Assembly: GCF_900115815.1 (NCBI RefSeq)
Contig: NZ_FOXV01000001.1
Location: forward strand, 124,001-188,000
Reading direction: 5' to 3'
DNA: 64,000 nt
Origin: Roseivivax halotolerans
GTDB lineage: Bacteria > Pseudomonadota > Alphaproteobacteria > Rhodobacterales > Rhodobacteraceae
Part shown: one piece after another, positions 1-64,000 of the stretch
Position numbering within the stretch: position 1 is the first letter of the stretch
Layout of the letters: each line of letters opens with the position of its first letter
Made by a program: the position numbers and the translations under genes
The notes under the pieces: generated by a model
What the model was told of the DNA's origin: nothing
What the model saw: the letters and a program-made list of their open reading frames with translations, nothing else
Database searches by the model: none

Positions 1-703
1 TGCCGAGCGGATCGAGGTCGTCGTGCCCGATGAGCAGCTGTCGCTCGCCATCGGCCGGCGCGGCCAGAACGTGCGCCTCGCCTCTCAGCTCACCGGTCTC
101 GACATCGACATCATGACCGAGGAGGAAGAGAGCCAGCGCCGGCAGAAGGAATTCGAGGAGCGCACGCAGCTCTTCGTGGACGCGCTCGACGTGGACGAGT
201 TCTTCGCCCAGCTCCTGGTCTCCGAAGGCTTCACCAATCTCGAAGAGGTCGCCTATGTGGAGATCGACGAGCTGACCGTCATCGACGGGGTGGACGACGA
301 GACCGCCGAGGAGCTGCAGGCCCGTGCCCGCGACGTCCTCGAGGCGCAGGCCGCCGAAGCGCTGGAGCGTGCCCGCGCGCTCGGTGCGGAGGACAGCCTC
401 ATTGAATTCGAGGGGCTGACACCCCAAATGGTGGAGGCACTCGCGAAGGACGACGTGAAGACGCTCGAGGATTTCGCGACCTGCGCGGATTGGGAACTGG
501 CCGGCGGCTGGACCACGGTCGACGGACAGCGCACCAAGGATGACGGCGTTCTGGAGCCCTTCGAGGTCAGCCTCGAGGAAGCGCAGAACATGGTCATGAC
601 CGCGCGCGTTCTTCTGGGCTGGGTCGACCCGACCGAGATCGAGACCGAGGCGGAAGGCGACGACGCCGCCGACGAAGGCTCCGAAGAGACCGAGGAGGCA
701 TAA
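1..703 (+). CDS. nusA: Transcription termination/antitermination factor NusA, 3' part
   Basis: Cytoplasmic RNA polymerase-binding elongation factor. The window opens inside the gene; the frame runs from base 2 and ends with TAA at 701-703. The visible part starts in the second KH RNA-binding domain, with [16 protein letters not shown] as the signature, followed by a region with two helix-hairpin-helix-like acidic repeats and a very acidic tail. That C-terminal extension is usual for alphaproteobacterial NusA. It is followed after 7 bases by the YlxR-type gene and then infB, the classical nusA-infB operon order. The N-terminal RNAP-binding and S1 domains lie outside the window. The identification is firm. 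Confidence 0.96.
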
Positions 704-710
704 GCGGCCA

Positions 711-1358
711 TTGACCCGAGGCGGACGCAGCAAAGACCGCAGTGCCGGACCCGAACGGCGCTGCATCGCGACCGGAGAGGTTCTGCCTGTCGAGCGGCTG
801 ATCCGCTTCGTCGTGGGTCCCGATGGCTCGATCGTGCCCGACATTGCCGGCAAGCTGCCGGGCCGGGGCATCTGGGTCTCTGCGACGCGCGGGGATATCG
901 ACAAGGCGGCGGGCAAGAACCTCTTTGCCCGCGCCGCCAAGACAAAGGTATCGGTGCCCGAGGGACTGGCCGATAATGTGACGGATATGCTGGCCGAACG
1001 CGTGGTCAACCTCATCAGCCTCGCCCGCAAGTCGGGTGATGCCGTGGCGGGCTACGAGAAGGTCAAGGACTGGCTTCAGAAGGAAGAGGCCGAAGTCCTG
1101 ATCCAGGCCGAGGATGGCTCAGCCCGCGGCAAGACGAAGCTGTCGACTCCCCATTTCGGCACCTATATCGGGTGGCTCGGGGCTGACGAGCTCGGGCGCG
1201 CCTTCGGGCGAGATAAAGTGATTCATGCCGCGCTCGGCGCTGGCGGACTCACGAAACGTGTTGTAGAGGATGCCCGACGCCTGAAGGGCATGCGCACAGC
1301 CGGACTGGCGCAAGACGCGGCAGCAGGGGCTGCCGGAAAGGATAAGAGAGCTTCATGA
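711..1358 (+). CDS. YlxR (DUF448)-L7Ae-like RNA-binding protein
   Basis: Two-domain nucleic-acid-binding protein of 215 residues. The first part carries the YlxR/DUF448 pattern ([11 protein letters not shown], then a GRGIWV loop) and the second part an L7Ae-like fold ([18 protein letters not shown]). It begins at TTG 711, 7 bases after nusA, and its TGA overlaps the infB ATG (ATGA at 1355-1358), so it is almost certainly co-translated with infB. YlxR relatives are found between nusA and infB in many bacteria; the exact RNA target is not established here. The lysine-rich tail fits RNA binding. The TTG start is chosen because no in-frame ATG precedes the YlxR motif. Confidence 0.9.
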
Positions 1359-3862
1359 GCGAAAACGACGGCAAGAAGACATTGGGTGTACGCGGTGGTC
1401 CCCGTTCGGGATCGGTGAAGCAGAGCTTCAGCCACGGACGCACCAAGAACGTCGTGGTGGAGACCAAGCGCAAACGCGTCGTGGTGCCCAAGAGCAGCAC
1501 GGGACCGGCATCCAAGTCCGGCTCCGGTGATGCCGGGCAAAGCGCCGCGCAGCGAGCCGCGGCTTCGGCCAAGCGCCCCGCCGGTATTTCCGATGCGGAG
1601 ATGGAACGGCGTCTGAGAGCGCTGCAGGCCGCCAAGGCACGCGAGGCCGACGAACAGGCCCAGCGTGAAGCCGAGGAAAAGGCCCGCGCCGAAGAGCGCG
1701 AGCGCATGCGCGCCGAGAAGGAACAGAAAGAGCGCGAACAGCGTGAGGCCGAAGAGCGCGCCAAGGCAAAGGCCGAGGACGAGGAACGCCGCAAGCGCGA
1801 GGAGGCCGAAGCGGCCGAACGCGCCAAGGCCGCGCCCGCCCAGCCCGCGCCCGACGCCGATCCACAGAGTGCACGTGGCAAGGCAGCGCCCAAGACCACG
1901 AACAAGCCCGAGCGTGAGCGCGAAGATCGCAACCGCGCGCCGAAGGCTCGTGACGGCGGCCGCCGCTCCGGCAAGCTGACCGTCAGCCAGGCCCTTTCGG
2001 GCGGGGAAGGCGGACGCCAGAAATCCATGGCCGCGATGAAGCGCAAGCAGGAGCGTGCGCGCCAGAAGGCTATGGGCGGTCCCGTCAACCGCGAGAAGGT
2101 GATGCGCGAGGTCAAGCTGCCCGAGGCGATCACCGTGGCCGAGCTGGCCAACCGCATGACAGAACGGGTTGGTGACGTCGTAAAGGCGCTCATGCAGAAC
2201 GGCGTCATGGCGACGCAGAACCAGACCATCGACGCCGATACCGCAGAGCTCATCATCGAGGAATTCGGCCACACCGTGACGCGTGTGTCGGACGCGGATG
2301 TGGAGCAGGTCATCGAACAGGTCGAGGACAATCCCGAGGATCTGAAGGACCGCGCACCGATCATAACCGTCATGGGCCATGTCGACCACGGCAAGACCTC
2401 GCTTCTGGACGCGATTCGGAACGCGAAGGTGACCCAGGGCGAGGCCGGCGGCATCACCCAGCATATCGGCGCCTACCAGGTGCAGACCGAAGGCGGCACG
2501 ACGCTGACCTTCCTCGACACGCCGGGACACGCAGCCTTCACCTCGATGCGCTCGCGGGGCGCACAGGTGACGGATATCGTGATCCTCGTGGTCGCTGCCG
2601 ATGATGCGGTCATGCCGCAGACCATCGAGGCGATCAATCACGCCAAAGCCGCCGAAGTGCCGATGATCGTTGCGATCAACAAGTGCGACAAGCCCGATGC
2701 GAACCCGACCAAGGTCCGCACCGATCTGCTCCAGCACGAGGTTGTCGTCGAAGAGATGTCCGGCGACGTGCAGGACGTGGAGGTCTCCGCGAAGAGCGGC
2801 AAGGGCCTCGACGAGCTGCTCGAAGCCATCGCACTGCAATCGGAAATTCTCGAGCTCAAGGCCAACCCCGACCGCGCCGCGCAAGGCGCCGTCATCGAGG
2901 CCAAGCTCGACGTCGGCCGCGGCCCCGTCGCGACCGTTCTCGTGCAGAACGGCACGCTGCGCCAAGGCGACATCTTCGTCGTCGGGGAGCAGTGGGGCAA
3001 GGTCCGCGCGATGGAGAACGATCAGGGCGCGCGCGTCAAGGAAGCCGGTCCCTCGGTTCCGGTGGAGGTTCTTGGCCTCAACGGCACGCCCGAGGCGGGC
3101 GACGTTCTGAACGTCGTCTCGACCGAGGCGCAGGCCCGCGAGATCGCCGAGTACCGCCAGCAGGTCGCCAAGGACAAGCGCGCCGCAGCCGGTGCGGCGA
3201 CGACGCTCGAAGCGCTGATGCAGAAAGCCAAGGACGACGAGAACGTCACCGAATTGCCCGTGCTGGTAAAAGCCGACGTGCAAGGTTCGGCCGAGGCGAT
3301 CGTTCAGGCGCTCGAGAAGGTCGGCAACGAAGAGGTGCGCGTGCGCGTCCTGCATTACGGCGTCGGTGCGATCACCGAAACCGATGTGGGCCTCGCCGAA
3401 GCCTCCGAAGCGCCGATCCTCGGCTTCAACGTTCGAGCCAATGCCTCGGCGCGCAACTCGGCCAACCAGAAGGGCGTGGAGCTGCGCTATTACAGCGTGA
3501 TCTATGACCTCGTGGACGACGTGAAAGCTGCGGCCTCCGGCCTTCTCTCGAACGAGATCCGCGAGAACTTCATCGGCTATGCCAAGATCCTGGAGACCTT
3601 CCGCGTCTCGGGCGTCGGCACCGTAGCGGGCTGCCTCGTGACCGAAGGCGTGGCGCGCCGCTCGGCCGGTGTGCGTCTCTTGCGCGACGACGTGGTGATC
3701 CACGAAGGCACGCTGAAGACGCTCAAGCGCTTCAAGGACGAGGTGGCCGAGGTCATCTCGGGCCAGGAATGCGGCATGGCGTTCGAGAACTACGATGACG
3801 TCCGCAAGGAGGACGTGATCGAGATCTTCGAGCGTGAGGAAATCGCCCGCACGCTGAGCTGA
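1355..3862 (+). CDS. infB: Translation initiation factor IF-2
   Basis: GTPase that brings fMet-tRNA to the 30S subunit and promotes subunit joining. The 835-residue protein has a long charged Lys/Glu/Arg/Ala-rich N-terminal region (about residues 75-200, probably extended helix), then the IF2_N domain, then the G domain with GHVDHGKT (about 341-348), [14 protein letters not shown] and SAKSGKG, followed by the EF-Tu-like and C-terminal tRNA-binding domains. The ATG overlaps the stop of the YlxR gene. A strong stem-loop with T-tract follows. Length and motif order are normal for alphaproteobacteria. Confidence 0.98.
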
Positions 3863-3885
3863 TTGTCTTTCGGAGAAAACAAAAC

Positions 3886-3910
3886 GGCCCGCCAATCGGC
3901 GGGCCTTTTT
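3886..3910. terminator. Bidirectional intrinsic terminator between infB and mutT
   Basis: A perfect 8-bp stem GGCCCGCC/GGCGGGCC with loop AATC is flanked by AAAA on the left and TTTTT on the right. It can end infB transcription on the plus strand and mutT transcription on the minus strand. Confidence 0.9.
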
Positions 3911-3936
3911 CGTTTCTCCGGGCAGCTTGGACGCCG

Positions 3937-4335
3937 CTAGAGCCAGTCGCGCAGGATCGGCACGATCGGCACGTCGGCCGGCGGCATAGGATATTCCGCA
4001 AGCGCATTGGCCCGCACCCATTTCAGGGTCTGCCCTTCCTTCGGTTGCGGAATGCCCTCCCATTTGCGGCAGGCGAAGAGCGGCATCAGCAGATGAAAGT
4101 CGTCATAGCTGTGCGAGGCGAAGGTCAGCGGCGCGAGGCAGGAGGACCATGTGCCGATGCCAAGCTCCTCGGACAGCTCTCGGATGAGCGCCGCTTCGGG
4201 CGTCTCGCCTGGCTCGACCTTGCCGCCGGGGAACTCCCAGAGCCCGGCCATCGACTTGCCCTCGGGCCGCTGCGCGAGAAGGATGCGGCCCTCTGCATCA
4301 ATGAGGGCAACAGCGGAGACGAGCACCACCTTCAT
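3937..4335 (-). CDS. mutT: 8-oxo-dGTP diphosphatase MutT (Nudix hydrolase)
   Basis: Sanitises the nucleotide pool by hydrolysing 8-oxo-dGTP. The 132-residue protein starts at MKVVLVSAVAL, the usual MutT N-terminus; a longer upstream frame exists but would read through an extragenic repeat and is not used. The Nudix box is complete: G38, E44, R52-E53 and E56-E57 with G59. The substrate-side motif GLWEFPGGK precedes it. It lies downstream of argJ on the same strand with about 90 bases between, occupied by repeat copy 1. Convergent with infB. Confidence 0.93.
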   Translation of the reverse strand: MKVVLVSAVALIDAEGRILLAQRPEGKSMAGLWEFPGGKVEPGETPEAALIRELSEELGIGTWSSCLAPLTFASHSYDDFHLLMPLFACRKWEGIPQPKEGQTLKWVRANALAEYPMPPADVPIVPILRDWL

Positions 4336-4362
4336 GGCCGCGCGCCTGCGGATCGGGCAGGA

Positions 4363-4411
4363 GCGAGGGGCCAGCCCCTCGCGCTCCCCGCGGTATTTTC
4401 GCCAACCCAAA
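4363..4411 (+). repeat. Composite extragenic repeat, copy 1
   Basis: In the mutT-argJ gap. A stem-loop GCGAGGGG/CCCCTCGC (4363-4370 and 4375-4382, loop CCAG) is followed 9 bases later by the core GGTATTTTCGCCAACCCAAA (4392-4411). The same core recurs, inverted, at 16097-16116 and 30087-30106, and at the last site the G-rich stem-loop recurs too. Confidence 0.75.
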
Positions 4412-4423
4412 GACACATGCGCG

Positions 4424-5659
4424 TCACGAGCGGTAATCGGCGTTGATCGAGATGTAGCCGTGCGTGAGATCGCAGGTCCAGACCGTCGCCGCGCCGTCCC
4501 CGAGGCCGAGATCGACGGCGACCGTGATCTCCGGCTCCTTCATCACGGCCGCTCCCATCTCTTCGCGATACTCGGGCGAGACCCAGCCCTTCTCCGCGAC
4601 CAGAACGTCGCCGAAGCGAATCGACAGAAGGTCGCGGTCTGCCGCCGCGCCCGATTTGCCGATCGCCATGACGACGCGGCCCCAATTCGGATCTTCGCCG
4701 GCGATGGCGGTCTTGACGAGCGGCGAATTGGCGATGGCCATCGCATGGGTGCGCGCATCGTTGTCGGAGGCGGCGCCGGTAACTTGGACGGTCACGAATT
4801 TCGTCGCGCCTTCTCCGTCCTTGACGACCTGATGCGCCAGATCGAGGAAGACGCTTTCGAGCGCCGTGGCAAAAGCGGTGTCGGACTTGGCGACGCGCAC
4901 ACCCGACGCGCCGGTCGCCCCCATCAGAAGCGTGTCCGAGGTCGAGGTATCGCTGTCGACAGTAATGCAGTTGAAGCTGCGCTCATTGATCCCCGAGACC
5001 AGCGCCTGCAGATCATCCTTCGCGATGGCCGCATCGGTGAAGACGTAGACCAGCATCGTCGCCATGTCGGGCGCGATCATGCCGGAGCCTTTCGCGATGC
5101 CAGCAATCCTGACTGTCTGTCCATCGATCTCGATCTCCGCAGACGCGCCTTTCGGGAAGGTATCGGTCGTCGTGATCGCATTTGCCGCGCCCGCGATATT
5201 CTCTTCGTCGAGCCCCGCCACAAGGTCGGCCACCTTCGCCACGATGCGCTCGTGCGGCAGAGGCTCCCCGATCACGCCGGTAGAGGAGGTGAAGACGCGG
5301 CTTGGGGGCAGGTCCATCGCGGTCGAGACCGCCTCGCAGAGCGCCTGAACCGACGCATCCCCGGCGCGCCCCGTGAAGGCGTTGGAATTGCCGGAATTGA
5401 CCAGGATCGCCGCGCCGTCGCCCGCCTCGGGCTCGAGCGCGATCTTGGCCTGGCAATCGAGCACATTGGCCGAGCGGGTGGCCGAGCGCGTGAACACGCC
5501 CGCCACGGTCGAGCCCGGCGTGAGATGCGCGAGCATCACATCGGTGCGCCCGGCATAGCGAACGCCCGCCGCCGCAGTGGCAAAGCGGACGCCCTTGATC
5601 ACCGGCAGCGCCGGGAAGGCATCGGGGGCCAGCGGCGAGCGGCTGGTGATCTTCGCCAT
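4424..5659 (-). CDS. argJ: Bifunctional ornithine acetyltransferase / N-acetylglutamate synthase ArgJ
   Basis: Arginine biosynthesis. It transfers acetyl from N-acetylornithine to glutamate and can also make N-acetylglutamate from acetyl-CoA. The 411-residue precursor has the self-cleavage motif GSGMIAPDMATML; by family knowledge the chain splits before the threonine (T201 by count), which becomes the nucleophile of the beta subunit. Motifs NSGNSNAFTG and SSTGVIGEPLP are also typical. The start lies 1 base after the PPIase stop, so the two genes are probably one operon, with mutT downstream. Confidence 0.96.
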   Translation of the reverse strand: MAKITSRSPLAPDAFPALPVIKGVRFATAAAGVRYAGRTDVMLAHLTPGSTVAGVFTRSATRSANVLDCQAKIALEPEAGDGAAILVNSGNSNAFTGRAGDASVQALCEAVSTAMDLPPSRVFTSSTGVIGEPLPHERIVAKVADLVAGLDEENIAGAANAITTTDTFPKGASAEIEIDGQTVRIAGIAKGSGMIAPDMATMLVYVFTDAAIAKDDLQALVSGINERSFNCITVDSDTSTSDTLLMGATGASGVRVAKSDTAFATALESVFLDLAHQVVKDGEGATKFVTVQVTGAASDNDARTHAMAIANSPLVKTAIAGEDPNWGRVVMAIGKSGAAADRDLLSIRFGDVLVAEKGWVSPEYREEMGAAVMKEPEITVAVDLGLGDGAATVWTCDLTHGYISINADYRS

Positions 5660-5660
5660 C

Positions 5661-6539
5661 TTACTCGCTCATCAGAAGATCGGTGCGGCCCAGAACCGCC
5701 GGATCGAGATCCTCGCCGGGGCGCGTGACCTCGGAGCCAGCGACCAGCTCTTCGATTGCGGCCTCGACACGTGCCTGTGCGAGCTGCTGTTCGATCTGGT
5801 CGCGTACCTCCTCGAGGGCGGGCGCTTCTTGCTGCCGGGTCTCGTTCAGCTTCACGACATGCCAACCGAACTGTGTCTCGACCGGCTCCGAGATCGCGCC
5901 GGGCTCAAGCGTTTCGACGGCGTCCTGGAAGGGCTGCACCATCTGGCCGGCCGCGAACCATCCAAGATCGCCGCCATTCGCGCCGGACGGGCCGGTGGAG
6001 CGTTCCTGCGCGAGCGTCGCGAAATCGGCGCCGCCGTTCAGCTCCTCGATGAGGGCCTGCGCCTCTTCCTCGGTCTCGACGAGGATATGCGCCGCGTTGT
6101 ATTCGGTCGCACCGCCCTCGCTGCCAAATTGCTCGTCATACGCGTTCTGGATGTCTTCTTCGCTCACTGCGTCACGGGACAGCCCGGCGACGGCTTCGGA
6201 TGCGAGAAGCGCGCGGCGCTCGTTTTCGAGCGTCAGGCGCACGCCGGTCGTCTCTTCGGCGGAATCCGATTGCGCCAGCGCTTCCTGCTGGATCAGCTGA
6301 TCGAGGATGCCCTCGAACAGAACATCCGGGGGAAGCTGCTGGTATTGCTCGGGAAGACCCGCGCGCACCATGAGCATGTGGCCCAGCGTGATCTCTTCGC
6401 CATTCACCGTCGCGACGACTTCGGACAGGTCCGCGTCGGGCGCGGTTTCGGATCCGGCGGTCTCATCCTGGGACCATGCCGGGCCGGCAAACGCGAGGAG
6501 CGCGGCAACGGCGGTGAGTTTCAGGCTCGGTCGGGACAT
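5661..6539 (-). CDS. Periplasmic parvulin-type peptidyl-prolyl isomerase
   Basis: Foldase-like PPIase of 292 residues. A Sec signal peptide (MSRPSLKLTAVAALLAFAGP, cleavage near AWS-QD) directs export. The N-terminal helical region resembles SurA/PrsA chaperone domains. The rotamase (PpiC) domain runs from about residue 146 (YNAAHILVETEEEA) to about 240 (FGWHVVKL). The start chosen gives a proper signal peptide; the frame stays open upstream but has no such sequence. First gene of the PPIase-argJ-mutT group, divergent from secA. Secretion-related function and position beside secA fit, though the pairing may be incidental. Confidence 0.88.
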   Translation of the reverse strand: MSRPSLKLTAVAALLAFAGPAWSQDETAGSETAPDADLSEVVATVNGEEITLGHMLMVRAGLPEQYQQLPPDVLFEGILDQLIQQEALAQSDSAEETTGVRLTLENERRALLASEAVAGLSRDAVSEEDIQNAYDEQFGSEGGATEYNAAHILVETEEEAQALIEELNGGADFATLAQERSTGPSGANGGDLGWFAAGQMVQPFQDAVETLEPGAISEPVETQFGWHVVKLNETRQQEAPALEEVRDQIEQQLAQARVEAAIEELVAGSEVTRPGEDLDPAVLGRTDLLMSE

Positions 6540-6572
6540 CTTCACCTCTTTCTGCCACCCGTGCGGGCAGCG

Positions 6573-6601
6573 TTGACACTGTGAGGACCGGCCCTTACAT
6601 C
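6573..6601 (+). promoter_or_regulatory. Candidate sigma-70 promoter for secA
   Basis: TTGACA (6573-6578), 17 bases, then TACATC (6596-6601). The -35 is a perfect match and the -10 is 4 of 6. It would give a leader of about 100 bases before the secA ATG. It lies in the divergent PPIase/secA intergenic region. Inference from sequence only. Confidence 0.5.
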
Positions 6602-6708
6602 GCTCGTGGCTCTGTGCAGCCAGTCTTTCCCCCGTTTGTCTATGGGCTCGGTGCAGGACGGGCAAGCAGATGCCGCCACACGAGACGGTGACAGGCGAAA
6701 GAGAGCGT

Positions 6709-9444
6709 ATGCTAGGGTTCGGAACACTCACGAAAAAGGTCTTCGGCACGGCGAACGACCGGAAGATCAAGTCGACCCGGCCCCTGATCGAGAAGATCAA
6801 CGCTCTGGAGGCCGAGTACGAGGCTTTGGACGACGCGGGCCTGAGGGCCAAGACGGACGAGTTCCGCAAGCGCTTCGAAGGTGGCGAAAGCCTCGACGAT
6901 CTTCTCCCCGATGCCTTCGCCAATTGCCGTGAGGCCGCCAAGCGGGCGCTCGGCCTGCGCGCCTTCGACGTGCAGCTCATGGGCGGGATCTTCCTGCACC
7001 AGGGCAACATCTCGGAGATGAAGACCGGCGAGGGCAAGACGCTGGTCGCCACCCTTCCCGCCTATCTCAACGCGATTTCCGGCAAGGGCGTGCACATTGT
7101 CACGGTGAACGACTACCTCGCCCGCCGCGATGCCGACTGGATGAGCAAGGTCTACGGTGCGCTCGGCTTGACGACGGGCGTGGTCTATCCGCGCCAGCCC
7201 GAAGACGAGAAGAAAGCTGCCTACCAGGCCGATATCACCTACGCCACGAACAACGAGCTTGGCTTCGATTACCTGCGCGACAACATGAAGTCCGAACTGG
7301 ACCAGATGTATCAGCGCGGGCACAACTTCGCGATCGTGGACGAGGTCGATTCCATCCTGATCGACGAGGCGCGCACGCCGCTCATCATCTCGGGTCCGAG
7401 CCAGGACCGCTCGGAGCTTTATACCGGGATCGACAAGCTGCTGCCGGATCTTACCGAGGAACATTACGAGCTCGACGAGAAGACGCGCAGTATCTCCTTC
7501 ACCGACGAGGGCAACGAGTTCCTCGAAGAGCGGCTGCGCGAGGCCGGGTTGATGCCCGAGGGTCAGACGCTCTACGACCCCGAATCGACCACGCTCGTGC
7601 ATCACGTCACGCAGGCGCTTCGGGCACACAAGCTCTACCAGCGCGACAAGGACTACATCGTGCGCGACAACGAGGTCGTGCTGATCGATGAATTCACGGG
7701 CCGCATGATGGCGGGCCGCCGCCTGTCTGACGGTCTGCATCAGGCCATCGAGGCCAAGGAAGGCTGCCAGATCCAGCCCGAGAACGTCACGCTCGCAAGC
7801 GTGACCTTCCAGAACTACTTCCGCCTTTACAACAAGCTGTCGGGCATGACCGGCACCGCCACCACCGAAGCCGAGGAATTCGCGGAAATCTACGGGCTCG
7901 GCGTGGTCGAAGTGCCGACCAACCGGCCGATCGCGCGGATCGACGAAGACGACAAGGTCTACCGCACCGCGCAAGAGAAATACGAAGCCATCGTCGAGGA
8001 GATCCGCCTCGCCCACCAGAAGGGCCAGCCCGTCCTCGTCGGCACCACCTCGATCGAGAAGTCCGAGATGCTGAGCCAGCTGCTCCAGAAGGCCGGGCTC
8101 AAGCACAATGTCCTGAATGCGCGCCAGCACGAGCAGGAAGCCCAGATCGTCGGCGATGCCGGCCTGCCGGGCGCCGTGACGATCGCGACGAACATGGCCG
8201 GGCGCGGCACCGACATCAAGCTCGGCGGCAATTTCGAGATGAAGGTGCAGGCCGCGCTCGATGCCGACCCCAATGGCAATCCCGAAGAGATCCGCGCGCG
8301 GATCGAAGCCGGGCAGGCCGAGGCCGAGGACAAGGTGAAAGAGGCCGGCGGTCTGTTCGTTCTGGCGACCGAACGGCACGAAAGCCGCCGGATCGACAAC
8401 CAGCTGCGCGGCCGCTCGGGCCGTCAGGGCGATCCGGGGCGTTCGTCCTTCTTCCTCTCGCTCGACGACGACCTGATGCGGATCTTCGGCTCCGAACGGC
8501 TCGACAAGGTGCTCTCCTCGCTCGGGATGCAGGAAGGCGAGGCGATCGTTCATCCGTGGGTGAACAAGTCGCTCGAGCGCGCGCAGTCAAAAGTGGAAGC
8601 GCGCAACTTCGACATCCGCAAACAGCTTTTGAAGTTCGACGACGTGATGAATGACCAGCGTAAGGTCATCTTCGGTCAGCGCCGCGAGATCATGGAAGCC
8701 GAGGATCTCTCGGAAGTCACCGAGGATATGCGGGAAGAAGTGATCGACGATATCGTCGATACTTACGCCCCGCCCAAGAGCTACGCGGATCAGTGGGACG
8801 TCGAAGGACTTGATGCCGATATCAAGGACAAGCTCAATATCGCGCTCCCGGTCGCGGAGTGGGCAGAAGAAGACGGCGTCGACCAGGATGTGCTGCGTGA
8901 ACGCATCGCCGAAGCCTCGGACAAGCTCATGGCGGAAAAAGCCGAGGCATTCGGCCCCGAGGCGCTGCGCCAGATCGAGAAACAGGTTCTCTTGCAGACC
9001 ATCGACTCCAAATGGCGTGATCACCTCCTGACACTGGAGCATCTACGTTCGGTCGTGGGTTTCCGCGGGTATGCTCAGCGCGACCCGCTGAACGAATACA
9101 AGACCGAGGCATTCCAGCTCTTCGAATCGATGCTGGACAGCCTGCGTAGCGAGGTCACGCAGAAGCTGGCCCAGATCCAGCCGATGAGCGAGGAGCAGCG
9201 CAAACAACTCCTCGATCAGCTACGCCGCGAACAGGCGCAGGCCCAGATGGCGGCTGCACAGGCCCCTGCGGGCGCGACGAATCCCGAAAGCGAAGCGGCA
9301 GGTCCGGCGGTCGCCGCGAAGGAGCCGCTGATCGACGGCTTCGACGAGACAGATCCCTCCACCTGGGGCAATCCGGGACGCAACGCGCCCTGCCCCTGCG
9401 GATCGGGCCAGAAGTTCAAGCATTGCCACGGTCGCCTCGCCTAA
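6709..9444 (+). CDS. secA: Preprotein translocase ATPase SecA
   Basis: Motor ATPase that pushes unfolded preproteins through SecYEG. The 911-residue protein has Walker A MKTGEGKT (about 104-111), the [14 protein letters not shown] helicase segment, the [10 protein letters not shown] motif and a C-terminal zinc motif with C895, C897, C906 and H907 that binds SecB and phospholipid. The ATG at 6709 gives the standard [14 protein letters not shown]-terminus and has GAGAG upstream; an in-frame ATG 39 bases earlier (6670) adds residues unlike the family. Transcribed away from the PPIase gene. Confidence 0.98.
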
Positions 9445-9453
9445 ATGATCCTT

Positions 9454-9480
9454 GCCCGTGACGGCGCGGTCGTCGCGGGC
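9454..9480 (+). terminator. Stem-loop after secA
   Basis: GCCCGTGACG (9454-9463) pairs with CGTCGCGGGC (9471-9480) over 10 positions including one G-T wobble, with a 7-base loop, 10 bases after the secA stop. There is no clear T-tract, so it may be a weak terminator or an mRNA-stabilising hairpin. Confidence 0.45.
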
Positions 9481-9599
9481 AGTTTCCGTCGCATTGTTCC
9501 TATCCCGGAAACGCCTCGGGCTCTCCACGCCTTTGCCGCAAGCTCGCCAAGTTTGCGGATCATACGATTGTTGAAAGAAACCGTATGGTGGAGGCTCTA

Positions 9600-10601
9600 A
9601 TGGCCCAACCCAAGACCTATGCGCTCGCTGCCGGAACAGTCTTTACCGCGTTCGCGATCGGCTACGTGATGCAATTTGGCCTGCCCGGCTTAAGCGACCC
9701 GTCCGAACCCATTGAAGTCAGCGGGATCGTGGACACCGCCGCGCCTGCAGGGCTTGAGGACAGCGCGCCTGCCCTGGCGACCGCGGGCGCGTTCCCCACC
9801 CTTCCGCAAGAGTCGCGTCCTGCCCCCGCACTTCAGCGGGCGAGTGTCGAAGTCGCGGCGGTCGAAGGCCAGAGCGCAAGCGACGCGATCCTGCCCAAGG
9901 ACGTGCCGAGCGCCGGGTTCGACTGCGCGATCAGTGCTACCGCTGAACCGGGTGCGGCCGCGATGGTCGCGCTCGCGCTTGATGCGCCATGCCACGGGTC
10001 GGAACGCGTGACTGTCCACCACAACGGCTTGATGTTCACCGAGACCGTGCAGCCCGATGGTACGCTCAGCCTCGATGTGCCCGCACTCGCGGAAACCGCG
10101 GTTTTCATCTTCTCCTTCGGCTCCGGCGATGGCGCGATCGCGCAGGCTCAGGTCTCCTCGCTGGCGTTCTACGACCGCGTGGCGCTGCAATGGCGGGGCG
10201 ATTCGGGGCTTGGACTTCACGCCCGCGAAGCCGGTGCCGACTACTTTGCCGACGGCCATGTCTGGGCGGGATCGCGCGGCACGATCGAAGCTGCGGCGCG
10301 CGGCGAAGGTGGCTTCCTGGCGCGACTGGGCGACACCGACGCGCCCGAAGCTTTGATCGCCGAGATTTATTCCTTCCCCGCTGGCACGGCGCCGGCCGAG
10401 GCAGAGGTCGCATTGTCGGTAGAAGCCGAAATCACGGCATCGAATTGCGGTCAGGATCTCGACGCGCAGATGATCGAGCGGCGAGGCGAGGCGGCACTCA
10501 GCGTGCAGGACATCGAACTGGCCATGCCCGAATGCGATGCCGTGGGTGACTTCCTGGTGCTGGACGCCATGGTCCGCGACATCGAGGTCGCATCGAACTG
10601 A
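9600..10601 (+). CDS. Membrane-anchored periplasmic protein of unknown function downstream of secA
   Basis: A 333-residue protein with a single N-terminal hydrophobic segment (about residues 8-27, TYALAAGTVFTAFAIGYVM), a Pro/Ala-rich linker and a beta-rich C-terminal domain with several cysteines (FDCAIS, APCHGS, NCGQD, PECDA) that could form disulfides in the periplasm. Start 9600 is preferred over the in-frame ATG at 9585 because GGTGGAGG (9587-9594) then sits 5 bases upstream as a ribosome site. From memory, relatives in this family are annotated 'translocase' only because they follow secA; no catalytic motif is recognisable. No function is assigned. Confidence 0.75.
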   Translation: MAQPKTYALAAGTVFTAFAIGYVMQFGLPGLSDPSEPIEVSGIVDTAAPAGLEDSAPALATAGAFPTLPQESRPAPALQRASVEVAAVEGQSASDAILPKDVPSAGFDCAISATAEPGAAAMVALALDAPCHGSERVTVHHNGLMFTETVQPDGTLSLDVPALAETAVFIFSFGSGDGAIAQAQVSSLAFYDRVALQWRGDSGLGLHAREAGADYFADGHVWAGSRGTIEAAARGEGGFLARLGDTDAPEALIAEIYSFPAGTAPAEAEVALSVEAEITASNCGQDLDAQMIERRGEAALSVQDIELAMPECDAVGDFLVLDAMVRDIEVASN

Positions 10602-10628
10602 CCCTCGACGCTCCGGCTATTGAAATTT

Positions 10629-10657
10629 CGCCGCGCGGCACGAACAGTCGCGCGGCG
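10629..10657 (+). terminator. GC-rich stem-loop ending the upstream gene
   Basis: Perfect 9-bp stem CGCCGCGCG/CGCGCGGCG (10629-10637 and 10649-10657) with an 11-base loop, followed by TGTTT. It lies between the anchored periplasmic protein gene and the PBP-OmpA gene. Its right arm ends on the G of a GTG that could be taken as the next gene's start. Confidence 0.6.
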
Positions 10658-10683
10658 TGTTTCATGCACCGGAGGGGTCCGTC

Positions 10684-12264
10684 ATTCTACCGACACGAGT
10701 TCTTGCGTGCCGCATCCTGGCTGCGGCCAGTCTCTGGCTGACTGCGCTGTCTCTGCCTGCCGTGGCGCAATCGGATGATGTGACGTTACGCTCCTATGAC
10801 GGGGGCGTCTCGCTGTCCGGCACGCTTCTGGGCTTTGACGGCGAGTTCTACCGCATCGACTCCGAATATGGCGAATTGACAGTGGATGCCTCTGGCGTCT
10901 CCTGTGCGGGCGTGGCCTGCCCATCGCTGACAGATTTCGTCGCAGAGTTGCGGATCTCCGGTTCCGCCACGATTGGACGGGTTCTTTTGCCGGCTCTCAT
11001 CGAAGGCTTCGCGCTGCGGGAAGGTTACGTGTCCTCGCGCGAGGAAACCGGCCCGGATGCCACGCTTTACACGCTGACCAGCACCGAGACGGAGCGCGCC
11101 GTCGCACGGTTCTACATCTCGAGCACTACCTCCGATTCGGGATTTGCGGATCTTCTGGCGGACGAAGCGGACCTCGTCATGTCGCTGCGCGAGATCCGGG
11201 CCGAGGAGGCAGAAGCGGCGCGCGACGCCGGGCTCGGCGATCTGACGGAGGCGAAATGGTCTCGCGTGTTGGCCCTAGACGCGATGGTGCCCGTCGTCTC
11301 ATCGCAAAACCCGGTGGAGACCATCTCCCTGCGGACGCTGACCGACATCCTCGCCGGGCGGACAAGGAACTGGCAGGCACTCGGCGGGCCCGATGCACCT
11401 GTCGTCTTGCATCTGCCAACGGAAAGCTCCGGACTTGCCCAGTCGATCGGAGACCGGCTGGCGCGGGCTCTGCCCGAGGCCGCCGAAGGCCAGGTGCTGC
11501 GCCATGACAGTCAGGAGGCGCTTGCGGCTTCCGTGGCCGTGGACCCCTTCGGGCTTGGGATTGCGAGCTTTTCGGAGATCGGTCTGTCCAAGCCGCTTTC
11601 CGTGGACGGTCCGTGCGGCTTCAGCCTGTCGGCCGAGCGCGGAACGATCAAGACCGAGGACTGGCCGCTGACCGCGCCGATGTTCCTCTACCTGCCTGCG
11701 CGCAGGTTACCGAAACTCGGCCGCGACTTTCTGGCCTATACCGCATCGGAGCCCGCGCAGAACGTCATCCGGCGCGTCGGCTTCACCGATCAGGCCGTGG
11801 AGGATGTGCCCATCGCGCATCAGGGCTCGCGCCTTGCGAACGCCATTGCCGTCGCGGATGGCGAGGAAGGTCTTGCAGAGCTCAAGCGTCTGCGTACCGA
11901 GCTTGCCCCGCTCAACCGCCTGACATTGTCGTTCCGTTTCGAACCCGGCTCGACACAGCTCGACGCGCAATCCCGCGCCAATGTCGCGCGGCTGGCCGCC
12001 GACATAGAGGCGGGCCTTTACGATTCGAGGACCATTCTTTTCGCCGGTTTCTCCGACGGGGCCGGACCCGCTTCGGCCAATCTCGTGATCGCGCGAAACC
12101 GCGCGGAGGCCGTTCGCGACGCGGTCATCTCCGCTGCCGAAGCCGCAGATCCCGAGCGGCTCGATATCCGCACGGACGGCTTCGGCGAGGCCATGCCGAT
12201 GGCCTGCGACGATACGGTCTGGGGCCGGAAGGCCAATCGCCGCGTCGAGGTCTGGCTCGACTGA
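10684..12264 (+). CDS. Periplasmic phosphate-binding-like / OmpA-domain fusion protein
   Basis: Exported protein with a Sec signal peptide ending ...SLPAVA-QSD, a small beta-domain (GGVSLSGTLLGFDGEFYRID), a PstS-like type 2 periplasmic binding domain (about residues 95-350, with SLRTLTDILAGRTRNW and FLAYTASEPAQ) and a C-terminal OmpA-like peptidoglycan-binding domain (SFRFEPGSTQLDAQS ... RNRAEAVRDAV ... GRKANRRVEVWLD). It probably senses or holds a ligand at the cell wall; the ligand is unknown. The start is unusual. No ATG, GTG or TTG lies in frame close to the signal peptide except GTG 10657, which lies at the foot of a terminator hairpin. ATT 10684 has GGAGGGG 6 bases upstream and gives an ideal signal peptide. 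If GTG is used, the gene starts at 10657. Confidence 0.85.
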   Translation: MLPTRVLACRILAAASLWLTALSLPAVAQSDDVTLRSYDGGVSLSGTLLGFDGEFYRIDSEYGELTVDASGVSCAGVACPSLTDFVAELRISGSATIGRVLLPALIEGFALREGYVSSREETGPDATLYTLTSTETERAVARFYISSTTSDSGFADLLADEADLVMSLREIRAEEAEAARDAGLGDLTEAKWSRVLALDAMVPVVSSQNPVETISLRTLTDILAGRTRNWQALGGPDAPVVLHLPTESSGLAQSIGDRLARALPEAAEGQVLRHDSQEALAASVAVDPFGLGIASFSEIGLSKPLSVDGPCGFSLSAERGTIKTEDWPLTAPMFLYLPARRLPKLGRDFLAYTASEPAQNVIRRVGFTDQAVEDVPIAHQGSRLANAIAVADGEEGLAELKRLRTELAPLNRLTLSFRFEPGSTQLDAQSRANVARLAADIEAGLYDSRTILFAGFSDGAGPASANLVIARNRAEAVRDAVISAAEAADPERLDIRTDGFGEAMPMACDDTVWGRKANRRVEVWLD

Positions 12265-12270
12265 TCCGCT

Positions 12271-13023
12271 CTACAGATACCCCTCAGAGCGAAAGCTGAG
12301 TTCACGGCATTTTCCGATCACCAGGTGATCGTGCAAGGTCACGCCCATCACCTCGCCTGCGCGCGCGACCTCGTTCGTCATCGCGATATCGGCGTCGGAG
12401 GGCGATGGATCACCGGAGGGATGGTTGTGCACGAGGATGACCGCCGAGGCGTTCAGCTCGAGCGCGCGCTTTATGACTTCGCGGGGGTAGACGGGCACGT
12501 GATCCACCGTGCCACGCGCCTGTGCCTCATCCGCGATCAGCACGTTCTTGCGGTCGAGGAAGAGGACGCGGAATTCCTCGATATCCTTGTGAGAGAGCGC
12601 CGCGTGGCAGTAATCGATCAAGGCTTGCCAGCTCGAGACGATGGGACGATGCATGACCTTGCCACGCGCCAGACGCTGCGCGGCGGCCTCCACGATCTTC
12701 AGCTCGCAAATCACCGCAGCGCCGACCCCGTCCATCTCGAGAAGCCGCGCGCGCGGCGCCGAGAGAACCCCCGCGAAATCGCCAAAAGCGTCCAGAAGCC
12801 GGCGCGCGACCGGCTTCACATCGCGGCGCGGGATGGCACGGAAGAGCACAAGCTCCAGCATCTCGTAGTCGGGCACGGCATCGGCGCCGCCGGAGACGAA
12901 CCTGTCGCGCAGACGCTGGCGGTGATCGCGAATGTAGGAAGGAAGTGCCACCGGCCCGCCAGTATCGCGCGGCGGCGGATCGAAAAGCGCGCCTTGCGCG
13001 TCTGAAAAACCGGTCTGGATCAT
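12271..13023 (-). CDS. radC: RadC family JAB/MPN-domain protein
   Basis: A 250-residue protein with an N-terminal helix-hairpin-helix-like region (about 35-115) and a C-terminal JAMM metalloprotease-like domain. The zinc ligands are present as H199-x-H201-x10-D212 in HNHPSGDPSPSDAD. Despite the name, RadC is not firmly tied to DNA repair, and its biochemical role is unknown. It is convergent with the PBP-OmpA gene (6 bases between stops). About 190 bases separate its start from msrA, with no other gene visible. Confidence 0.93.
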   Translation of the reverse strand: MIQTGFSDAQGALFDPPPRDTGGPVALPSYIRDHRQRLRDRFVSGGADAVPDYEMLELVLFRAIPRRDVKPVARRLLDAFGDFAGVLSAPRARLLEMDGVGAAVICELKIVEAAAQRLARGKVMHRPIVSSWQALIDYCHAALSHKDIEEFRVLFLDRKNVLIADEAQARGTVDHVPVYPREVIKRALELNASAVILVHNHPSGDPSPSDADIAMTNEVARAGEVMGVTLHDHLVIGKCRELSFRSEGYL

Positions 13024-13168
13024 GGCCTGGACGCTAGCGCACGCAGGCTTAATTCGGCGTTAACGCCATCCGTCCATTTGCCTGCTCGACGTTCACCAAG
13101 TCTTTACGTCTTCGGCGCAGATTTGTCGCGACCTCCAAAGGCAAGGTCGCTCGTTTCCCCAAGCGAGG

Positions 13169-13202
13169 CGCGCGCCGCGATTCCCCGACACCGCGGCGCG
13201 CG
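13169..13202 (-). terminator. Stem-loop downstream of msrA
   Basis: Perfect 11-bp GC-rich stem CGCGCGCCGCG/CGCGGCGCGCG (13169-13179 and 13192-13202) with a 12-base loop, 11 bases after the msrA stop. No T-tract follows, so it may act as a terminator or as a 3'-end stabiliser. Confidence 0.5.
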
Positions 13203-13212
13203 TTCAAGAGCT

Positions 13213-13725
13213 TTATTCCGCGGCGTCGCGCCGTGGCAGCACCCAGTCGGGGCGCGGGAAGTGACAGGTATAGCCGTTCGGGAACCGCTCAAGATAATCC
13301 TGATGTTCCGGCTCCGCCTCCCAGAAGTCATCCACGGGCTCGACCTCGGTCACGACCTTGCCCGGCCAGATACCCGAGGCCTCGACATCCGCGATCGTGT
13401 CTTCGGCAACCGCTTTCTGGTCCTCGTCGACGTAATAGATCGCCGAGCGATAGCTCATGCCGATGTCGTTGCCTTGGCGGTTCAGCGTCGTCGGGTCATG
13501 GATCTGGAAGAAATATTCAAGGATCCGGCGATAGGAGATCCGCGCGGGATCAAACCAAAGCTCCAGACCCTCCGCGTGGGTCCCGTGATTGCGGTAAGTC
13601 GCGTTCGGCACGTCCCCGCCGGTATAGCCGACACGTGTCTTCTCGACCCCGTCGAGCTTGCGGAAGAGGTCTTCCATACCCCAGAAACAGCCGCCTGCCA
13701 GAACGGCGCGTGTCAGATCGCTCAT
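13213..13725 (-). CDS. msrA: Peptide-methionine (S)-S-oxide reductase MsrA
   Basis: Repairs the S epimer of methionine sulfoxide in proteins. The 170-residue protein has the catalytic motif GCFWG (Cys13) with the following GYTGG and the [12 protein letters not shown] and [18 protein letters not shown] signatures. No resolving-cysteine tail is evident beyond the core. Its ATG overlaps the msrB stop (TCAT, 4 bases), so the order msrB-msrA is one translationally coupled unit that handles both epimers. Confidence 0.96.
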
Positions 13726-14171
13726 GCTCTTTCCTCCACCTGGTCGAGATACTTGCCGTAGCCTTCGGCTTCCATGTCGTCGCGATGCACGAAGCGCAAC
13801 GCGGCCGAGTTGATGCAGTAGCGCAATCCGCCGCGATCGGGCGGTCCGTCCGGGAAGACATGTCCAAGATGGCTATCCCCGTGACGCGAGCGCACCTCGG
13901 TGCGGATCATACCCATCGTGGTGTCGCGCAGCTCGGTGATGTTGTCCGGCTCGATCGGCTTCACGAAGCTCGGCCAGCCGCAGCCCGATTCGTATTTCGT
14001 CGACGACGCGAAGAGCGGCTCGCCCGAAACGATGTCGACATAGATCCCCGGCGCCTTGTTCTCGAGATACTTCCCGGTGCCGGGGCGCTCGGTGCCGTTT
14101 TCCTGCGTGACGCGATAGCTCTCGGGATCGAGTGCGGCCACCGCGTCCGGGTCTTTGCGATACTCGCTCAT
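13722..14171 (-). CDS. msrB: Peptide-methionine (R)-S-oxide reductase MsrB
   Basis: Repairs the R epimer of methionine sulfoxide. The 149-residue protein has [18 protein letters not shown] and the catalytic [11 protein letters not shown]. The two CxxC pairs that bind structural zinc in many MsrB proteins are absent (VSGEPLF and [11 protein letters not shown] are seen where they would lie), so it belongs to the zinc-free type. The start MSEYRK is preferred to an ATG 12 bases upstream because GGAGAG is 6 bases before it. Coupled to msrA. Confidence 0.95.
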
Positions 14172-14483
14172 GTGGCTCTCCATGCTCGGAATGTCTGTGG
14201 TTCAAGATGGGGATGCAGACGACAAAGACAACGGTCCTGCGACAGGCGACCCCTCGCCCATCCCTGACGTCTCGATGAGCGGAGGAGCGCGGCATGCCAC
14301 TCGAGGCAGGGAACCGGCGGTGGATCGCCCGCCCCGGACGCCCCGTCGAGCCGGGCGCCGCCGATACTTCGTGCGCCGCGCGCAGCGCGCAGACAAAGCC
14401 GCGCAACGCCCCCATGTCTCTCATGTCGGCGCGCCCAGCAATGCCCGCCGACCCCCGTGCGAGATTGCGAAAAGGAGACCTCG
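14172..14483. other. 312-base intergenic region without a recognisable gene
   Basis: Between the divergent msrBA unit and a small secreted protein gene. It is GC-rich with short self-complementary runs, and the open frames crossing it have Arg/Pro-rich nonsense composition. It presumably holds the two divergent promoters, but no consensus promoter or known RNA element could be picked out. Confidence 0.4.
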
Positions 14484-14984
14484 ATGAGCACGCGCACCAA
14501 GACCCTCAGCATGACCGCCCTGCTGGCCGCCTCGACTTCGGTCGCGGCGGTGGCTCAGACCGCGCCCGAAGAAGGCGGCTCGCCCACGGAGCCCGCACTC
14601 GAAGCCGCCCCGGAGGTCGGGATGACCCCTGACACCGCCGCGCCGGGCATGACGAGCGGTGCGCCCGACACCTTCAGTGAACTCGTCTCCATCTTCGAGG
14701 AGGGGATGCCGGAGATGGCGGATCCCGCCGTGATCGACACAGGATATGTCATCGACACGCTGACTCTCTCCGACATCCCGGATCAAGCGGCAGGTGAAAG
14801 CGAAAGTCTCGATCTCGCGCTGGCCGATGTGGAGGGCGAACTCGCCGCGATGCAGGACGAAATCGCGGCAAACGACATGCTTGCGGACCTGCTCGAAGCG
14901 CAGGGCTTCGCCGCTGAGGATGTCATCGGCATCTTTGCCGCTGCCCCGGACCGGGTCGAGCTTCTGGTCGACGACCGCGCCTGA
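14484..14984 (+). CDS. Small secreted acidic protein of unknown function
   Basis: A 166-residue protein with a signal peptide (TRTKTLSMTALLAASTSVAA, cleavage near AVA-QTA) followed by an acidic Pro/Glu/Ala linker and a helical C-terminal region (IFEEGMPEMAD ... DLALADVEGELAAMQDEIA). It has no cysteine and no recognised domain. The ATG at 14484 has AAAGGAGA 6-13 bases upstream, and the earlier in-frame ATG is rejected. It stands alone between divergent msrBA and convergent queG. Function unknown; probably periplasmic. Confidence 0.75.
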   Translation: MSTRTKTLSMTALLAASTSVAAVAQTAPEEGGSPTEPALEAAPEVGMTPDTAAPGMTSGAPDTFSELVSIFEEGMPEMADPAVIDTGYVIDTLTLSDIPDQAAGESESLDLALADVEGELAAMQDEIAANDMLADLLEAQGFAAEDVIGIFAAAPDRVELLVDDRA

Positions 14985-15035
14985 CGGGCGGGGGGTCGAG
15001 CGTGGCCTCCGCATCTCCCCAGCGGAGGCCACATC

Positions 15036-16079
15036 TCACGCCGGCAGCCGCGCCAAGGCCCAAAGCGCCGCATCGCGGACGGTCTCGTCGGGATCCTCGG
15101 CCAGCGCGGCCGCCGCGGGACGCAGCCGCGCGCTGCCCGAGTTCCCGATGGCATAAGCGACGTTACGCACGAAGCGATCGCGCCCGATCCGCTTGATCGG
15201 CGAGCCCGAGAACCGCGCCCGGAAACCGGCATCGTCGAGCGACGCCAGTTCCGCAAGATCCGGTGCCAGCAGGTCCTCCCGCGCGGCATAGCGGATATCG
15301 CTGGCCTCGGCGGCAAACTTGTTCCACGGGCAGACCGCCAGGCAATCGTCGCAGCCATAGATCCGGTTGCCGAGCCCTTCGCGCAGCTCTTCGGGCACGG
15401 GTCCCCTGTGCTCGATGGTCAGATAGGAAATGCAGCGCCGCGCATCGAGCTGGTAGGGTGCCGGAAACGCATCGGTCGGGCAGATGTCGAGGCACCGGCG
15501 GCACGAGCCGCAGTGATCCGTTTCGGGCGCGTCACGCTCCAGATCGAGCGTCGTGAAGATCGAGCCGAGAAAGAACCAAGATCCCATCTCCCGGCTGACG
15601 AGATTGGTATGCTTGCCCTGCCATCCAAGGCCCGCGGCTTCCCCGAGAGGTTTCTCGGCCACCGGCGCGGTGTCGACGAAGACCTTGATCTCGGCCTCCT
15701 CGCCGGCCGCCTCGGCCTCGGCGATGAGCCATCGCCCGAGCCGCTTCAGCCTCTTCTTGACGATGTCGTGATAGTCCCGGTTCTGTGCGTAGACCGAGAT
15801 CGCGGCACGTTCGGGCGCGCCCAGGATCGCCATAGGGTCATGATCCGGCGTGTAGCTCTCCCCAAGCATGATGATCGACCGGGCCTCGGGCCAGAGCACC
15901 TGCGGATCGCCGCGCCAGGAGGCGCGATCCTCGAGCCAGCCCATCTGGCCGTGCCGCCCCTTCTCCAGGAACGCGCCCAGCCGCTCCGGCACCTTCGGGA
16001 TGTCACCCGGCCCGCAGATCCGGCACATGGTGAACCCGGCGGCCTCCGCCTCGGCCTTGAGGCGCGCCGTCAGGGACAT
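15036..16079 (-). CDS. queG: Epoxyqueuosine reductase QueG
   Basis: Last step of queuosine synthesis: cobalamin- and Fe-S-dependent reduction of epoxyqueuosine in the wobble position of GUN tRNAs. The 347-residue protein has the N-terminal cobalamin-binding domain, two [4Fe-4S] motifs ([12 protein letters not shown], and C...[11 protein letters not shown]) and a C-terminal HEAT-like segment ending [14 protein letters not shown]. Downstream of the FzlA-like gene on the same strand, separated by 69 bases that contain repeat copy 2. Confidence 0.95.
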
Positions 16080-16094
16080 GCGCGAAAGCTACGC

Positions 16095-16120
16095 TCTTTG
16101 GGTTGGCCCAAATACCGCGG
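16095..16120 (-). repeat. Composite extragenic repeat, copy 2 (core only)
   Basis: The core TTTGGGTTGGCCCAAATACC lies at 16097-16116, reverse complement of copy 1 with 2 differences. The flanks CCGCGG and AAAGA also match copy 1. The core can fold as TTTGGG/CCCAAA with loop TTGG. The long G-rich hairpin seen in copies 1 and 3 is missing here. It lies between queG and the GST-fold gene. Confidence 0.75.
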
Positions 16121-16148
16121 CCGTCCGATGCCACGAGGCGCCGCGATT

Positions 16149-16814
16149 TCAGAAGTCGAGATCGGCATAATGCGGCGGCGGCGGGAAGCCCGGAAGCTGA
16201 TCGGCCAGGATCGAACGGAAGGCCGGGCGCGACTTGATCTTCGCATACCAGTCCTTCACCGCCGCCTGCCGGTTCCAGTCCACGTCCGAGATATAATCGA
16301 GGGAAGACAGATGCGCCGCGGCGGCGAAATCGGCGAGCGTCATCACGTCGCCCGCAAGCCAGCGCCGATGATCGAGCAGCCAGGCCATGTAATCGAGGTG
16401 ATATTTGACCGCCTTGGCCCCGGCTTTCACGTTGGTGCTGTCCGGGAAGCCGGCCTTCATCACCTTCTTGTTCACCCGCTCATAAAGCAGCTTCGACGTC
16501 ACTTCGCTGTGAAACTTGTCATCGAACCACCCGACCAGCCGGCGCACTTCGAAGCGCGCATCGGCGCTTTTGGGCATCAGAGCGGGCTCGGGATATTTCT
16601 CCTCGATCCACTCGCAGATCGCGGCGGATTCCGCCATCGTCTTGCCGTCGATCTTCAGGACCGGAACCTTCGCCGCCGGGTTGCGTCGGATGAAATCGGG
16701 ATCCTTTTCCCAATAGCGTTCTTCGGCGAGTTCCACTTCGATCTTCTTTTCGGCAAGGCTCAGTCGGACCTTGCGGCAGAAGGGGGACAGGGGAACGTGA
16801 TAGAGCTTGGCCAT
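16149..16814 (-). CDS. GST-fold protein, probably FzlA-type
   Basis: A 221-residue protein with a thioredoxin-like N-terminal half (LYHVPLSPFCRKVRLSLAEK, NPAAKVPVL, ESAAICEWIEEKYP) and an all-helical GST C-terminal half. The C-terminus HYADLDF and the segment KDWYAKIKSRPAFRSIL are, as I recall them, the marks of FzlA, the GST-fold protein that binds FtsZ and is needed for division in Caulobacter, rather than of detoxifying GSTs. ATG 16814 is used; a TTG start 15 bases earlier is possible. It precedes queG. A plain glutathione transferase remains the alternative. Confidence 0.85.
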   Translation of the reverse strand: MAKLYHVPLSPFCRKVRLSLAEKKIEVELAEERYWEKDPDFIRRNPAAKVPVLKIDGKTMAESAAICEWIEEKYPEPALMPKSADARFEVRRLVGWFDDKFHSEVTSKLLYERVNKKVMKAGFPDSTNVKAGAKAVKYHLDYMAWLLDHRRWLAGDVMTLADFAAAAHLSSLDYISDVDWNRQAAVKDWYAKIKSRPAFRSILADQLPGFPPPPHYADLDF

Positions 16815-16908
16815 CTGGGGCAGATCCAATGAATGAAAGCGAACGCGTGATCGTCTCTAGACCCGCAACCGCTCCGACTTCAACAGTCAGCGCGGGGCGC
16901 GGGCAAGC

Positions 16909-17619
16909 TCACGCCGGCTCGAAGCAGGATGCGCGGCCATCCCGCTGGATCGTCGCGGCCCCGTCCATGATCGAGGCCGCGCGCCGCCGCACGAAATTCG
17001 AGGGGTCGGACGCGGATCGGCCCTTGGGGTCCGGCAGGATGGCCGCGAGGCGCGCCGCTTGCGTCGGAGTCAAATCCGCCGCCGAGACGCCGAAATAGTG
17101 CCGCGCCGCCGCTTCGACGCCGAACACGCCTTCATCGAATTCGATCATGTTGAGATAGACCTCGAGGATACGCCGCTTCGGCCAGACCGCCTCCATGCCG
17201 GGCGTGATGACAGCCTCGAGCGCCTTTCGCGGCCAGCTTCGACCCTGCCAGAGATAGACGTTCTTCACCACCTGCTGCGAGATCGTCGAGGCGCCACGAT
17301 TGCCGCCATCCTCGATCGCATCGCGGATAGCGCTCATGTCGAAGCCCCAATGCCGGCAGAAATTGGCATCCTCCGCCGCGACGGCGGATCGGTACATCAC
17401 GGGCGCGATGGCATCGGAATTCACCCATTGCCGCTCCACCCCGCCGAGACGCCGCGCTTCGGACATGATGTAGGGCGTCGTCGGCGGGGCCACGACCCGA
17501 TAGAGCCCGATCCCCAGAGCGATCAGCACCGCCAGCGCCAGCACGGCGCGGAAGAGCCACTTCGCCAGGAAGCGGCCAGGCCGAATCTTCGTTTTCGTCT
17601 TGCTCGACTTTTTCGCCAT
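16909..17619 (-). CDS. mtgA: Monofunctional peptidoglycan glycosyltransferase MtgA
   Basis: Polymerises lipid II into glycan strands at the inner membrane. The 236-residue protein starts with a Lys-rich cytoplasmic stretch and one TM helix (about 20-43), then a GT51 domain with EDANFCRHWGFD (catalytic Glu in the first motif), GASTISQQVVKNVYLW and KRRILEVYLNMIEFDEGVFG. No transpeptidase domain is present, so it is the monofunctional type. The ATG at 17619 is chosen because the frame upstream lacks family similarity. It lies near an FzlA-like division gene, a suggestive but unproven link. Confidence 0.94.
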   Translation of the reverse strand: MAKKSSKTKTKIRPGRFLAKWLFRAVLALAVLIALGIGLYRVVAPPTTPYIMSEARRLGGVERQWVNSDAIAPVMYRSAVAAEDANFCRHWGFDMSAIRDAIEDGGNRGASTISQQVVKNVYLWQGRSWPRKALEAVITPGMEAVWPKRRILEVYLNMIEFDEGVFGVEAAARHYFGVSAADLTPTQAARLAAILPDPKGRSASDPSNFVRRRAASIMDGAATIQRDGRASCFEPA

Positions 17620-17759
17620 AACGCCGTGATACCGCCCCGTAGGCGACCGGGAAAGCGGCTCTGCATGACGTGGGAAAGTCTGACGCGAACAGGTCACGCG
17701 CAGTCGGGACGGGACAGGTCTTGCCGCCGCCGCACGTGCCTTTTACGGCAAGCTTTTGA

Positions 17760-18071
17760 ATGAGTGCCGAGAATCACATGTCACAGCGAGATTTCATCCG
17801 TCACGTCGTCTTTTTCACCGCCAGGGACGAAGCCGATATCCCCCGTATCATCGAGGGGCTGAAACAATTGGGCGATATCCCGCACGTCACGCATTTCGAG
17901 GTCCGCGAATGCGCCCGCATGGACCAGATAGCGAATGACGTCGACGTCGTCGTCTATGCCGAGTTCGCCGATCGGGCGGCATTCGACGCCTACAAGGCGC
18001 ATCCGATCTACCAATCCTCCATAGACGCGGTGCGGCCCCTTCGGGACACCCGGGTCGCCGCGGATTTCTAA
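17760..18071 (+). CDS. Dabb (stress-responsive alpha/beta barrel) domain protein
   Basis: A 103-residue ferredoxin-like fold protein of the Dabb family: FIRHVVFFTARD opens the fold, followed by THFEVREC and DVVVYAEFADRAAFDAYKAHPIYQ. Family members are small dimeric proteins with varied or unknown roles. A second in-frame ATG at 17778 (MSQRDFIRH) is as likely a start, giving 97 residues. pabB follows after 5 bases without its own clear ribosome site, so translation is probably coupled. Why it pairs with folate synthesis is not evident. Confidence 0.85.
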   Translation: MSAENHMSQRDFIRHVVFFTARDEADIPRIIEGLKQLGDIPHVTHFEVRECARMDQIANDVDVVVYAEFADRAAFDAYKAHPIYQSSIDAVRPLRDTRVAADF

Positions 18072-18076
18072 GCCGC

Positions 18077-19219
18077 ATGTCGGCCCGCAGCATTCGCTTC
18101 GATACCGGCCCGCTGGGGCACGGCACGGAATTCCGCGCGCCGCTCCGCGTTCTGTCCGCGTGGAATGCTGAAGACGTTGCACCTCTGCTGGCAGAGATGG
18201 AGAGTTGGCGACGCGCGGGCTACTGGCTGGCGGGTCATGTCGCCTACGAGGCCGGATATGCGCTGACGCCGAAACTGGCCGATGCGATGCCCGCTGAGAG
18301 GTCGGGGCCGCTTCTGCAGTTCGGTGTCTTCGATGCGCCGCGGGCACCGTCGCAACACAGCGCGATGCTGCCCTTCGGTCTCGGCGCGACCGTGCCGCTT
18401 TGGTCGCAAGACGAGTACCGCGCGCGGTTCGATCAGGTGCGGGACTACATCGCGGCGGGCGACATCTATCAGGCCAACCTGACCTTCCCCTTCAAGACTG
18501 AGCTCTACGGCACGCCCGAGGCGCTTTATGCCGCGCTTCTTCATCATCAGCCGGTCAGATACGGAGCCTTTGTCGATCTTGGTGGACCGGTGATCCTGTC
18601 CCGCTCGCCCGAACTGTTCTTTCGCTGCGATGCGTCCGGCAGCCTGACCGCGCGACCGATGAAGGGCACTGCCCCGCGCGGCGCGACCGCCGAGGGGGAC
18701 ACGGCGCAGGCGGCGTGGTTGCAAAGCTCCGAAAAGAACCGTGCCGAAAACCTCATGATCGTGGACCTTCTGCGGAACGATCTCGGCCGGATCGCACGGA
18801 TCGGAAGCGTCGCCGTGCCTCAGCTCTTCGAGATCGAGACCTACGCGACACTGCACCAGATGACGTCGACCGTCACAGCTGAGCTGCGCGAGGGTGTCAC
18901 GCTACCCGAACTCATTCAGGCGCTCTTTCCCTGCGGGTCGATCACCGGGGCGCCAAAGATCCGCGCGATGCAGATCCTTGCCGAGCTGGAGGCAGGGCCG
19001 CGCGGGGTCTATTGCGGCTCAATAGGTTGGATCGCCCCTGACGGCACGATGGAATTCAACGTCGCGATCCGGACGCTCACCTGCCACGAAGACGGCACGA
19101 TGCGGTTCGATGTGGGCGGCGGTATCGTCTACGACAGCACCGCAGAGGCGGAATACGACGAAGCACTGCTCAAGGCGCGGTTTGCCGACATCGCGCCGCA
19201 GCCTCAAGCCGCCGAATAA
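18077..19219 (+). CDS. pabB: Aminodeoxychorismate synthase component I
   Basis: Converts chorismate plus ammonia to 4-amino-4-deoxychorismate for p-aminobenzoate and folate. The 380-residue chorismate-binding protein has AGDIYQANLTFPF, the PMKGTAPRG loop, the ENLMIVDLLRNDLGRIA signature and CGSITGAPKIRAM. It is shorter than anthranilate synthase I and lacks a long N-terminal regulatory domain, as expected for PabB. The glutaminase partner PabA is not in the window. Ends next to a bidirectional terminator. Confidence 0.93.
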   Translation: MSARSIRFDTGPLGHGTEFRAPLRVLSAWNAEDVAPLLAEMESWRRAGYWLAGHVAYEAGYALTPKLADAMPAERSGPLLQFGVFDAPRAPSQHSAMLPFGLGATVPLWSQDEYRARFDQVRDYIAAGDIYQANLTFPFKTELYGTPEALYAALLHHQPVRYGAFVDLGGPVILSRSPELFFRCDASGSLTARPMKGTAPRGATAEGDTAQAAWLQSSEKNRAENLMIVDLLRNDLGRIARIGSVAVPQLFEIETYATLHQMTSTVTAELREGVTLPELIQALFPCGSITGAPKIRAMQILAELEAGPRGVYCGSIGWIAPDGTMEFNVAIRTLTCHEDGTMRFDVGGGIVYDSTAEAEYDEALLKARFADIAPQPQAAE

Positions 19220-19249
19220 CCACCGGAAACCCGCGACGGACCGTGAAAA

Positions 19250-19276
19250 GGGCCGGACGCAGTGTCCGGCCCCTTC
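19250..19276. terminator. Bidirectional terminator between pabB and gltB
   Basis: Perfect 9-bp stem GGGCCGGAC/GTCCGGCCC (19250-19258 and 19264-19272) with loop GCAGT. CTTCT follows on the plus strand and CTTTT on the minus strand, so it serves both convergent genes. Confidence 0.85.
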
Positions 19277-19279
19277 TGG

Positions 19280-22200
19280 TTATTCGGCCGGCACCGCCTC
19301 GGCCTCGAGCCCCACGGGATGCGAGAGCTTGTCGAGCATCTCGGTCGGGCAGACCTGCAGGAAGTTGCCACGCTCTTCCTCCCAATGCTGGAGGATATCG
19401 GCGGCCTTGCGGCTGCCCGTCTCGGCATGGTGCCGCTCGATCAAGCCGCGCAGCTCGGCTTCCCAATGCTCGACCGTGACCGGCCCCATCACGAGGCTCT
19501 CGGGGTTGATATAATCCCGCGCGACGCCGTCGGGATCGTAGAGATAGGCCATGCCGCCGGTCATCCCGGCCCCAAAATTCGCACCGATCGAGCCAAGGAT
19601 CACAGCGACCCCGCCGGTCATGTATTCGCAACCGTTGGAGCCGCAGCCTTCGACCACCACATGCGCGCCCGAGTTTCGCACCGCAAAGCGCTCCCCCGCC
19701 CGGCCCGCGGCGAAAAGATACCCCGCCGTCGCGCCGTAAAGCACTGTGTTGCCGATGATCGTGTTCTCGGCTGCCACCAGCGGCGAGGCCATCGGCGGAC
19801 GCACGACGACGATCCCGCCGGAAAGGCCCTTGCCGACGTAATCGTTGGCATCGCCCGATACCTCGATCTTGAGGCCCGGCGCAGCGAAAGCACCCAGCGA
19901 CTGACCGGCGGACCCCGTCAGCTTGATATGCAGGTGATCGGGCTGCAGGGCATTCCGCATTCCGAATTTCTGCACGATATGGCTCGATGTCCGCGTGCCG
20001 ACGGTGCGGTGCGTGTTCTGCACCGCGTAGGACAGCTGCATCTTCTCGCCTTCGTTCAGGAAGCGCGCGGCGTCCTTCACGATCTCGGAGTCGAGCGTGT
20101 CGTCGACCTCGTTACGCGGCCCGTTGCGGTCGAGGCGCACCTCGTCGGCCCCGTCCACGCGGATCAGGAGCGGGTTGAGATCGAGATCATCCAGATGATC
20201 CGAGCCGCGGCTGACCTGGCTCAGAAGATCCGCGCGCCCGATCACGTCGTCGAGCGAGCGCGCACCGATTTCAGCCAGAAGCTCCCGCACTTCCTGCGCG
20301 TAGAAGGTGATGAGGTTCACGACCTTGTCGGCATTGCCGGTGAACTTCTCGCGCAGGCGATCATCCTGGGTGCAGACGCCAACCGGGCAGGTGTTCGACT
20401 GGCATTGACGGACCATGATGCAGCCCATCGCGATAAGCGCGGCGGTGCCGATGCCGTATTCCTCCGCGCCGAGCATCGCCGCCATGACGATGTCGCGCCC
20501 CGTTCTGAGACCGCCATCGGTACGCAGGGTCACGCGGCTCCGCAGGTTGTTCATGGACAGAACCTGATGCGCCTCGGTGAGGCCCATCTCCCAAGGCAGA
20601 CCCGCATACTTGATGGAGGTCGCAGGGCTCGCTCCCGTGCCGCCATTGTGGCCCGAGATCAGGATGACGTCGGCCTTGGCCTTGGCGACACCCGCCGCGA
20701 TGGTCCCGACGCCCGAGGAGGCGACCAGCTTTACCGTCACCTTCGCGACCGGATTGATCTGCTTCAGGTCGTAGATGAGCTGCGCGAGATCCTCGATCGA
20801 GTAGATATCGTGATGCGGCGGCGGCGAGATCAACGTCACGCCGGGCGTCGAATGGCGCAGCTTCGCGATGAGTTGCGTGACCTTCATGCCCGGAAGCTGG
20901 CCCCCCTCGCCGGGCTTGGCGCCCTGCGCGACCTTGATCTCGAGCTCTTCGCAATTCAGCAGGTATTCCGCCGTCACGCCGAAACGGCCCGATGCAACCT
21001 GTTTGATCTTGGCCGAGCGGTTGTCGCCGTTCGCGTCGGGCGTTGAATCCTTGGGATCCTCGCCACCTTCGCCGCTATCGGACTTCGCGCCGATCCGGTT
21101 CATCGCGATGGACAGCGTGCGATGCGCCTCAGGCGACAGCGCGCCGAGGGACATGCCCGGCGTGACGAACCGCTTGCGGATCGAGGTGATGCTCTCGACC
21201 TCCTCGATGGGAAGCTTCGGCCCCATCGGCTTGATGTCGAGCAGATCGCGCAAGTGGATCGGCGGATTTGCCCGCATCGCCTTGGAATACTGCTTCCATG
21301 TCTCGTAGGAGGCCCGGTCACACGCCGATTGCATCAGGTGCATGGTCTGCGCGCCCCAGGCATGGGTTTCGCCGGATTTGCGCGCCTTGTAGAAACCGCC
21401 GATGGGCATGACGTCGCGCCCGCCGCGGAAGCCGAGCGCGTGGATCTCCTCGACCTTCTTCTGGATGCCGGAGACGCCGATCCCGGAGATACGGGAAATC
21501 ATGCCGGGGAAGTATTCGGCGCACATCGCGCGGGAGAGACCCACGGCCTCGAAGTTGAGGCCGCCGCGATAGGACGAGACGACCGAGATGCCCATCTTCG
21601 ACATGATCTTCAGGACGCCAAGGTCGACCGCGTCGCGATAACGCTTCATCGCGTCGGTCAGCGAGCCGTCGAGAAGGCCGCGCCGGATGCGGTCCGCGAT
21701 CGTGTCCTCGGCAAGATAGGGGTTCACCACGGTCGCACCCGCACCGATCAGAACCGCGAAGTAATGCGGATCGATGCATTCCGCCGAGCGCACGTTGAGC
21801 GAGCAAAAGGTCCGCAGGCCCTTGCGCGTCAGGTGGCTGTGCACCGCGCTCGTGGCCAGGATCATCGGCATCGCGACCTTGCTCTCGTCGGCATGGTGAT
21901 CGGTCAGCGTGATATGACCCGCGCCAGAGCGCACCGCGTCCTCCGCTTCAGCGCGGATCCGCTCGAGGTTTTCCTTGAGCGTGTTGCGCCCGCCGCCCGA
22001 AGGGAAGGTGCAGTCGATCTCCACCATCTCGGCGTTGAAATGAATCTTGAGCGCGTCGAACTGGGCGTTACCGACGAACGGTGTATCGAGCACGAGGATC
22101 TCGGTCTGCGCCGAGCTCTCGTCGAGCACGTTCTTGAGGTTCCCGAAGCGCGTCTTGAGGCTCATCACGCGGAATTCGCGCAAGCTGTCGATCGGCGGGT

Positions 22201-23818
22201 TCGTCACCTGGCTGAAGTTCTGCCGGAAGTAATGCGACAGTGGCCGGTAGCGCTTTGACAGGACCGCGGAGGGCGTGTCGTCGCCCATGGAGGCCACGCT
22301 CTCCTTCGCATCCTCGGCCATCGGCACGAGGATCTGCTCGATCTCCTCGACGGTATAGCCTGCCGCGATCTGGCGGCGGCGAAGCTCACCGGCTTCGAAG
22401 AGCGGCGCCTCCTCGACCTTGGAAAGCGGCTCGTCAAGCTCGGTGATCTTGCCGACCCAGTCGCCGAACGGCTGCGCGGCCGCGAGCTTGTTCTTGATCT
22501 CGACATCGTGGAAGAGTGCGCCTTCCTTCATGTCGACGGCGATCATCTGACCGGGGCCGAGCGCGCCCTTCTCCTTCACGCTGGCCTCTTCGATCGGCAC
22601 CATCCCGGCCTCGGAACCTGCGATCAGCAGATCGTCGCCTGTCACCACGTAGCGCATCGGCCGAAGGCCGTTCCGGTCGAGGCCGCCGCAGACCCAGCGA
22701 CCATCGGTCATGGCGAGCGCCGCCGGGCCATCCCAGGGCTCCATCACCGAGTTGCAATAGGAATACATGTCGCGCCACGCTTGCGGCAGTTCCTCGGCCT
22801 GCTTGGACCAGCTTTCGGGCACCAGCATTGTCTTGGCCATCGGCGCATTGCGGCCCGCCCGCACCAGCACCTCGAACACCGCGTCGAGCGCCGCCGAATC
22901 CGACGCGCCGTTCGCGATGATCGGCTTGATGTCGCCCGCCATGTCTCCGAACGTGGCCGACGCCATGCGGATCTCGTGGCTCTTCATCCAGTTGGTGTTG
23001 CCCTTGAGCGTGTTGATCTCGCCGTTATGGGCGAGCATCCGGAAGGGCTGCGCGAGCCACCATTGCGGGAAGGTGTTCGTGGAATAGCGCTGGTGGTAGA
23101 TTGCAAACGCGCTCTCGAAGCGCTGATCCTGGAGGTCGGGATAGAACTCCGCGACATCCTGGGCGAGCATCATGCCCTTGTAGATGATCGACCGGCAGGA
23201 GAGCGACGCAATATAGAGCTGCGCCACACCCGCGGCGGCGGCGGCTTTCTCGATCCGGCGGCGGATCACGTAAAGCTCGCGCTCGAAGGTTTCCTCATCG
23301 ACGCCGCGCGCGTTCGAGATCAGGATCTGCTCGATCTCGGGGCGGGTTGCGTTGGCCTTCTCGCCAAGACAGTCGACGTTCACCGGCACGTGTCGCCAGC
23401 CGTAGATATAATAGCCCATCCGCAGGACTTCGGTCTCTACGATGGTCCGGCAGGTTTCCTGCGCGCCGAAATCGGTGCGCGGCAGGAAGACTTGGCCCAC
23501 GGCCATCAGCTCATCCTTGCGCGGGTCATGGCCCGTCCGCTCGATCTGGTCGTAGAAGAAGGAAACCGGGATCTGCACATGGATGCCAGCGCCGTCGCCG
23601 GTCTTGCCGTCCGCATCGACCGCGCCCCGATGCCAGATCGCCTTGAGCGCGGTGATCCCGGCATCCACGACCTTGCGCGAGGGCGTTCCATCGATGGAGA
23701 CGACAAGGCCGACGCCACAGGAGGAATGCTCCTCGGCTTCGGAATAGAGCCCGTTCTCGGCCAGCCATTGGCGCTCGGCCTCCATCTCGGCGGCCCAGTT
23801 GGCGTCGTATTTGGTCAT
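19280..23818 (-). CDS. gltB: Glutamate synthase (NADPH) large subunit
   Basis: Makes two glutamates from glutamine and 2-oxoglutarate, the second half of GS-GOGAT ammonium assimilation. The 1512-residue precursor has a 33-residue propeptide before the N-terminal-nucleophile Cys34 (SSCGVG), the class II amidotransferase domain, the central and FMN-binding domains (GGTGASPATSIKYAGLPWE), a 3Fe-4S cysteine cluster (CIMVRQCQSNTCPVGVC) and the C-terminal beta-helix GXGXG domain. It overlaps the GFA gene by 4 bases (ATGA) and is the last gene of a gltD-GFA-gltB operon. Confidence 0.97.
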   Translation of the reverse strand: MTKYDANWAAEMEAERQWLAENGLYSEAEEHSSCGVGLVVSIDGTPSRKVVDAGITALKAIWHRGAVDADGKTGDGAGIHVQIPVSFFYDQIERTGHDPRKDELMAVGQVFLPRTDFGAQETCRTIVETEVLRMGYYIYGWRHVPVNVDCLGEKANATRPEIEQILISNARGVDEETFERELYVIRRRIEKAAAAAGVAQLYIASLSCRSIIYKGMMLAQDVAEFYPDLQDQRFESAFAIYHQRYSTNTFPQWWLAQPFRMLAHNGEINTLKGNTNWMKSHEIRMASATFGDMAGDIKPIIANGASDSAALDAVFEVLVRAGRNAPMAKTMLVPESWSKQAEELPQAWRDMYSYCNSVMEPWDGPAALAMTDGRWVCGGLDRNGLRPMRYVVTGDDLLIAGSEAGMVPIEEASVKEKGALGPGQMIAVDMKEGALFHDVEIKNKLAAAQPFGDWVGKITELDEPLSKVEEAPLFEAGELRRRQIAAGYTVEEIEQILVPMAEDAKESVASMGDDTPSAVLSKRYRPLSHYFRQNFSQVTNPPIDSLREFRVMSLKTRFGNLKNVLDESSAQTEILVLDTPFVGNAQFDALKIHFNAEMVEIDCTFPSGGGRNTLKENLERIRAEAEDAVRSGAGHITLTDHHADESKVAMPMILATSAVHSHLTRKGLRTFCSLNVRSAECIDPHYFAVLIGAGATVVNPYLAEDTIADRIRRGLLDGSLTDAMKRYRDAVDLGVLKIMSKMGISVVSSYRGGLNFEAVGLSRAMCAEYFPGMISRISGIGVSGIQKKVEEIHALGFRGGRDVMPIGGFYKARKSGETHAWGAQTMHLMQSACDRASYETWKQYSKAMRANPPIHLRDLLDIKPMGPKLPIEEVESITSIRKRFVTPGMSLGALSPEAHRTLSIAMNRIGAKSDSGEGGEDPKDSTPDANGDNRSAKIKQVASGRFGVTAEYLLNCEELEIKVAQGAKPGEGGQLPGMKVTQLIAKLRHSTPGVTLISPPPHHDIYSIEDLAQLIYDLKQINPVAKVTVKLVASSGVGTIAAGVAKAKADVILISGHNGGTGASPATSIKYAGLPWEMGLTEAHQVLSMNNLRSRVTLRTDGGLRTGRDIVMAAMLGAEEYGIGTAALIAMGCIMVRQCQSNTCPVGVCTQDDRLREKFTGNADKVVNLITFYAQEVRELLAEIGARSLDDVIGRADLLSQVSRGSDHLDDLDLNPLLIRVDGADEVRLDRNGPRNEVDDTLDSEIVKDAARFLNEGEKMQLSYAVQNTHRTVGTRTSSHIVQKFGMRNALQPDHLHIKLTGSAGQSLGAFAAPGLKIEVSGDANDYVGKGLSGGIVVVRPPMASPLVAAENTIIGNTVLYGATAGYLFAAGRAGERFAVRNSGAHVVVEGCGSNGCEYMTGGVAVILGSIGANFGAGMTGGMAYLYDPDGVARDYINPESLVMGPVTVEHWEAELRGLIERHHAETGSRKAADILQHWEEERGNFLQVCPTEMLDKLSHPVGLEAEAVPAE

Positions 23819-24231
23819 GGCAGGTTCTCCTTCGGCACAAAGGCATTCTCAGCTTCGTATTCGGCCCGGGTGCGGCGCGGGTGATCCCCCGCGAGGCTCA
23901 GCGCCTTCAGCGCCCGGTCCACATATATCTCGCTCGTGAGCGGCAACGACGCGGCCGCGTCGAAGAGCCCCGGCATCAATTCGTATTCGGCCCCGTCATC
24001 CCGCAGCCAGAGATGGCTGCCACAGGTACCGCAAAAGGCGCGTTCGGCGAAGGACGAGCTGCGATAGCGGCGCACCGGCCCTTCGATCTTCACGTCTTCC
24101 GGCGCGACCGGCACCATGACATAGACCCCGCCCGTCCAGCGTTGGCACATGCGACAGTGACAGGCGTGAACGCCGCCCTCGTGGTGGGCAACGCTCAGGG
24201 TCACGGCGCCGCACAGGCACGCGCCGGTCAT
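23815..24231 (-). CDS. GFA-family zinc protein (CENP-V/formaldehyde-activating fold)
   Basis: A 138-residue protein of the GFA family with paired cysteines for zinc: CLCGAV, HACHCRMCQRWTGG and FCGTCGSHLWLR. Members were first named for glutathione-dependent formaldehyde activation, but most have unknown activity. It sits between gltD and gltB, sharing 4 bases with gltB. ATG 24231 places the first CxC close to the N-terminus as in relatives. An ATG at 24252, 1 base after the gltD stop, is the alternative and would couple it to gltD. Its role in glutamate synthesis is not known. Confidence 0.88.
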   Translation of the reverse strand: MTGACLCGAVTLSVAHHEGGVHACHCRMCQRWTGGVYVMVPVAPEDVKIEGPVRRYRSSSFAERAFCGTCGSHLWLRDDGAEYELMPGLFDAAASLPLTSEIYVDRALKALSLAGDHPRRTRAEYEAENAFVPKENLP

Positions 24232-24253
24232 GGAGGTCTCGGCGCCGACCATC

Positions 24254-25690
24254 CTATTCCGCAGCGATGGCGCTGGCGCCGTCGAACTGGCTCAACACCG
24301 CCTCGGCGCAGTCGCGCCCATCGCGGATCGCCCAGACGACAAGGCTTGCGCCGCGCACGATGTCACCGACGGCATAGACGCCATCGAGGCTGGTCTTGCC
24401 GCTGGTGAACTCCGCCTTGACCGTGCCCCAGCGGGTGACTTCGAGCCCTTCCTGCCCCCACAGCGTCGGCAACTCCTCGGCTTCGAATCCGAGCGCCTTG
24501 ATCACGAGGTCGGCGGGCTCATCGTATTCCGCACCCTCGATGGGCTCGGGGCTTTGGCGACCTGTCGCGTCGGGCGCGCCCAGGCGCATCTTCTGAACGA
24601 CGACCGCATTGACCGGGTCGCCCTTGAAGGCCTTCGGCGCGGTCAGCCATTCGAACTCGACGCCTTCCTCCTCGGCATTGGCAACCTCGCGTTGAGAGCC
24701 GGGCATGTTCTGACGATCGCGGCGGTAGAGGCACTTCACGCTGGTCGCGCCCTGCCGGATAGAGGTGCGGACGCAATCCATCGCGGTGTCACCGCCTCCG
24801 ATGACCACCACGCGCTTGCCCTTCGCGTTGAGCTCACCGCTTTCGAATTCCGGCACGTGGTCGCCGAAATTCACCGCGCGGTTCGACGCGGTGAGGAAGT
24901 CGATCGCCCGCACGATCCCGTCCGCACCGGCCCCCGGCCCCTTGAGATCACGGCTCTTGTAAACGCCGGTCGCTATGATGACCGCGTCATGCTTCTCGCG
25001 GATCTCGTCGAAACCGATGGTCTCGCCGACATTGCAGTTCATCACGAAGGTCACGCCGCCCGCTTCGAGCTGCTCGTTCCGGCGCATGACGACGGGCTTT
25101 TCGAGCTTGAAGCCGGGAATGCCGTAGGTCATCAGCCCGCCCGCGCGGTCATATCGGTCATAGACCGTGACCTGCACACCGGCGCGGCGCAGGACATCGG
25201 CAGCGGCAAGCCCGCCCGGTCCTGCACCTATGATGCCGACGCTTTCGGGACGGTCGGCGGCAGGTTCGATCGGCTGGACCCAGCCCTCCTCCCAAGCGGT
25301 GTCGGTGATGTACTTCTCCACCGCGCCGATGGTCACGGTGCCATGGCCCGATTTCTCGATCACGCAATTGCCTTCGCAAAGACGGTCCTGCGGACAGATC
25401 CGGCCACAGATCTCAGGGAAGGTGTTGGTCGCCTGGCTGACCTCGTAGGCCTCTTGCAGGCGTCCTTCGGCGGTCAGCTTCAGCCAATCGGGGATGTTGT
25501 TGTGGAGCGGGCAGTGCGACTGACAATAGGGCACACCGCACTGCGAACAGCGACCGGCTTGCTCCGCGGCCTTTTGCTCCGCGAACTCGGCATAGATCTC
25601 CTGGAAGTCCTCGCGGCGCTCCTCTGCGGTGCGCTTGTCGGGCATGTCGCGACCAACGGTCACGAATTTCAGCATCGGCTGCTTGGCCAT
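24254..25690 (-). CDS. gltD: Glutamate synthase (NADPH) small subunit
   Basis: FAD- and NADPH-binding subunit that feeds electrons to GltB. The 478-residue protein has N-terminal cysteine clusters (CSQCGVPYCQSHCP, CGRICPQDRLCEGNC) for two [4Fe-4S] centres, the FAD motif GIIGAGPGGLAAA, and the NADPH motif VVIGGGDTAMDC. It ends in a third dinucleotide contact region (GVYAVGDIVRGASLVV). First gene of the gltD-GFA-gltB operon; about 220 bases of AT-rich DNA upstream hold the regulatory region. Confidence 0.97.
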   Translation of the reverse strand: MAKQPMLKFVTVGRDMPDKRTAEERREDFQEIYAEFAEQKAAEQAGRCSQCGVPYCQSHCPLHNNIPDWLKLTAEGRLQEAYEVSQATNTFPEICGRICPQDRLCEGNCVIEKSGHGTVTIGAVEKYITDTAWEEGWVQPIEPAADRPESVGIIGAGPGGLAAADVLRRAGVQVTVYDRYDRAGGLMTYGIPGFKLEKPVVMRRNEQLEAGGVTFVMNCNVGETIGFDEIREKHDAVIIATGVYKSRDLKGPGAGADGIVRAIDFLTASNRAVNFGDHVPEFESGELNAKGKRVVVIGGGDTAMDCVRTSIRQGATSVKCLYRRDRQNMPGSQREVANAEEEGVEFEWLTAPKAFKGDPVNAVVVQKMRLGAPDATGRQSPEPIEGAEYDEPADLVIKALGFEAEELPTLWGQEGLEVTRWGTVKAEFTSGKTSLDGVYAVGDIVRGASLVVWAIRDGRDCAEAVLSQFDGASAIAAE

Positions 25691-25752
25691 GTCGATAATG
25701 TCCTCGGAATTCCTCTCGTCGGCGTCATATAGCTGCGTTCGGAATAATAAAA

Positions 25753-25767
25753 GTCAGCAATACTGAC
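25753..25767. promoter_or_regulatory. Dyad GTCAG-N5-CTGAC upstream of gltD
   Basis: A perfect 5-5-5 inverted repeat in an unusually AT-rich stretch 63 bases before the gltD start. Its position fits an operator over or near the gltD promoter. The regulator is unknown and no consensus promoter could be fixed with confidence. Confidence 0.4.
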
Positions 25768-25818
25768 ATATATTCAAAAAACGGCCTTCGGGAAGTCGAA
25801 AAGCACACCAGCACACAG

Positions 25819-25837
25819 CATATTTAGGTCCGGTTTG
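25819..25837 (-). repeat. 19-base motif, copy A (gltD/uppP intergenic)
   Basis: CATATTTAGGTCCGGTTTG recurs with one change (C to T) at 39287-39305 upstream of ccr. Here it lies 129 bases before the gltD start and 78 bases before uppP. It may be a regulator site; see findings. Confidence 0.5.
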
Positions 25838-25914
25838 CGATATATATTCCCCCTTCCCTCTGGAATCACTCTGATTATAGGGAAGGCAGGCGTCCCGTTA
25901 TCCAAGGCCATCTC

Positions 25915-26718
25915 ATGTCCCTCTGGCACCTCGTCCTTCTGGCCCTCATCCAGGGCATCACCGAGTTTCTGCCGGTTTCCTCCTCGGGCCACCTGATTCT
26001 CCTGCCCGGCCTGACCGGGGCCGAGGATCAGGGACTGGCGCTCGACGTGGCGGTGCATATCGGCACGCTCGGTGCGGTGATCCTCTATTTCTGGTCCGAT
26101 GTGCGGGTGGCGCTCGGCGGCACGCTGCGACTGGCGCAAGGAAAGATCGACACCAAGGGCGCGTTTCTCGCACTGTGCCTTCTGATCGCGACGATCCCCG
26201 TCATGGCCGCGGGCCTGGCCTTGCGCCTCACCGGCCTCGACGACGCGCTGCGTTCCGTCGCGGTGATCGGCTGGGCGATGATCGTCTTCGGCCTCGTTCT
26301 TTACTGGGCGGATCGCACCGGCGCTGAGACTCGCACCGCGCCCGAATGGACGCTGAAACACGCGATGATCATGGGCCTCTGGCAGGTTCTGGCAGTCATT
26401 CCCGGCACGTCGCGCTCAGGCATCACCATCACCGGCGGACGGCAACTCGGCTACGGCCGGCACGACGCGGCCAAGCTTGCCATGCTGATGTCCATCCCGA
26501 CGATCCTTGCCTCTGGCGCGCTTCTCGGCGCAGAGGCGCTCATGGAGCCGGACGTTTTCCCCTGGCGCGATGCCGCCATCGGCGCGGCGCTAGCCTTCTT
26601 GGCCGCGCTCGCCGCTCTGGCGCTGATGATGCGGCTCCTCAGGAGCGTCAGCTTCACACCCTACGTCATCTACCGCGTGATCCTCGGCCTCGCCCTTCTG
26701 GTCTACGCCTATTCCTGA
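25915..26718 (+). CDS. uppP: Undecaprenyl-diphosphatase UppP (BacA)
   Basis: Integral membrane phosphatase that recycles undecaprenyl pyrophosphate to the lipid carrier for peptidoglycan and other glycans. The 267-residue protein has the first motif GITEFLPVSSSGHLILLP with catalytic Glu and Ser residues and the second motif IPGTSRSGITITGG, within about eight hydrophobic helices. Divergent from gltD. Its last 10 bases overlap the convergent ABM-domain gene. Confidence 0.95.
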   Translation: MSLWHLVLLALIQGITEFLPVSSSGHLILLPGLTGAEDQGLALDVAVHIGTLGAVILYFWSDVRVALGGTLRLAQGKIDTKGAFLALCLLIATIPVMAAGLALRLTGLDDALRSVAVIGWAMIVFGLVLYWADRTGAETRTAPEWTLKHAMIMGLWQVLAVIPGTSRSGITITGGRQLGYGRHDAAKLAMLMSIPTILASGALLGAEALMEPDVFPWRDAAIGAALAFLAALAALALMMRLLRSVSFTPYVIYRVILGLALLVYAYS

Positions 26719-27062
26719 GCGTCGTGCGCCGCGCGGCTGTCGTCCGGCGCCTCGGCACGGTCGAACATGCCGTAATCGCGCAGAACGTGGCAGACCTTGA
26801 GCCGGTAGTCCGAAAAGACGCCGCGCCGCCCCTTCGACTGCGCGCCGCGATGGGCTGCAAGCTGCCGCCAGCGTTCGACCGCATCCTCGTCCTCGAAGAA
26901 TGAGATCGACAGGAGCTTGTCAGGATCGGTGAGGCTCTGGAACCGCTCGACGCTTAAGAAGCCCTCGACCTCATGCACCATCGGGCGCATTTCTGCGGCG
27001 ATGTCGAGATATTCGTCCTTGCGCCCTTTGGCGGGGATGACTTCGAAAATGATCGCGATCAT
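26709..27062 (-). CDS. Antibiotic biosynthesis monooxygenase (ABM)-domain protein
   Basis: A 117-residue protein with the ABM ferredoxin-like fold: MIAIIFEVIPAKGRKDEYLD, VEGFLSVERFQSLTDPDKLL and SFFEDEDAVERW. The name is historical; many members degrade haem or quinones and most are uncharacterised. A variable tail (EAPDDSRAAHDAQE) overlaps the 3' end of uppP on the other strand. It lies 80 bases downstream of dnaE2 on the same strand, with no terminator visible between them. Confidence 0.82.
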   Translation of the reverse strand: MIAIIFEVIPAKGRKDEYLDIAAEMRPMVHEVEGFLSVERFQSLTDPDKLLSISFFEDEDAVERWRQLAAHRGAQSKGRRGVFSDYRLKVCHVLRDYGMFDRAEAPDDSRAAHDAQE

Positions 27063-27142
27063 GGGCGGCCTCCTCGCAGGGTGTCATAATGTGTTCCATG
27101 CCGCGCGGGAAGGCGCCGCTTATGCCCCTGGACTTGCCGCCC

Positions 27143-30025
27143 TCATCCCGGCGTCAGCACATGCCGCAAGAGCGCCACCGGATGCCGCCGTAGCGTCAGG
27201 CGCATGGCGACGTAATCCTCCACCACCTCCTCGCCCTCGCTCATCTCGGGCAGGAGCGCCGCTGGCTCCACGATCCCCTCCCCGTCCATATCTCCCGAGA
27301 ACAGCGGCAGGGGTTTCGCGCCGCCCAGCGCCTTCGCCTCCCAGAGCGCCGCGCGCCGCGTGAGCCCGAGCGGGGCGAAGACATCCGCCTCCGCGAGCCG
27401 CGCCACGCGGGCAGGCGCGAGCCCGGCCCGCCGCCAGACATCGCCGACGCTCTGGTAGCCGTTGCCGCGCGCGGCGGTCAGCCAGACCGCGTCCTCCTCG
27501 GACAGCCCCTTGATCTGCCGAAACCCGAGCCGGAGCGCGAGTCCGCCGCGTCCGTCGGGCTCCATCACGTTGTCCCAGTAGCTGTCATTGATCGCCACGG
27601 GCCGGACCTCGACCCCGTGCTCGCGCGCATCCCGCACGATCTGCGCGGGCGCATAGAACCCCATCGGCTGCGCGTTCAGCAGCGCGCAGGCGAAGATGCC
27701 GGGATGGTGGCACTTGATCCAGGCCGAGGCATAGACGAGGAGCGCGAAACTCGCCGCATGGCTTTCGGGAAACCCGTAAGAGCCGAACCCCTCGATCTGG
27801 GAAAAGCAGCGCTCCGCGAAATCGGCCTCGTAGCCGTTCTTGCGCATCCCCCTAAGGAACCGCTCTCGAAAATCGCCGATATGTCCGAGCTTCTTGAAGG
27901 TGGCGAGGGCCCGGCGCAGCCGGTCCGCCTCGGAGGGCGTGAACCCCGCCCCGATGATGGCGATCTGCATCGCCTGCTCCTGAAAGAGCGGCACGCCCAG
28001 CGTCTTGCCCAGAACCTGCCCCAGCGCATCCGAGGGAAAGGAGACGTCCTCCTCTCCGTTCCGGCGGCGGATATAGGGATGGACCATATCGCCCTGGATC
28101 GGCCCCGGCCGGATGATCGCGACCTCGATCACCAGGTCATAGAAACTGCGCGGCCGCATCCGGGGCAGGAAGTTCATCTGCGCCCGGCTCTCCACCTGGA
28201 AGACCCCGATGGAATCGGCGCGGCAGAGCATGTCGTAGACGGTCGGATCCTCGGGCGGCAGGGTCGCCAGGTCGTGCCGCGCCCCGTGATGCCGCGCGAT
28301 CAGGTCGAACGCCTTGCGGATGCAGGTCAGCATTCCAAGGCTCAGCACGTCGACCTTGAGGATACCGAGCGCATCGATATCGTCCTTGTCCCAACAGATG
28401 ACCGTGCGATCCTCCATCGACGCATTCTCGATCGGCACCAGTTCGTCGAGCCGCCCCTCGGTCACGATGAACCCGCCCACATGCTGCGAGAGATGCCGCG
28501 GGAAGCCGATGATCTCGAAGATCAGCTCCATCGTCAGCATCAGCCGCGGATCCTCGGGGTCGAGCCCGATCTCCCGCATCCGCTGCGGCTCGATCCCGTT
28601 CGTGGAGAAGAAGCCCCAGAGCTGCGACGAGAGCGCCCCGATCGTATCCTGGGAAAGCCCCATCGCCGCGCCCACCTCGCGAATGGCCCGCTTGCCGCGA
28701 TAATGGATGACCGTCGCGCAGAGCCCCGCGCGGTGCCGACCGTAGCGCGCATAGATGTGCTGGATCACCTCCTCGCGGCGCTCGTGCTCGAAATCGACGT
28801 CGATATCGGGGGGCTCGTCGCGCGCCTCCGAGACGAAACGCTCGAAGACCATTGTGCCGATCTCGGGACTGACCGATGTGACGCCGAGGCAATAGCAGAC
28901 CACCGAATTGGCCGCAGAGCCGCGCCCCTGGCAGAGGATCCCCCGCTCGCGGGCGAAGGCCACGATATCGCGCACGGTCAGGAAATAGGGCGCATAGGCC
29001 AGCTGCGCGATCAGCGCCAGTTCGTGCTCGAGCAGCTTTGTCACCTTCTCAGGCGCGCCGCCCGGATAACGCCATTTGAGCCCCGCCCGCGCCAGCCGTG
29101 CGAGCCGCGCATCGGCAGTCTCTCCATCCGTGATCTCGGAAGGGTATTCGTAGCGGAGCGTGCCAAGGTCGAAATCGCAGCGCGCCGCAAGCCGCACCGC
29201 CCGGTCCAGCGCCGGGGCATGAGGGCCCAGAAGGCGGCGCATCTCGGGCGCTGACCGCAGCCGCTGCTCGCCGTTTGCCAAGGCATCGCGGCCAAGATCG
29301 TCGACCCGGATGCCGGTGCGGATCGCGGTCATCACGTCCGCAAGCCGCCGCCGCCGCCCGTGATGCATGATGGGCCGCGCGCTCGCCACCGTCTCGATGC
29401 CGAGACCGCCCGCGAGCCGCGCGAGCCGGTCGAAGCGCGCCGCATCTTGCCCGTCATAGCGCGGGCTCAGCATCATGTGGATGCGTCCTTTATGCCCCGC
29501 CACGATCCTCCGGGCGAGCGGCTGCCAGCGCGCCAACTCTCCGGGCTCCGGCCCCGAGAGAACGAGCTCCAGCCCGTCCGCCCCTTCCATCAGGTCCGCG
29601 AGCCGCAGATCGCACGCCCCCTTCTCCGCCCGGAGCCGCCCCCTGGAGATCAGCCGGCACAGCCGCGCCCAGCCATCCCGCGTCGCCGCGAGCGCGGTGA
29701 TCTCGAGCCCTTCGGCCAGAACGAGCCGCGCCGCCGGGATGAGCCGCGGCACGTTGCGGATCGCAAGGGACGGGCCTGCCTCGCAGCCCTCTGGCGCAGG
29801 CGGGCCGATAAGGCCGTCCGCCGCTTCGGCTTCGGCGCGTTCGGCCACGATCCGCGCGATCTCCCGCGCGCGCTGCCACGCGCGCACGATCCCGGCCACC
29901 GAGTTCGCATCGGCGACGGCAATGGCCTCCAGCCCCTCCAGCGCCGCACGCTCCATGAATTCCTCAGGGTGCGACGCGCCGGTCAGGAAGGTGAAGTTCG
30001 ATGTGATGCTGAGTTCGACGGACAT
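27143..30025 (-). CDS. dnaE2: Error-prone DNA polymerase DnaE2, C-terminally short
   Basis: Translesion C-family polymerase. The 960-residue protein has the N-terminal PHP domain (FTFLTGASHPEEFMERAA), the polymerase core with GRGSAANS and the catalytic PDIDVDF, and the helix-hairpin-helix-bearing domain. It stops at HPVALLRHVLTPG, just where the C-terminal OB-fold region (roughly 110 residues in most DnaE2 as I know them) should begin, and the 80 bases before the next gene have no room for it. The usual partners imuA and imuB are not adjacent. MSVELSITSNF (30025) is the normal start; a longer frame is ignored. Confidence 0.9.
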   Translation of the reverse strand: MSVELSITSNFTFLTGASHPEEFMERAALEGLEAIAVADANSVAGIVRAWQRAREIARIVAERAEAEAADGLIGPPAPEGCEAGPSLAIRNVPRLIPAARLVLAEGLEITALAATRDGWARLCRLISRGRLRAEKGACDLRLADLMEGADGLELVLSGPEPGELARWQPLARRIVAGHKGRIHMMLSPRYDGQDAARFDRLARLAGGLGIETVASARPIMHHGRRRRLADVMTAIRTGIRVDDLGRDALANGEQRLRSAPEMRRLLGPHAPALDRAVRLAARCDFDLGTLRYEYPSEITDGETADARLARLARAGLKWRYPGGAPEKVTKLLEHELALIAQLAYAPYFLTVRDIVAFARERGILCQGRGSAANSVVCYCLGVTSVSPEIGTMVFERFVSEARDEPPDIDVDFEHERREEVIQHIYARYGRHRAGLCATVIHYRGKRAIREVGAAMGLSQDTIGALSSQLWGFFSTNGIEPQRMREIGLDPEDPRLMLTMELIFEIIGFPRHLSQHVGGFIVTEGRLDELVPIENASMEDRTVICWDKDDIDALGILKVDVLSLGMLTCIRKAFDLIARHHGARHDLATLPPEDPTVYDMLCRADSIGVFQVESRAQMNFLPRMRPRSFYDLVIEVAIIRPGPIQGDMVHPYIRRRNGEEDVSFPSDALGQVLGKTLGVPLFQEQAMQIAIIGAGFTPSEADRLRRALATFKKLGHIGDFRERFLRGMRKNGYEADFAERCFSQIEGFGSYGFPESHAASFALLVYASAWIKCHHPGIFACALLNAQPMGFYAPAQIVRDAREHGVEVRPVAINDSYWDNVMEPDGRGGLALRLGFRQIKGLSEEDAVWLTAARGNGYQSVGDVWRRAGLAPARVARLAEADVFAPLGLTRRAALWEAKALGGAKPLPLFSGDMDGEGIVEPAALLPEMSEGEEVVEDYVAMRLTLRRHPVALLRHVLTPG

Positions 30026-30086
30026 GAGGGAATCAGGCAGCTTTCCGCTGCATGTTCCCACTTTGTTCTTTAGCATCCAACCCCAA

Positions 30087-30139
30087 TTTGGGTTGGCCCA
30101 AATACCTCGGGGGTGTCTGAGGGGGCAGCGCCCCCTCAG
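30087..30139 (-). repeat. Composite extragenic repeat, copy 3 with terminator-like hairpin
   Basis: Inverted relative to copy 1. Core TTTGGGTTGGCCCAAATACC (30087-30106), a 10-base spacer, then a perfect 10-bp hairpin CTGAGGGGGC/GCCCCCTCAG (30117-30126 and 30130-30139, loop AGC). The stop codon of the kinase gene lies inside the hairpin's right arm, so the element probably also ends that operon's transcript. Confidence 0.75.
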
Positions 30140-31152
30140 CTATCGAGCCAGGCGAGTCCCATCTCGGCGAAGCGCGGCACGTAGGCGCCGAGCCTCAGCC
30201 CGCTTTCGGGGTTCGAGGCGTTGCCGTCCAGCGCGCGCCTCTTCACTCCTTGCAGGATCGCGCCCATCCGGAAAAAGGAGAAGGCGACGTAATAGCCGAA
30301 CCGCTCGGGCCGCGCGATGCCGCGCGCCTCGCAATACATCTCGATGAACGCGTCGTCGGACGGCAGGCCAAGCGCATCACGGTCCAGCCCGGCAAGACCC
30401 CGCCCCTCGGCGCCGGGCGGCATCTGCCATTGCATGATGACCGCCGCCAGGTCGGCGAAGGGATGCCCGAGCGTCGAAAGCTCCCAATCGAGGACCGCGC
30501 GGCAGGACGTGCCTTCCTGCTCGAAAAGCAGGTTGTCGATCCGGTAATCCCCATGAACAAGCGTGCGGGTGCCGTCATCTTCGGGCATCTCTTCGCCGAG
30601 CCGGGCGATGAGGCGGTCCATCTGAGGCAAATGCTCGGTCTCCGAAGCCTCGTATTGCCCGGCCCAGCGCTTGAGCTGGCGCGCGTAGTAATGTCCCGGA
30701 GGGCCATAATCCGAAAGCCCCGCCGCATCGAGATCGACATCGTGGATCGCGGCCAGAACGCGCGCCATCTCGCGGGCGATCTCCGCCCGCTCGCCGGGGA
30801 CGAGGTCGGTCATGGACGGCTCGGCGATGTTGCGGCCCGAGACATGCTCCATCACGTAGAACATCGAGCCGATCACGCTCTCGTCCTCGCAAAGCGCCAG
30901 CACGCGCGGCACCGGCACATCCGTGGCCCAAAGCGCCTTCTGCACCCGGAACTCCCGATCCACAGCATGCGCCGATTTCAGAAGCGCACCTTCTGGCTTC
31001 CGCCGAAGAACGTAGGAACCCGAACCGGCATTCAGACGGAAGGTGGGGTTCGACTGCCCCACCTCGAATTTCGTCGCGGAAAGCGGGCCGCGATAGCCCT
31101 CCACGTTCTCGGCCATCCAGGCCGAAACCGCGCTCAGATCGAGATCGGACAT
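30136..31152 (-). CDS. APH-fold acyl-CoA kinase, ACAD10/11-type kinase partner
   Basis: A 338-residue phosphotransferase of the APH/choline kinase fold with the catalytic loop HGDYRIDN (200-207) and metal-binding DWE (222-224). Its N-terminus (KFEVGQSNPTFRL, YVLRRKPEGALLKSAHAVDRE) is that of the kinase domain of ACAD10/ACAD11 and of bacterial LvaA-type proteins. By established work on those, such kinases phosphorylate the 4-hydroxyl of 4-hydroxyacyl-CoA. Its start overlaps the stop of the neighbouring ACAD (ATGATG at 31150-31155). Last gene of a four-gene operon. An aminoglycoside kinase role is unlikely in this context. Confidence 0.88.
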   Translation of the reverse strand: MSDLDLSAVSAWMAENVEGYRGPLSATKFEVGQSNPTFRLNAGSGSYVLRRKPEGALLKSAHAVDREFRVQKALWATDVPVPRVLALCEDESVIGSMFYVMEHVSGRNIAEPSMTDLVPGERAEIAREMARVLAAIHDVDLDAAGLSDYGPPGHYYARQLKRWAGQYEASETEHLPQMDRLIARLGEEMPEDDGTRTLVHGDYRIDNLLFEQEGTSCRAVLDWELSTLGHPFADLAAVIMQWQMPPGAEGRGLAGLDRDALGLPSDDAFIEMYCEARGIARPERFGYYVAFSFFRMGAILQGVKRRALDGNASNPESGLRLGAYVPRFAEMGLAWLDS

Positions 31153-32384
31153 CATACCTCTCTCTGGGTGTATTTCCTCAGCTCCGCCCGCGCGACCTGC
31201 CGGCGGTGCACAGCGTCCGGCCCGTCGGCAAAGCGCAGCGTGCGGATATGGGTCCACATCGAGGCAAGGTCGGTGTCCTGGCTGATCCCGGCGGCGCCGT
31301 GCATTTGCATCGCCTCGTCCACGACGCGGCCGGCCATCAGCGGGGCGACCACCTTGATCTGGCTGATCCAGGGCTGCGCCGCGCGCACACCGGCCGTATC
31401 CATCATCCACGCGGCCTTGAGGCAGAGAAGCCGGGCCATCTCGATCTCCATCCGCGCGTTGGCGATTATGTCGTAATTCGCGCCCAACTCGACGAGGGGC
31501 TTGCCGAAGGCCTCTCGCGCGAGCCCGCGGCGGCACATCAGGTCGAGCGCTTTCTCCGCCTGACCGATCGCGCGCATGCAATGGTGGATGCGCCCCGGCC
31601 CGAGCCGCCCCTGCGCCACTTCGAAGCCGCGTCCCTCACCGAGCACGACATTCTTCGCCGGCACACGCACATCGGTGAAGCGCAGATGCATATGCCCGTG
31701 CGGCGCATCGTCCGCACCGAAGACCTTCATCGGGCGCAAAACCTCGATGCCCGGCAGATCCGGGTCCATCACGAACATCGTATGGCGCTGATGTTTGGGC
31801 GCGTCCGGATCGGTGCAGGCCATGAGGATGTAGAGACCGCAGCGTGGATCGCCCGCGCCCGAAATCCACCATTTCTCGCCATTGAGAACGTAGTCTTCGC
31901 CATCGCGCTTCGCCTCGAAGACGAGCTGCGCGGCATCAGACGAAGCCGTGTCCGGCTCCGTCATCACGTAGGCCGAGCGGATCTCACCCTCGAGCAGCCG
32001 TCCGAGCCAACGCTCCTTCATCCAGTCCGCGCCATAGCGCTCCAGCACTTCCATGTTGCCGGTATCGGGCGCGTTACAGTTGAACACTTCAGCCGCGATG
32101 GAGACCTTGCCCATCTCTTCGGCAAGATAGGCATATTCGACAGTCGTCAGCCCGTAGCCCCGCTCGCTGTCCGTCAGCCAGAAGTTCCACAAACCGCGCT
32201 CCCTCGCCTTGGCCTTCAGCCCATTCAGGATCTCGAGCTGCCGGTCGGTATGCGCGAAACGCCCATCTGGATGCTTGCCCACCTCGCCGTGGAACTCCGC
32301 GTCGAGAGGCGCAATATCTTCCTCGACCATCTGGCGCACCGCGTCGATCAGCGGGCGCACCTTCTCGGTGACACCAAGGTCCAT
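31152..32384 (-). CDS. ACAD10/11-like acyl-CoA dehydrogenase
   Basis: A 410-residue flavoprotein of the acyl-CoA dehydrogenase fold. The signatures FNCNAPDTGNMEVL, MTEPDTASSDA, KWWISGAGDPRCGLYI, APHGHMHLRF and GPGRIHHCMR (about 263-271) are those of the ACAD11/LvaC-type branch rather than ordinary beta-oxidation dehydrogenases. In that branch the enzyme acts after phosphorylation of a 4-hydroxyacyl-CoA, helping turn it into the 3-hydroxy isomer or enoyl-CoA. Its ATG overlaps the MaoC stop (TGATG) and its stop overlaps the kinase start, so stoichiometric co-translation is likely. Confidence 0.9.
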   Translation of the reverse strand: MDLGVTEKVRPLIDAVRQMVEEDIAPLDAEFHGEVGKHPDGRFAHTDRQLEILNGLKAKARERGLWNFWLTDSERGYGLTTVEYAYLAEEMGKVSIAAEVFNCNAPDTGNMEVLERYGADWMKERWLGRLLEGEIRSAYVMTEPDTASSDAAQLVFEAKRDGEDYVLNGEKWWISGAGDPRCGLYILMACTDPDAPKHQRHTMFVMDPDLPGIEVLRPMKVFGADDAPHGHMHLRFTDVRVPAKNVVLGEGRGFEVAQGRLGPGRIHHCMRAIGQAEKALDLMCRRGLAREAFGKPLVELGANYDIIANARMEIEMARLLCLKAAWMMDTAGVRAAQPWISQIKVVAPLMAGRVVDEAMQMHGAAGISQDTDLASMWTHIRTLRFADGPDAVHRRQVARAELRKYTQREV

Positions 32385-32827
32385 CACTCTTCCTTCCAAC
32401 TTACGAGGTTCAGCCAATCGGCGACGAGCGCGGGCTTGTCCTCGCCGTCGCGTTCGACGCTCACGTCCCAGCGCAGAAGCACCCCGTTCTCGCGCTCTTG
32501 CGTCTCGGATATCTGGAAATGCCCGCGGATGCGGCTACCGACTGCCACCGGGGCTACGAAACGGATGCGGTCGAAGCCGTAATTCACCGACCACGCGCCC
32601 GGCGGCAGGTCGGGCAGAACGTCATAGAGCATCGCCGAGAGCATCGAGACCGCGAAGAAACCATGGGCGACGGGACCATCGAATCCAGCCACCTGCGCTG
32701 CGCCCTTTTCAAGATGGATGCCCTGCCAATCCTCGGAGGCATCCGCGAAGGCCGCGACCTTCTCGGCGGTGATCTGGTACCAGCGCGACGCCTTGGGCTC
32801 GGTGCTGCGAAACGCGTCAGCCAGCAT
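32384..32827 (-). CDS. MaoC-like (R)-specific enoyl-CoA hydratase
   Basis: A 147-residue hot-dog fold protein with the hydratase-2 motif D33-x4-H38 (DASEDWQGIHLE) and AGFDGPVAHGFFAVSML. It would hydrate an enoyl-CoA to the (R)-3-hydroxyacyl-CoA or the reverse. It overlaps the upstream ligase gene by 11 bases and the downstream ACAD gene by 1 base. In this operon it could interconvert the enoyl-CoA intermediate left by the ACAD step, which is inference. A non-catalytic MaoC dehydratase remains possible. Confidence 0.88.
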   Translation of the reverse strand: MLADAFRSTEPKASRWYQITAEKVAAFADASEDWQGIHLEKGAAQVAGFDGPVAHGFFAVSMLSAMLYDVLPDLPPGAWSVNYGFDRIRFVAPVAVGSRIRGHFQISETQERENGVLLRWDVSVERDGEDKPALVADWLNLVSWKEE

Positions 32828-34448
32828 CGGGCAGCGTGTGATCGGCGTAGGTCTGGCGCAGTGTCAGCTTGGAGACCTTGCCAGTCGCGGTCAAAGGCAA
32901 TTCGTCCGCGAAGACCATGTCGTCTGGCAGCTGCCACTTGGCCAGGTGCTCGAGCAGCATCTCGTGGATCTCTTCCAGGGTCGGCTTGTCATCACCCTCC
33001 GGCACGACCACGAGCAACGGGCGTTCGTCCCATTTGGGATGCGGCACGGCGATCACCGCGCAGGACGCGACCTTCGGGTGCGCCATCACGATATTCTCGA
33101 TGTCGATCGAGGAGATCCACTCGCCGCCCGACTTGATGAGATCCTTCGTGCGGTCCTGGATGACGAGGAAGCCTTGCGCGTCGATGGACGCCACATCGCC
33201 CGTGCCGAACCAGCCATCATCGTCGAAAGCCTTCTCGGTCGCCTCGGGATTGGCGAAATAGCCCGAGATCACGGTGTTGCCGCGCACGAACAATTCGCCC
33301 GCAGCCTTGCCGTCATGCGGAAGACGATTGCCGGCCTCGTCGACGATCTTCAGCTCAACGCCGTAAAGCCGCCGGCCCTGCTTGGCCTTGAGCGCCATCT
33401 GGTCGTCCCAGGACAGCTCTTTCATGGGCGCGGACAACAGACCGTGCGTGCCGACCGGGCTCATCTCGGTCATGCCCCAGGCGTGGCAGACCTCAACGCC
33501 CGATTTCTCGAACCCTTCGATCATCGAACGCGCGGCGGCCGAGCCGCCGATCACCACCTGCGCGAAGCCGTCCGGGTTCTTGCCGCGCTTGTCGATCTCG
33601 GCCCTCAGACCCAGCCAGACGGTCGGCACACCCCAGGCGGACGTGACGCGTTCGCTATCCATCAGATCGAACAGCGACGGCCCGTCGAGCTTCGGCCCCG
33701 GCATGACGAGCGATGCGCCGGTCAGCGGCGCTGCATAGGGAAGACCCCACGCGTTGACGTGGAAGAGCGGCACGACCGGCAGCACGCGCGCGCCTTCGGT
33801 CAGCGATTTCGAGAGGCCGATCGCGACGGTCATCGCGTGCAGCACGGTGGAGCGATGGGTATAGAGCGCACCCTTCGGATTGCCGGTCGTGCCCGACGTG
33901 TAGCACAGCGCCGCGGCGGCCTCTTCGTCGAGATCGGGCCAGTCGTACTCGGTAGGCTGATCCGCGATGAGGTCTTCATAGCACATAAGATCGAGCTTGC
34001 TGTCCGGCATATGCGCCCGGTCGGTCATCGCGACGAGCGTCATGCCCGGCGGCAGGTGCTCGGCGAGCCCTTCGATGATCGGCGTGAAGGTTACGTCGAA
34101 GAACAGCACCTTATCCTCGGCATGGCCGATGATGTAGAGCATCTGCTCCGCCGACAGGCGCGGATTGATCGTATGGCACACCGCGCCCATGCCCGAGACA
34201 CCATAATAGAGCTCGAAATGCCGGTAGCCGTTCCAGGCGAGCGTCGCCACCCGGTCACCCTCGCCGATACCGAGCCCGGCCAGCGCATGGGCGAGCTGGC
34301 CCGAGCGGGCATAGGCCTCGGCATAGCTTTCGCGGTGGATATCGCCCTCGGTGCGGACCGAGACGATTTCGCCGCCGGGATGCGCCCCGGCCGCGTAGCG
34401 CAGGATCTCGATAATCGAGAGCGGTTGGTTCATCATCATTCCGTGCAT
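32817..34448 (-). CDS. Acyl-CoA synthetase (AMP-forming)
   Basis: A 543-residue ANL-superfamily ligase that activates a carboxylic acid to its CoA thioester with ATP. Motifs: the P-loop YTSGTTGNPKG (about 183-193), WGMTEMSP, GWFGTGDVASID, DRTKDLIKSGGEW and the catalytic lysine in TATGKVSK (about K524). The N-terminus MHGMMMNQPLSIIEIL is typical of the fatty-acid ligase branch. ATG 34448 is chosen because GGGAGGG lies 5 bases upstream. It leads the operon ligase-MaoC-ACAD-kinase, consistent with activation of a medium-chain or hydroxy acid. Confidence 0.93.
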   Translation of the reverse strand: MHGMMMNQPLSIIEILRYAAGAHPGGEIVSVRTEGDIHRESYAEAYARSGQLAHALAGLGIGEGDRVATLAWNGYRHFELYYGVSGMGAVCHTINPRLSAEQMLYIIGHAEDKVLFFDVTFTPIIEGLAEHLPPGMTLVAMTDRAHMPDSKLDLMCYEDLIADQPTEYDWPDLDEEAAAALCYTSGTTGNPKGALYTHRSTVLHAMTVAIGLSKSLTEGARVLPVVPLFHVNAWGLPYAAPLTGASLVMPGPKLDGPSLFDLMDSERVTSAWGVPTVWLGLRAEIDKRGKNPDGFAQVVIGGSAAARSMIEGFEKSGVEVCHAWGMTEMSPVGTHGLLSAPMKELSWDDQMALKAKQGRRLYGVELKIVDEAGNRLPHDGKAAGELFVRGNTVISGYFANPEATEKAFDDDGWFGTGDVASIDAQGFLVIQDRTKDLIKSGGEWISSIDIENIVMAHPKVASCAVIAVPHPKWDERPLLVVVPEGDDKPTLEEIHEMLLEHLAKWQLPDDMVFADELPLTATGKVSKLTLRQTYADHTLPDAG

Positions 34449-34552
34449 CTGGCCCTCCCTTGCCGTCTGCGCGTCGAACACCACCTCACTCTGCGAAGCC
34501 TGCGACGCTTCCGCAACAGCTAAGCCCCGACGACCCCACGGAAAGGCAAACA

Positions 34553-35569
34553 ATGTCCGACACCTACCGCCGCATCGCCCTGGCCCGCCGCCCGGACGGC
34601 GCAGCCACCACCGAGGATTTCTCGTTCGAGACGGACCCGATGCCCGAGCCGGGCGATGGCGAGGTCCTTGTCGAAGTGCAGTGGATGTCGCTCGACCCGT
34701 ACATGCGCGGGCGAATGGACGATGCCAAGAGCTACGCCGCACCCGTAGAGATCGGCGGCACGATGACCGCGCAGGGCGTCGGCCGCGTGATCGCCTCCAA
34801 AGCGGAAGGACTCGTGGAAGGCGACATCGTCACCGGCATGACCGGCTGGGCGAGCCACGCGGTGCTTTCGGGCAAGGAGGTCCGCAAGCTCGACGAGGGA
34901 ACGCCGCCATCGGCGGTCCTTGGCGTGCTGGGGATGCCGGGTTTCACCGGCTGGCGGGGCCTGCACGAATACGGCCGCCCCAAATCCGGCGAGACGCTGG
35001 TCGTCGGCGCGGCGACAGGCCCCGTGGGCTCGATGGTCGGGCAGCTCGCCAAGGCGATGGGCCTTCGGACGATCGCCATTGCCGGCGGCGCAGAGAAGTG
35101 CCGGATTGCGACCGAGACGTTCGGCTTCGACGCCGCCATCGACCACCGCGCACATGACGATGCCCGCGCTCTGCGTAAGGCCATCGCCGAGGCCGCGCCC
35201 GACGGTGTCGACATCTACTGGGAGAATGTGGGCGGCAAGCTTCTCGAGGCGGTGCTTCCCCTGATGAACGTGCACGGACGCATCCCGCTCTGCGGCGCGG
35301 TCGCCTGGTATTCCGGCGATGTCAGCGAGACGAACCTTTTGCCGATGGCCTGGCGGTCGATCCTGACGAAGCGCCTGTCGGTCAATGGCTTCATCATCTT
35401 CGACCACTGGGACCACTACCCAGCCTTCCTCAAGGATGTCGCCCCGCGCGTGGCGGGCGGCGAGATCAACTATCTCGAAGACGTCGCCGAAGGGCTCGAG
35501 AACGCGCCCGGAGCCTTCATCGAGATGCTGAAAGGCGGCAATACCGGCAAGCAGGTGGTCAAGCTCTAG
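34553..35569 (+). CDS. Zinc-independent NADPH-dependent reductase (CurA/PTGR-like MDR)
   Basis: A 338-residue medium-chain reductase of the leukotriene B4 dehydrogenase/curcumin reductase group: DPYMRGRM near the N-terminus, the NADPH motif GAATGPVGSMVGQLAK and ENVGGKLLEAVLPLMN. It lacks the zinc-binding cysteines of alcohol dehydrogenases. Such enzymes reduce the C=C bond of alpha,beta-unsaturated ketones and aldehydes. ATG 34553 has GGAAAGG upstream. Divergent from the acyl-CoA ligase operon, so a link to lipid-aldehyde detoxification is plausible but unproven. Confidence 0.9.
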   Translation: MSDTYRRIALARRPDGAATTEDFSFETDPMPEPGDGEVLVEVQWMSLDPYMRGRMDDAKSYAAPVEIGGTMTAQGVGRVIASKAEGLVEGDIVTGMTGWASHAVLSGKEVRKLDEGTPPSAVLGVLGMPGFTGWRGLHEYGRPKSGETLVVGAATGPVGSMVGQLAKAMGLRTIAIAGGAEKCRIATETFGFDAAIDHRAHDDARALRKAIAEAAPDGVDIYWENVGGKLLEAVLPLMNVHGRIPLCGAVAWYSGDVSETNLLPMAWRSILTKRLSVNGFIIFDHWDHYPAFLKDVAPRVAGGEINYLEDVAEGLENAPGAFIEMLKGGNTGKQVVKL

Positions 35570-35572
35570 GGC

Positions 35573-36301
35573 TCAGCCGCGTCCGATATAGGGCATCGCG
35601 GTCGCCATCACCGTCATGAACTGCACGTTCGCCTCAAGCGGCATCCCGGCCATGAGGCGGACGGCGCGCACGGCCTCGGAGACATCCATCGTGGGCGGCT
35701 CTGGCAGGTCCTTGGCCCGGTTGCCTTCGATGATGCCGTCCAGAAGCTCGGTCCGCGCATTTCCGATATCGATCTGCCCGCAGGCGATGTTATGCGCCCG
35801 TCCATCGAGGCTGAGCGATTTCGTCAGGCCGGTGATCGCGTGCTTTGTGGTCGTGTAGCAGACGGAGTTCTCGCGCGGCACATGGGCCGATATTGAACCG
35901 TTGTTGATGATGCGCCCGCCCTTGGGATCCTGCTTACGCATGATTGCATAGGCCGCGCGGGCACAGAGAAACATGCCGGTCAGGTTCACCTGCAAGACCT
36001 GCATCCACTCCGCGACGTCGACCGCGTCGATCTCGGCTGCCGGACCGAAAAGCCCGGCATTGTTGAAAAGCACGTCGATGCGGCCCGCGTTCTGGACAAA
36101 GCGCGCCGCCGCCGCGTCCACCGCGTCCGCATCCGAGACATCCGCGGGCAGGATGACCGCGTTCTGGTGACCGCCCGCGACCTCGATGAGCGCGTCCTCG
36201 CGCCGGGCAAGAAGTCCGACCTGCCAACCCTCCGCGAGGAAGTCCCGCGCGGTCGCTGCGCCGATGCCCGAGCTGGCCCCCGTTATGAGTATGCTTTTCA
36301 G
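35573..36301 (-). CDS. Short-chain dehydrogenase/reductase, apparent CTG start
   Basis: A 242-residue classical SDR with TGASSGIG at the very N-terminus, NNAG, the catalytic Ser (NGSISAH) and YTTTK in place of YxxxK. The fold requires the start to lie before the Rossmann motif, and no ATG, GTG or TTG occurs there. The codon aligned with normal SDR starts is CTG at 36299-36301. It overlaps the TGA of the helicase gene as CTGA and is preceded by GGAGGACGAGG. Substrate unknown; co-transcribed behind the RecD-like helicase. Confidence 0.85.
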   Translation of the reverse strand: MKSILITGASSGIGAATARDFLAEGWQVGLLARREDALIEVAGGHQNAVILPADVSDADAVDAAAARFVQNAGRIDVLFNNAGLFGPAAEIDAVDVAEWMQVLQVNLTGMFLCARAAYAIMRKQDPKGGRIINNGSISAHVPRENSVCYTTTKHAITGLTKSLSLDGRAHNIACGQIDIGNARTELLDGIIEGNRAKDLPEPPTMDVSEAVRAVRLMAGMPLEANVQFMTVMATAMPYIGRG

Positions 36302-37836
36302 GCCTCGTCCTCCTCTGCGGCAAGCTCCAGCGGCATCGGCTGCGCCACCTCGCGCAGATCGTCGACCGCGAGCGGCCCGGAAGGTTTCGCGAGGCGATTC
36401 CGCACGACCCAATAGAGTCGCTCCTGTGCGCGGGTGATCGCGACATAGGCAAGCCGTTTCCAAAGGGGCTGCCCCGCCTCCGACCGTCCGGCCCGCGCGG
36501 CGGCGTAAAGATCGGGCGCGAAAACCTGCACCGCATCCCATTGCGACCCTTGCGCCTTGTGGATCGTCACCGCCGCACCGTGCAGGAAGGTCGCGCCCAT
36601 GCGCGCGGCGAAGGGGATGAAGGGCTCTTCCTCGTCCGGTTTCTCGATCTTCACGATGGAGGCCGCCGAGATCCGTGGATCGGGCGCGCCCATCACGTGC
36701 AGCCGGGAAAAGCCGGGCTTCCGGCCGGGACCGAGATAGACCACCTGCGCGCCCTTGATGAGACCGCGTGCTTCAAGGTCCAGCCGCTTCTTGCGGTGCT
36801 TCATCGGCAGCTCGATACCGTCGCAAATGAGCGGCTCGCCTTCCAGGAGCTCGGTCTCCGGCGCGCCGTAGACCGCGCGGAACGCGTTGATGAGCCGGAT
36901 GCGCGTTGCGTTCCGCCAGACCAGCACGGGCGAGCGCGCCATCAGATCGACCTCGACCCGCTGGCCCCAGACGACGCGGTCGTCGCGGCGGGCGGTCTCC
37001 TCGACCATCCGCTCGAAATCCTCGAAGGTGAGGTCAGGGTCCGAGAGCGCGTGAGCCAGATCGAGGATCGGGTTGTCCGCGTCCTGGCGATGCACGCGGG
37101 CCAGCTCCATCTTCTGGCTCTCCTTCATGCGGTCGAACACCATTGCGCCAGACTGGTTCACCGGCGCGAGCTGCGCCGGATCGCCGAAGAGAAGAAGGTT
37201 CGGGAAGATCTCCTGCAGATCCTCGTATTGCCGCTCGTCCAGCATCGAGGCCTCGTCGACGAAGCCGATATCGAGCGGCTCTTCCCGGCGCTTCCAGCCG
37301 GTAATGAAGTCCGAGCCCCGCAGACCGGCCGCCGCGAGCGCCGCTGGCACCGACTTGTGGCCCTGGTAGGCCGAGAAGGCCCGGTCGAGCGCATCCTCGG
37401 TCAGATCCTCGATCACGGGTTTCTCGCCGTTTCCCATGAGCCATTCGGCGATCTTCTCGTATTCCGGGTCATAGACCGGAGTATAGAGGATGCGGTGAAT
37501 GGTCGTCGCAGGCACGCCGCGATTGCGAAGAACGCTCGCGGCCTTGTTCGTGGGCGCGAGGATGGCGAGGGTCCGGCGATCCTTGCGGCGGCGGCTCTCG
37601 TAGTCACCCGAGACGGTCTCGACCCCGGCTTCACCGAGCGCGCGGGCCAATTCGGCGAGAAGCATGGTCTTCCCCGATCCGGCCTTGCCCAGAAGCGCCA
37701 TGACGCGCGTCTTGCCCTCCTTGGCGGGCAAGCAGAGCCCCTCCTCGAGATCCACGCCCGCCTCGCGCAACATCTCGGCCACGCGGTCGTAGGCCTGGGC
37801 CTGGTCGTCGGAAAAGGTCAGTGCGGGCAGCGTCAT
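36298..37836 (-). CDS. RecD/Dda-like SF1 DNA helicase
   Basis: A 512-residue superfamily 1B helicase: Walker A GKAGSGKT (50-57), APTNKAASVL, FVDEASMLD (Walker B), GDPAQLAPV, TIHKAQGSQWD and YVAITRAQERLYWV. The order and size resemble T4 Dda and stand-alone RecD-like helicases (UvrD_C_2 domain). No RecB or RecC partner is nearby. Similar proteins are chromosomally encoded in this bacterial family, and codon use matches the neighbours, so recent phage origin is not supported. Function: 5'-3' DNA unwinding, pathway unknown. Confidence 0.88.
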   Translation of the reverse strand: MTLPALTFSDDQAQAYDRVAEMLREAGVDLEEGLCLPAKEGKTRVMALLGKAGSGKTMLLAELARALGEAGVETVSGDYESRRRKDRRTLAILAPTNKAASVLRNRGVPATTIHRILYTPVYDPEYEKIAEWLMGNGEKPVIEDLTEDALDRAFSAYQGHKSVPAALAAAGLRGSDFITGWKRREEPLDIGFVDEASMLDERQYEDLQEIFPNLLLFGDPAQLAPVNQSGAMVFDRMKESQKMELARVHRQDADNPILDLAHALSDPDLTFEDFERMVEETARRDDRVVWGQRVEVDLMARSPVLVWRNATRIRLINAFRAVYGAPETELLEGEPLICDGIELPMKHRKKRLDLEARGLIKGAQVVYLGPGRKPGFSRLHVMGAPDPRISAASIVKIEKPDEEEPFIPFAARMGATFLHGAAVTIHKAQGSQWDAVQVFAPDLYAAARAGRSEAGQPLWKRLAYVAITRAQERLYWVVRNRLAKPSGPLAVDDLREVAQPMPLELAAEEDEA

Positions 37837-37915
37837 GGGCGGACCCTACAGACGCGAGCCGCCGCGCACCAGATGGCGCGCGGCGGCAATTTCGTCTCCT
37901 GGGCCGGCTCCGCGC

Positions 37916-39199
37916 TCAGCGCGCGTCGAGCGCATCCTCAAGCGTGCGAAGGCCGGTCTTCGGCGACTGTACGAGCACGGCCATGTTGCCCGGCTTATGC
38001 TCGTTCCGCATCATCTTCATGTGCGCTTCGGGGATCTCGGCCCAGGGGAACACCTCGGACATGCAGGGATCGAGGCGCCGCTCGATCATCAGCTTGTTTG
38101 CAGCAGCCGCCTGCTTGAGATGCGCGAAGTGGGAGCCCTGAAGGCGCTTCTGGTGCATCCACATGTAGCGCACGTCGAAGGTCGTGTTGTAGCCGGTCGT
38201 TCCGGCGCAGATCACGACCATGCCGCCTTTCTTGACCACGAGCGTCGAGACCGGGAACGTCGCCTCGCCAGGATGTTCGAACACCATGTCGACGCTGACG
38301 CCCTTGCCGGTAATTTCCCAGATGGCCTTGCCGAACTTGCGCGCCTCTTTGAGCCACTCGGTGTATTCGGGGCTGTTTACAATGGGAAGCTGGCCCCAGC
38401 ACTTGAAGTCGCGCCGATTGATGACGCCTTTCGCCCCAAGGGACATGACGAAATCGCGCTTGTCCTCTTCCGAGATAACGCCGATCGCGTTCGCGCCCGC
38501 GGTGTTGGCAAGCTGGATCGCGTAGGAGCCGAGCCCGCCCGACGCACCCCAGACCAGCACGTTCTGGCCGGGCTTGAGCTCGTGCGGATGGTGGCCGAAA
38601 AGCATCCGGTAGGCGGTCGCGAGCGTCAGTGTATAGCAGGCGCTCTCTTCCCAGGTCAGGTGTCGCGGACGCGGCATGAGCTGCTGCGCCTGCACGTTGG
38701 TAAACTGCGCGAAAGAGCCATCGGGCGTCTCGTAGCCCCAGATTCGCTGCGTGGGCGAGAACATCGGGTCGCCGCCGTTGCACTCCTCGTCGTCGCCGTC
38801 GTCCTGGTTGCAATGGATCACGACCTCGTCGCCGACCTTCCAGTTGCGGACCTTGTCGCCCACCGCCCAGACGATGCCGGAGGCGTCGGACCCTGCGATG
38901 TGGAACTCGGCGCCGTGCACGTCGAACGGCGAGATCGGCACGCCCTTGCCTGCCCAGACGCCGTTATAGTTGACGCCTGCCGCCATCACGAGAACCAGCA
39001 CCTCGTGGCTGTCGGGCAGCGGCGTGTCCACGACCTCGACCTTGAAGGACTTGTCGGGATCGCCGTGGCGCTCGCGACGGATCGTCCAGGCGTACATCTG
39101 CTTCGGCACATAGCCCATCGGAGGCATTTCGCCGATCTCGTAGAGGTCCTTCTCGGGTGCATCGTATTGCGCGATGCCGGGTTGCGTATCGAGAGCCAT
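37916..39199 (-). CDS. ccrA: Crotonyl-CoA carboxylase/reductase
   Basis: Key enzyme of the ethylmalonyl-CoA pathway: reductive carboxylation of crotonyl-CoA to (2S)-ethylmalonyl-CoA with NADPH. The 427-residue MDR-fold protein has the long N-terminus MALDTQPGIAQYDAPEKDLY, AGSDASGIVWAVGD, the NADPH motif GASGGLGSYAIQLA and the C-terminal FEHPGEATFPVSTLVVKKGG typical of Ccr. GGAGG is 7 bases before the ATG. Upstream lies motif copy B. ecm lies 1.7 kb away, divergent across the acyltransferase gene, and mch and mcl2 are further along. Confidence 0.96.
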   Translation of the reverse strand: MALDTQPGIAQYDAPEKDLYEIGEMPPMGYVPKQMYAWTIRRERHGDPDKSFKVEVVDTPLPDSHEVLVLVMAAGVNYNGVWAGKGVPISPFDVHGAEFHIAGSDASGIVWAVGDKVRNWKVGDEVVIHCNQDDGDDEECNGGDPMFSPTQRIWGYETPDGSFAQFTNVQAQQLMPRPRHLTWEESACYTLTLATAYRMLFGHHPHELKPGQNVLVWGASGGLGSYAIQLANTAGANAIGVISEEDKRDFVMSLGAKGVINRRDFKCWGQLPIVNSPEYTEWLKEARKFGKAIWEITGKGVSVDMVFEHPGEATFPVSTLVVKKGGMVVICAGTTGYNTTFDVRYMWMHQKRLQGSHFAHLKQAAAANKLMIERRLDPCMSEVFPWAEIPEAHMKMMRNEHKPGNMAVLVQSPKTGLRTLEDALDAR

Positions 39200-39286
39200 G
39201 AGCTGCCTCCTGTCGTTCATGCGCGTGCCGCAGTGCGGCGGTGTTCGTCTTCACCCGAGATAGAGCCGGGCGCGCAACAATGCAAT

Positions 39287-39305
39287 CATATTTAGGTTCG
39301 GTTTG
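39287..39305 (-). repeat. 19-base motif, copy B (upstream of ccr)
   Basis: CATATTTAGGTTCGGTTTG, identical at 18 of 19 positions to 25819-25837. It lies 88 bases before the ccr start, between ccr and the acyltransferase gene, in an AT-rich island. Confidence 0.5.
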
Positions 39306-39334
39306 TAATTTTATGACCGAGCAATTGCAGAAAG

Positions 39335-40735
39335 TTACGCTGCGTCTGCAAAATCAGTCAGGAGATGACGCACGGAGTTCGCATAGAAGCGGAGAATCGG
39401 CTCCGCGTTTTCTGATGGCCGGTACGTCTCCCCATCCTCGATCACGAGTTTGCGAAGCTTGAGCCGCTCTAGCGCGAACTGAACGGCGTAACCCCGGCTG
39501 CGGCGCGGCAGGAACAAGCGGTACTCGGTGGCGATCTCGACCTTTCGGAAGGCCACTTCGAGGTCGGTCCGCGTCAACGGCCCGCGCGTCAGCAAGAGAT
39601 ACGAAACGAGCGGCACGGGCAGAATCGGCACCGCATCGGCGATGCGTGACATGATCTCCCGGCCGAGCGCTTCGGGTCGAGCGACGAGTTCGGGCTGCGC
39701 TCGCATGGAAAGCGGACGCCCGAACCTGACTGCCGTCAAACCGAAGCTGCGGAACCGGCCGGTCGCGCGTCGCCACAGAAGCGCCAGCGCGTTGCGGAAT
39801 GCCGAGAACAGACCCGCGCGAAAGCGCCGGTCGCCGCGCTGGTCGGCATCGATCAGGATGCGGTCTTCCAGCACGCGGTCATAATTGAGCGCGACCGGCA
39901 CGAAGACCACGTCGCGCGTCTTCAGATCGCTGCCCTCCGCGATGTACTTTATCAGCCCGACTTTCGGAGAATGCAGCGCGCCGTCGAGGCTGAGGCCGCC
40001 CTCCGGGAAGATCGCCTGCGCGACCCCGCCTTGCGTCGCCATCTGCACATATTTCTCCAGCACCTTGCGATAGAGCGCGGTGCGCGACTTGCGGCGGATG
40101 AAGTACGCGCCCATCGCCCGGATCAGCGCCGAAAGCGGCCAGACTCGCGCCCATTCGCCCACCGCGTAGGACAGGGCCGAACGATTCGCCGCAAGGTACG
40201 TCACGAGCACGTAATCCATGTTCGAGCGGTGGTTCATCACGAAGATGACCGTCGCGTCGCGATCGATGGCCTCGAGCGCGCGCTCGTCGATATCCGCGAC
40301 GTCCACGCGGTAAAGCGCATTCGATAGCCACCGCGCCGCGCGGATCGCGAAGCCGAAATAGGCCGTGGCCGAAAATGCGGGCACGATCTCGCGTGCATAG
40401 CGGCGGGCATCCTGGAAGGCGACATCCTCGCGCAGGCCGTATTCGGCGGCATGGGCGAGCACGGCCTCCGTGACGTCGGGATCGTAGATCAATCGCTGAA
40501 TGAGATCGTATCTCCGCGCCAGCTTGAACGGTTGGATAGGCCGCTCGAGGCGCTCGTTCAGCCGCGCGACGATCTTCTCGGCGCGCCGCCGGAAGAACCA
40601 GCGCACGGAGGGAAACAGGAAATGCGATGCGAAAGTCACCGCCGCAAAGAGCAGGATCAGTACGAATAGCCAGACAGGAAGCGTGACGGAGCCGGTCATG
40701 CCGGCGAGACTTGCAGCCGCCTCGGGCATCGGCAA
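39335..40735 (-). CDS. PlsB-like membrane acyltransferase
   Basis: A 466-residue protein with a TM segment (about 18-42) and a PlsC/PlsB-type acyltransferase domain: VMNHRSNMDYVLVTYL (catalytic NHx4D), GAYFIRRKSRTALYR and IFPEGGLSLDG. It resembles glycerol-3-phosphate acyltransferases, but is much shorter than E. coli PlsB, so the acceptor is uncertain. It sits between ccr and ecm, divergent from ecm. A role in membrane lipid or storage-lipid synthesis is inferred only from the fold. Confidence 0.82.
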   Translation of the reverse strand: MPMPEAAASLAGMTGSVTLPVWLFVLILLFAAVTFASHFLFPSVRWFFRRRAEKIVARLNERLERPIQPFKLARRYDLIQRLIYDPDVTEAVLAHAAEYGLREDVAFQDARRYAREIVPAFSATAYFGFAIRAARWLSNALYRVDVADIDERALEAIDRDATVIFVMNHRSNMDYVLVTYLAANRSALSYAVGEWARVWPLSALIRAMGAYFIRRKSRTALYRKVLEKYVQMATQGGVAQAIFPEGGLSLDGALHSPKVGLIKYIAEGSDLKTRDVVFVPVALNYDRVLEDRILIDADQRGDRRFRAGLFSAFRNALALLWRRATGRFRSFGLTAVRFGRPLSMRAQPELVARPEALGREIMSRIADAVPILPVPLVSYLLLTRGPLTRTDLEVAFRKVEIATEYRLFLPRRSRGYAVQFALERLKLRKLVIEDGETYRPSENAEPILRFYANSVRHLLTDFADAA

Positions 40736-40826
40736 GCCTCAGCCCGGCGGAAGGCCCGCTTTCGCGACGTGGCGGCAACGCGGCATCGTAAGCCGAAAGC
40801 ACACCTTCGCGCCGCGACGCAGCGAA

Positions 40827-40854
40827 TTGACATTGCCACAATCTTTCTCATATT
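40827..40854 (+). promoter_or_regulatory. Candidate sigma-70 promoter for ecm
   Basis: Perfect TTGACA at 40827-40832, 16 bases, then CATATT (40849-40854; 4 of 6). The ecm ATG is 45 bases further on. It lies in the divergent acyltransferase/ecm region. Confidence 0.5.
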
Positions 40855-40898
40855 CGTGCTCAAACGCAATTTTATTGCCAGACCGATCCGAGGTTTTC

Positions 40899-42878
40899 AT
40901 GACCGAGACATCCCAAGCGACCGCCCGCGACAAGCCCTGGCTCATCCGGACCTATGCCGGACATTCCACGGCGAAGGCGTCGAACGCCCTCTATCGCGGG
41001 AACCTTGCAAAGGGTCAGACAGGGCTTTCGGTGGCGTTCGATCTGCCGACGCAAACGGGCTACGACAGCGATCACGTGCTGGCCAAGGGCGAGGTCGGCA
41101 AGGTCGGCGTTCCCGTCTGCCACCTCGGCGACATGCGGACGCTTTTCGACGAGATCCCGCTCGAGCAGATGAACACCTCGATGACGATCAACGCGACCGC
41201 GCCCTGGCTGCTCGCGCTCTACATCGCGGTGGCCGAGGAGCAGGGAGCGGATGTCTCGAAGCTTCAGGGCACGGTGCAGAACGATCTCATCAAGGAATAC
41301 CTCTCGCGCGGCACGTATATCTGCCCGCCGAAACCGTCGCTCAAGATGATCGGGGACGTGGCAGAGTACTGCTACAAGCACGTTCCCAAGTGGAACCCGA
41401 TGAACGTCTGCTCCTACCACTTGCAGGAAGCAGGCGCGACGCCCCAGCAGGAACTGGCCTATGCACTCGCCACTGCCATCGCGGTGCTGGACGAGCTGAA
41501 ACCGCGCGTGCCGGCCGAGGATTTCCCGATCCTCGCGGGCCGGATCTCGTTCTTCGTGAATGCCGGCATCCGGTTCGTGACCGAGATGTGCAAGATGCGC
41601 GCCTTCGTGGATCTCTGGGACGAGATCCTGCAGGAACGCTACGGGATCGTAGATCCCAAGTTCCGCCGCTTCCGCTATGGTGTGCAGGTCAATTCGCTGG
41701 GACTGACCGAACAGCAGCCGGAAAACAACGTCTACCGCATCCTGATCGAGATGCTCGCTGTGACGCTGTCGAAGAAGGCCCGTGCCCGCGCGGTTCAGCT
41801 TCCCGCGTGGAACGAGGCGCTGGGCTTGCCGCGCCCCTGGGATCAGCAATGGTCGATGCGGATGCAGCAGATCATGGCCTACGAGACCGACCTTCTGGAG
41901 TTCGACGATCTGTTCGATGGCAACCCTGCGGTCGACGCCAAGGTCGAAGCGCTGAAAGAAGGCGCACGGGCGGAATTGTCGACGCTTGACGGTATGGGCG
42001 GCGCGATCGAAGCCATCGATTACATGAAATCCCGCCTCGTTGAGAGCAATGCCGATCGCGTGGGCCGCGTCGAACGCGGCGATACCGTGGTCGTCGGCGT
42101 GAACCGGTATATCGAAAGCGAGCCTTCGCCGCTTCTGGGCGAGGATGGCGGCATCATGACCGTCGATCCCGCCGTCGAGGCCGACCAGATCGGACGGCTC
42201 GAGGATTGGCGCGCGCAGCGCAACGCCGATGCCGTGACTGCCGCGCTCGCGGATCTGCGCCGCGCCTCTCGCGAGGGGCGCAATGTGATGGAAGCCTCCA
42301 TCGCCGCCGCCAAGGCAGGGGTAACGACCGGCGAATGGGCCGAGGAAATGCGCGCGGCCCACGGCGAATATCGCGGCCCGACCGGGGTGTCGAAATCCGT
42401 CTCGAACCAGACCGAGGGGCTCGATGATATCCGCGACGCGGTGGATGCGATCTCCGACAAGCTCGGCCGCCGCCTCAGTTTCCTGATCGGCAAGCCGGGC
42501 CTCGACGGGCATTCGAACGGCGCCGAACAGATCGCATTTCGCGCACGCGACTGCGGAATGGACATCGATTACGAAGGCATTCGACTTACGCCCGATCAGA
42601 TCGTATCCGCGGCTCTGGAGAACAATCCACACGTGATCGGCTTGTCGATCCTTTCGGGAAGCCATTTGCCGCTGGTGGAAGACACGCTTTCGAAATTGCG
42701 CGATGCCGGGCTCGGCAACATTCCTCTCATTGTTGGAGGCATCATTCCCGACGTCGACGCGCAGCGCCTGAGGGCGATGGGTGTTGCCCGTGTCTATACT
42801 CCGAAAGATTTTGTCCTGAACAAGATCATGACGGATATCGTGACCCTTGCCGACCCCGAAGCAGTCGCTGCCGAATAA
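40899..42878 (+). CDS. ecm: Ethylmalonyl-CoA mutase
   Basis: Coenzyme B12-dependent mutase converting (2R)-ethylmalonyl-CoA to (2S)-methylsuccinyl-CoA. The 659-residue single chain has the CoA-ester barrel (AFDLPTQTGYDSDH, MNTSMTINATAPW) and a C-terminal cobalamin domain with D536-x-H538-x2-G541. It is shorter than the large methylmalonyl-CoA mutase chain, and its position next to ccr favours Ecm over Mcm. Start 40899 gives MTETSQATARDKPWLIRTYAG; the frame is open further upstream but crosses the acyltransferase gene. Confidence 0.93.
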   Translation: MTETSQATARDKPWLIRTYAGHSTAKASNALYRGNLAKGQTGLSVAFDLPTQTGYDSDHVLAKGEVGKVGVPVCHLGDMRTLFDEIPLEQMNTSMTINATAPWLLALYIAVAEEQGADVSKLQGTVQNDLIKEYLSRGTYICPPKPSLKMIGDVAEYCYKHVPKWNPMNVCSYHLQEAGATPQQELAYALATAIAVLDELKPRVPAEDFPILAGRISFFVNAGIRFVTEMCKMRAFVDLWDEILQERYGIVDPKFRRFRYGVQVNSLGLTEQQPENNVYRILIEMLAVTLSKKARARAVQLPAWNEALGLPRPWDQQWSMRMQQIMAYETDLLEFDDLFDGNPAVDAKVEALKEGARAELSTLDGMGGAIEAIDYMKSRLVESNADRVGRVERGDTVVVGVNRYIESEPSPLLGEDGGIMTVDPAVEADQIGRLEDWRAQRNADAVTAALADLRRASREGRNVMEASIAAAKAGVTTGEWAEEMRAAHGEYRGPTGVSKSVSNQTEGLDDIRDAVDAISDKLGRRLSFLIGKPGLDGHSNGAEQIAFRARDCGMDIDYEGIRLTPDQIVSAALENNPHVIGLSILSGSHLPLVEDTLSKLRDAGLGNIPLIVGGIIPDVDAQRLRAMGVARVYTPKDFVLNKIMTDIVTLADPEAVAAE

Positions 42879-42973
42879 TCCTTAACGACAATTCCGTCCA
42901 ATTCGTTAACGCGCAAGTTGCGCGACGAATCACGCGTTCCGGATCCACCTTTATTTCCACTTGCGTTTAAATG

Positions 42974-42991
42974 ATTTATCGTCAAATAAAT
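42974..42991. promoter_or_regulatory. AT-rich dyad upstream of the H-NS family gene
   Basis: ATTTAT-N6-ATAAAT is a perfect inverted repeat in the most AT-rich stretch of this intergenic region, 25 bases before the ATG. It may be the promoter core or an autoregulatory H-NS-type site. Inference only. Confidence 0.35.
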
Positions 42992-43016
42992 TATGAAACA
43001 AATGGAGAGAAAACGA

Positions 43017-43322
43017 ATGGATCTCGAAAAGATGTCGAAGGAAGAGCTGGAACAGCTCAAGAAAGATGTCGACAAAGCTTTGAAGACAGTTGATGCACGC
43101 CAGAAAGCCGAAGCGAAACGCGCGGCGGAACAGGCCGCACGGGAATACGGATTCTCTCTCGACGATCTCGTTGCCGGACAGACCGGAAAAGGCAACAAGG
43201 GTGTTGCCAAGTATGCAAACCCCGCCGATCCGACGCAAACGTGGACGGGTCGTGGCCGTAAGCCCAATTGGGTGAATGACGCGCTGGCAGCCGGGAAAAG
43301 CCTGGACGACCTCGCTATCTGA
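43017..43322 (+). CDS. H-NS family nucleoid protein (HvrA-like)
   Basis: A 101-residue DNA-binding protein. A coiled-coil oligomerisation helix ([20 protein letters not shown]) is followed by the H-NS-type C-terminal DNA-binding motif ([20 protein letters not shown]). HvrA, the Rhodobacter member, modulates photosynthesis and nitrogen genes; the target set here is unknown. ATG 43017 has GGAGAG 7 bases upstream. The stop overlaps the deoD ATG (TGATG), an unusual coupling of a nucleoid protein to purine salvage. Confidence 0.92.
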
Positions 43323-44026
43323 TGTCCATCCATATCGGTGCGAAACCCGGCGACATCGCCGAAACCGTTCTCATGCCCGGCGATCCCTATCGGGCGCGCT
43401 GGGCAGCGGAAACCTACCTCGACAATCCGCGCCTCGTGAACGAGGTGCGTGGCATGCTTGGATATACCGGAACCTGGAAAGGCAACCCGGTCACGATTCA
43501 CGGCAGCGGCATGGGAATGCCCTCGCTTTCCATCTATGCAAATGAACTTATTCGAGATTATGGCGCGAAGACCTTAATCCGTATCGGCTCCTGCGGTGGA
43601 ATGCAGACTCACGTCTCGATACGAGACGTCATTGTCGCGATGACGGCATCGTCAATTTCGACGCCGTCGCGCGGCATCTTCAAGGAGTTCAATTTCGCCC
43701 CCCCCGCCGATTGGACCCTGCTGCGGAATGCGGTCGCGGCAGCCGAAGCGAAAGGCGCCCCCGTGCATGTGGGCGGGATCTATTCGGCAGATGTCTTTTA
43801 CGACGAGCGGCCCGATCTGAATGAACAGATGACGCGGCATGGCATTCTCGGGGTCGAGATGGAGGCCGCGGAGCTGTACAATCTCGCGGCACGCCACGGA
43901 ATCCGCGCCCTTTGCGTCCTGACCGTCAGCGATCACCTCATTACCCATGAGGCGCTGCCTTCCGAAGATCGGGAGCGCAGTTTCGGGGACATGGTCGAGA
44001 TCGCTCTGGACGCCGCCTTTCCCTGA
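43322..44026 (+). CDS. deoD: Purine nucleoside phosphorylase DeoD
   Basis: Phosphorolysis of purine (deoxy)ribonucleosides to the base and (deoxy)ribose-1-phosphate. The 234-residue hexameric-type enzyme has [41 protein letters not shown] and [14 protein letters not shown]. The catalytic Asp lies in TVSDHL. It overlaps the H-NS gene by one base. Convergent with the DUF1989 gene, with only 4 bases between the stops and no room for a separate terminator. Confidence 0.95.
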
Positions 44027-44030
44027 CGCC

Positions 44031-44873
44031 CTATCGCCCGTGCGTGCCGTCGTAACCGGAGCGCGCGGGCGGTTGCCAGCCCTCCGGCTGCGCGGCCGGT
44101 GTCAGCACCTCTACGCGCAGCGGAAAACATGCCGCCTCGTCCGAGGAATGCTCGGCACCGCAATCGCCGCCCGGACACGCCGAGAGCGCGCCAAGAAGTT
44201 CGATCTCCGCGAAGAAGGTCAAGGCATCACCCGGTCGCACTGGACTGGCTTTCATGAAATACTGCCCTGTATCCCGCGTGAAACCGGTGCACATGAAGAC
44301 GTTCAGAACGTCATGCACGTGCGGCTCGGCGTCACGCAGCGTGCAGCCCAGCTCATCGGCCAGCGCGCGCGTCAGGTTGGAGTGGCAACAGTGGTGATAC
44401 TGCGCGCCCGACAGCACATTGGCCGTGTAAGGATCGCAGCGCGTGCCGATCACGTCATGCACGGAGCCGCCATCCGCATCAATCCCGTACCAGCCGAGAT
44501 CGTCGCGCACGATCGTCGCCATCGGTCGCAGATGCGGGAAGGACGACCAGAGCCGCTCACCAGTGGTGACATGCGTTCCATGCAGTGCACGTGTCTTGCC
44601 GGAATAGAACCGCTCTGACAGATCGTCCGCGTTCCAGAGATTGAGATCGCCGACCTGAGGCCCCTCTACGCTGACGATGCGGAAGAACGACCCGGCAGGT
44701 ACGCGGAACGTGCGCGCCTCGCGGGGTGGTATGATGATCTCGTCGCTTCGTGTCGCCGTCACCAAAGCAGCCTCGAAGGCGGCAAGCGGCGGCGCTGGCA
44801 GCGTCTCGGGCGGATAGCAGATCACCGGTGCTGCGGCCCGGCGCGTCTCTGCGTCCTGCGGTTCCTGCGTCAC
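44031..44873 (-). CDS. DUF1989 urea carboxylase-associated family protein
   Basis: A 280-residue cupin-like protein of the urea amidolyase/urea carboxylase-associated family (DUF1989): REARTFRVPAGSFFRIVSVE, QVGDLNLWN, HGTHVTTGERLWS, CHSNLTRALADELG and DVLNVFMCTGF. Conserved Cys and His residues suggest metal binding. Family members accompany urea carboxylase or guanidine genes, but none is present here. GTG 44873 is chosen because GAGAGGGGG lies just upstream and no ATG fits. Its biochemical function is unknown. Confidence 0.85.
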   Translation of the reverse strand: MTQEPQDAETRRAAAPVICYPPETLPAPPLAAFEAALVTATRSDEIIIPPREARTFRVPAGSFFRIVSVEGPQVGDLNLWNADDLSERFYSGKTRALHGTHVTTGERLWSSFPHLRPMATIVRDDLGWYGIDADGGSVHDVIGTRCDPYTANVLSGAQYHHCCHSNLTRALADELGCTLRDAEPHVHDVLNVFMCTGFTRDTGQYFMKASPVRPGDALTFFAEIELLGALSACPGGDCGAEHSSDEAACFPLRVEVLTPAAQPEGWQPPARSGYDGTHGR

Positions 44874-44939
44874 TCTGTGCCCCCTCTCGCTGCGTTTGCG
44901 CGAGACTACGCTCAATCGGCATGGACACGAAAGCAAGAA

Positions 44940-44966
44940 GGCCGGGCGCAAGGCCCGGCCTCTTTT
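44940..44966 (-). terminator. Terminator of the decarboxylase gene
   Basis: Perfect 8-bp stem GGCCGGGC/GCCCGGCC (44940-44947 and 44953-44960). On the minus strand it is followed by TTCTTG and on the plus strand by TCTTTT. It lies 18 bases past the decarboxylase stop. Confidence 0.8.
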
Positions 44967-44984
44967 CACCACGTGGGGCTGTGT

Positions 44985-46154
44985 TCAGATCACGACGACA
45001 TCGAGCGGCGGAAAGCCGTTGAAGCCGACCGAGGAATAGGTCGAGGTGTATGCGCCGCAGGACCGGATCACCACCTTGTCGCCCGCGCGCAGACCGAGCG
45101 GCAGCTCGACCGGGCGCTTTTCGTAGAGCACGTCGGCGGAATCGCAGGACGGGCCGGCCATGACGCAGGGGCCTTTGCCCTCGTGCTCGCGCAGCGTCGC
45201 GAACTGGTAGCGGATCGCCTCGCCCTCGGTCTCGGCAAGACCGGAGAACCGGCCGATGTCGAGATAGACCCAGCGGTGCATATCGTTCTCGGATTTCTTG
45301 GAGACCAGAACGACCTCCGCGGCGATGGCACCTGCCTCGGCAACCATGCCGCGGCCCGGCTCTGCCATGATCTCAACCTCAGTACCGAACCGCGCCTCGA
45401 CGAGCTGCATCACCTCAGCGGCGTAGGGCGTCGGGCCTTGCACGGCATCGGTGTAGAAGGCCGGGAAACCGCCGCCGATATTCAGGAGCGACAGCTCGAA
45501 GCCCGCCTCGCGGGTCGCGTCCCACACCGATTTCACCTGGTCGAGGATCGGCGCCCATGCTGCGGCCCGCTTCGTCTGCGAGCCGACATGGAAGGAGAAG
45601 CCGACCGGCGTCAGGCCGAGCGCGGTCGCGCGTGCAACGAGGTCCACCGCCTTGTCAGGCGCACAGCCGAACTTGCGGGTCAGCGGCCAGTCGGCCTCGC
45701 AGGCATCGACAATGAGGCGAATGTAGACCCGAGCACCGGGCGCGTGCTCCGCGATTTTCTCGAGCTCTTCCTCGGCGTCGGCCGCGAACAGATCGATCCC
45801 GACGCTATGAGCCCAGGCAATGTCCGAAGCGCGCTTGATCGTATTGCCGAAGGAGACATGCTCTGGCGCCGCGCCCTGGCTCAGGCAAAGCTCGATCTCG
45901 CCGCGCGAGGCTGCATCGAAATGCGATCCGAGGCCGACAAGCGTCTCGATGATCTCGCGCGCGGGGTTCGCCTTGACCGCGTAGTGGATCGACGCGCGGC
46001 CCAGACCGGCGCGCAGGGCACGGAACTGGTGTGCAACCGCATCGCGGTCGATCACGAGGGTCGGACGGTCGAAGCTGCTCGAGAAGATGAATTCTTCGAC
46101 GCGGGAGGTTTGAGGTGCGGAAAATGCCGAAAAATCGGCGACGTATGCGTTCAT
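44985..46154 (-). CDS. Group IV PLP-dependent ornithine/lysine decarboxylase
   Basis: Makes putrescine (or cadaverine) from ornithine (or lysine). The 389-residue alanine-racemase-fold enzyme has the PLP lysine in YAVKANPA (K61), FSFHVGSQ, LNIGGGFP, EPGRGMV and the catalytic cysteine motif PSCDSADVLY (about C337), as in eukaryotic-type ODC. The start MNAYVADF has GGAG 6 bases upstream; a second ATG 6 bases earlier would have no spacing. A leader of about 200 bases precedes it. Substrate specificity cannot be fixed from the sequence. Confidence 0.9.
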   Translation of the reverse strand: MNAYVADFSAFSAPQTSRVEEFIFSSSFDRPTLVIDRDAVAHQFRALRAGLGRASIHYAVKANPAREIIETLVGLGSHFDAASRGEIELCLSQGAAPEHVSFGNTIKRASDIAWAHSVGIDLFAADAEEELEKIAEHAPGARVYIRLIVDACEADWPLTRKFGCAPDKAVDLVARATALGLTPVGFSFHVGSQTKRAAAWAPILDQVKSVWDATREAGFELSLLNIGGGFPAFYTDAVQGPTPYAAEVMQLVEARFGTEVEIMAEPGRGMVAEAGAIAAEVVLVSKKSENDMHRWVYLDIGRFSGLAETEGEAIRYQFATLREHEGKGPCVMAGPSCDSADVLYEKRPVELPLGLRAGDKVVIRSCGAYTSTYSSVGFNGFPPLDVVVI

Positions 46155-46360
46155 GTCCATCTCCACTAGACCCGGCCATCTATGACCGCTCACTTCTTCG
46201 GGAGACGTTACCGTCGCTACGTAACCGTGGGGCGGACCCATGGGAAAGAGGCGCGTGCGTTGGCGTCTGTCGTAGCGCGCATATCGACGTTCACCTGAGT
46301 CGTTTCAAGAGAAATTTCATGCGTGGGATAAGAATTTTCCGCAACGGCGGAATCGCGCTA
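46155..46360 (-). promoter_or_regulatory. Long leader of the decarboxylase gene, candidate speF-type RNA element
   Basis: About 200 bases with no gene. On the minus strand it contains CCCATGGGTCCGCCCCACGG followed by a GTTAC/GTAAC hairpin. The speF RNA motif is known upstream of ornithine decarboxylase genes in alphaproteobacteria, so this leader is a natural candidate. I could not run a covariance model, and the match is by context and general appearance. Confidence 0.45.
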
Positions 46361-46397
46361 TCCCCTTGTGGCTTTTGATCAAATCCGGGCCGTGCGC

Positions 46398-46595
46398 CTA
46401 GCTGTCTTCGGGGCGGTAACAGCGTTGCGGCGTCTTGCCTTGCGTCCCCTCGGTCACCGCGCCGCAGAAGGCGCAGCGCCATTCCGCGCGCCCGTCGCCG
46501 GTCCGATATTCGCGCCAGCGACAATCGCGCGTCTCCCGGTTCGCGAAGATCGCGACCAGAACGAACGCAACGATAAGACCGATGACAACGATCAT
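46398..46595 (-). CDS. Small membrane protein with zinc-ribbon-like tail
   Basis: A 65-residue protein: one TM helix at the N-terminus (MIVVIGLIVAFVLVAIFA) and a short cytoplasmic or periplasmic tail with CRWREYR and CAFCGAV ... RC, four cysteines that could hold zinc. Similar short proteins seem common in Rhodobacteraceae; function unknown. It lies alone between the decarboxylase leader and the 46-residue acidic protein gene. Confidence 0.65.
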   Translation of the reverse strand: MIVVIGLIVAFVLVAIFANRETRDCRWREYRTGDGRAEWRCAFCGAVTEGTQGKTPQRCYRPEDS

Positions 46596-46650
46596 CGGCG
46601 CGCCGCGACTCCGCAGATGTCAGGCAAAGGTGTCACTAGGTCTCCGAAAC

Positions 46651-46684
46651 AAAAAGCTCCGTCCCACGCTAGGCGGGGCGGAGC
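46651..46684 (-). terminator. Intrinsic terminator of the 46-residue protein gene
   Basis: On the minus strand a 10-bp stem (arms 46675-46684 and 46656-46665, one G-T pair) is followed by TTTTTGTTT. It lies 37 bases past the small gene's stop, which supports that the small gene is a real separate transcription unit. Confidence 0.8.
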
Positions 46685-46720
46685 CGGGATGCAAAGCGGT
46701 CTGCCGGACGTGCGGCGCGC

Positions 46721-46861
46721 TCAGGCCGCGAGACCGAATTCGTCGTAGTCTGCGGTGTCTTCGGCCTCTGCCTGCGGGGCGAGGTCGCGCACGTCGAAAT
46801 ACGCGAAGGCTTCGTTCAGAAGCGCGAGAGCCTCGGCGGGGGATGTGGAATTGTCTGCCAT
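46721..46861 (-). CDS. 46-residue acidic protein of unknown function
   Basis: Short frame with ATG at 46861 and TGA at 46721-46723. The protein begins MADNSTSPAEALALLNEA, continues with FAYFDVRDLAPQ and ends in an acidic tail (EAEDTADYDEFGLAA). GAGG stands about 6 bases before the ATG on the minus strand, and a clean intrinsic terminator follows the stop. Codon choice is high-GC3 like the neighbours. It is predicted helical, soluble and acidic. No known family is recognised. A CTGC-N3-GCAG dyad lies 57 bases upstream. Confidence 0.65.
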   Translation of the reverse strand: MADNSTSPAEALALLNEAFAYFDVRDLAPQAEAEDTADYDEFGLAA

Positions 46862-46917
46862 AAGGGGCCTCTTCTCGGATGCGTGGTCCCCTCCCTACAC
46901 CTCCGATTTGACCATCG

Positions 46918-46928
46918 CTGCGGCGCAG
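46918..46928. promoter_or_regulatory. CTGC-N3-GCAG dyad upstream of the 46-residue protein gene
   Basis: CTGCGGCGCAG in a TGC-rich stretch. It matches the PhaR-type operator CTGC-N3/4-GCAG described for Paracoccus denitrificans. Such an 8-base pattern can arise by chance in GC-rich DNA. Confidence 0.35.
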
Positions 46929-46983
46929 CACAAGCATCAGATCTGCAACCGAGCGATGCAGGCAGCACATGGCACAAACAAAA

Positions 46984-47006
46984 CGCCCCGACCTAGGGCC
47001 GGGGCG
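46984..47006 (-). terminator. Terminator of sdhB
   Basis: Stem CGCCCCG/CGGGGCG (46984-46990 and 47000-47006) with a 9-base loop; on the minus strand TTTTGTTTG follows. It begins 24 bases past the sdhB stop and ends the sdhCDA-lipoproteins-sdhB operon. Confidence 0.85.
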
Positions 47007-47029
47007 CTTCGCGTGCGATCAGTCTACGC

Positions 47030-47809
47030 TCAGATGGCTCGCTCGACCATCGTTTTCTTGATCTCCGCGATCGCCTTGGCTGGGTTCAGACCCTTGGGGC
47101 AGGTCTTCGCGCAATTCATGATCGTGTGGCAGCGATAGAGCTTGAAGGGATCTTCCAGATCGTCGAGCCGCTCACCCGTCGCCTCGTCACGGCTGTCGAT
47201 GATCCAGCGATAGGCATGCAGAAGCGCTGCCGGCCCGAGATACCGATCGCCGTTCCACCAGTAGGACGGGCAGGCGGTCGAGCAGCAGGCGCACATCACG
47301 CATTCGTAAAGACCGTCGAGCTTCTCGCGATCCTCGATGGACTGCTTCCATTCCTTGGCCGGACGCGGCGTCTCCGTCTCGAGCCAGGGATGGATCGAGG
47401 CGTGCTGCGCGTAGAAATGCGTCAGGTCCGGGATGAGATCCTTGACCACCGGCATGTGCGGCAGCGGGTAGATTTTCACGTCGCCCTTCACCTCGTCGAT
47501 GCCGTAGATGCAGGCCAGCGTGTTGATCCCGTCGATGTTCATCGCGCAGGAACCGCAGATGCCTTCGCGGCAGGAGCGGCGGAAGGTCAGCGTCGGGTCG
47601 ATCTCGTTCTTGATCTTGATAAGAGCGTCCAGAACCATCGGCCCGCAGGCGTCGAGGTCGAGGAAGTACGTATCGACCCGTGGATTTTCCCCGTCATCGG
47701 GGCTCCAACGGTAGATCTTGAACGTACCAACCCGGTTCGCGCCCTCAGGCTTCGGCCAGGTCTTGCCCGTCCGGATGGTGGAGTTCTTGGGGAGCGTCAG
47801 TTGAACCAT
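47030..47809 (-). CDS. sdhB: Succinate dehydrogenase iron-sulfur subunit
   Basis: Carries electrons from SdhA's FAD to ubiquinone through three Fe-S centres. The 259-residue protein shows the 2Fe-2S motif [15 protein letters not shown] with a later Cys, the 4Fe-4S motif [12 protein letters not shown] and the 3Fe-4S/4Fe ligands [17 protein letters not shown]. It is at the distal end of the sdh operon, separated from sdhA by two small lipoprotein genes and a 118-base gap. Confidence 0.97.
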
Positions 47810-47927
47810 GACGGTGCCTCCGTGGCTATTTCATCATTCAAGATATGGCGTGAGCGCGCGGCATAAAAGGCGGGACCGACCGACCGTGACAATGCGCGGC
47901 ATCTCTTCGGGTCTCTGCGTGCAATCG

Positions 47928-48248
47928 TCATAGACGAGCTACCTCGCTCAGTGCAGCGCCACTCAGACACTGCAACGTCTCCGGCTTGCGCAGGATCGCG
48001 GTGACGACCTCGCCTGTGGCGTCGGTCGGGCCGGTCACGCTGTCGGTGGCGAGGGAGACGATCTGTGTCGAGTTCGCATTGTCGATGATGCAGTTGATCG
48101 CTGGCTCCACAGGAAGGCCGGGATAGCGTTCGAGCACGACCCGGTTGACGGTCGATTTCGCCGCAGAGCGCGCGATCTGATCCTGCGTCTGCGGCGTGCA
48201 GCCGGCAAGTGCCAGGATGGCAATCAGCGCCGTAGGGGCGGCGCGCAT
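47928..48248 (-). CDS. Small lipoprotein within the sdh operon (first before sdhB)
   Basis: A 106-residue protein with a lipobox: MRAAPTALIAILALAGC, predicted lipidation at C17. The mature part has TVNRVVLERYPGLPVEPAINC and two cysteines that may pair. The start at 48248 gives the shortest clean signal peptide. It lies 11 bases downstream of the second lipoprotein gene and upstream of sdhB, all on the same strand. No domain is recognised. It is not a known Sdh subunit. Confidence 0.75.
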   Translation of the reverse strand: MRAAPTALIAILALAGCTPQTQDQIARSAAKSTVNRVVLERYPGLPVEPAINCIIDNANSTQIVSLATDSVTGPTDATGEVVTAILRKPETLQCLSGAALSEVARL

Positions 48249-48259
48249 GTATGACCGGG

Positions 48260-48508
48260 TCAATCGAGGCAATAGAGCGTCCCGCGATAGAGAGTGGGGG
48301 CGCCGGGCGGACAGTCTACGCTGGCGGCGGTCACGACAGATCCGCCGGTCCGAACACCCGCGCCATGCGCCGAGAGGCCCGCACCTTTGCCGGTATAGAC
48401 GTCCGCCTGAACGATCGGGGCCGGCTGGGGCGCCGGCGCGGGCGGTGCGGCACAGGCGGAAAGAGCTGTGAGTGCGGCAGCCGCGAGCGGTTTGAAACCC
48501 CGAGCCAT
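48260..48508 (-). CDS. Small lipoprotein overlapping the sdhA stop
   Basis: An 82-residue protein starting [19 protein letters not shown], with lipobox cysteine at 19, a Pro/Ala linker and a short C-terminal region ending TLYRGTLYCLD. The ATG overlaps the sdhA TGA (TGATG), so it is translationally coupled to sdhA. It follows sdhA and precedes the other lipoprotein. Function unknown; envelope location is inferred from the lipobox. Confidence 0.75.
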   Translation of the reverse strand: MARGFKPLAAAALTALSACAAPPAPAPQPAPIVQADVYTGKGAGLSAHGAGVRTGGSVVTAASVDCPPGAPTLYRGTLYCLD

Positions 48509-50313
48509 CAGAACGTCCGCGCCTTGGGCGCGATCTTCTTCAGCTCGATCCCGCCTTGCTCTTCCGTGGTCAAAGGATCGGTCACGATGGGACGATAGCT
48601 GAGATCCACCTTCGCGTCCGAGATCCGGCTGATCGTATGTACGCGCCAGTTCTCGTCGTCGCGCTCGGCGAAGTCCTCGTGCGCATGGGCACCGCGGCTT
48701 TCCTTCCGTGCCTCGGCTCCGGCGATGGTCGCCAGCGCGTTCGGCATGAGGTTGGTAAGCTCCAGCGTCTCCATGAGATCGGAGTTCCAGACGAGGCTGC
48801 GATCCGTGACCTTCAGATCGCCGATCTTGCCTGCGATGTCGGTCATGCGCTTGAGACCGTTCGCCATCGTCTCGGCGGTGCGGAAGACGGCGGCGTCTTC
48901 CTGCATGGTCTTCTGCATCTCGAGCCGGAGTTCCGCTGTGGGCGTGCCGCCATCGGCATGGCGCAGCGCATCGAAGCGGTCGAACGCCTTGTCCACCTGT
49001 CCCTTGTCGGCCTTGCGCGGCGAGGCTGCCCGGTCGACCACGTCGCCCGCGCGGATCGCGGCGGCGCGACCGAAGACCACGAGGTCGATGAGCGAGTTCG
49101 ATCCGAGGCGGTTCGCACCGTGCACGGAGGCGCACCCCGCCTCGCCCACGGCCATGAGGCCGGGCACGATCTTGTTCGGATCGTCCGCGGTCGGGTTCAG
49201 CACCTCGCCCCAGTAATTCGTGGGGATGCCGCCCATGTTGTAATGCACGGTCGGAATCACCGGGATCGGCTCTTTCGTGACATCGACGCCCGCGAAGATG
49301 CGCGCGCTCTCGGAGATGCCGGGCAGACGCAGTTGCAGCGCCTCTTTGGGCAGGTGCGAGAGGTTCAGGTGAATGTGATCGCCACCCTTGCCGACGCCGC
49401 GTCCTTCGCGGATCTCCATCGTCATGCAGCGCGAGACGTAGTCACGTGGCGCGAGGTCCTTGTAGTTGGGCGCATAGCGCTCCATGAACCGCTCGCCTTC
49501 GGAGTTGGTCAGATACCCGCCTTCGCCGCGCGCACCCTCGGTGATAAGGCAGCCCGCGCCGTAGATGCCGGTCGGATGGAACTGAACGAACTCCATGTCC
49601 TGAAGGGGCAGCCCGGCCCGCGCGACCATGCCGCCGCCATCGCCGGTGCATGTATGCGCCGAGGTCGCGGAGAAATAGGCACGGCCATAGCCGCCGGTCG
49701 CGAGCACGACCATCTTCGCGTTGAAGACATGCATCGTGCCGTCGTCGAGTTTCCAGCAGACGACGCCCGTGCAGGTGCCGTCATCGTCCATCAGAAGGTC
49801 GATGGCGAAATACTCGATGTAGAACTCGGCGTTGTTCTTGAGAGACTGGCCGTAGAGCGTGTGCAGGATCGCGTGACCGGTGCGGTCGGCGGCAGCACAG
49901 GTGCGCTGTACCGGCGGGCCTTCACCGAACTCGGTCGTGTGGCCGCCGAAGGGACGCTGGTAGATCTTGCCCTCTTCGGTGCGCGAGAACGGTACGCCGT
50001 AATGCTCAAGCTCGTAGACCGCCGCGGGAGCATGACGCGCGAGATATTCCATCGCGTCGGTGTCGCCGAGCCAGTCGGACCCCTTCACGGTGTCGTACAT
50101 GTGCCATTGCCAGTGGTCGGGCCCCATGTTCGACAAAGAGGCCGCGATGCCGCCCTGTGCGGCCACAGTATGCGACCGGGTCGGGAACACCTTGGTCACG
50201 CAGGCGGTCTTGAGCCCTTGCTCGGCCATGCCAAGCGTCGCGCGCAGGCCCGAGCCGCCGGCCCCCACGACCACGACGTCATAATCATGCGTCTCGTATT
50301 CGTATTCAGCCAT
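48508..50313 (-). CDS. sdhA: Succinate dehydrogenase flavoprotein subunit
   Basis: Oxidises succinate to fumarate in the TCA cycle and respiratory complex II. The 601-residue protein has the FAD motif [19 protein letters not shown], the covalent-FAD histidine in [10 protein letters not shown], the active-site region [20 protein letters not shown] and [18 protein letters not shown]. Length and motifs are standard. Third gene of the sdhC-sdhD-sdhA series. Confidence 0.98.
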
Positions 50314-50334
50314 GTCTCGTCGGTCTCCGCGAAA

Positions 50335-50706
50335 TCAAAGCGCCAGGCGCGCGACGGCGAAAAGGCCGGTCGCGGCGAGCGCATACATAAGGCAGGTCAT
50401 GCCGAGGATGAGGACCTTTTCCCAAAGTCCGTGCACGTAATCCTCGACGAGGGTCTGGAAGCCGTCCTTGAAGTGGATGCAGGTCACGAGGATCGTGAGC
50501 CCCGCCACGATCGCCGGGAAGGGACGGGAGTAATAAGCGATCACCTCTTCGTAGCTCGATCCCAGGATCGGGCCGAAGGTGAAGACGAAAAGCGGCACCA
50601 GGAAAAGAAGGCCCACGGATTGGATCTTCATCTTCCAGAAATGCTCGGTTCCGGCTTTCGCGCTGCCCCAGTTCACGGCGCGCTTGCGGTCGGTCAGGAA
50701 TGCCAT
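50335..50706 (-). CDS. sdhD: Succinate dehydrogenase membrane anchor SdhD
   Basis: A 123-residue membrane protein with three TM helices (about 30-50, 60-78, 95-118). The heme and quinone-side segment is VTCIHFKDGFQTLVEDYVHG, with a His and the Asp-Tyr pair typical of SdhD. Between sdhC and sdhA on the minus strand. Confidence 0.93.
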   Translation of the reverse strand: MAFLTDRKRAVNWGSAKAGTEHFWKMKIQSVGLLFLVPLFVFTFGPILGSSYEEVIAYYSRPFPAIVAGLTILVTCIHFKDGFQTLVEDYVHGLWEKVLILGMTCLMYALAATGLFAVARLAL

Positions 50707-50719
50707 GTGCTGCGCCCCT

Positions 50720-51103
50720 TCAGATGATGATGACGGTGAGGATGGTCATGGCGACGGAGGCACCGATCACGCCCCAGCCGAGCTTTTCCGCGATATCGAG
50801 CTCGAGACCTATCGCGTAATCCCAGATGAGGTGCCGGATGCCGGCGAAGAAGTGGTACCAAAGCGCCCAGACCGACAGGAACATCACCAGATCGCCGAAC
50901 CAGCTCGTCACGAAGCCGTTCGCGGTGGCGAAATACTCGGGCCCGGATGCCGCGGCGATGAACCACCATACAATCATGAAAATCGCGACGATCAGCGCAT
51001 TGCCGGTAATCCGCGTCAGGATCGAGGTGATGGAGGTCAGCTGCGGGCGGTAGACCTGCAGGTGCGGCGACAGGGGGCGGTTCCCCCGGTTCACGTCTGC
51101 CAT
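50720..51103 (-). CDS. sdhC: Succinate dehydrogenase cytochrome b556 subunit SdhC
   Basis: A 127-residue subunit with three TM helices. The N-terminal RPLSPHLQVYRPQLTSITSI and the heme ligand region HFFAGIRHLIWDYA are diagnostic. First gene of the operon sdhC-sdhD-sdhA-lipoproteins-sdhB. The paired GTGATCAC operator lies 117-145 bases upstream. Confidence 0.95.
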   Translation of the reverse strand: MADVNRGNRPLSPHLQVYRPQLTSITSILTRITGNALIVAIFMIVWWFIAAASGPEYFATANGFVTSWFGDLVMFLSVWALWYHFFAGIRHLIWDYAIGLELDIAEKLGWGVIGASVAMTILTVIII

Positions 51104-51219
51104 TGACGAATTCCTTTCGGTTCCCTGAGCTTGGTTCTAGTCATATTTATCGCGCTGTCACGCGCCCAGCCTCGAAAATGAGCGCCTTTGCCGCGGTTGC
51201 CGGGCTGATAGCGCGGCAA

Positions 51220-51248
51220 GTGATCACAAGAAATACGCGTGTGATCAC
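51220..51248 (-). promoter_or_regulatory. Paired GTGATCAC operator upstream of sdhC
   Basis: Two perfect 8-base palindromes at 51220-51227 and 51241-51248, start-to-start distance 21 bases, i.e. two helical turns. Read toward sdhC, the first is part of TTGTGATCACAC, identical to the copy upstream of sucC. The near edge is 117 bases from the sdhC ATG. Confidence 0.7.
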
Positions 51249-51282
51249 AAATATCCACCGCGCAGCGAGTCGCCTCGTGCCA

Positions 51283-52335
51283 TTAGAGCGGGATCAGCGC
51301 CCAATAATCGAGATCGAGGAGGATACCGGGCAGATACCTGCCATCCTCATCCTTAAGCTCGCCGACGCTGCCGTCTTTCGTTGCAACCAGGCGCAAACGG
51401 ATCGCACCGACGCCCGGCGCGGAGGTTTCCGCCGTGTCGAGCACTTCAGACCAGGCCCGGATCGTGTCGCCTGCAAAGCACGGATTGGCATGCGCCCCTG
51501 CATTGAGCCCCGCGATGATCTGCGCGTTGGCGAGACCGTTGAAACTGAGCGCGCGGGCCATCGAGATGACATGCCCGCCATAGATCAGGCGCTTGCCATC
51601 CTCGCGCTGGGTGGCGTCGAAATGCACCTTGGCCGTGTTCTGCCAAAGGCGCGTCGCCATCATGTGCTCGGCTTCCTCGACCGTGACGCCGTCCACGTGG
51701 TCGATAACCTCGCCGATCGCGTAGTCACTGAGGCGGTGCCGTTCTCCGGCCTGACCGAAATCGTAATCCGAGAAATCGAGCCCCGAGGGAATCGTCAGAT
51801 CGGCGGGCTCGAGCGCATTCTTGAGGTTGGGCACGACCGTCGAGGGGGCGGGAGCATCTTCATCGCGTTTCTTGACCATCACCCAGCGCACGAAGTCGAT
51901 CACCGTCTCGTCGCGTTGATTGATGCCCTTGGTCCGCACCCAGACGACGCCGGTTTTCCCGTTCGAATTCTGCTTGAGGCCGATCACTTCCGACTGCGCG
52001 CGCAGCGTGTCGCCGGCGAAGACAGGCTTCAGCCAGCGTCCTTCCGCATAGCCCAGATTGGCCCGCGCGTTGAGCGAGATATCCGGCACCGACTTGCCGA
52101 AAACGACGTGGAACGCCGCCAGATCATCGAGCGGACTTTCCGGCAGGCCAGAGTCGCGCGCGAACTGGTCCGAGGAGTAGAGCGCGCGCCGCTCGGGATA
52201 AAGCGCGTGATACAGCGCGCGCTCGCCCGGACCGACGGTGCGGGGCACGGCGTGTTCCAGCACCTGCCCGATCTCGTAATCCTCGAAGAAATTTCCGGAA
52301 TTGGTCTTCGCCACCGATCCACCCTCATCCTTCAT
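51283..52335 (-). CDS. mch: Mesaconyl-C1-CoA hydratase (beta-methylmalyl-CoA dehydratase)
   Basis: Ethylmalonyl-CoA pathway: hydrates mesaconyl-C1-CoA to beta-methylmalyl-CoA. The 350-residue double hot-dog MaoC protein has FFEDYEIGQVLEHAVPRTVG and a second domain beginning DYAIGEVIDHVDGVTVEEAEH. ATG 52335 overlaps the DUF1737 stop (TGATG) with GGAGAG upstream. A GTG at 52314, giving VAKTNSGNFFEDY, is a plausible alternative that matches known Mch N-termini. Last gene of the mcl2-NnrU-DUF1737-mch operon. Confidence 0.9.
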   Translation of the reverse strand: MKDEGGSVAKTNSGNFFEDYEIGQVLEHAVPRTVGPGERALYHALYPERRALYSSDQFARDSGLPESPLDDLAAFHVVFGKSVPDISLNARANLGYAEGRWLKPVFAGDTLRAQSEVIGLKQNSNGKTGVVWVRTKGINQRDETVIDFVRWVMVKKRDEDAPAPSTVVPNLKNALEPADLTIPSGLDFSDYDFGQAGERHRLSDYAIGEVIDHVDGVTVEEAEHMMATRLWQNTAKVHFDATQREDGKRLIYGGHVISMARALSFNGLANAQIIAGLNAGAHANPCFAGDTIRAWSEVLDTAETSAPGVGAIRLRLVATKDGSVGELKDEDGRYLPGILLDLDYWALIPL

Positions 52336-52538
52336 CACTGCTCTCCGAGCTTCATGTCAGGATCGTAGGTGCCGGGTGCGTCCTTCACGACGGCTTGGCC
52401 GCAGCGCATCACGCCGTTCGCGGAATCGAAGGCGTAGGTCGGATCGCCGTAGAGCTCCCAGCCCTTGGAGAGGGCTTCGCTCACCTTGTGGCAAAAGGCC
52501 GACGTGTCGTCTTCGCTGAGGAAGCGGTAGAGTTTCAT
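52335..52538 (-). CDS. DUF1737 small protein
   Basis: A 67-residue protein with the DUF1737 pattern (YRFLSEDDTSAFCHKVSEAL, GWELYGDPTYAFD). Function unknown. It overlaps mch by one base and follows the NnrU-family gene by 19 bases, in the ethylmalonyl-CoA gene group. Confidence 0.85.
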   Translation of the reverse strand: MKLYRFLSEDDTSAFCHKVSEALSKGWELYGDPTYAFDSANGVMRCGQAVVKDAPGTYDPDMKLGEQ

Positions 52539-52557
52539 AAGGTCTCCTCTCGCGGGG

Positions 52558-53112
52558 TCAGGCCGGGAAGGGCCAGACGCCCAGCCAGGCGTGAATTCCG
52601 GTGATGAGGACGAACATCACGATGGTAATGATAAGAAGGACGACATCTTTCTTCGCAGGGCCGGGCTCGGGCCGGTCCCAGGTCGTGCTCTTGTTGATGA
52701 GGATCACCTCGGCGACGGCCCAGGCCAAGAGCCCGCCGAAAAGGATGATCGAGGCCAGGTCGCCGTTGACCAGAAGGTGCGCGATCGCCCACACCTTGAC
52801 CGCCGTGAGCTGCGGATGCCGCAGCTTGCCGCGCAAACGGCCTTTCGTGGCACTCATCCCGTAGAGGAACACGGCACCCAGCATCATCAGGTTGTTGATG
52901 TGGACCATGAAGGACGGCGGGGTCCAGACATTGATGAAGGGCGCCGCGCGATAGCCAAGGATCATCAGGACGAGTCCCGCAAGAACGCCGACCGCGACGA
53001 GCCCCTTGCCCGCATTGCCCATCGCCGCGCGCTGCTCGGGCGCGACACGTTTGAAGAAATGCGCGGCGACCCAGAGGAGCAGCCCGAGTATCAGCAGAAG
53101 CATTGCGGTCAT
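52558..53112 (-). CDS. NnrU family membrane protein
   Basis: A 184-residue integral membrane protein with about five TM helices and the NnrU-type segment KGRLRGKLRHPQLTAVKVWA followed by AHLLVNGDLASIILFGG. NnrU was named from a denitrification cluster; most homologues have no proven function. Its ATG overlaps the mcl2 stop (ATGA). Confidence 0.87.
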   Translation of the reverse strand: MTAMLLLILGLLLWVAAHFFKRVAPEQRAAMGNAGKGLVAVGVLAGLVLMILGYRAAPFINVWTPPSFMVHINNLMMLGAVFLYGMSATKGRLRGKLRHPQLTAVKVWAIAHLLVNGDLASIILFGGLLAWAVAEVILINKSTTWDRPEPGPAKKDVVLLIITIVMFVLITGIHAWLGVWPFPA

Positions 53113-53960
53113 CCTTTCGCGATGGCGTCGATTGCCTCTGCTTGTGCCAAGAGTTTGCGGGCCGTGTCTACGTGCAGATTTTCGACGATCTTCCCGTCGA
53201 CCACCGCGACCCCCTGCCCTTCGGCCTTGGCGACCTCGTAAGCCTCGATCTGACGACGCGCGAGATCGAGGTCGCCTTCGGAGGGGCCGAAGGCGCGGTT
53301 CGCGATCTCGACCTGAGCGGGATGGATCAGCGTCTTGCCGTCAAAGCCCATATCGCGGCCTTGCCGGCATTCGGCGGCGAGCCCCTCTTCGTCCTTGAAC
53401 GCGTTGTAGACGCCGTCGACCGCCGCGATGCCATGCGCGCGCGCCGCCAGCAGGCACTGACCCAGCGCCGGCAGCATCGAGACCCGGTCGGCTGTCGCCC
53501 GCGCGCCAAGCTCCTTCACGAGGTCGTTCGTGCCCATGATGAAGCCGTCCATCAGAGGATGGGCCGCGATCTCGGGCGCTGCGAGAATACCGCGCGGCGT
53601 CTCCATCATGGCCCAAAGCCGCACGTCGCCGGTGATCCCCGCGAGAGAGTCGAGCTGCGCCGTGTTCTCGACCTTCGGCAGAAGCACCGCATCGGCCTTC
53701 ATCTCGGCCGCGGCCTTCGCGTCGTCCTTGCCCCATTCGGTCTCAAGACCGTTGATCCGCACCAGCGTGAAGCGCGGCGCGAAGCCGCCCTTGTCCAGCT
53801 CTTCGGCGAGTGTCGCACGGGCCGCCGCCTTTTCCTCGGGCGAGACCGCGTCCTCCAGATCGAAGATGATCGCATCGACCGCGAGTCCCCGCGCCTTGTC
53901 GATCGCCCGCGGCTTGGAGCCCGGAATATAGAGGACGGAGCGAAGCGGGCGGGTCATCAT
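53109..53960 (-). CDS. mcl2: (3S)-malyl-CoA thioesterase (CitE-like)
   Basis: Hydrolyses (3S)-malyl-CoA to malate and CoA in the ethylmalonyl-CoA pathway. The 283-residue CitE-like barrel has RSVLYIPGSKPRAIDKA, DAIIFDLEDAVSPEEKA and GKTLIHPAQVE. It is closer to Mcl2 than to the longer Mcl1 lyase, whose N-terminus is different (family knowledge). Position beside mch supports this. The start may be either of two adjacent ATGs (53960 or 53957). First gene of a minus-strand operon with a CTGC-N3-GCAG dyad 82 bases upstream. Confidence 0.85.
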   Translation of the reverse strand: MMTRPLRSVLYIPGSKPRAIDKARGLAVDAIIFDLEDAVSPEEKAAARATLAEELDKGGFAPRFTLVRINGLETEWGKDDAKAAAEMKADAVLLPKVENTAQLDSLAGITGDVRLWAMMETPRGILAAPEIAAHPLMDGFIMGTNDLVKELGARATADRVSMLPALGQCLLAARAHGIAAVDGVYNAFKDEEGLAAECRQGRDMGFDGKTLIHPAQVEIANRAFGPSEGDLDLARRQIEAYEVAKAEGQGVAVVDGKIVENLHVDTARKLLAQAEAIDAIAKG

Positions 53961-54041
53961 GGGCGGCATCCCCTCAGGCGGCGCGAAACAATATTGCGCC
54001 GGAAACAGCCAGTTTTTGCCGAAACATTCAAGCAGAATTTG

Positions 54042-54052
54042 CTGCAATGCAG
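54042..54052. promoter_or_regulatory. CTGC-N3-GCAG dyad upstream of mcl2
   Basis: CTGCAATGCAG, a perfect 4-3-4 inverted repeat with a further GCAG 10 bases away (54032-54035), in the only non-coding region before mcl2. It resembles the PhaR operator. A link of PhaR to acetyl-CoA assimilation would make sense but is inference. Confidence 0.4.
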
Positions 54053-54062
54053 AGAGCCGCCC

Positions 54063-54815
54063 TCAGGTCAGCGCGTCCCAGATGAGTTTCGAGCCGGTGA
54101 TGCCGAGCAGCGTATAGGTCAGACCGAAGAAGACCCGCTCCGGCACGAGGTGATGCGCCTTGATCCCGATCCAGGTGCCAAGGACCGCCGCGGGGATCAG
54201 CGCGAGATCGAGAAGCAGGCTTTCGCGGGTGAAGATTCCCATCCCCGCGTAAAGCCCGACCTTGGAGAGATTGATCGCCCAGAACACGAGAACCGTGGTC
54301 GCCTGGAACGCGGTCTTCGGCAGGCTGCGTCCCAGCAGATAGACCGCGGCGGCAGGTCCGCCTGCATGGCTGACGAAAGAGGTGAAGCCCAGCGTCAGAC
54401 CCGCAAGGATGCCCGCGCGCTGGCCCATCTGCCGCTCGATGCGGATGACACCGGCTTTCTGCGCCCATTGCCACGCGATGAACAAAAGACAGACCAGCCC
54501 GATCACCAGGCGAATCGCGTCGTCGTTCGTCCAGCGATAGAACAGCGCGCCCAGCACCACGCCGGGCAGACCCGCCGCGATCAGGAGCCGCGCCTCCGGC
54601 CAGCGCCACTTCTTCCAGTAGGCCGGCAAACTGACCACGTCGATGACCATCAAAAGCGGCAACATGATCCCGAGTGCCGAGCCGGGATCGAGCACGATCG
54701 CCAGAATCGAGGCCGACGCAAACGCCGCGCCCGAGCCGAATCCACCCTTGGAGACCCCCGCGAAGATCACCGCAGGCACGGCGAGAGCAAAAACGGGCCA
54801 GCTGAGAAGATCCAT
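54063..54815 (-). CDS. TauE/SafE-type membrane permease
   Basis: A 250-residue protein with about seven to eight TM helices. The repeated TauE/SafE signatures GVSKGGFGSGAAFASASI and GFTSFVSHAGGPAAAVYLL lie in the first and second halves. Members export sulfite, sulfoacetate or other organic anions; the substrate here is unknown. It is monocistronic and divergent from mdh. Confidence 0.87.
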   Translation of the reverse strand: MDLLSWPVFALAVPAVIFAGVSKGGFGSGAAFASASILAIVLDPGSALGIMLPLLMVIDVVSLPAYWKKWRWPEARLLIAAGLPGVVLGALFYRWTNDDAIRLVIGLVCLLFIAWQWAQKAGVIRIERQMGQRAGILAGLTLGFTSFVSHAGGPAAAVYLLGRSLPKTAFQATTVLVFWAINLSKVGLYAGMGIFTRESLLLDLALIPAAVLGTWIGIKAHHLVPERVFFGLTYTLLGITGSKLIWDALT

Positions 54816-54837
54816 GTGAAAACGTCCGTAAATGACG

Positions 54838-54857
54838 GTGTTAGCGATGTGTTAGCG
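54838..54857 (+). promoter_or_regulatory. Tandem GTGTTAGCG repeat upstream of mdh
   Basis: GTGTTAGCG at 54838-54846 and again at 54849-54857, spaced 11 bases (about one helical turn). The second is followed by CT, forming an AGCGCT centre like LacI-family operators. 120 bases before the mdh ATG. Confidence 0.45.
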
Positions 54858-54874
54858 CTTGAGCCCGGCAATGA

Positions 54875-55939
<1,065 letters not shown>

Positions 55940-55966
55940 GATCGGCGACGCTGCGATTGCAATCAA

Positions 55967-55990
55967 GGGCGGCCTCTGAGCCGCCCTTTT
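55967..55990 (+). terminator. Terminator of mdh
   Basis: Perfect 7-bp stem GGGCGGC/GCCGCCC (55967-55973 and 55980-55986), loop CTCTGA, followed by TTTT. It lies 28 bases after the mdh stop and may also serve the convergent glycosyltransferase gene. Confidence 0.88.
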
Positions 55991-55999
55991 CGTTGCGGT

Positions 56000-56971
56000 T
56001 CAGTCTGGCGATGACAGTCCGACGCTTCGATCGAAAGCCTCCGGTCTGAGGTCAACGCTCCCACCGAAAAGCGCCGCCGTCGCGCGGGCCGGATCGCACG
56101 GCATGGGCTCCAGGCAACCGGCCTGCCTCAGTGCATCGGCCAGTTCCGGCCCGAGGACGCGCAGCTTGTCATGCAGGGCGAGCGCCGCTGCTCCGTCGCC
56201 CCCCGCCTCCGTGACTTCTGCAATCTGACGCGCGCGAAAGGACTGGGCGCGCGAGCCGTCTTTATACATGCCCTGCGCGGCGTACCGCATGAGCTTGGCG
56301 CACCAATGCGCCCGCGTCAGCCCGTCGAAATGACAGATCTTCGCCTCGCGGCTTTCCGCGATGCGCGCAGGCGGCTCACGACGGGGGCCATGAAGCCCGA
56401 GGCTGAGCCCACGCCCGGTCCGAGTGACGCTCTTACCAAGCGCATGTCCGCAAAAGCCGCGATCGGTGAAGAGCGCAAGCTCGTCTCCAAGCAGGCGGCG
56501 CGCGGCACGCGGCGGACCCGGAACCTGCCACAGCAGGGCACCGTCGAATATCGTGTCCACCGGCGCGTCCCTCAGCCAGACACGCTCACCGTTCGGGATA
56601 TGCAAACTGTCGATGTCGTCTGGCAAAGCGGAGAGCAGTCCTGCGAATTCCTCTGCCGCCAGGAATTCGTCGGCATCTACGTGCAGGAGCCAATCGACCT
56701 CCATCGTCCGCACCGCGTGCTCCGCATTGAACCGTTGCTTGCGGTTGAGAGCCGCGGGCTTGCGCCGCACTCCGACAATGTCCGTATAAAATGCCTCATC
56801 GGCCCCGATGAGATGCACCTGCGGCACACGCCCGAGCAACTCGTTGATGCGAGGGTCGGATCGATCGAGATAGTAGCGGATCTCCGATGCACCCATCGTC
56901 ACGTAGTGCGCGGCGTGCGCCGCAAGAAGTTCAGGCGGCTCTGCGACGGTCGAGACGACGCCCCAGCGCAT
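56000..56971 (-). CDS. Glycosyltransferase family 2-like protein, first of a tandem pair
   Basis: A 323-residue GT-A fold protein. It opens WGVVSTVAEPPELLAAHAAH and has the DxD motif in WLLHVDADEFL, then NGERVWL, TIFDGALLW, and HFDGLTRAHWCAKLMRYA. It is a paralogue of the next gene upstream (56975-58015), with the same sequence of motifs. The substrate is unknown. Start ATG 56971 is 3 bases from the neighbour's stop, so the two are co-transcribed. Confidence 0.87.
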   Translation of the reverse strand: MRWGVVSTVAEPPELLAAHAAHYVTMGASEIRYYLDRSDPRINELLGRVPQVHLIGADEAFYTDIVGVRRKPAALNRKQRFNAEHAVRTMEVDWLLHVDADEFLAAEEFAGLLSALPDDIDSLHIPNGERVWLRDAPVDTIFDGALLWQVPGPPRAARRLLGDELALFTDRGFCGHALGKSVTRTGRGLSLGLHGPRREPPARIAESREAKICHFDGLTRAHWCAKLMRYAAQGMYKDGSRAQSFRARQIAEVTEAGGDGAAALALHDKLRVLGPELADALRQAGCLEPMPCDPARATAALFGGSVDLRPEAFDRSVGLSSPD

Positions 56972-56974
56972 CGC

Positions 56975-58015
56975 TTACGCCTTGAGTAGGGCTGCATGGC
57001 CCTCGCGGCCGGCCCGCTCGACCAGTAGCGCCGCATCGAACGCCTCGACGGACAGATCTGCCGAGACGCCTGGAAATATCCGCGTCAGCGACGCCGACGC
57101 ATCGACACCGGTCGGCTTCAAACGGTGTATGCGGCTCATCCTCCGAGCCATCAGCGGCGGAATGACCCTGAGCCGGTCGTGCAATGCGACGATTGGAGCG
57201 AGATCGCCGCCCGACTGGACAGCCAGCGCGATCTGCTGATCCCGGTAACTCGAATGACGGCGGCCGGGCTTCGGCAGAACCCCGTTCTCTGCGTGACGTT
57301 GAAGCTTCAAAGCCCAGTGCAGACGGGTGAGACCGTCGAAATGACTTATTCTAACGGTGTCGGCGGCATGGGTCACGTCCGTGTCGCAGCGCGGCCGGTG
57401 GATGCCTGCGCCGATGCCGCCGCCAACACGCAGCGCCCCCTTTCCGAGTGCATGTGCCAGAAGACCGTGACGCGTCAGATGCCCCATATCCGGGCCCCGC
57501 ACCCGGGCAAGACGGCCCGGATCGGTCATCGGCAGCGCCAGTGCGCCGTCGAAAATGGTCTCGAGCGGCGCGCCTTCGAGGTAGACCCTCTCTCCGTTCT
57601 GCACCCAGTATGCCGCGATCTCGGGCGGCAAGGCGGCAAGCTCCTCGGCGGGGTCGGCGGTCAGGAACTCGTCGGCGTCGAGATGGAAGAGCCAGTCTGC
57701 ATCGCTTAGCGTCTCAGCGTGGTTGGCGTTCACGATCTGCCGTCTGTTGATCCAGCCCGGACGACGGCGTCCGATACTGGAATAAAAGGCATCATCGCAG
57801 GTGATGAGCGTCACGCGCGGGTCCGCACCGATCGCCGCTTCGAGATCCGGATGCGGTCCATCGAGATAGAGATGAACATGCAGGGCGCCGAGATCGAGGT
57901 GATGCGCCGCAAACGCCAAAAGCAGCGCCGCAGGTTCGCGCACGGTTGCAACGACGCTCCAGCGACCACCGGACGCCGACATCTGCGCCCTGTTGGACGT
58001 CATCTCGCGAGGCAT
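56975..58015 (-). CDS. Glycosyltransferase family 2-like protein, second of a tandem pair
   Basis: A 346-residue paralogue of the adjacent gene: WSVVATVREPAALLLAFAAH, WLFHLDADEFL (DxD), NGERVYLEGAPLETIFDGA, and HFDGLTRLHWALKLQRHA. The start is uncertain; ATGs at 58015, 58003 and further in are possible. No polysaccharide gene cluster surrounds the pair. They may decorate an envelope glycan, which is inference. Confidence 0.85.
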   Translation of the reverse strand: MPREMTSNRAQMSASGGRWSVVATVREPAALLLAFAAHHLDLGALHVHLYLDGPHPDLEAAIGADPRVTLITCDDAFYSSIGRRRPGWINRRQIVNANHAETLSDADWLFHLDADEFLTADPAEELAALPPEIAAYWVQNGERVYLEGAPLETIFDGALALPMTDPGRLARVRGPDMGHLTRHGLLAHALGKGALRVGGGIGAGIHRPRCDTDVTHAADTVRISHFDGLTRLHWALKLQRHAENGVLPKPGRRHSSYRDQQIALAVQSGGDLAPIVALHDRLRVIPPLMARRMSRIHRLKPTGVDASASLTRIFPGVSADLSVEAFDAALLVERAGREGHAALLKA

Positions 58016-58168
58016 TGCTCGAAACCTCAGAATTTCTTCTTTTTGTTGATGAGACGGTATGCGAGGCGCGCCTCGCTTGTCAAAATCGCCCCGCCGCTTT
58101 CGGCGACCAGTGATGCAGACCGGCACCGAGAGCGCCCATAGAAGAGTCGGACACCGCCGCCCCGCATT

Positions 58169-58197
58169 GTGATCACACTAAATTCCTGTGTGATCAC
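58169..58197 (+). promoter_or_regulatory. Paired GTGATCAC operator upstream of sucC
   Basis: Perfect palindromes at 58169-58176 and 58190-58197, start-to-start 21 bases, the same as upstream of sdhC. The near edge is 109 bases from the sucC ATG. Same flank TTGTGATCACAC. Confidence 0.7.
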
Positions 58198-58305
58198 AAA
58201 AGGCGAATTATTGCCGGGTCAGCGCAATTCGAGGTGTTTTTCGGTGCACGACGCCCCAGCTAGCCTTTATAGCAGGTGGAAAGACAGCAAAACGGGACGG
58301 ATGAC

Positions 58306-59499
58306 ATGAATATCCACGAGTATCAGGCCAAGGCTCTTCTGCGGAGCTACGGCGCGCCGGTCTCCGACGGCCGCGTCGTGCTTAAAGCTGCGGACGCCAA
58401 GACCGAGGCCGCCAATCTCGATGGCCCGCTCTGGGTGGTGAAGGCCCAGATCCACGCGGGCGGTCGCGGCAAGGGCTCCTTCAAGGAAGCCGATGCTGGC
58501 GAGAAAGGCGGCGTGCGCCTGGCCAAATCGGTCGAGGAAGCCGCCGAAGAAGCCAAGAAGATGCTCGGCAAGACCCTCGTGACGCACCAGACCGGCCCGG
58601 CGGGCAAGCAGGTCAACCGTATCTACATCGAGGATGGCTCCGATATCGAGCGCGAGCTCTACCTCGCGCTGCTGGTAGACCGCGTGTCGAGCCGCGTATC
58701 CTTCGTCTGCTCCACCGAAGGCGGCATGGACATCGAAGAGGTCGCGGCCTCCACGCCCGAGAAGATCCTGTCCTTCGCGGTCGATCCTGCCACGGGCTAC
58801 CAGCCCTATCACGGGCGCCGCATCGCCTTCGCCCTCGGGCTGGAGGGCGCGCAGATCAAGCAATGCGTCAAGCTGATGGGCATTCTCTACAACGCCTTCA
58901 TCGAGCGCGACATGGAGATGCTCGAGATCAACCCGCTGATCGTGATGACGAACGGCGAGCTGAAGGTTCTCGACGCCAAGCTCGGTTTCGACTCGAACGC
59001 GCTTTACCGTCAGCCCGACGTGGCAGAGCTGCGCGACGAGACCGAGGAAGACCCCAAGGAGCTTGAAGCGTCCAAGTACGACCTCAACTACATCGCGCTC
59101 GACGGCGAGATCGGCTGCATGGTCAACGGTGCGGGCCTCGCAATGGCGACGATGGATATCATCAAGCTCTACGGCGCGGAGCCGGCGAACTTCCTCGACG
59201 TCGGCGGCGGTGCCACGAAGGAGAAAGTGACCGAGGCGTTCAAGATCATCACCTCTGACAGCAACGTCAAAGGCATCCTTGTGAACATTTTCGGCGGCAT
59301 CATGCGCTGCGACGTCATCGCCGAGGGCGTGGTCGCCGCGGTGAAGGAAGTCGGCCTGAAAGTTCCGCTGGTCGTGCGTCTGGAGGGCACCAATGTTGAG
59401 CAGGGCAAGGAGATCATCAACAACTCCGGCCTCGACGTGATCGCCGCGGACGATCTCAAGGACGGCGCGCAGAAAATCGTTCAGGCGGTCAAGGGCTGA
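58306..59499 (+). CDS. sucC: Succinyl-CoA synthetase beta subunit
   Basis: ATP-grasp subunit that with SucD makes ATP or GTP from succinyl-CoA. The 397-residue protein begins [19 protein letters not shown] and has [17 protein letters not shown] and [15 protein letters not shown]. Start 58306 gives the canonical N-terminus; 30 bases upstream the frame is still open but has no similarity. First gene of sucC-TM protein-sucD-lipoprotein-sucA. Confidence 0.98.
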
Positions 59500-59677
59500 G
59501 AATTCGGCGGACGGATCGCGATGAAGCTCGAACACATACATGCAACCGGCCGTGAACAATCGGCGTATCTCGGGCGTTTCCCCCCCGAGCATCGGGGCGA
59601 GCTTTGCCCCGGCGCCCGCGTTCCCGCCTGCCGCGCCTCGGCGCGCGCGGGTCACGGCCCAGCATAGGAGAGCCGCC

Positions 59678-60022
59678 ATGTCGCTTCTGTCCAGATCCAA
59701 GACCCAGACCCTGCCCAGCCTTCCCGAGAACAGCGCGAGCTACGCGCCGTTCCTGATCGGGATCGCGATGGTCGGCTTCGGCCTCGCGCTTCGGCGCACC
59801 GAACCCAACACCCTTTCGCTGCCCGAGCCCAACCGGCCGGCGCGGCTGAAAGACGTCAAATCCGGCCGCGACGCGGCCCGTGTGGCGCGCGACGGGATTG
59901 CGCGCTTCATTCCCGCAAATCTCACAGGCTCTCTCGGCCGCACGCTCATCCTGATGGGAGGTGCGACCATCGCGGTCCGCGCCCTCGACGAGCTCGTGGA
60001 CGACGAGGGGCCAGACTACTGA
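59678..60022 (+). CDS. Small membrane protein between sucC and sucD
   Basis: A 114-residue protein with two hydrophobic segments (YAPFLIGIAMVGFGLAL, about 24-40, and a weaker one near TLILMGGATIAVRALDEL) and an Arg/Lys-rich middle. AGGAGAG lies 6 bases before ATG 59678. A longer reading frame upstream is rejected because it is Arg/Pro-rich. It is likely an inner-membrane protein; function unknown. It separates sucC from sucD by about 570 bases. Confidence 0.7.
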   Translation: MSLLSRSKTQTLPSLPENSASYAPFLIGIAMVGFGLALRRTEPNTLSLPEPNRPARLKDVKSGRDAARVARDGIARFIPANLTGSLGRTLILMGGATIAVRALDELVDDEGPDY

Positions 60023-60073
60023 TCAAAACGGGGCGGGCCGGAAAAGGCCCGCCAGAGGGACGAAGGAAACGAA

Positions 60074-60961
60074 ATGGCCGTTCTTGTCGACGAAAACACC
60101 AAGGTGATCTGTCAGGGCTTCACCGGCTCCCAGGGCACGTTCCACTCCGAACAGGCGATCGCCTACGGCACCAAGATGGTCGGTGGCGTGACACCGGGCA
60201 AAGGCGGGCAGAGCCATCTTGACCTGCCGGTCTTCAATTCCGTGCACGAAGCCAAGCACGAAACCGAAGCGAACGCCTCGGTGATCTACGTGCCGCCGCC
60301 CTTCGCCGCCGACTCGATCCTCGAGGCGATCGACGCGGAGATGGAGCTGATCGTCTGCATCACGGAAGGGATTCCCGTCCTCGACATGATGAAGGTCAAG
60401 CGCGCGCTCGAAGGCTCCAAGTCGAAGCTGATCGGCCCGAACTGCCCTGGTGTCATCACGCCCGACGCCTGCAAGATCGGCATCATGCCCGGCCACATCC
60501 ACAAGCGCGGCAAGGTCGGCGTCGTTTCCCGCTCGGGCACGCTCACCTATGAGGCGGTCAAGCAGACCACCGATGTGGGCCTCGGCCAGTCGACCTGCGT
60601 CGGCATCGGCGGCGACCCGATCAAGGGAACGGAGCATATCGACGTTCTGGAATGGTTCCTCGCCGACGACGAGACCGAGGCGATCATCATGATCGGTGAG
60701 ATCGGCGGTTCGGCCGAAGAGGATGCCGCGCAGTTCCTCGCCGATGAGAAAAAGAAAGGCCGCTGGAAGCCGACCGCCGGGTTCATCGCAGGGCGCACCG
60801 CGCCTCCGGGCCGCCGCATGGGCCACGCCGGCGCGATCGTCGCTGGCGGCAAAGGCGGCGCGGACGACAAGATCGAGGCCATGAACAAGGCGGGTATCGT
60901 TGTCGCCGACAGTCCCGCCACCCTCGGCGAGGCCGTTCTCAAGGCGATCGACAAAGGCTGA
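60074..60961 (+). CDS. sucD: Succinyl-CoA synthetase alpha subunit
   Basis: CoA-binding subunit that carries the phosphohistidine intermediate. The 295-residue protein has [52 protein letters not shown] and the active-site [14 protein letters not shown]. Start 60074 is the standard N-terminus [16 protein letters not shown]. Confidence 0.98.
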
Positions 60962-61004
60962 GGCCGGACACTTCGCCAGACAGGGCTCAGAGGAGGCCGC
61001 CGGA

Positions 61005-61304
61005 ATGGGCAACACGATCGCACCGTCGATCCTGCTATGCACAGCGCTTGCGTTGGGCGGCTGCTCCTTTTTCGGCTTCGGCAACGAGGTCTATTTCAAG
61101 GACGACGGCAACGGCTGGGTCGAGATTGAACGCGCCGAATACGTGGCGCTACAAACCGCTGCTCCGGCACCGGCAGACCCTGCCCAACGCTTCGTCGACA
61201 TGAGCGATGCCGAGCGTCGCGCCCTGTCGGACGACATCACCCGAGACATCTGTAATATCCCCGAGGGTCAGCCGATCACGCCGGAGACGCCATGCGATCT
61301 CTGA
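61005..61304 (+). CDS. Small lipoprotein between sucD and sucA
   Basis: A 99-residue protein with lipobox ALALGGCSFF, predicted lipidated cysteine at 19, and a short mature domain containing DGNGWVEIERAEYVAL and two late cysteines (RDICNIPEG and ETPCDL). AGAGGAGG lies upstream of ATG 61005. It sits 43 bases after sucD. Function unknown; the fourth small envelope protein in the TCA operons of this window. Confidence 0.75.
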   Translation: MGNTIAPSILLCTALALGGCSFFGFGNEVYFKDDGNGWVEIERAEYVALQTAAPAPADPAQRFVDMSDAERRALSDDITRDICNIPEGQPITPETPCDL

Positions 61305-61359
61305 TGCGGTTCGAGCCCTTTCCTTTCAAGCCCGGTCCCCAGCCCCAAGAGGTGACATC

Positions 61360-64000
61360 ATGACCGACCAAAGCCCCAACGACGCCTTCCACGCCTCCTC
61401 GTTCATGCAGGGGCACAACGCGGAATATCTCGAACAGATGTACGCGCGTTACGCCAACGACCCGAGCGCGGTCGACGAGGCCTGGCAGGCCTTTTTCAAG
61501 GGGCTCGGCGACGATGAGATCTCGGTCAAGAAAGAGGCCGAAGGCCCGTCCTGGGTGCGCAAAAACTGGCCGCCCGAACCCGTCGACGAGCTGACAGCGG
61601 CGCTGACCGGCGAATGGCCGATGCCCGCCATCCCGGGCGAGGCGAAGGCCGCGGGCGAGAAGATCAAGGCCAAGGCCGATGCGGAGGGCGTCAAGCTCAC
61701 CGATGATGACATCCAACGTGCGGTGCTGGATTCGATCCGCGCGCTCATGATCATCCGCGCCTACCGGATCCGTGGCCACCTTGCCGCCGATCTCGACCCC
61801 TTGGGCATGCGCGACACCTCCGAGCATCCCGAACTCGATCATCGCTCCTACGGCTTCACCGATGCCGATCTCGACCGTCCGATCTTCATCGACAACGTGC
61901 TCGGCCTCGAGATCGCGAGCCTGCGCGAGATCATCTCGGTCCTGAAGCGCACCTATTGCGGCACCTTCGCGCTGCAGTACATGCACATCTCCGACCCCGA
62001 GCAATCCGCCTGGCTGAAAGAGCGGATCGAGGGCTATGGCAAGGAGGTGAAGTTCACCCGCGAGGGCCGCAAGGCGATCCTCAACAAGATGGTCGAAGCC
62101 GAGGGCTTCGAGAAGTTCCTGCACGTCAAGTACATGGGCACCAAGCGCTTCGGCCTCGATGGCGGCGAAAGCGCGATCCCGGCGATGGAGCAGATCATCA
62201 AGCGCGGCGGTGCGCTCGGCCTCGAGGAAATCGTCATCGGCATGCCCCACCGGGGCCGCCTCTCGGTCCTGGCGAACGTGATGGGCAAGCCCTACCGCGC
62301 GATCTTCAACGAATTCCAGGGCGGCAGCTTCAAACCCGAGGATGTCGACGGCTCTGGCGACGTGAAATACCACCTTGGCGCATCATCCGACCGCGAGTTC
62401 GACGGCAACACCGTTCACCTCTCGCTGACCGCGAATCCCTCGCACCTCGAGGCGGTGAACCCGGTCGTGCTCGGCAAGGTCCGCGCCAAACAGGACCAGC
62501 TCAAGGACAGCTCACGCACCAAGGTGTTGCCGATCCTTCTGCATGGCGACGCGGCCTTCGCGGGCCAGGGCGTCGTCGCGGAATGTTTCGCACTCTCGGG
62601 CCTGCGCGGGCACCGGACGGGCGGCACGATCCATCTCGTGGTGAACAACCAGATCGGGTTCACCACCGCGCCGCACTTCTCGCGCTCCTCCCCCTACCCG
62701 ACCGACAACGCGCTCGTCGTCGAGGCACCGATCTTCCACGTCAACGGGGATGACCCGGAAGCCGTGGTTCACGCTGCCAAGGTCGCCACGGAGTTCCGCC
62801 AGAAATTCGGCAAGGACGTGGTCATCGACATGTTCTGCTATCGCCGCTTCGGTCACAACGAAGGCGATGAGCCGATGTTCACCAACCCGTTGATGTACAA
62901 GCAGATCAAGGGCCACAAGACAACGCTCACGCTTTATACCGAACGCCTTGTGAAAGACGGGCTCATCCCCGAGGGCGAGATCGAGGACATGAAAGCCTCG
63001 TTCCAATCGCATCTCAACGAGGAGTTCGAGGCCGGCAAGAACTACAAGCCCAACAAGGCCGACTGGCTCGATGGGCGCTGGTCGCATCTCGATCGCCAGA
63101 AAGAGGGCAAGTACCAGCGTGGCAAGACCTCGATCAAGAAGAAGACCCTCGAGGAAATCGGCCGCGCCCTGACGGAGCCACCCGAAGGCTTCCCGCTGCA
63201 CAAAACGGTCGGCCGTCTCCTCGAGACCCGAAAGAAGATGTTCGAGACCGGGCAGGGCTTCGATTGGGCGACCGCCGAGGCCCTGGCCTTCGGCTCGCTC
63301 CTGACAGAAGGCTATCCGGTGCGGCTCTCGGGCCAGGATTCGACGCGCGGGACGTTCTCTCAGCGCCATTCGGCCCTGATCGACCAGGAAACCGAGGAAC
63401 GGTATTATCCGCTCAATCATATCCGTGAGGGTCAGGCCCGCTTCGAAGGGATCGATTCCGCCCTTTCGGAATACGCGGTGCTCGGGTTCGAGTACGGCTT
63501 CTCGATGGCCGAACCCAATGCGCTCACCCTCTGGGAAGCGCAGTTCGGCGACTTCGCCAATGGCGGCCAGATCATGTTCGACCAGTTCATCTCTTCGGGC
63601 GAAAGCAAGTGGCTGCGGATGTCGGGTCTCGTCTGCCTTCTGCCGCATGGCTACGAGGGACAGGGCCCGGAGCACTCCTCCGCCCGGCTCGAGCGCTTCC
63701 TGCAGATGTGCGGTCAAGACAACTGGATCGTGGCGAATTGCTCGACCCCGGCGAACTACTTCCACATCCTGCGGCGGCAGCTGCACCGCTCCTTCCGCAA
63801 GCCGCTGATCCTGATGACGCCGAAATCGCTTCTGCGCCACAAGCTCTGCGTCTCTGAAGCGGAGATGTTCGTGGAAGGCTCGTCCTTCCACCGCGTCCTC
63901 TGGGACGATGCGGAGAAGGGTCATTCCGAGACCGAGCTGAAGCCCGACGCCGAAATCAAGCGCGTCGTGCTGTGCTCCGGCAAGGTCTATTACGACCTCT
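61360..64000 (+). CDS. sucA: 2-oxoglutarate dehydrogenase E1 component, 3' truncated by window
   Basis: Thiamin-diphosphate enzyme that decarboxylates 2-oxoglutarate and passes the succinyl group to E2. The visible 880 codons begin MTDQSPNDAFHASSFMQGHN and include FMQGHNAEYLEQMYARY, YRIRGHLAADLDPLG, GMPHRGRLSVLANV, LLHGDAAFAGQGVV, RRFGHNEGDEP and LLPHGYEGQGPEHSSARLER. Full length in relatives is about 985 residues, so roughly the last 100 residues lie outside the window. The ATG is preceded by AGAGG. Its reading frame is open to the window end. Confidence 0.97.
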   Translation, partial: MTDQSPNDAFHASSFMQGHNAEYLEQMYARYANDPSAVDEAWQAFFKGLGDDEISVKKEAEGPSWVRKNWPPEPVDELTAALTGEWPMPAIPGEAKAAGEKIKAKADAEGVKLTDDDIQRAVLDSIRALMIIRAYRIRGHLAADLDPLGMRDTSEHPELDHRSYGFTDADLDRPIFIDNVLGLEIASLREIISVLKRTYCGTFALQYMHISDPEQSAWLKERIEGYGKEVKFTREGRKAILNKMVEAEGFEKFLHVKYMGTKRFGLDGGESAIPAMEQIIKRGGALGLEEIVIGMPHRGRLSVLANVMGKPYRAIFNEFQGGSFKPEDVDGSGDVKYHLGASSDREFDGNTVHLSLTANPSHLEAVNPVVLGKVRAKQDQLKDSSRTKVLPILLHGDAAFAGQGVVAECFALSGLRGHRTGGTIHLVVNNQIGFTTAPHFSRSSPYPTDNALVVEAPIFHVNGDDPEAVVHAAKVATEFRQKFGKDVVIDMFCYRRFGHNEGDEPMFTNPLMYKQIKGHKTTLTLYTERLVKDGLIPEGEIEDMKASFQSHLNEEFEAGKNYKPNKADWLDGRWSHLDRQKEGKYQRGKTSIKKKTLEEIGRALTEPPEGFPLHKTVGRLLETRKKMFETGQGFDWATAEALAFGSLLTEGYPVRLSGQDSTRGTFSQRHSALIDQETEERYYPLNHIREGQARFEGIDSALSEYAVLGFEYGFSMAEPNALTLWEAQFGDFANGGQIMFDQFISSGESKWLRMSGLVCLLPHGYEGQGPEHSSARLERFLQMCGQDNWIVANCSTPANYFHILRRQLHRSFRKPLILMTPKSLLRHKLCVSEAEMFVEGSSFHRVLWDDAEKGHSETELKPDAEIKRVVLCSGKVYYDL

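Follow-up and report, generated by a model that had tools for sequence, protein, structure and literature searches.

Which protein reads the paired palindromes that lie ahead of two TCA-cycle operons, sdh and suc, in Roseivivax halotolerans? The window, a 64,000-nucleotide stretch of contig NZ_FOXV01000001.1, had been described in a sequence-only reading, which placed two GTGATCAC pairs at 51220-51248 and 58169-58197 and attributed both to one shared regulator. Both pairs are found there (Table 1), the flank TTGTGATCACAC lies in the gene orientation beside the sdh as well as the suc pair, and the clear distance from pair to start codon is 116 bases for sdhC and 108 bases for sucC, the 117 and 109 given earlier being one base over. 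The gene calls were upheld, with SdhC, SdhD, SdhA, SdhB, SucC, and SucD each matching the expected Pfam family. The arrangement GTGATCAC-N13-GTGATCAC has exactly two copies in the 3.77 Mb genome, upstream of sdhC and sucC only, while base composition predicts ~7e-6 exact N13 pairs for the window and 4e-4 for the genome as a whole. The absence of a further intergenic pair from the window is likewise borne out; the fifth GTGATCAC of the window scan, at 9017, is single and lies within a 924-codon open frame. Even counted singly, the five GTGATCAC sites of the window are unusual: the shuffle mean is 0.93, and five or more were reached in 1 of 100 shuffles. We also checked fumC of this genome as a third target, and the locus carries no GTGATCAC site. 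CTAG is rare in many bacterial genomes. The genome holds 32 sites within two mismatches of TTGTGATCACAA versus 9 for the reversed control, but CTAG occurs in the reversed pattern, and for this reason we did not take the excess as a sign of additional targets.

Table 1. Features of the sdh and suc loci, in positions of the window.
Feature	Position	Strand	Remark
sdhB	47030..47809	-	Pfam family match
sdhA	48508..50313	-	Pfam family match
sdhD	50335..50706	-	Pfam family match
sdhC, target gene	50720..51103	-	Pfam family match
sdh pair-to-sdhC interval	51104..51219	-	A/T phased ~10.5 bp across genera
Putative -10 TAGAAC of sdh promoter	51134..51139	-	16-base spacer; weak, inferred
Putative -35 GTGACA of sdh promoter	51156..51161	-	inferred
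GTGATCAC palindrome, sdhC-proximal member of sdh pair	51220..51227	.	pair conserved
GTGATCAC palindrome, sdhC-distal member of sdh pair	51241..51248	.	21 bp start to start
GTGATCAC palindrome, sucC-distal member of suc pair	58169..58176	.	
GTGATCAC palindrome, sucC-proximal member of suc pair	58190..58197	.	
suc pair-to-sucC interval	58198..58305	+	A/T phased ~10 bp across genera
sucC, target gene	58306..59499	+	Pfam family match
sucD	60074..60961	+	Pfam family match
Candidate sucA (2-oxoglutarate dehydrogenase E1)	61360..64000	+	past sucD, runs off window; place and sequence

The pair is a family-wide feature. In a sample of Rhodobacteraceae with one genome per genus, 249 of 295 genomes contain the exact pair and 46 do not, and outside the family two alphaproteobacteria among 380 have it. 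Each of the 82 family pairs read precedes a TCA-cycle gene (41 sucC, 39 sdhC, 1 sucA, and 1 fumC), the full pair at fumC being that of a single relative (G042). The pair is not scattered over the R. halotolerans genome, and sdhC and sucC upstream regions in other genera retain both palindromes. A scan of 61 family genomes allowed gaps of 1-31 bases between the palindromes; among the 75 pairs listed, the gap was 13 in 66 and 12 in three, with the other six scattered. Three genomes with the regulator introduced below and no exact pair show variants among the matches listed: two 1-mismatch pairs in G040, a gap-12 pair in G009, and two variable-gap matches in G055. Pairs with up to two mismatches occur in at least 41 of the 46 genomes lacking the exact pair, whether the regulator is present or not; such pairs are mostly chance matches and were not used as evidence, except for the 1-mismatch pairs of G040.

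AkgR of Rhodobacter sphaeroides, which we take to be RSP_0981, was reportedly described by Imam, Noguera and Donohue in 2015 as a GntR-family TCA activator. Their abstract is said to mention orthologs in other alphaproteobacteria, whereas none of the 380 genomes outside the family gave an AkgR-type match at E < 1e-50, the best relative there having 41% identity. The candidate regulator of R. halotolerans is a 224-residue protein encoded on the minus strand of a contig other than that of the window (G000:C27:87109-87780), with both its GntR (46.9 bits) and FCD (64.4 bits) domains above the Pfam cut-off, and the helix SMTPARE of this AkgR-type protein is at least 98% invariant among 114 orthologs. 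With orthologs defined by E < 1e-50, 243 of the 295 family genomes have both regulator and pair, 25 the regulator only, 6 the pair only, and 21 neither (Fisher p = 1.7e-14, a value in which the kinship of the genomes overstates independence). The six genomes with a pair and no ortholog at this threshold are 73, 77, 77, 91, 93, and 100% complete. R. sphaeroides is absent among the 80 named relatives listed for the candidate; that the candidate is orthologous to its AkgR is probable from family, motif, targets, and position. Regarding position, the regulator gene lies 7-12 kb from sucD in four genomes picked for gene-pair linkage, in agreement with the locus numbers in the available part of PMC4344238. 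Together, motif, co-occurrence, and target genes strongly support the one shared TCA regulator of the sequence-only reading, which can now be named as AkgR-type GntR/FCD. We consider it highly probable that the pairs are operators of this regulator, encoded elsewhere in the genome and predicted from the published role of AkgR to activate sdh and suc.

The regulator's own gene provides a further connection with the motif. A single GTGATCAC is located at the start of the candidate gene in R. halotolerans, and an own-gene site is present in 117 of 150 orthologs checked, the 33 without it being chiefly less similar ones. Among close relatives, 108 of 110 have GTGATCAC at the 5' end of the gene, compared with a background of 33 sites per 600,627 bases in the remainder of those 110 loci, and further orthologs have it in 83 of 113 cases. 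Outside the family, six of the 25 more distantly related GntR loci have the motif by the 5' end, a count that leaves out one locus (L181) picked for its pair. Three genomes (G063, G124, and G294) lack the own-gene site yet retain the sdh and suc pairs. In most orthologs the single site is just ahead of the start codon, and the protein probably represses itself because this GTGATCAC occupies the expected -10 region of a TTGAC promoter.

How might the pairs act on transcription? Each GTGATCAC would be bound by one AkgR-type dimer, and two dimers 21 bp, or two helical turns, apart would share one DNA face ahead of the sdh promoter and likewise of the suc promoter, where they may bind cooperatively. 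Such paired dimers had been proposed before; they are consistent with the spacing, in which gap 13 dominates, and it is from the spacing that we infer the contact geometry on one face. Jointly, the dimers would activate the promoters, and the part of the TCA cycle that leads from 2-oxoglutarate to fumarate would be switched as one unit. The -35-like element of sdh is 87 bases past the pair start here and 86-89 bases past it in 29 of 39 loci; a sigma-70-like promoter scan of 58100-58320, on the suc side, found none that reached the threshold. In both operons, A/T-rich tracts recur every ~10 bp from the pair to the promoter, and they probably bend the DNA or offer the RNA polymerase alpha subunits contacts along a single face. 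As a tentative model, possible rather than probable, two AkgR dimers and the phased A/T tracts could form a nucleoprotein architecture of ~100 bp, bent or wrapped on RNA polymerase, that activates from about -90/-110, beyond the classical class I position, while in most of the family the regulator would also bind the single site at its own promoter, which is probably leaderless, and keep its own level in check.

Most known FCD regulators are repressors. This favors a reading in which the regulator is correct and represses sdh and suc instead; however, a considerable distance separates the pairs from the inferred promoters downstream, which they do not overlap, the sdh pair being ~60 bp ahead of the -35-like element, and AkgR is termed a transcriptional activator in the accessible parts of the literature, so that we regard repression as unlikely. 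Even less likely is binding by another GntR/FCD protein, such as a 38% identical paralog (C27:52380-53132) that has a similar recognition helix (GMTPVRE vs SMTPARE) and is represented by orthologs (E < 1e-50) in 148 of the 295 family genomes. No GTGATCAC lies close to the gene of the paralog, the pair persists in 115 of the 147 genomes that lack this paralog, and the association of the paralog with the pair is weak overall (p = 0.004) and disappears among carriers of the AkgR-type gene, where the pair is found in 132 of 144 genomes with the paralog and 111 of 124 without (p = 0.67). It was thus rejected as the main binder. One more GntR gene, at C28:10534, has a degenerate TTGCGATCACCA in its vicinity; among NCBIfam models the protein matches LldR best, with a score far under the cut-off of that model. 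The sequence-only reading had left the family open among CRP, GntR, and others; the evidence above supports GntR, and a CRP/FNR-type protein is very improbable. In the CRP palindrome, a six-base spacer separates TGTGA from TCACA, and CRP/FNR half-sites in general, TGTGA/TCACA or TTGAT/ATCAA, are spaced by several bases. TGTGA and TCACA are indeed present here, but we reject this reading because they abut, with zero spacer, in all four palindromes; moreover, the motif goes together with GntR genes, at their 5' end, both within the family and in those six loci outside it. An origin of the pairs by chance or as a repeat element can be practically dismissed, given two genome copies against ~4e-4 expected and a position conserved across genera.

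The regulon itself is already known, while its cis-architecture is unusually clean. The family-wide retention of the 21-bp pairing and the phased A/T tracts of both operons appear new relative to the literature accessible to us, partly in excerpts, and a literature search by motif returned no bacterial TCA-cycle paper among the matches listed. In a large family, one named regulator would now be assigned to the sdh operon and to that for succinyl-CoA synthetase/2-oxoglutarate dehydrogenase, and further genomes can be searched for its targets with the 29-bp sequence. With their rigid spacing and phased A/T tracts, the operons also make a testable case of an FCD-type GntR protein that would activate instead of repress.

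Several known systems resemble this one in part. McbR of E. coli has different targets. By sequence, it is the closest solved relative of the candidate (PDB 4p9f; E = 5.4e-21, residues 26-219). PS417_07240 of Pseudomonas simiae, the gntR-like regulator of a deoxyribonate cluster, is 32% identical to AkgR and also has GTGATCAC upstream; in the available part of its description, however, a single palindrome is given, from -47 to -40 relative to the regulator's gene, and the protein controls its own catabolic cluster and not the TCA cycle. CceR, presumably RSP_1663, is a LacI-family protein that, in the excerpts at hand, likewise controls succinate dehydrogenase in R. sphaeroides. Its predicted motif, in the accessible part of PMC4344238, is the inverted repeat GTT-N6-8-AAC, unlike GTGATCAC. 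The same part of PMC4344238 predicts that RSP_0981, of the GntR family, regulates sucCD, sdh, and 2-oxoglutarate dehydrogenase, and in the excerpts available the AkgR sites of R. sphaeroides include GTGATCAC and AkgR is called a transcriptional activator. AkgR thus shares with our candidate the GntR family, these predicted targets, and GTGATCAC among its sites.

A pair of perfect GTGATCAC palindromes, spaced 21 bp from start to start with 13 bases between them, stands 116 bases before sdhC and again 108 bases before sucC. A scan of the whole genome of R. halotolerans found this exact pair at these two places only, against ~0.0004 copies expected from base composition in a genome of this size. 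The sequence-only reading had taken the pair for an identical operator upstream of both operons, suggesting one shared TCA regulator, and we judge this interpretation correct: the operator pair is real and strongly conserved, occurring in 249 of 295 family genomes (one per genus, this genome included), mostly in two copies each, and its reversed pattern, scanned as a control, gave no match in the same 295. The family was taken as Rhodobacteraceae in the wide sense, judged from the names of the regulator's close relatives. Among the 380 non-family genomes left in a class sample of 385 after setting aside five family members, two contain the exact pair (loci L181 and L182), and that in L182 looks, by eye, like coding sequence. 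The window also contains a lone GTGATCAC within a 924-codon open frame, which is probably due to chance. Two tandem genes matching Glyco_tranf_2_4 lie between mdh and sucC, and the suc pair is located between the second of them and sucC.

Coordinates of the operator pairs, regulator genes and neighboring features
Feature	Record	Position	Strand
sdh pair	window	51220-51248	
suc pair	window	58169-58197	
Lone palindrome	window	9017-9024	
Tandem Glyco_tranf_2_4 genes	window	56000-58126	minus
AkgR-type gene	G000 (genome of the window), C27	87109-87780	minus
Paralog gene	G000, C27	52380-53132	
AkgR-type gene, first copy	G193, C18	749658-750296	
AkgR-type gene, second copy	G193, C7	630776-631405	
Pair with 23-base gap	G042, C12	38212-38250	
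Third pair, before fumC-like gene	L207 (G042)	1501-1529	
Pair before sucA	L216 (G177)	1501-1529	
Non-family pair with third palindrome	L181 (G440)	972-1020	
GntR gene after these palindromes	L181 (G440)	1028-1903	

We read 84 pairs, namely those of L181 and L182 and 82 from 44 family genomes (all 75 in the listed part of the family scan and seven of G000, G075, G210 and G294). Of the family pairs, 39 precede sdhC at 107-191 bases (median 132) and 41 precede sucC at 96-150 bases (median 109). In G177 the pair is located between mdh and sucA, 135 bases ahead of the latter, instead of before sucC. G042, which has both the sdh and suc pairs, carries a third before a fumC-like gene. The corresponding gene of the window's genome encodes a Lyase_1 protein; fumC of that genome has no site. 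When 61 family genomes were scanned with any gap between 1 and 31 bases, the gap was 13 in 66 of the 75 pairs listed, the others being 12 (three pairs), 10 (two) and 16, 22, 23 and 28 (one each). This dominance implies that the spacing is held at about two helical turns. The gap-23 pair in G042 measures 31 bp from start to start, about three turns. The non-family locus L181 has a third palindrome one step further out, in the order ATGATCAC, GTGATCAC, GTGATCAC, the steps being 20 and 21 bp; the GntR gene that they precede is a different one, its product being 28% identical to the AkgR-type protein. Nearly the same spacing is used here independently, and the exact pair is present in only one of five genomes examined of G440's family.

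The very probable binder is an AkgR-type protein of 224 residues with GntR and FCD domains. Its named relatives are mostly from Roseivivax, Salipiger, Marivita, Roseovarius, Ruegeria and similar genera, the top one being from Roseivivax (87%) in a comparison from which the genome's own records were possibly excluded. With gene presence set at a best E < 1e-50, dividing orthologs from the 38% identical paralog at about 1e-42, the 295 family genomes comprise 243 with gene and pair, 25 with the gene only, six with the pair only and 21 with neither (Fisher p = 1.7e-14, treating genomes as independent despite their kinship). The paralog, as a control, is weakly associated with the pair overall (p = 0.004; 295 genomes, kinship ignored) and shows no association among genomes having the AkgR-type gene (p = 0.67). 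Five of the six pair-only genomes are 73-93% complete and one is 100% complete. Among the gene-only genomes, G040 has two one-mismatch pairs 7.5 kb apart, G009 carries a pair with gap 12, and a scan with variable gap yields two matches in G055. At E < 1e-50 none of the 380 non-family genomes matches, and their best hits are at most 41% identical. Three loci labelled Enemella evansiae, Phyllobacteriaceae and Spiribacter (L084, L100, L110) contain AkgR-type genes 82-91% identical to ours, and their labels or bins look wrong.

A single GTGATCAC also lies between the regulator's start and the gene upstream. Such an own-gene site is present in 108 of the 110 close relatives, which are 78-100% identical and comprise 101 distinct stretches, compared with 33 sites in the remaining 600,627 bases of the same loci, and in 83 of another 113 orthologs, most of them less similar (51 of 56 higher-ranked vs 32 of 57 lower-ranked). 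Among 150 orthologs forming the best-matching part of a longer list, 117 have it (30 of the 30 best, the same 83 and four of seven others). It is absent at the G294 regulator, and in G193, whose two AkgR-type genes are each about 80% identical to ours, one copy has it (L297) and the other lacks it (L301). GTGATCAC is near the regulator's own start in six of 25 non-family loci examined (background, five sites in 98,049 bases), as well as in L181, a locus chosen for its pair; from these distant loci, the recognition sequence looks older than its TCA wiring.

Of the loci with an own-gene operator, 96 of 108 among the close relatives and 62 of 83 among the further orthologs have TTGAC exactly 18 bases before it (5% of random 60-mers contain TTGAC). 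In 93 of the 108 and 66 of the 83, the first start codon in frame begins 16-18 bases past the start of the operator. A transcript from this promoter would start at or beside the regulator's start codon, and the operator would overlie the -10 region. Where the operator exists, this layout suggests autorepression and a leaderless message, a reading that cannot apply to orthologs lacking this operator, of which at least three (L244, L245, L254) retain TTGAC there.

Downstream of the sdh pair, GTGAC occurs 86-89 bases after the pair start in 29 of 39 loci, a position fixed in these even though the pair-to-gene distance ranges over 84 bases; we take it for a poor -35 element, which would fit an activated promoter. 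At suc, the conserved feature is a TTT at +76 to +78 (34, 31 and 28 of 41 loci); the window's own suc sequence fits this poorly, and a promoter scan of its suc upstream region found no promoter. If these are -35 elements, the dyads would be at about -120/-99 for sdh and -108/-87 for suc. Pair-aligned A/T content further shows a period of 10.5 bp after the sdh pair and 9.75-10 bp after the suc pair, and there is agreement between the two profiles (r = 0.59 from +33 to +99, the unshifted position ranking first among 67 circular shifts). The correlation between random halves is 0.78 and 0.79, column permutation reached the observed power in 0 of 2000 trials, and jittering each sequence by up to five bases removed about half of the amplitude (sd from 0.194 to 0.100 and from 0.219 to 0.102), with 0 of 500 jittered sets reaching the observed value. 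Two observations argue against a special role of the pair-to-gene side: a weaker periodicity is also seen upstream of the pair (p = 0.001 for suc and 0.05 for sdh), and part of the signal is retained by start-codon anchoring (power 10.2 and 12.1 vs 21.9 and 15.8).

The regulator of the pairs is very probably one already described: AkgR, the TCA activator of R. sphaeroides, which we take to be RSP_0981. The regulator gene lies 7-12 kb from sucD in four genomes chosen for having gene and pairs on one contig. PMC4344238 gives succinyl-CoA synthetase, succinate dehydrogenase and 2-oxoglutarate dehydrogenase as predicted targets of the GntR-family regulator RSP_0981, and its locus numbers (sdh RSP_0974-6, suc RSP_0967-6) place RSP_0981 near the TCA cluster. 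Relative to the open-licence literature searched, possible novelties are the rigid pairing of palindromes in most family genomes, the phased A/T content and the regulator's own-promoter layout in most orthologs.
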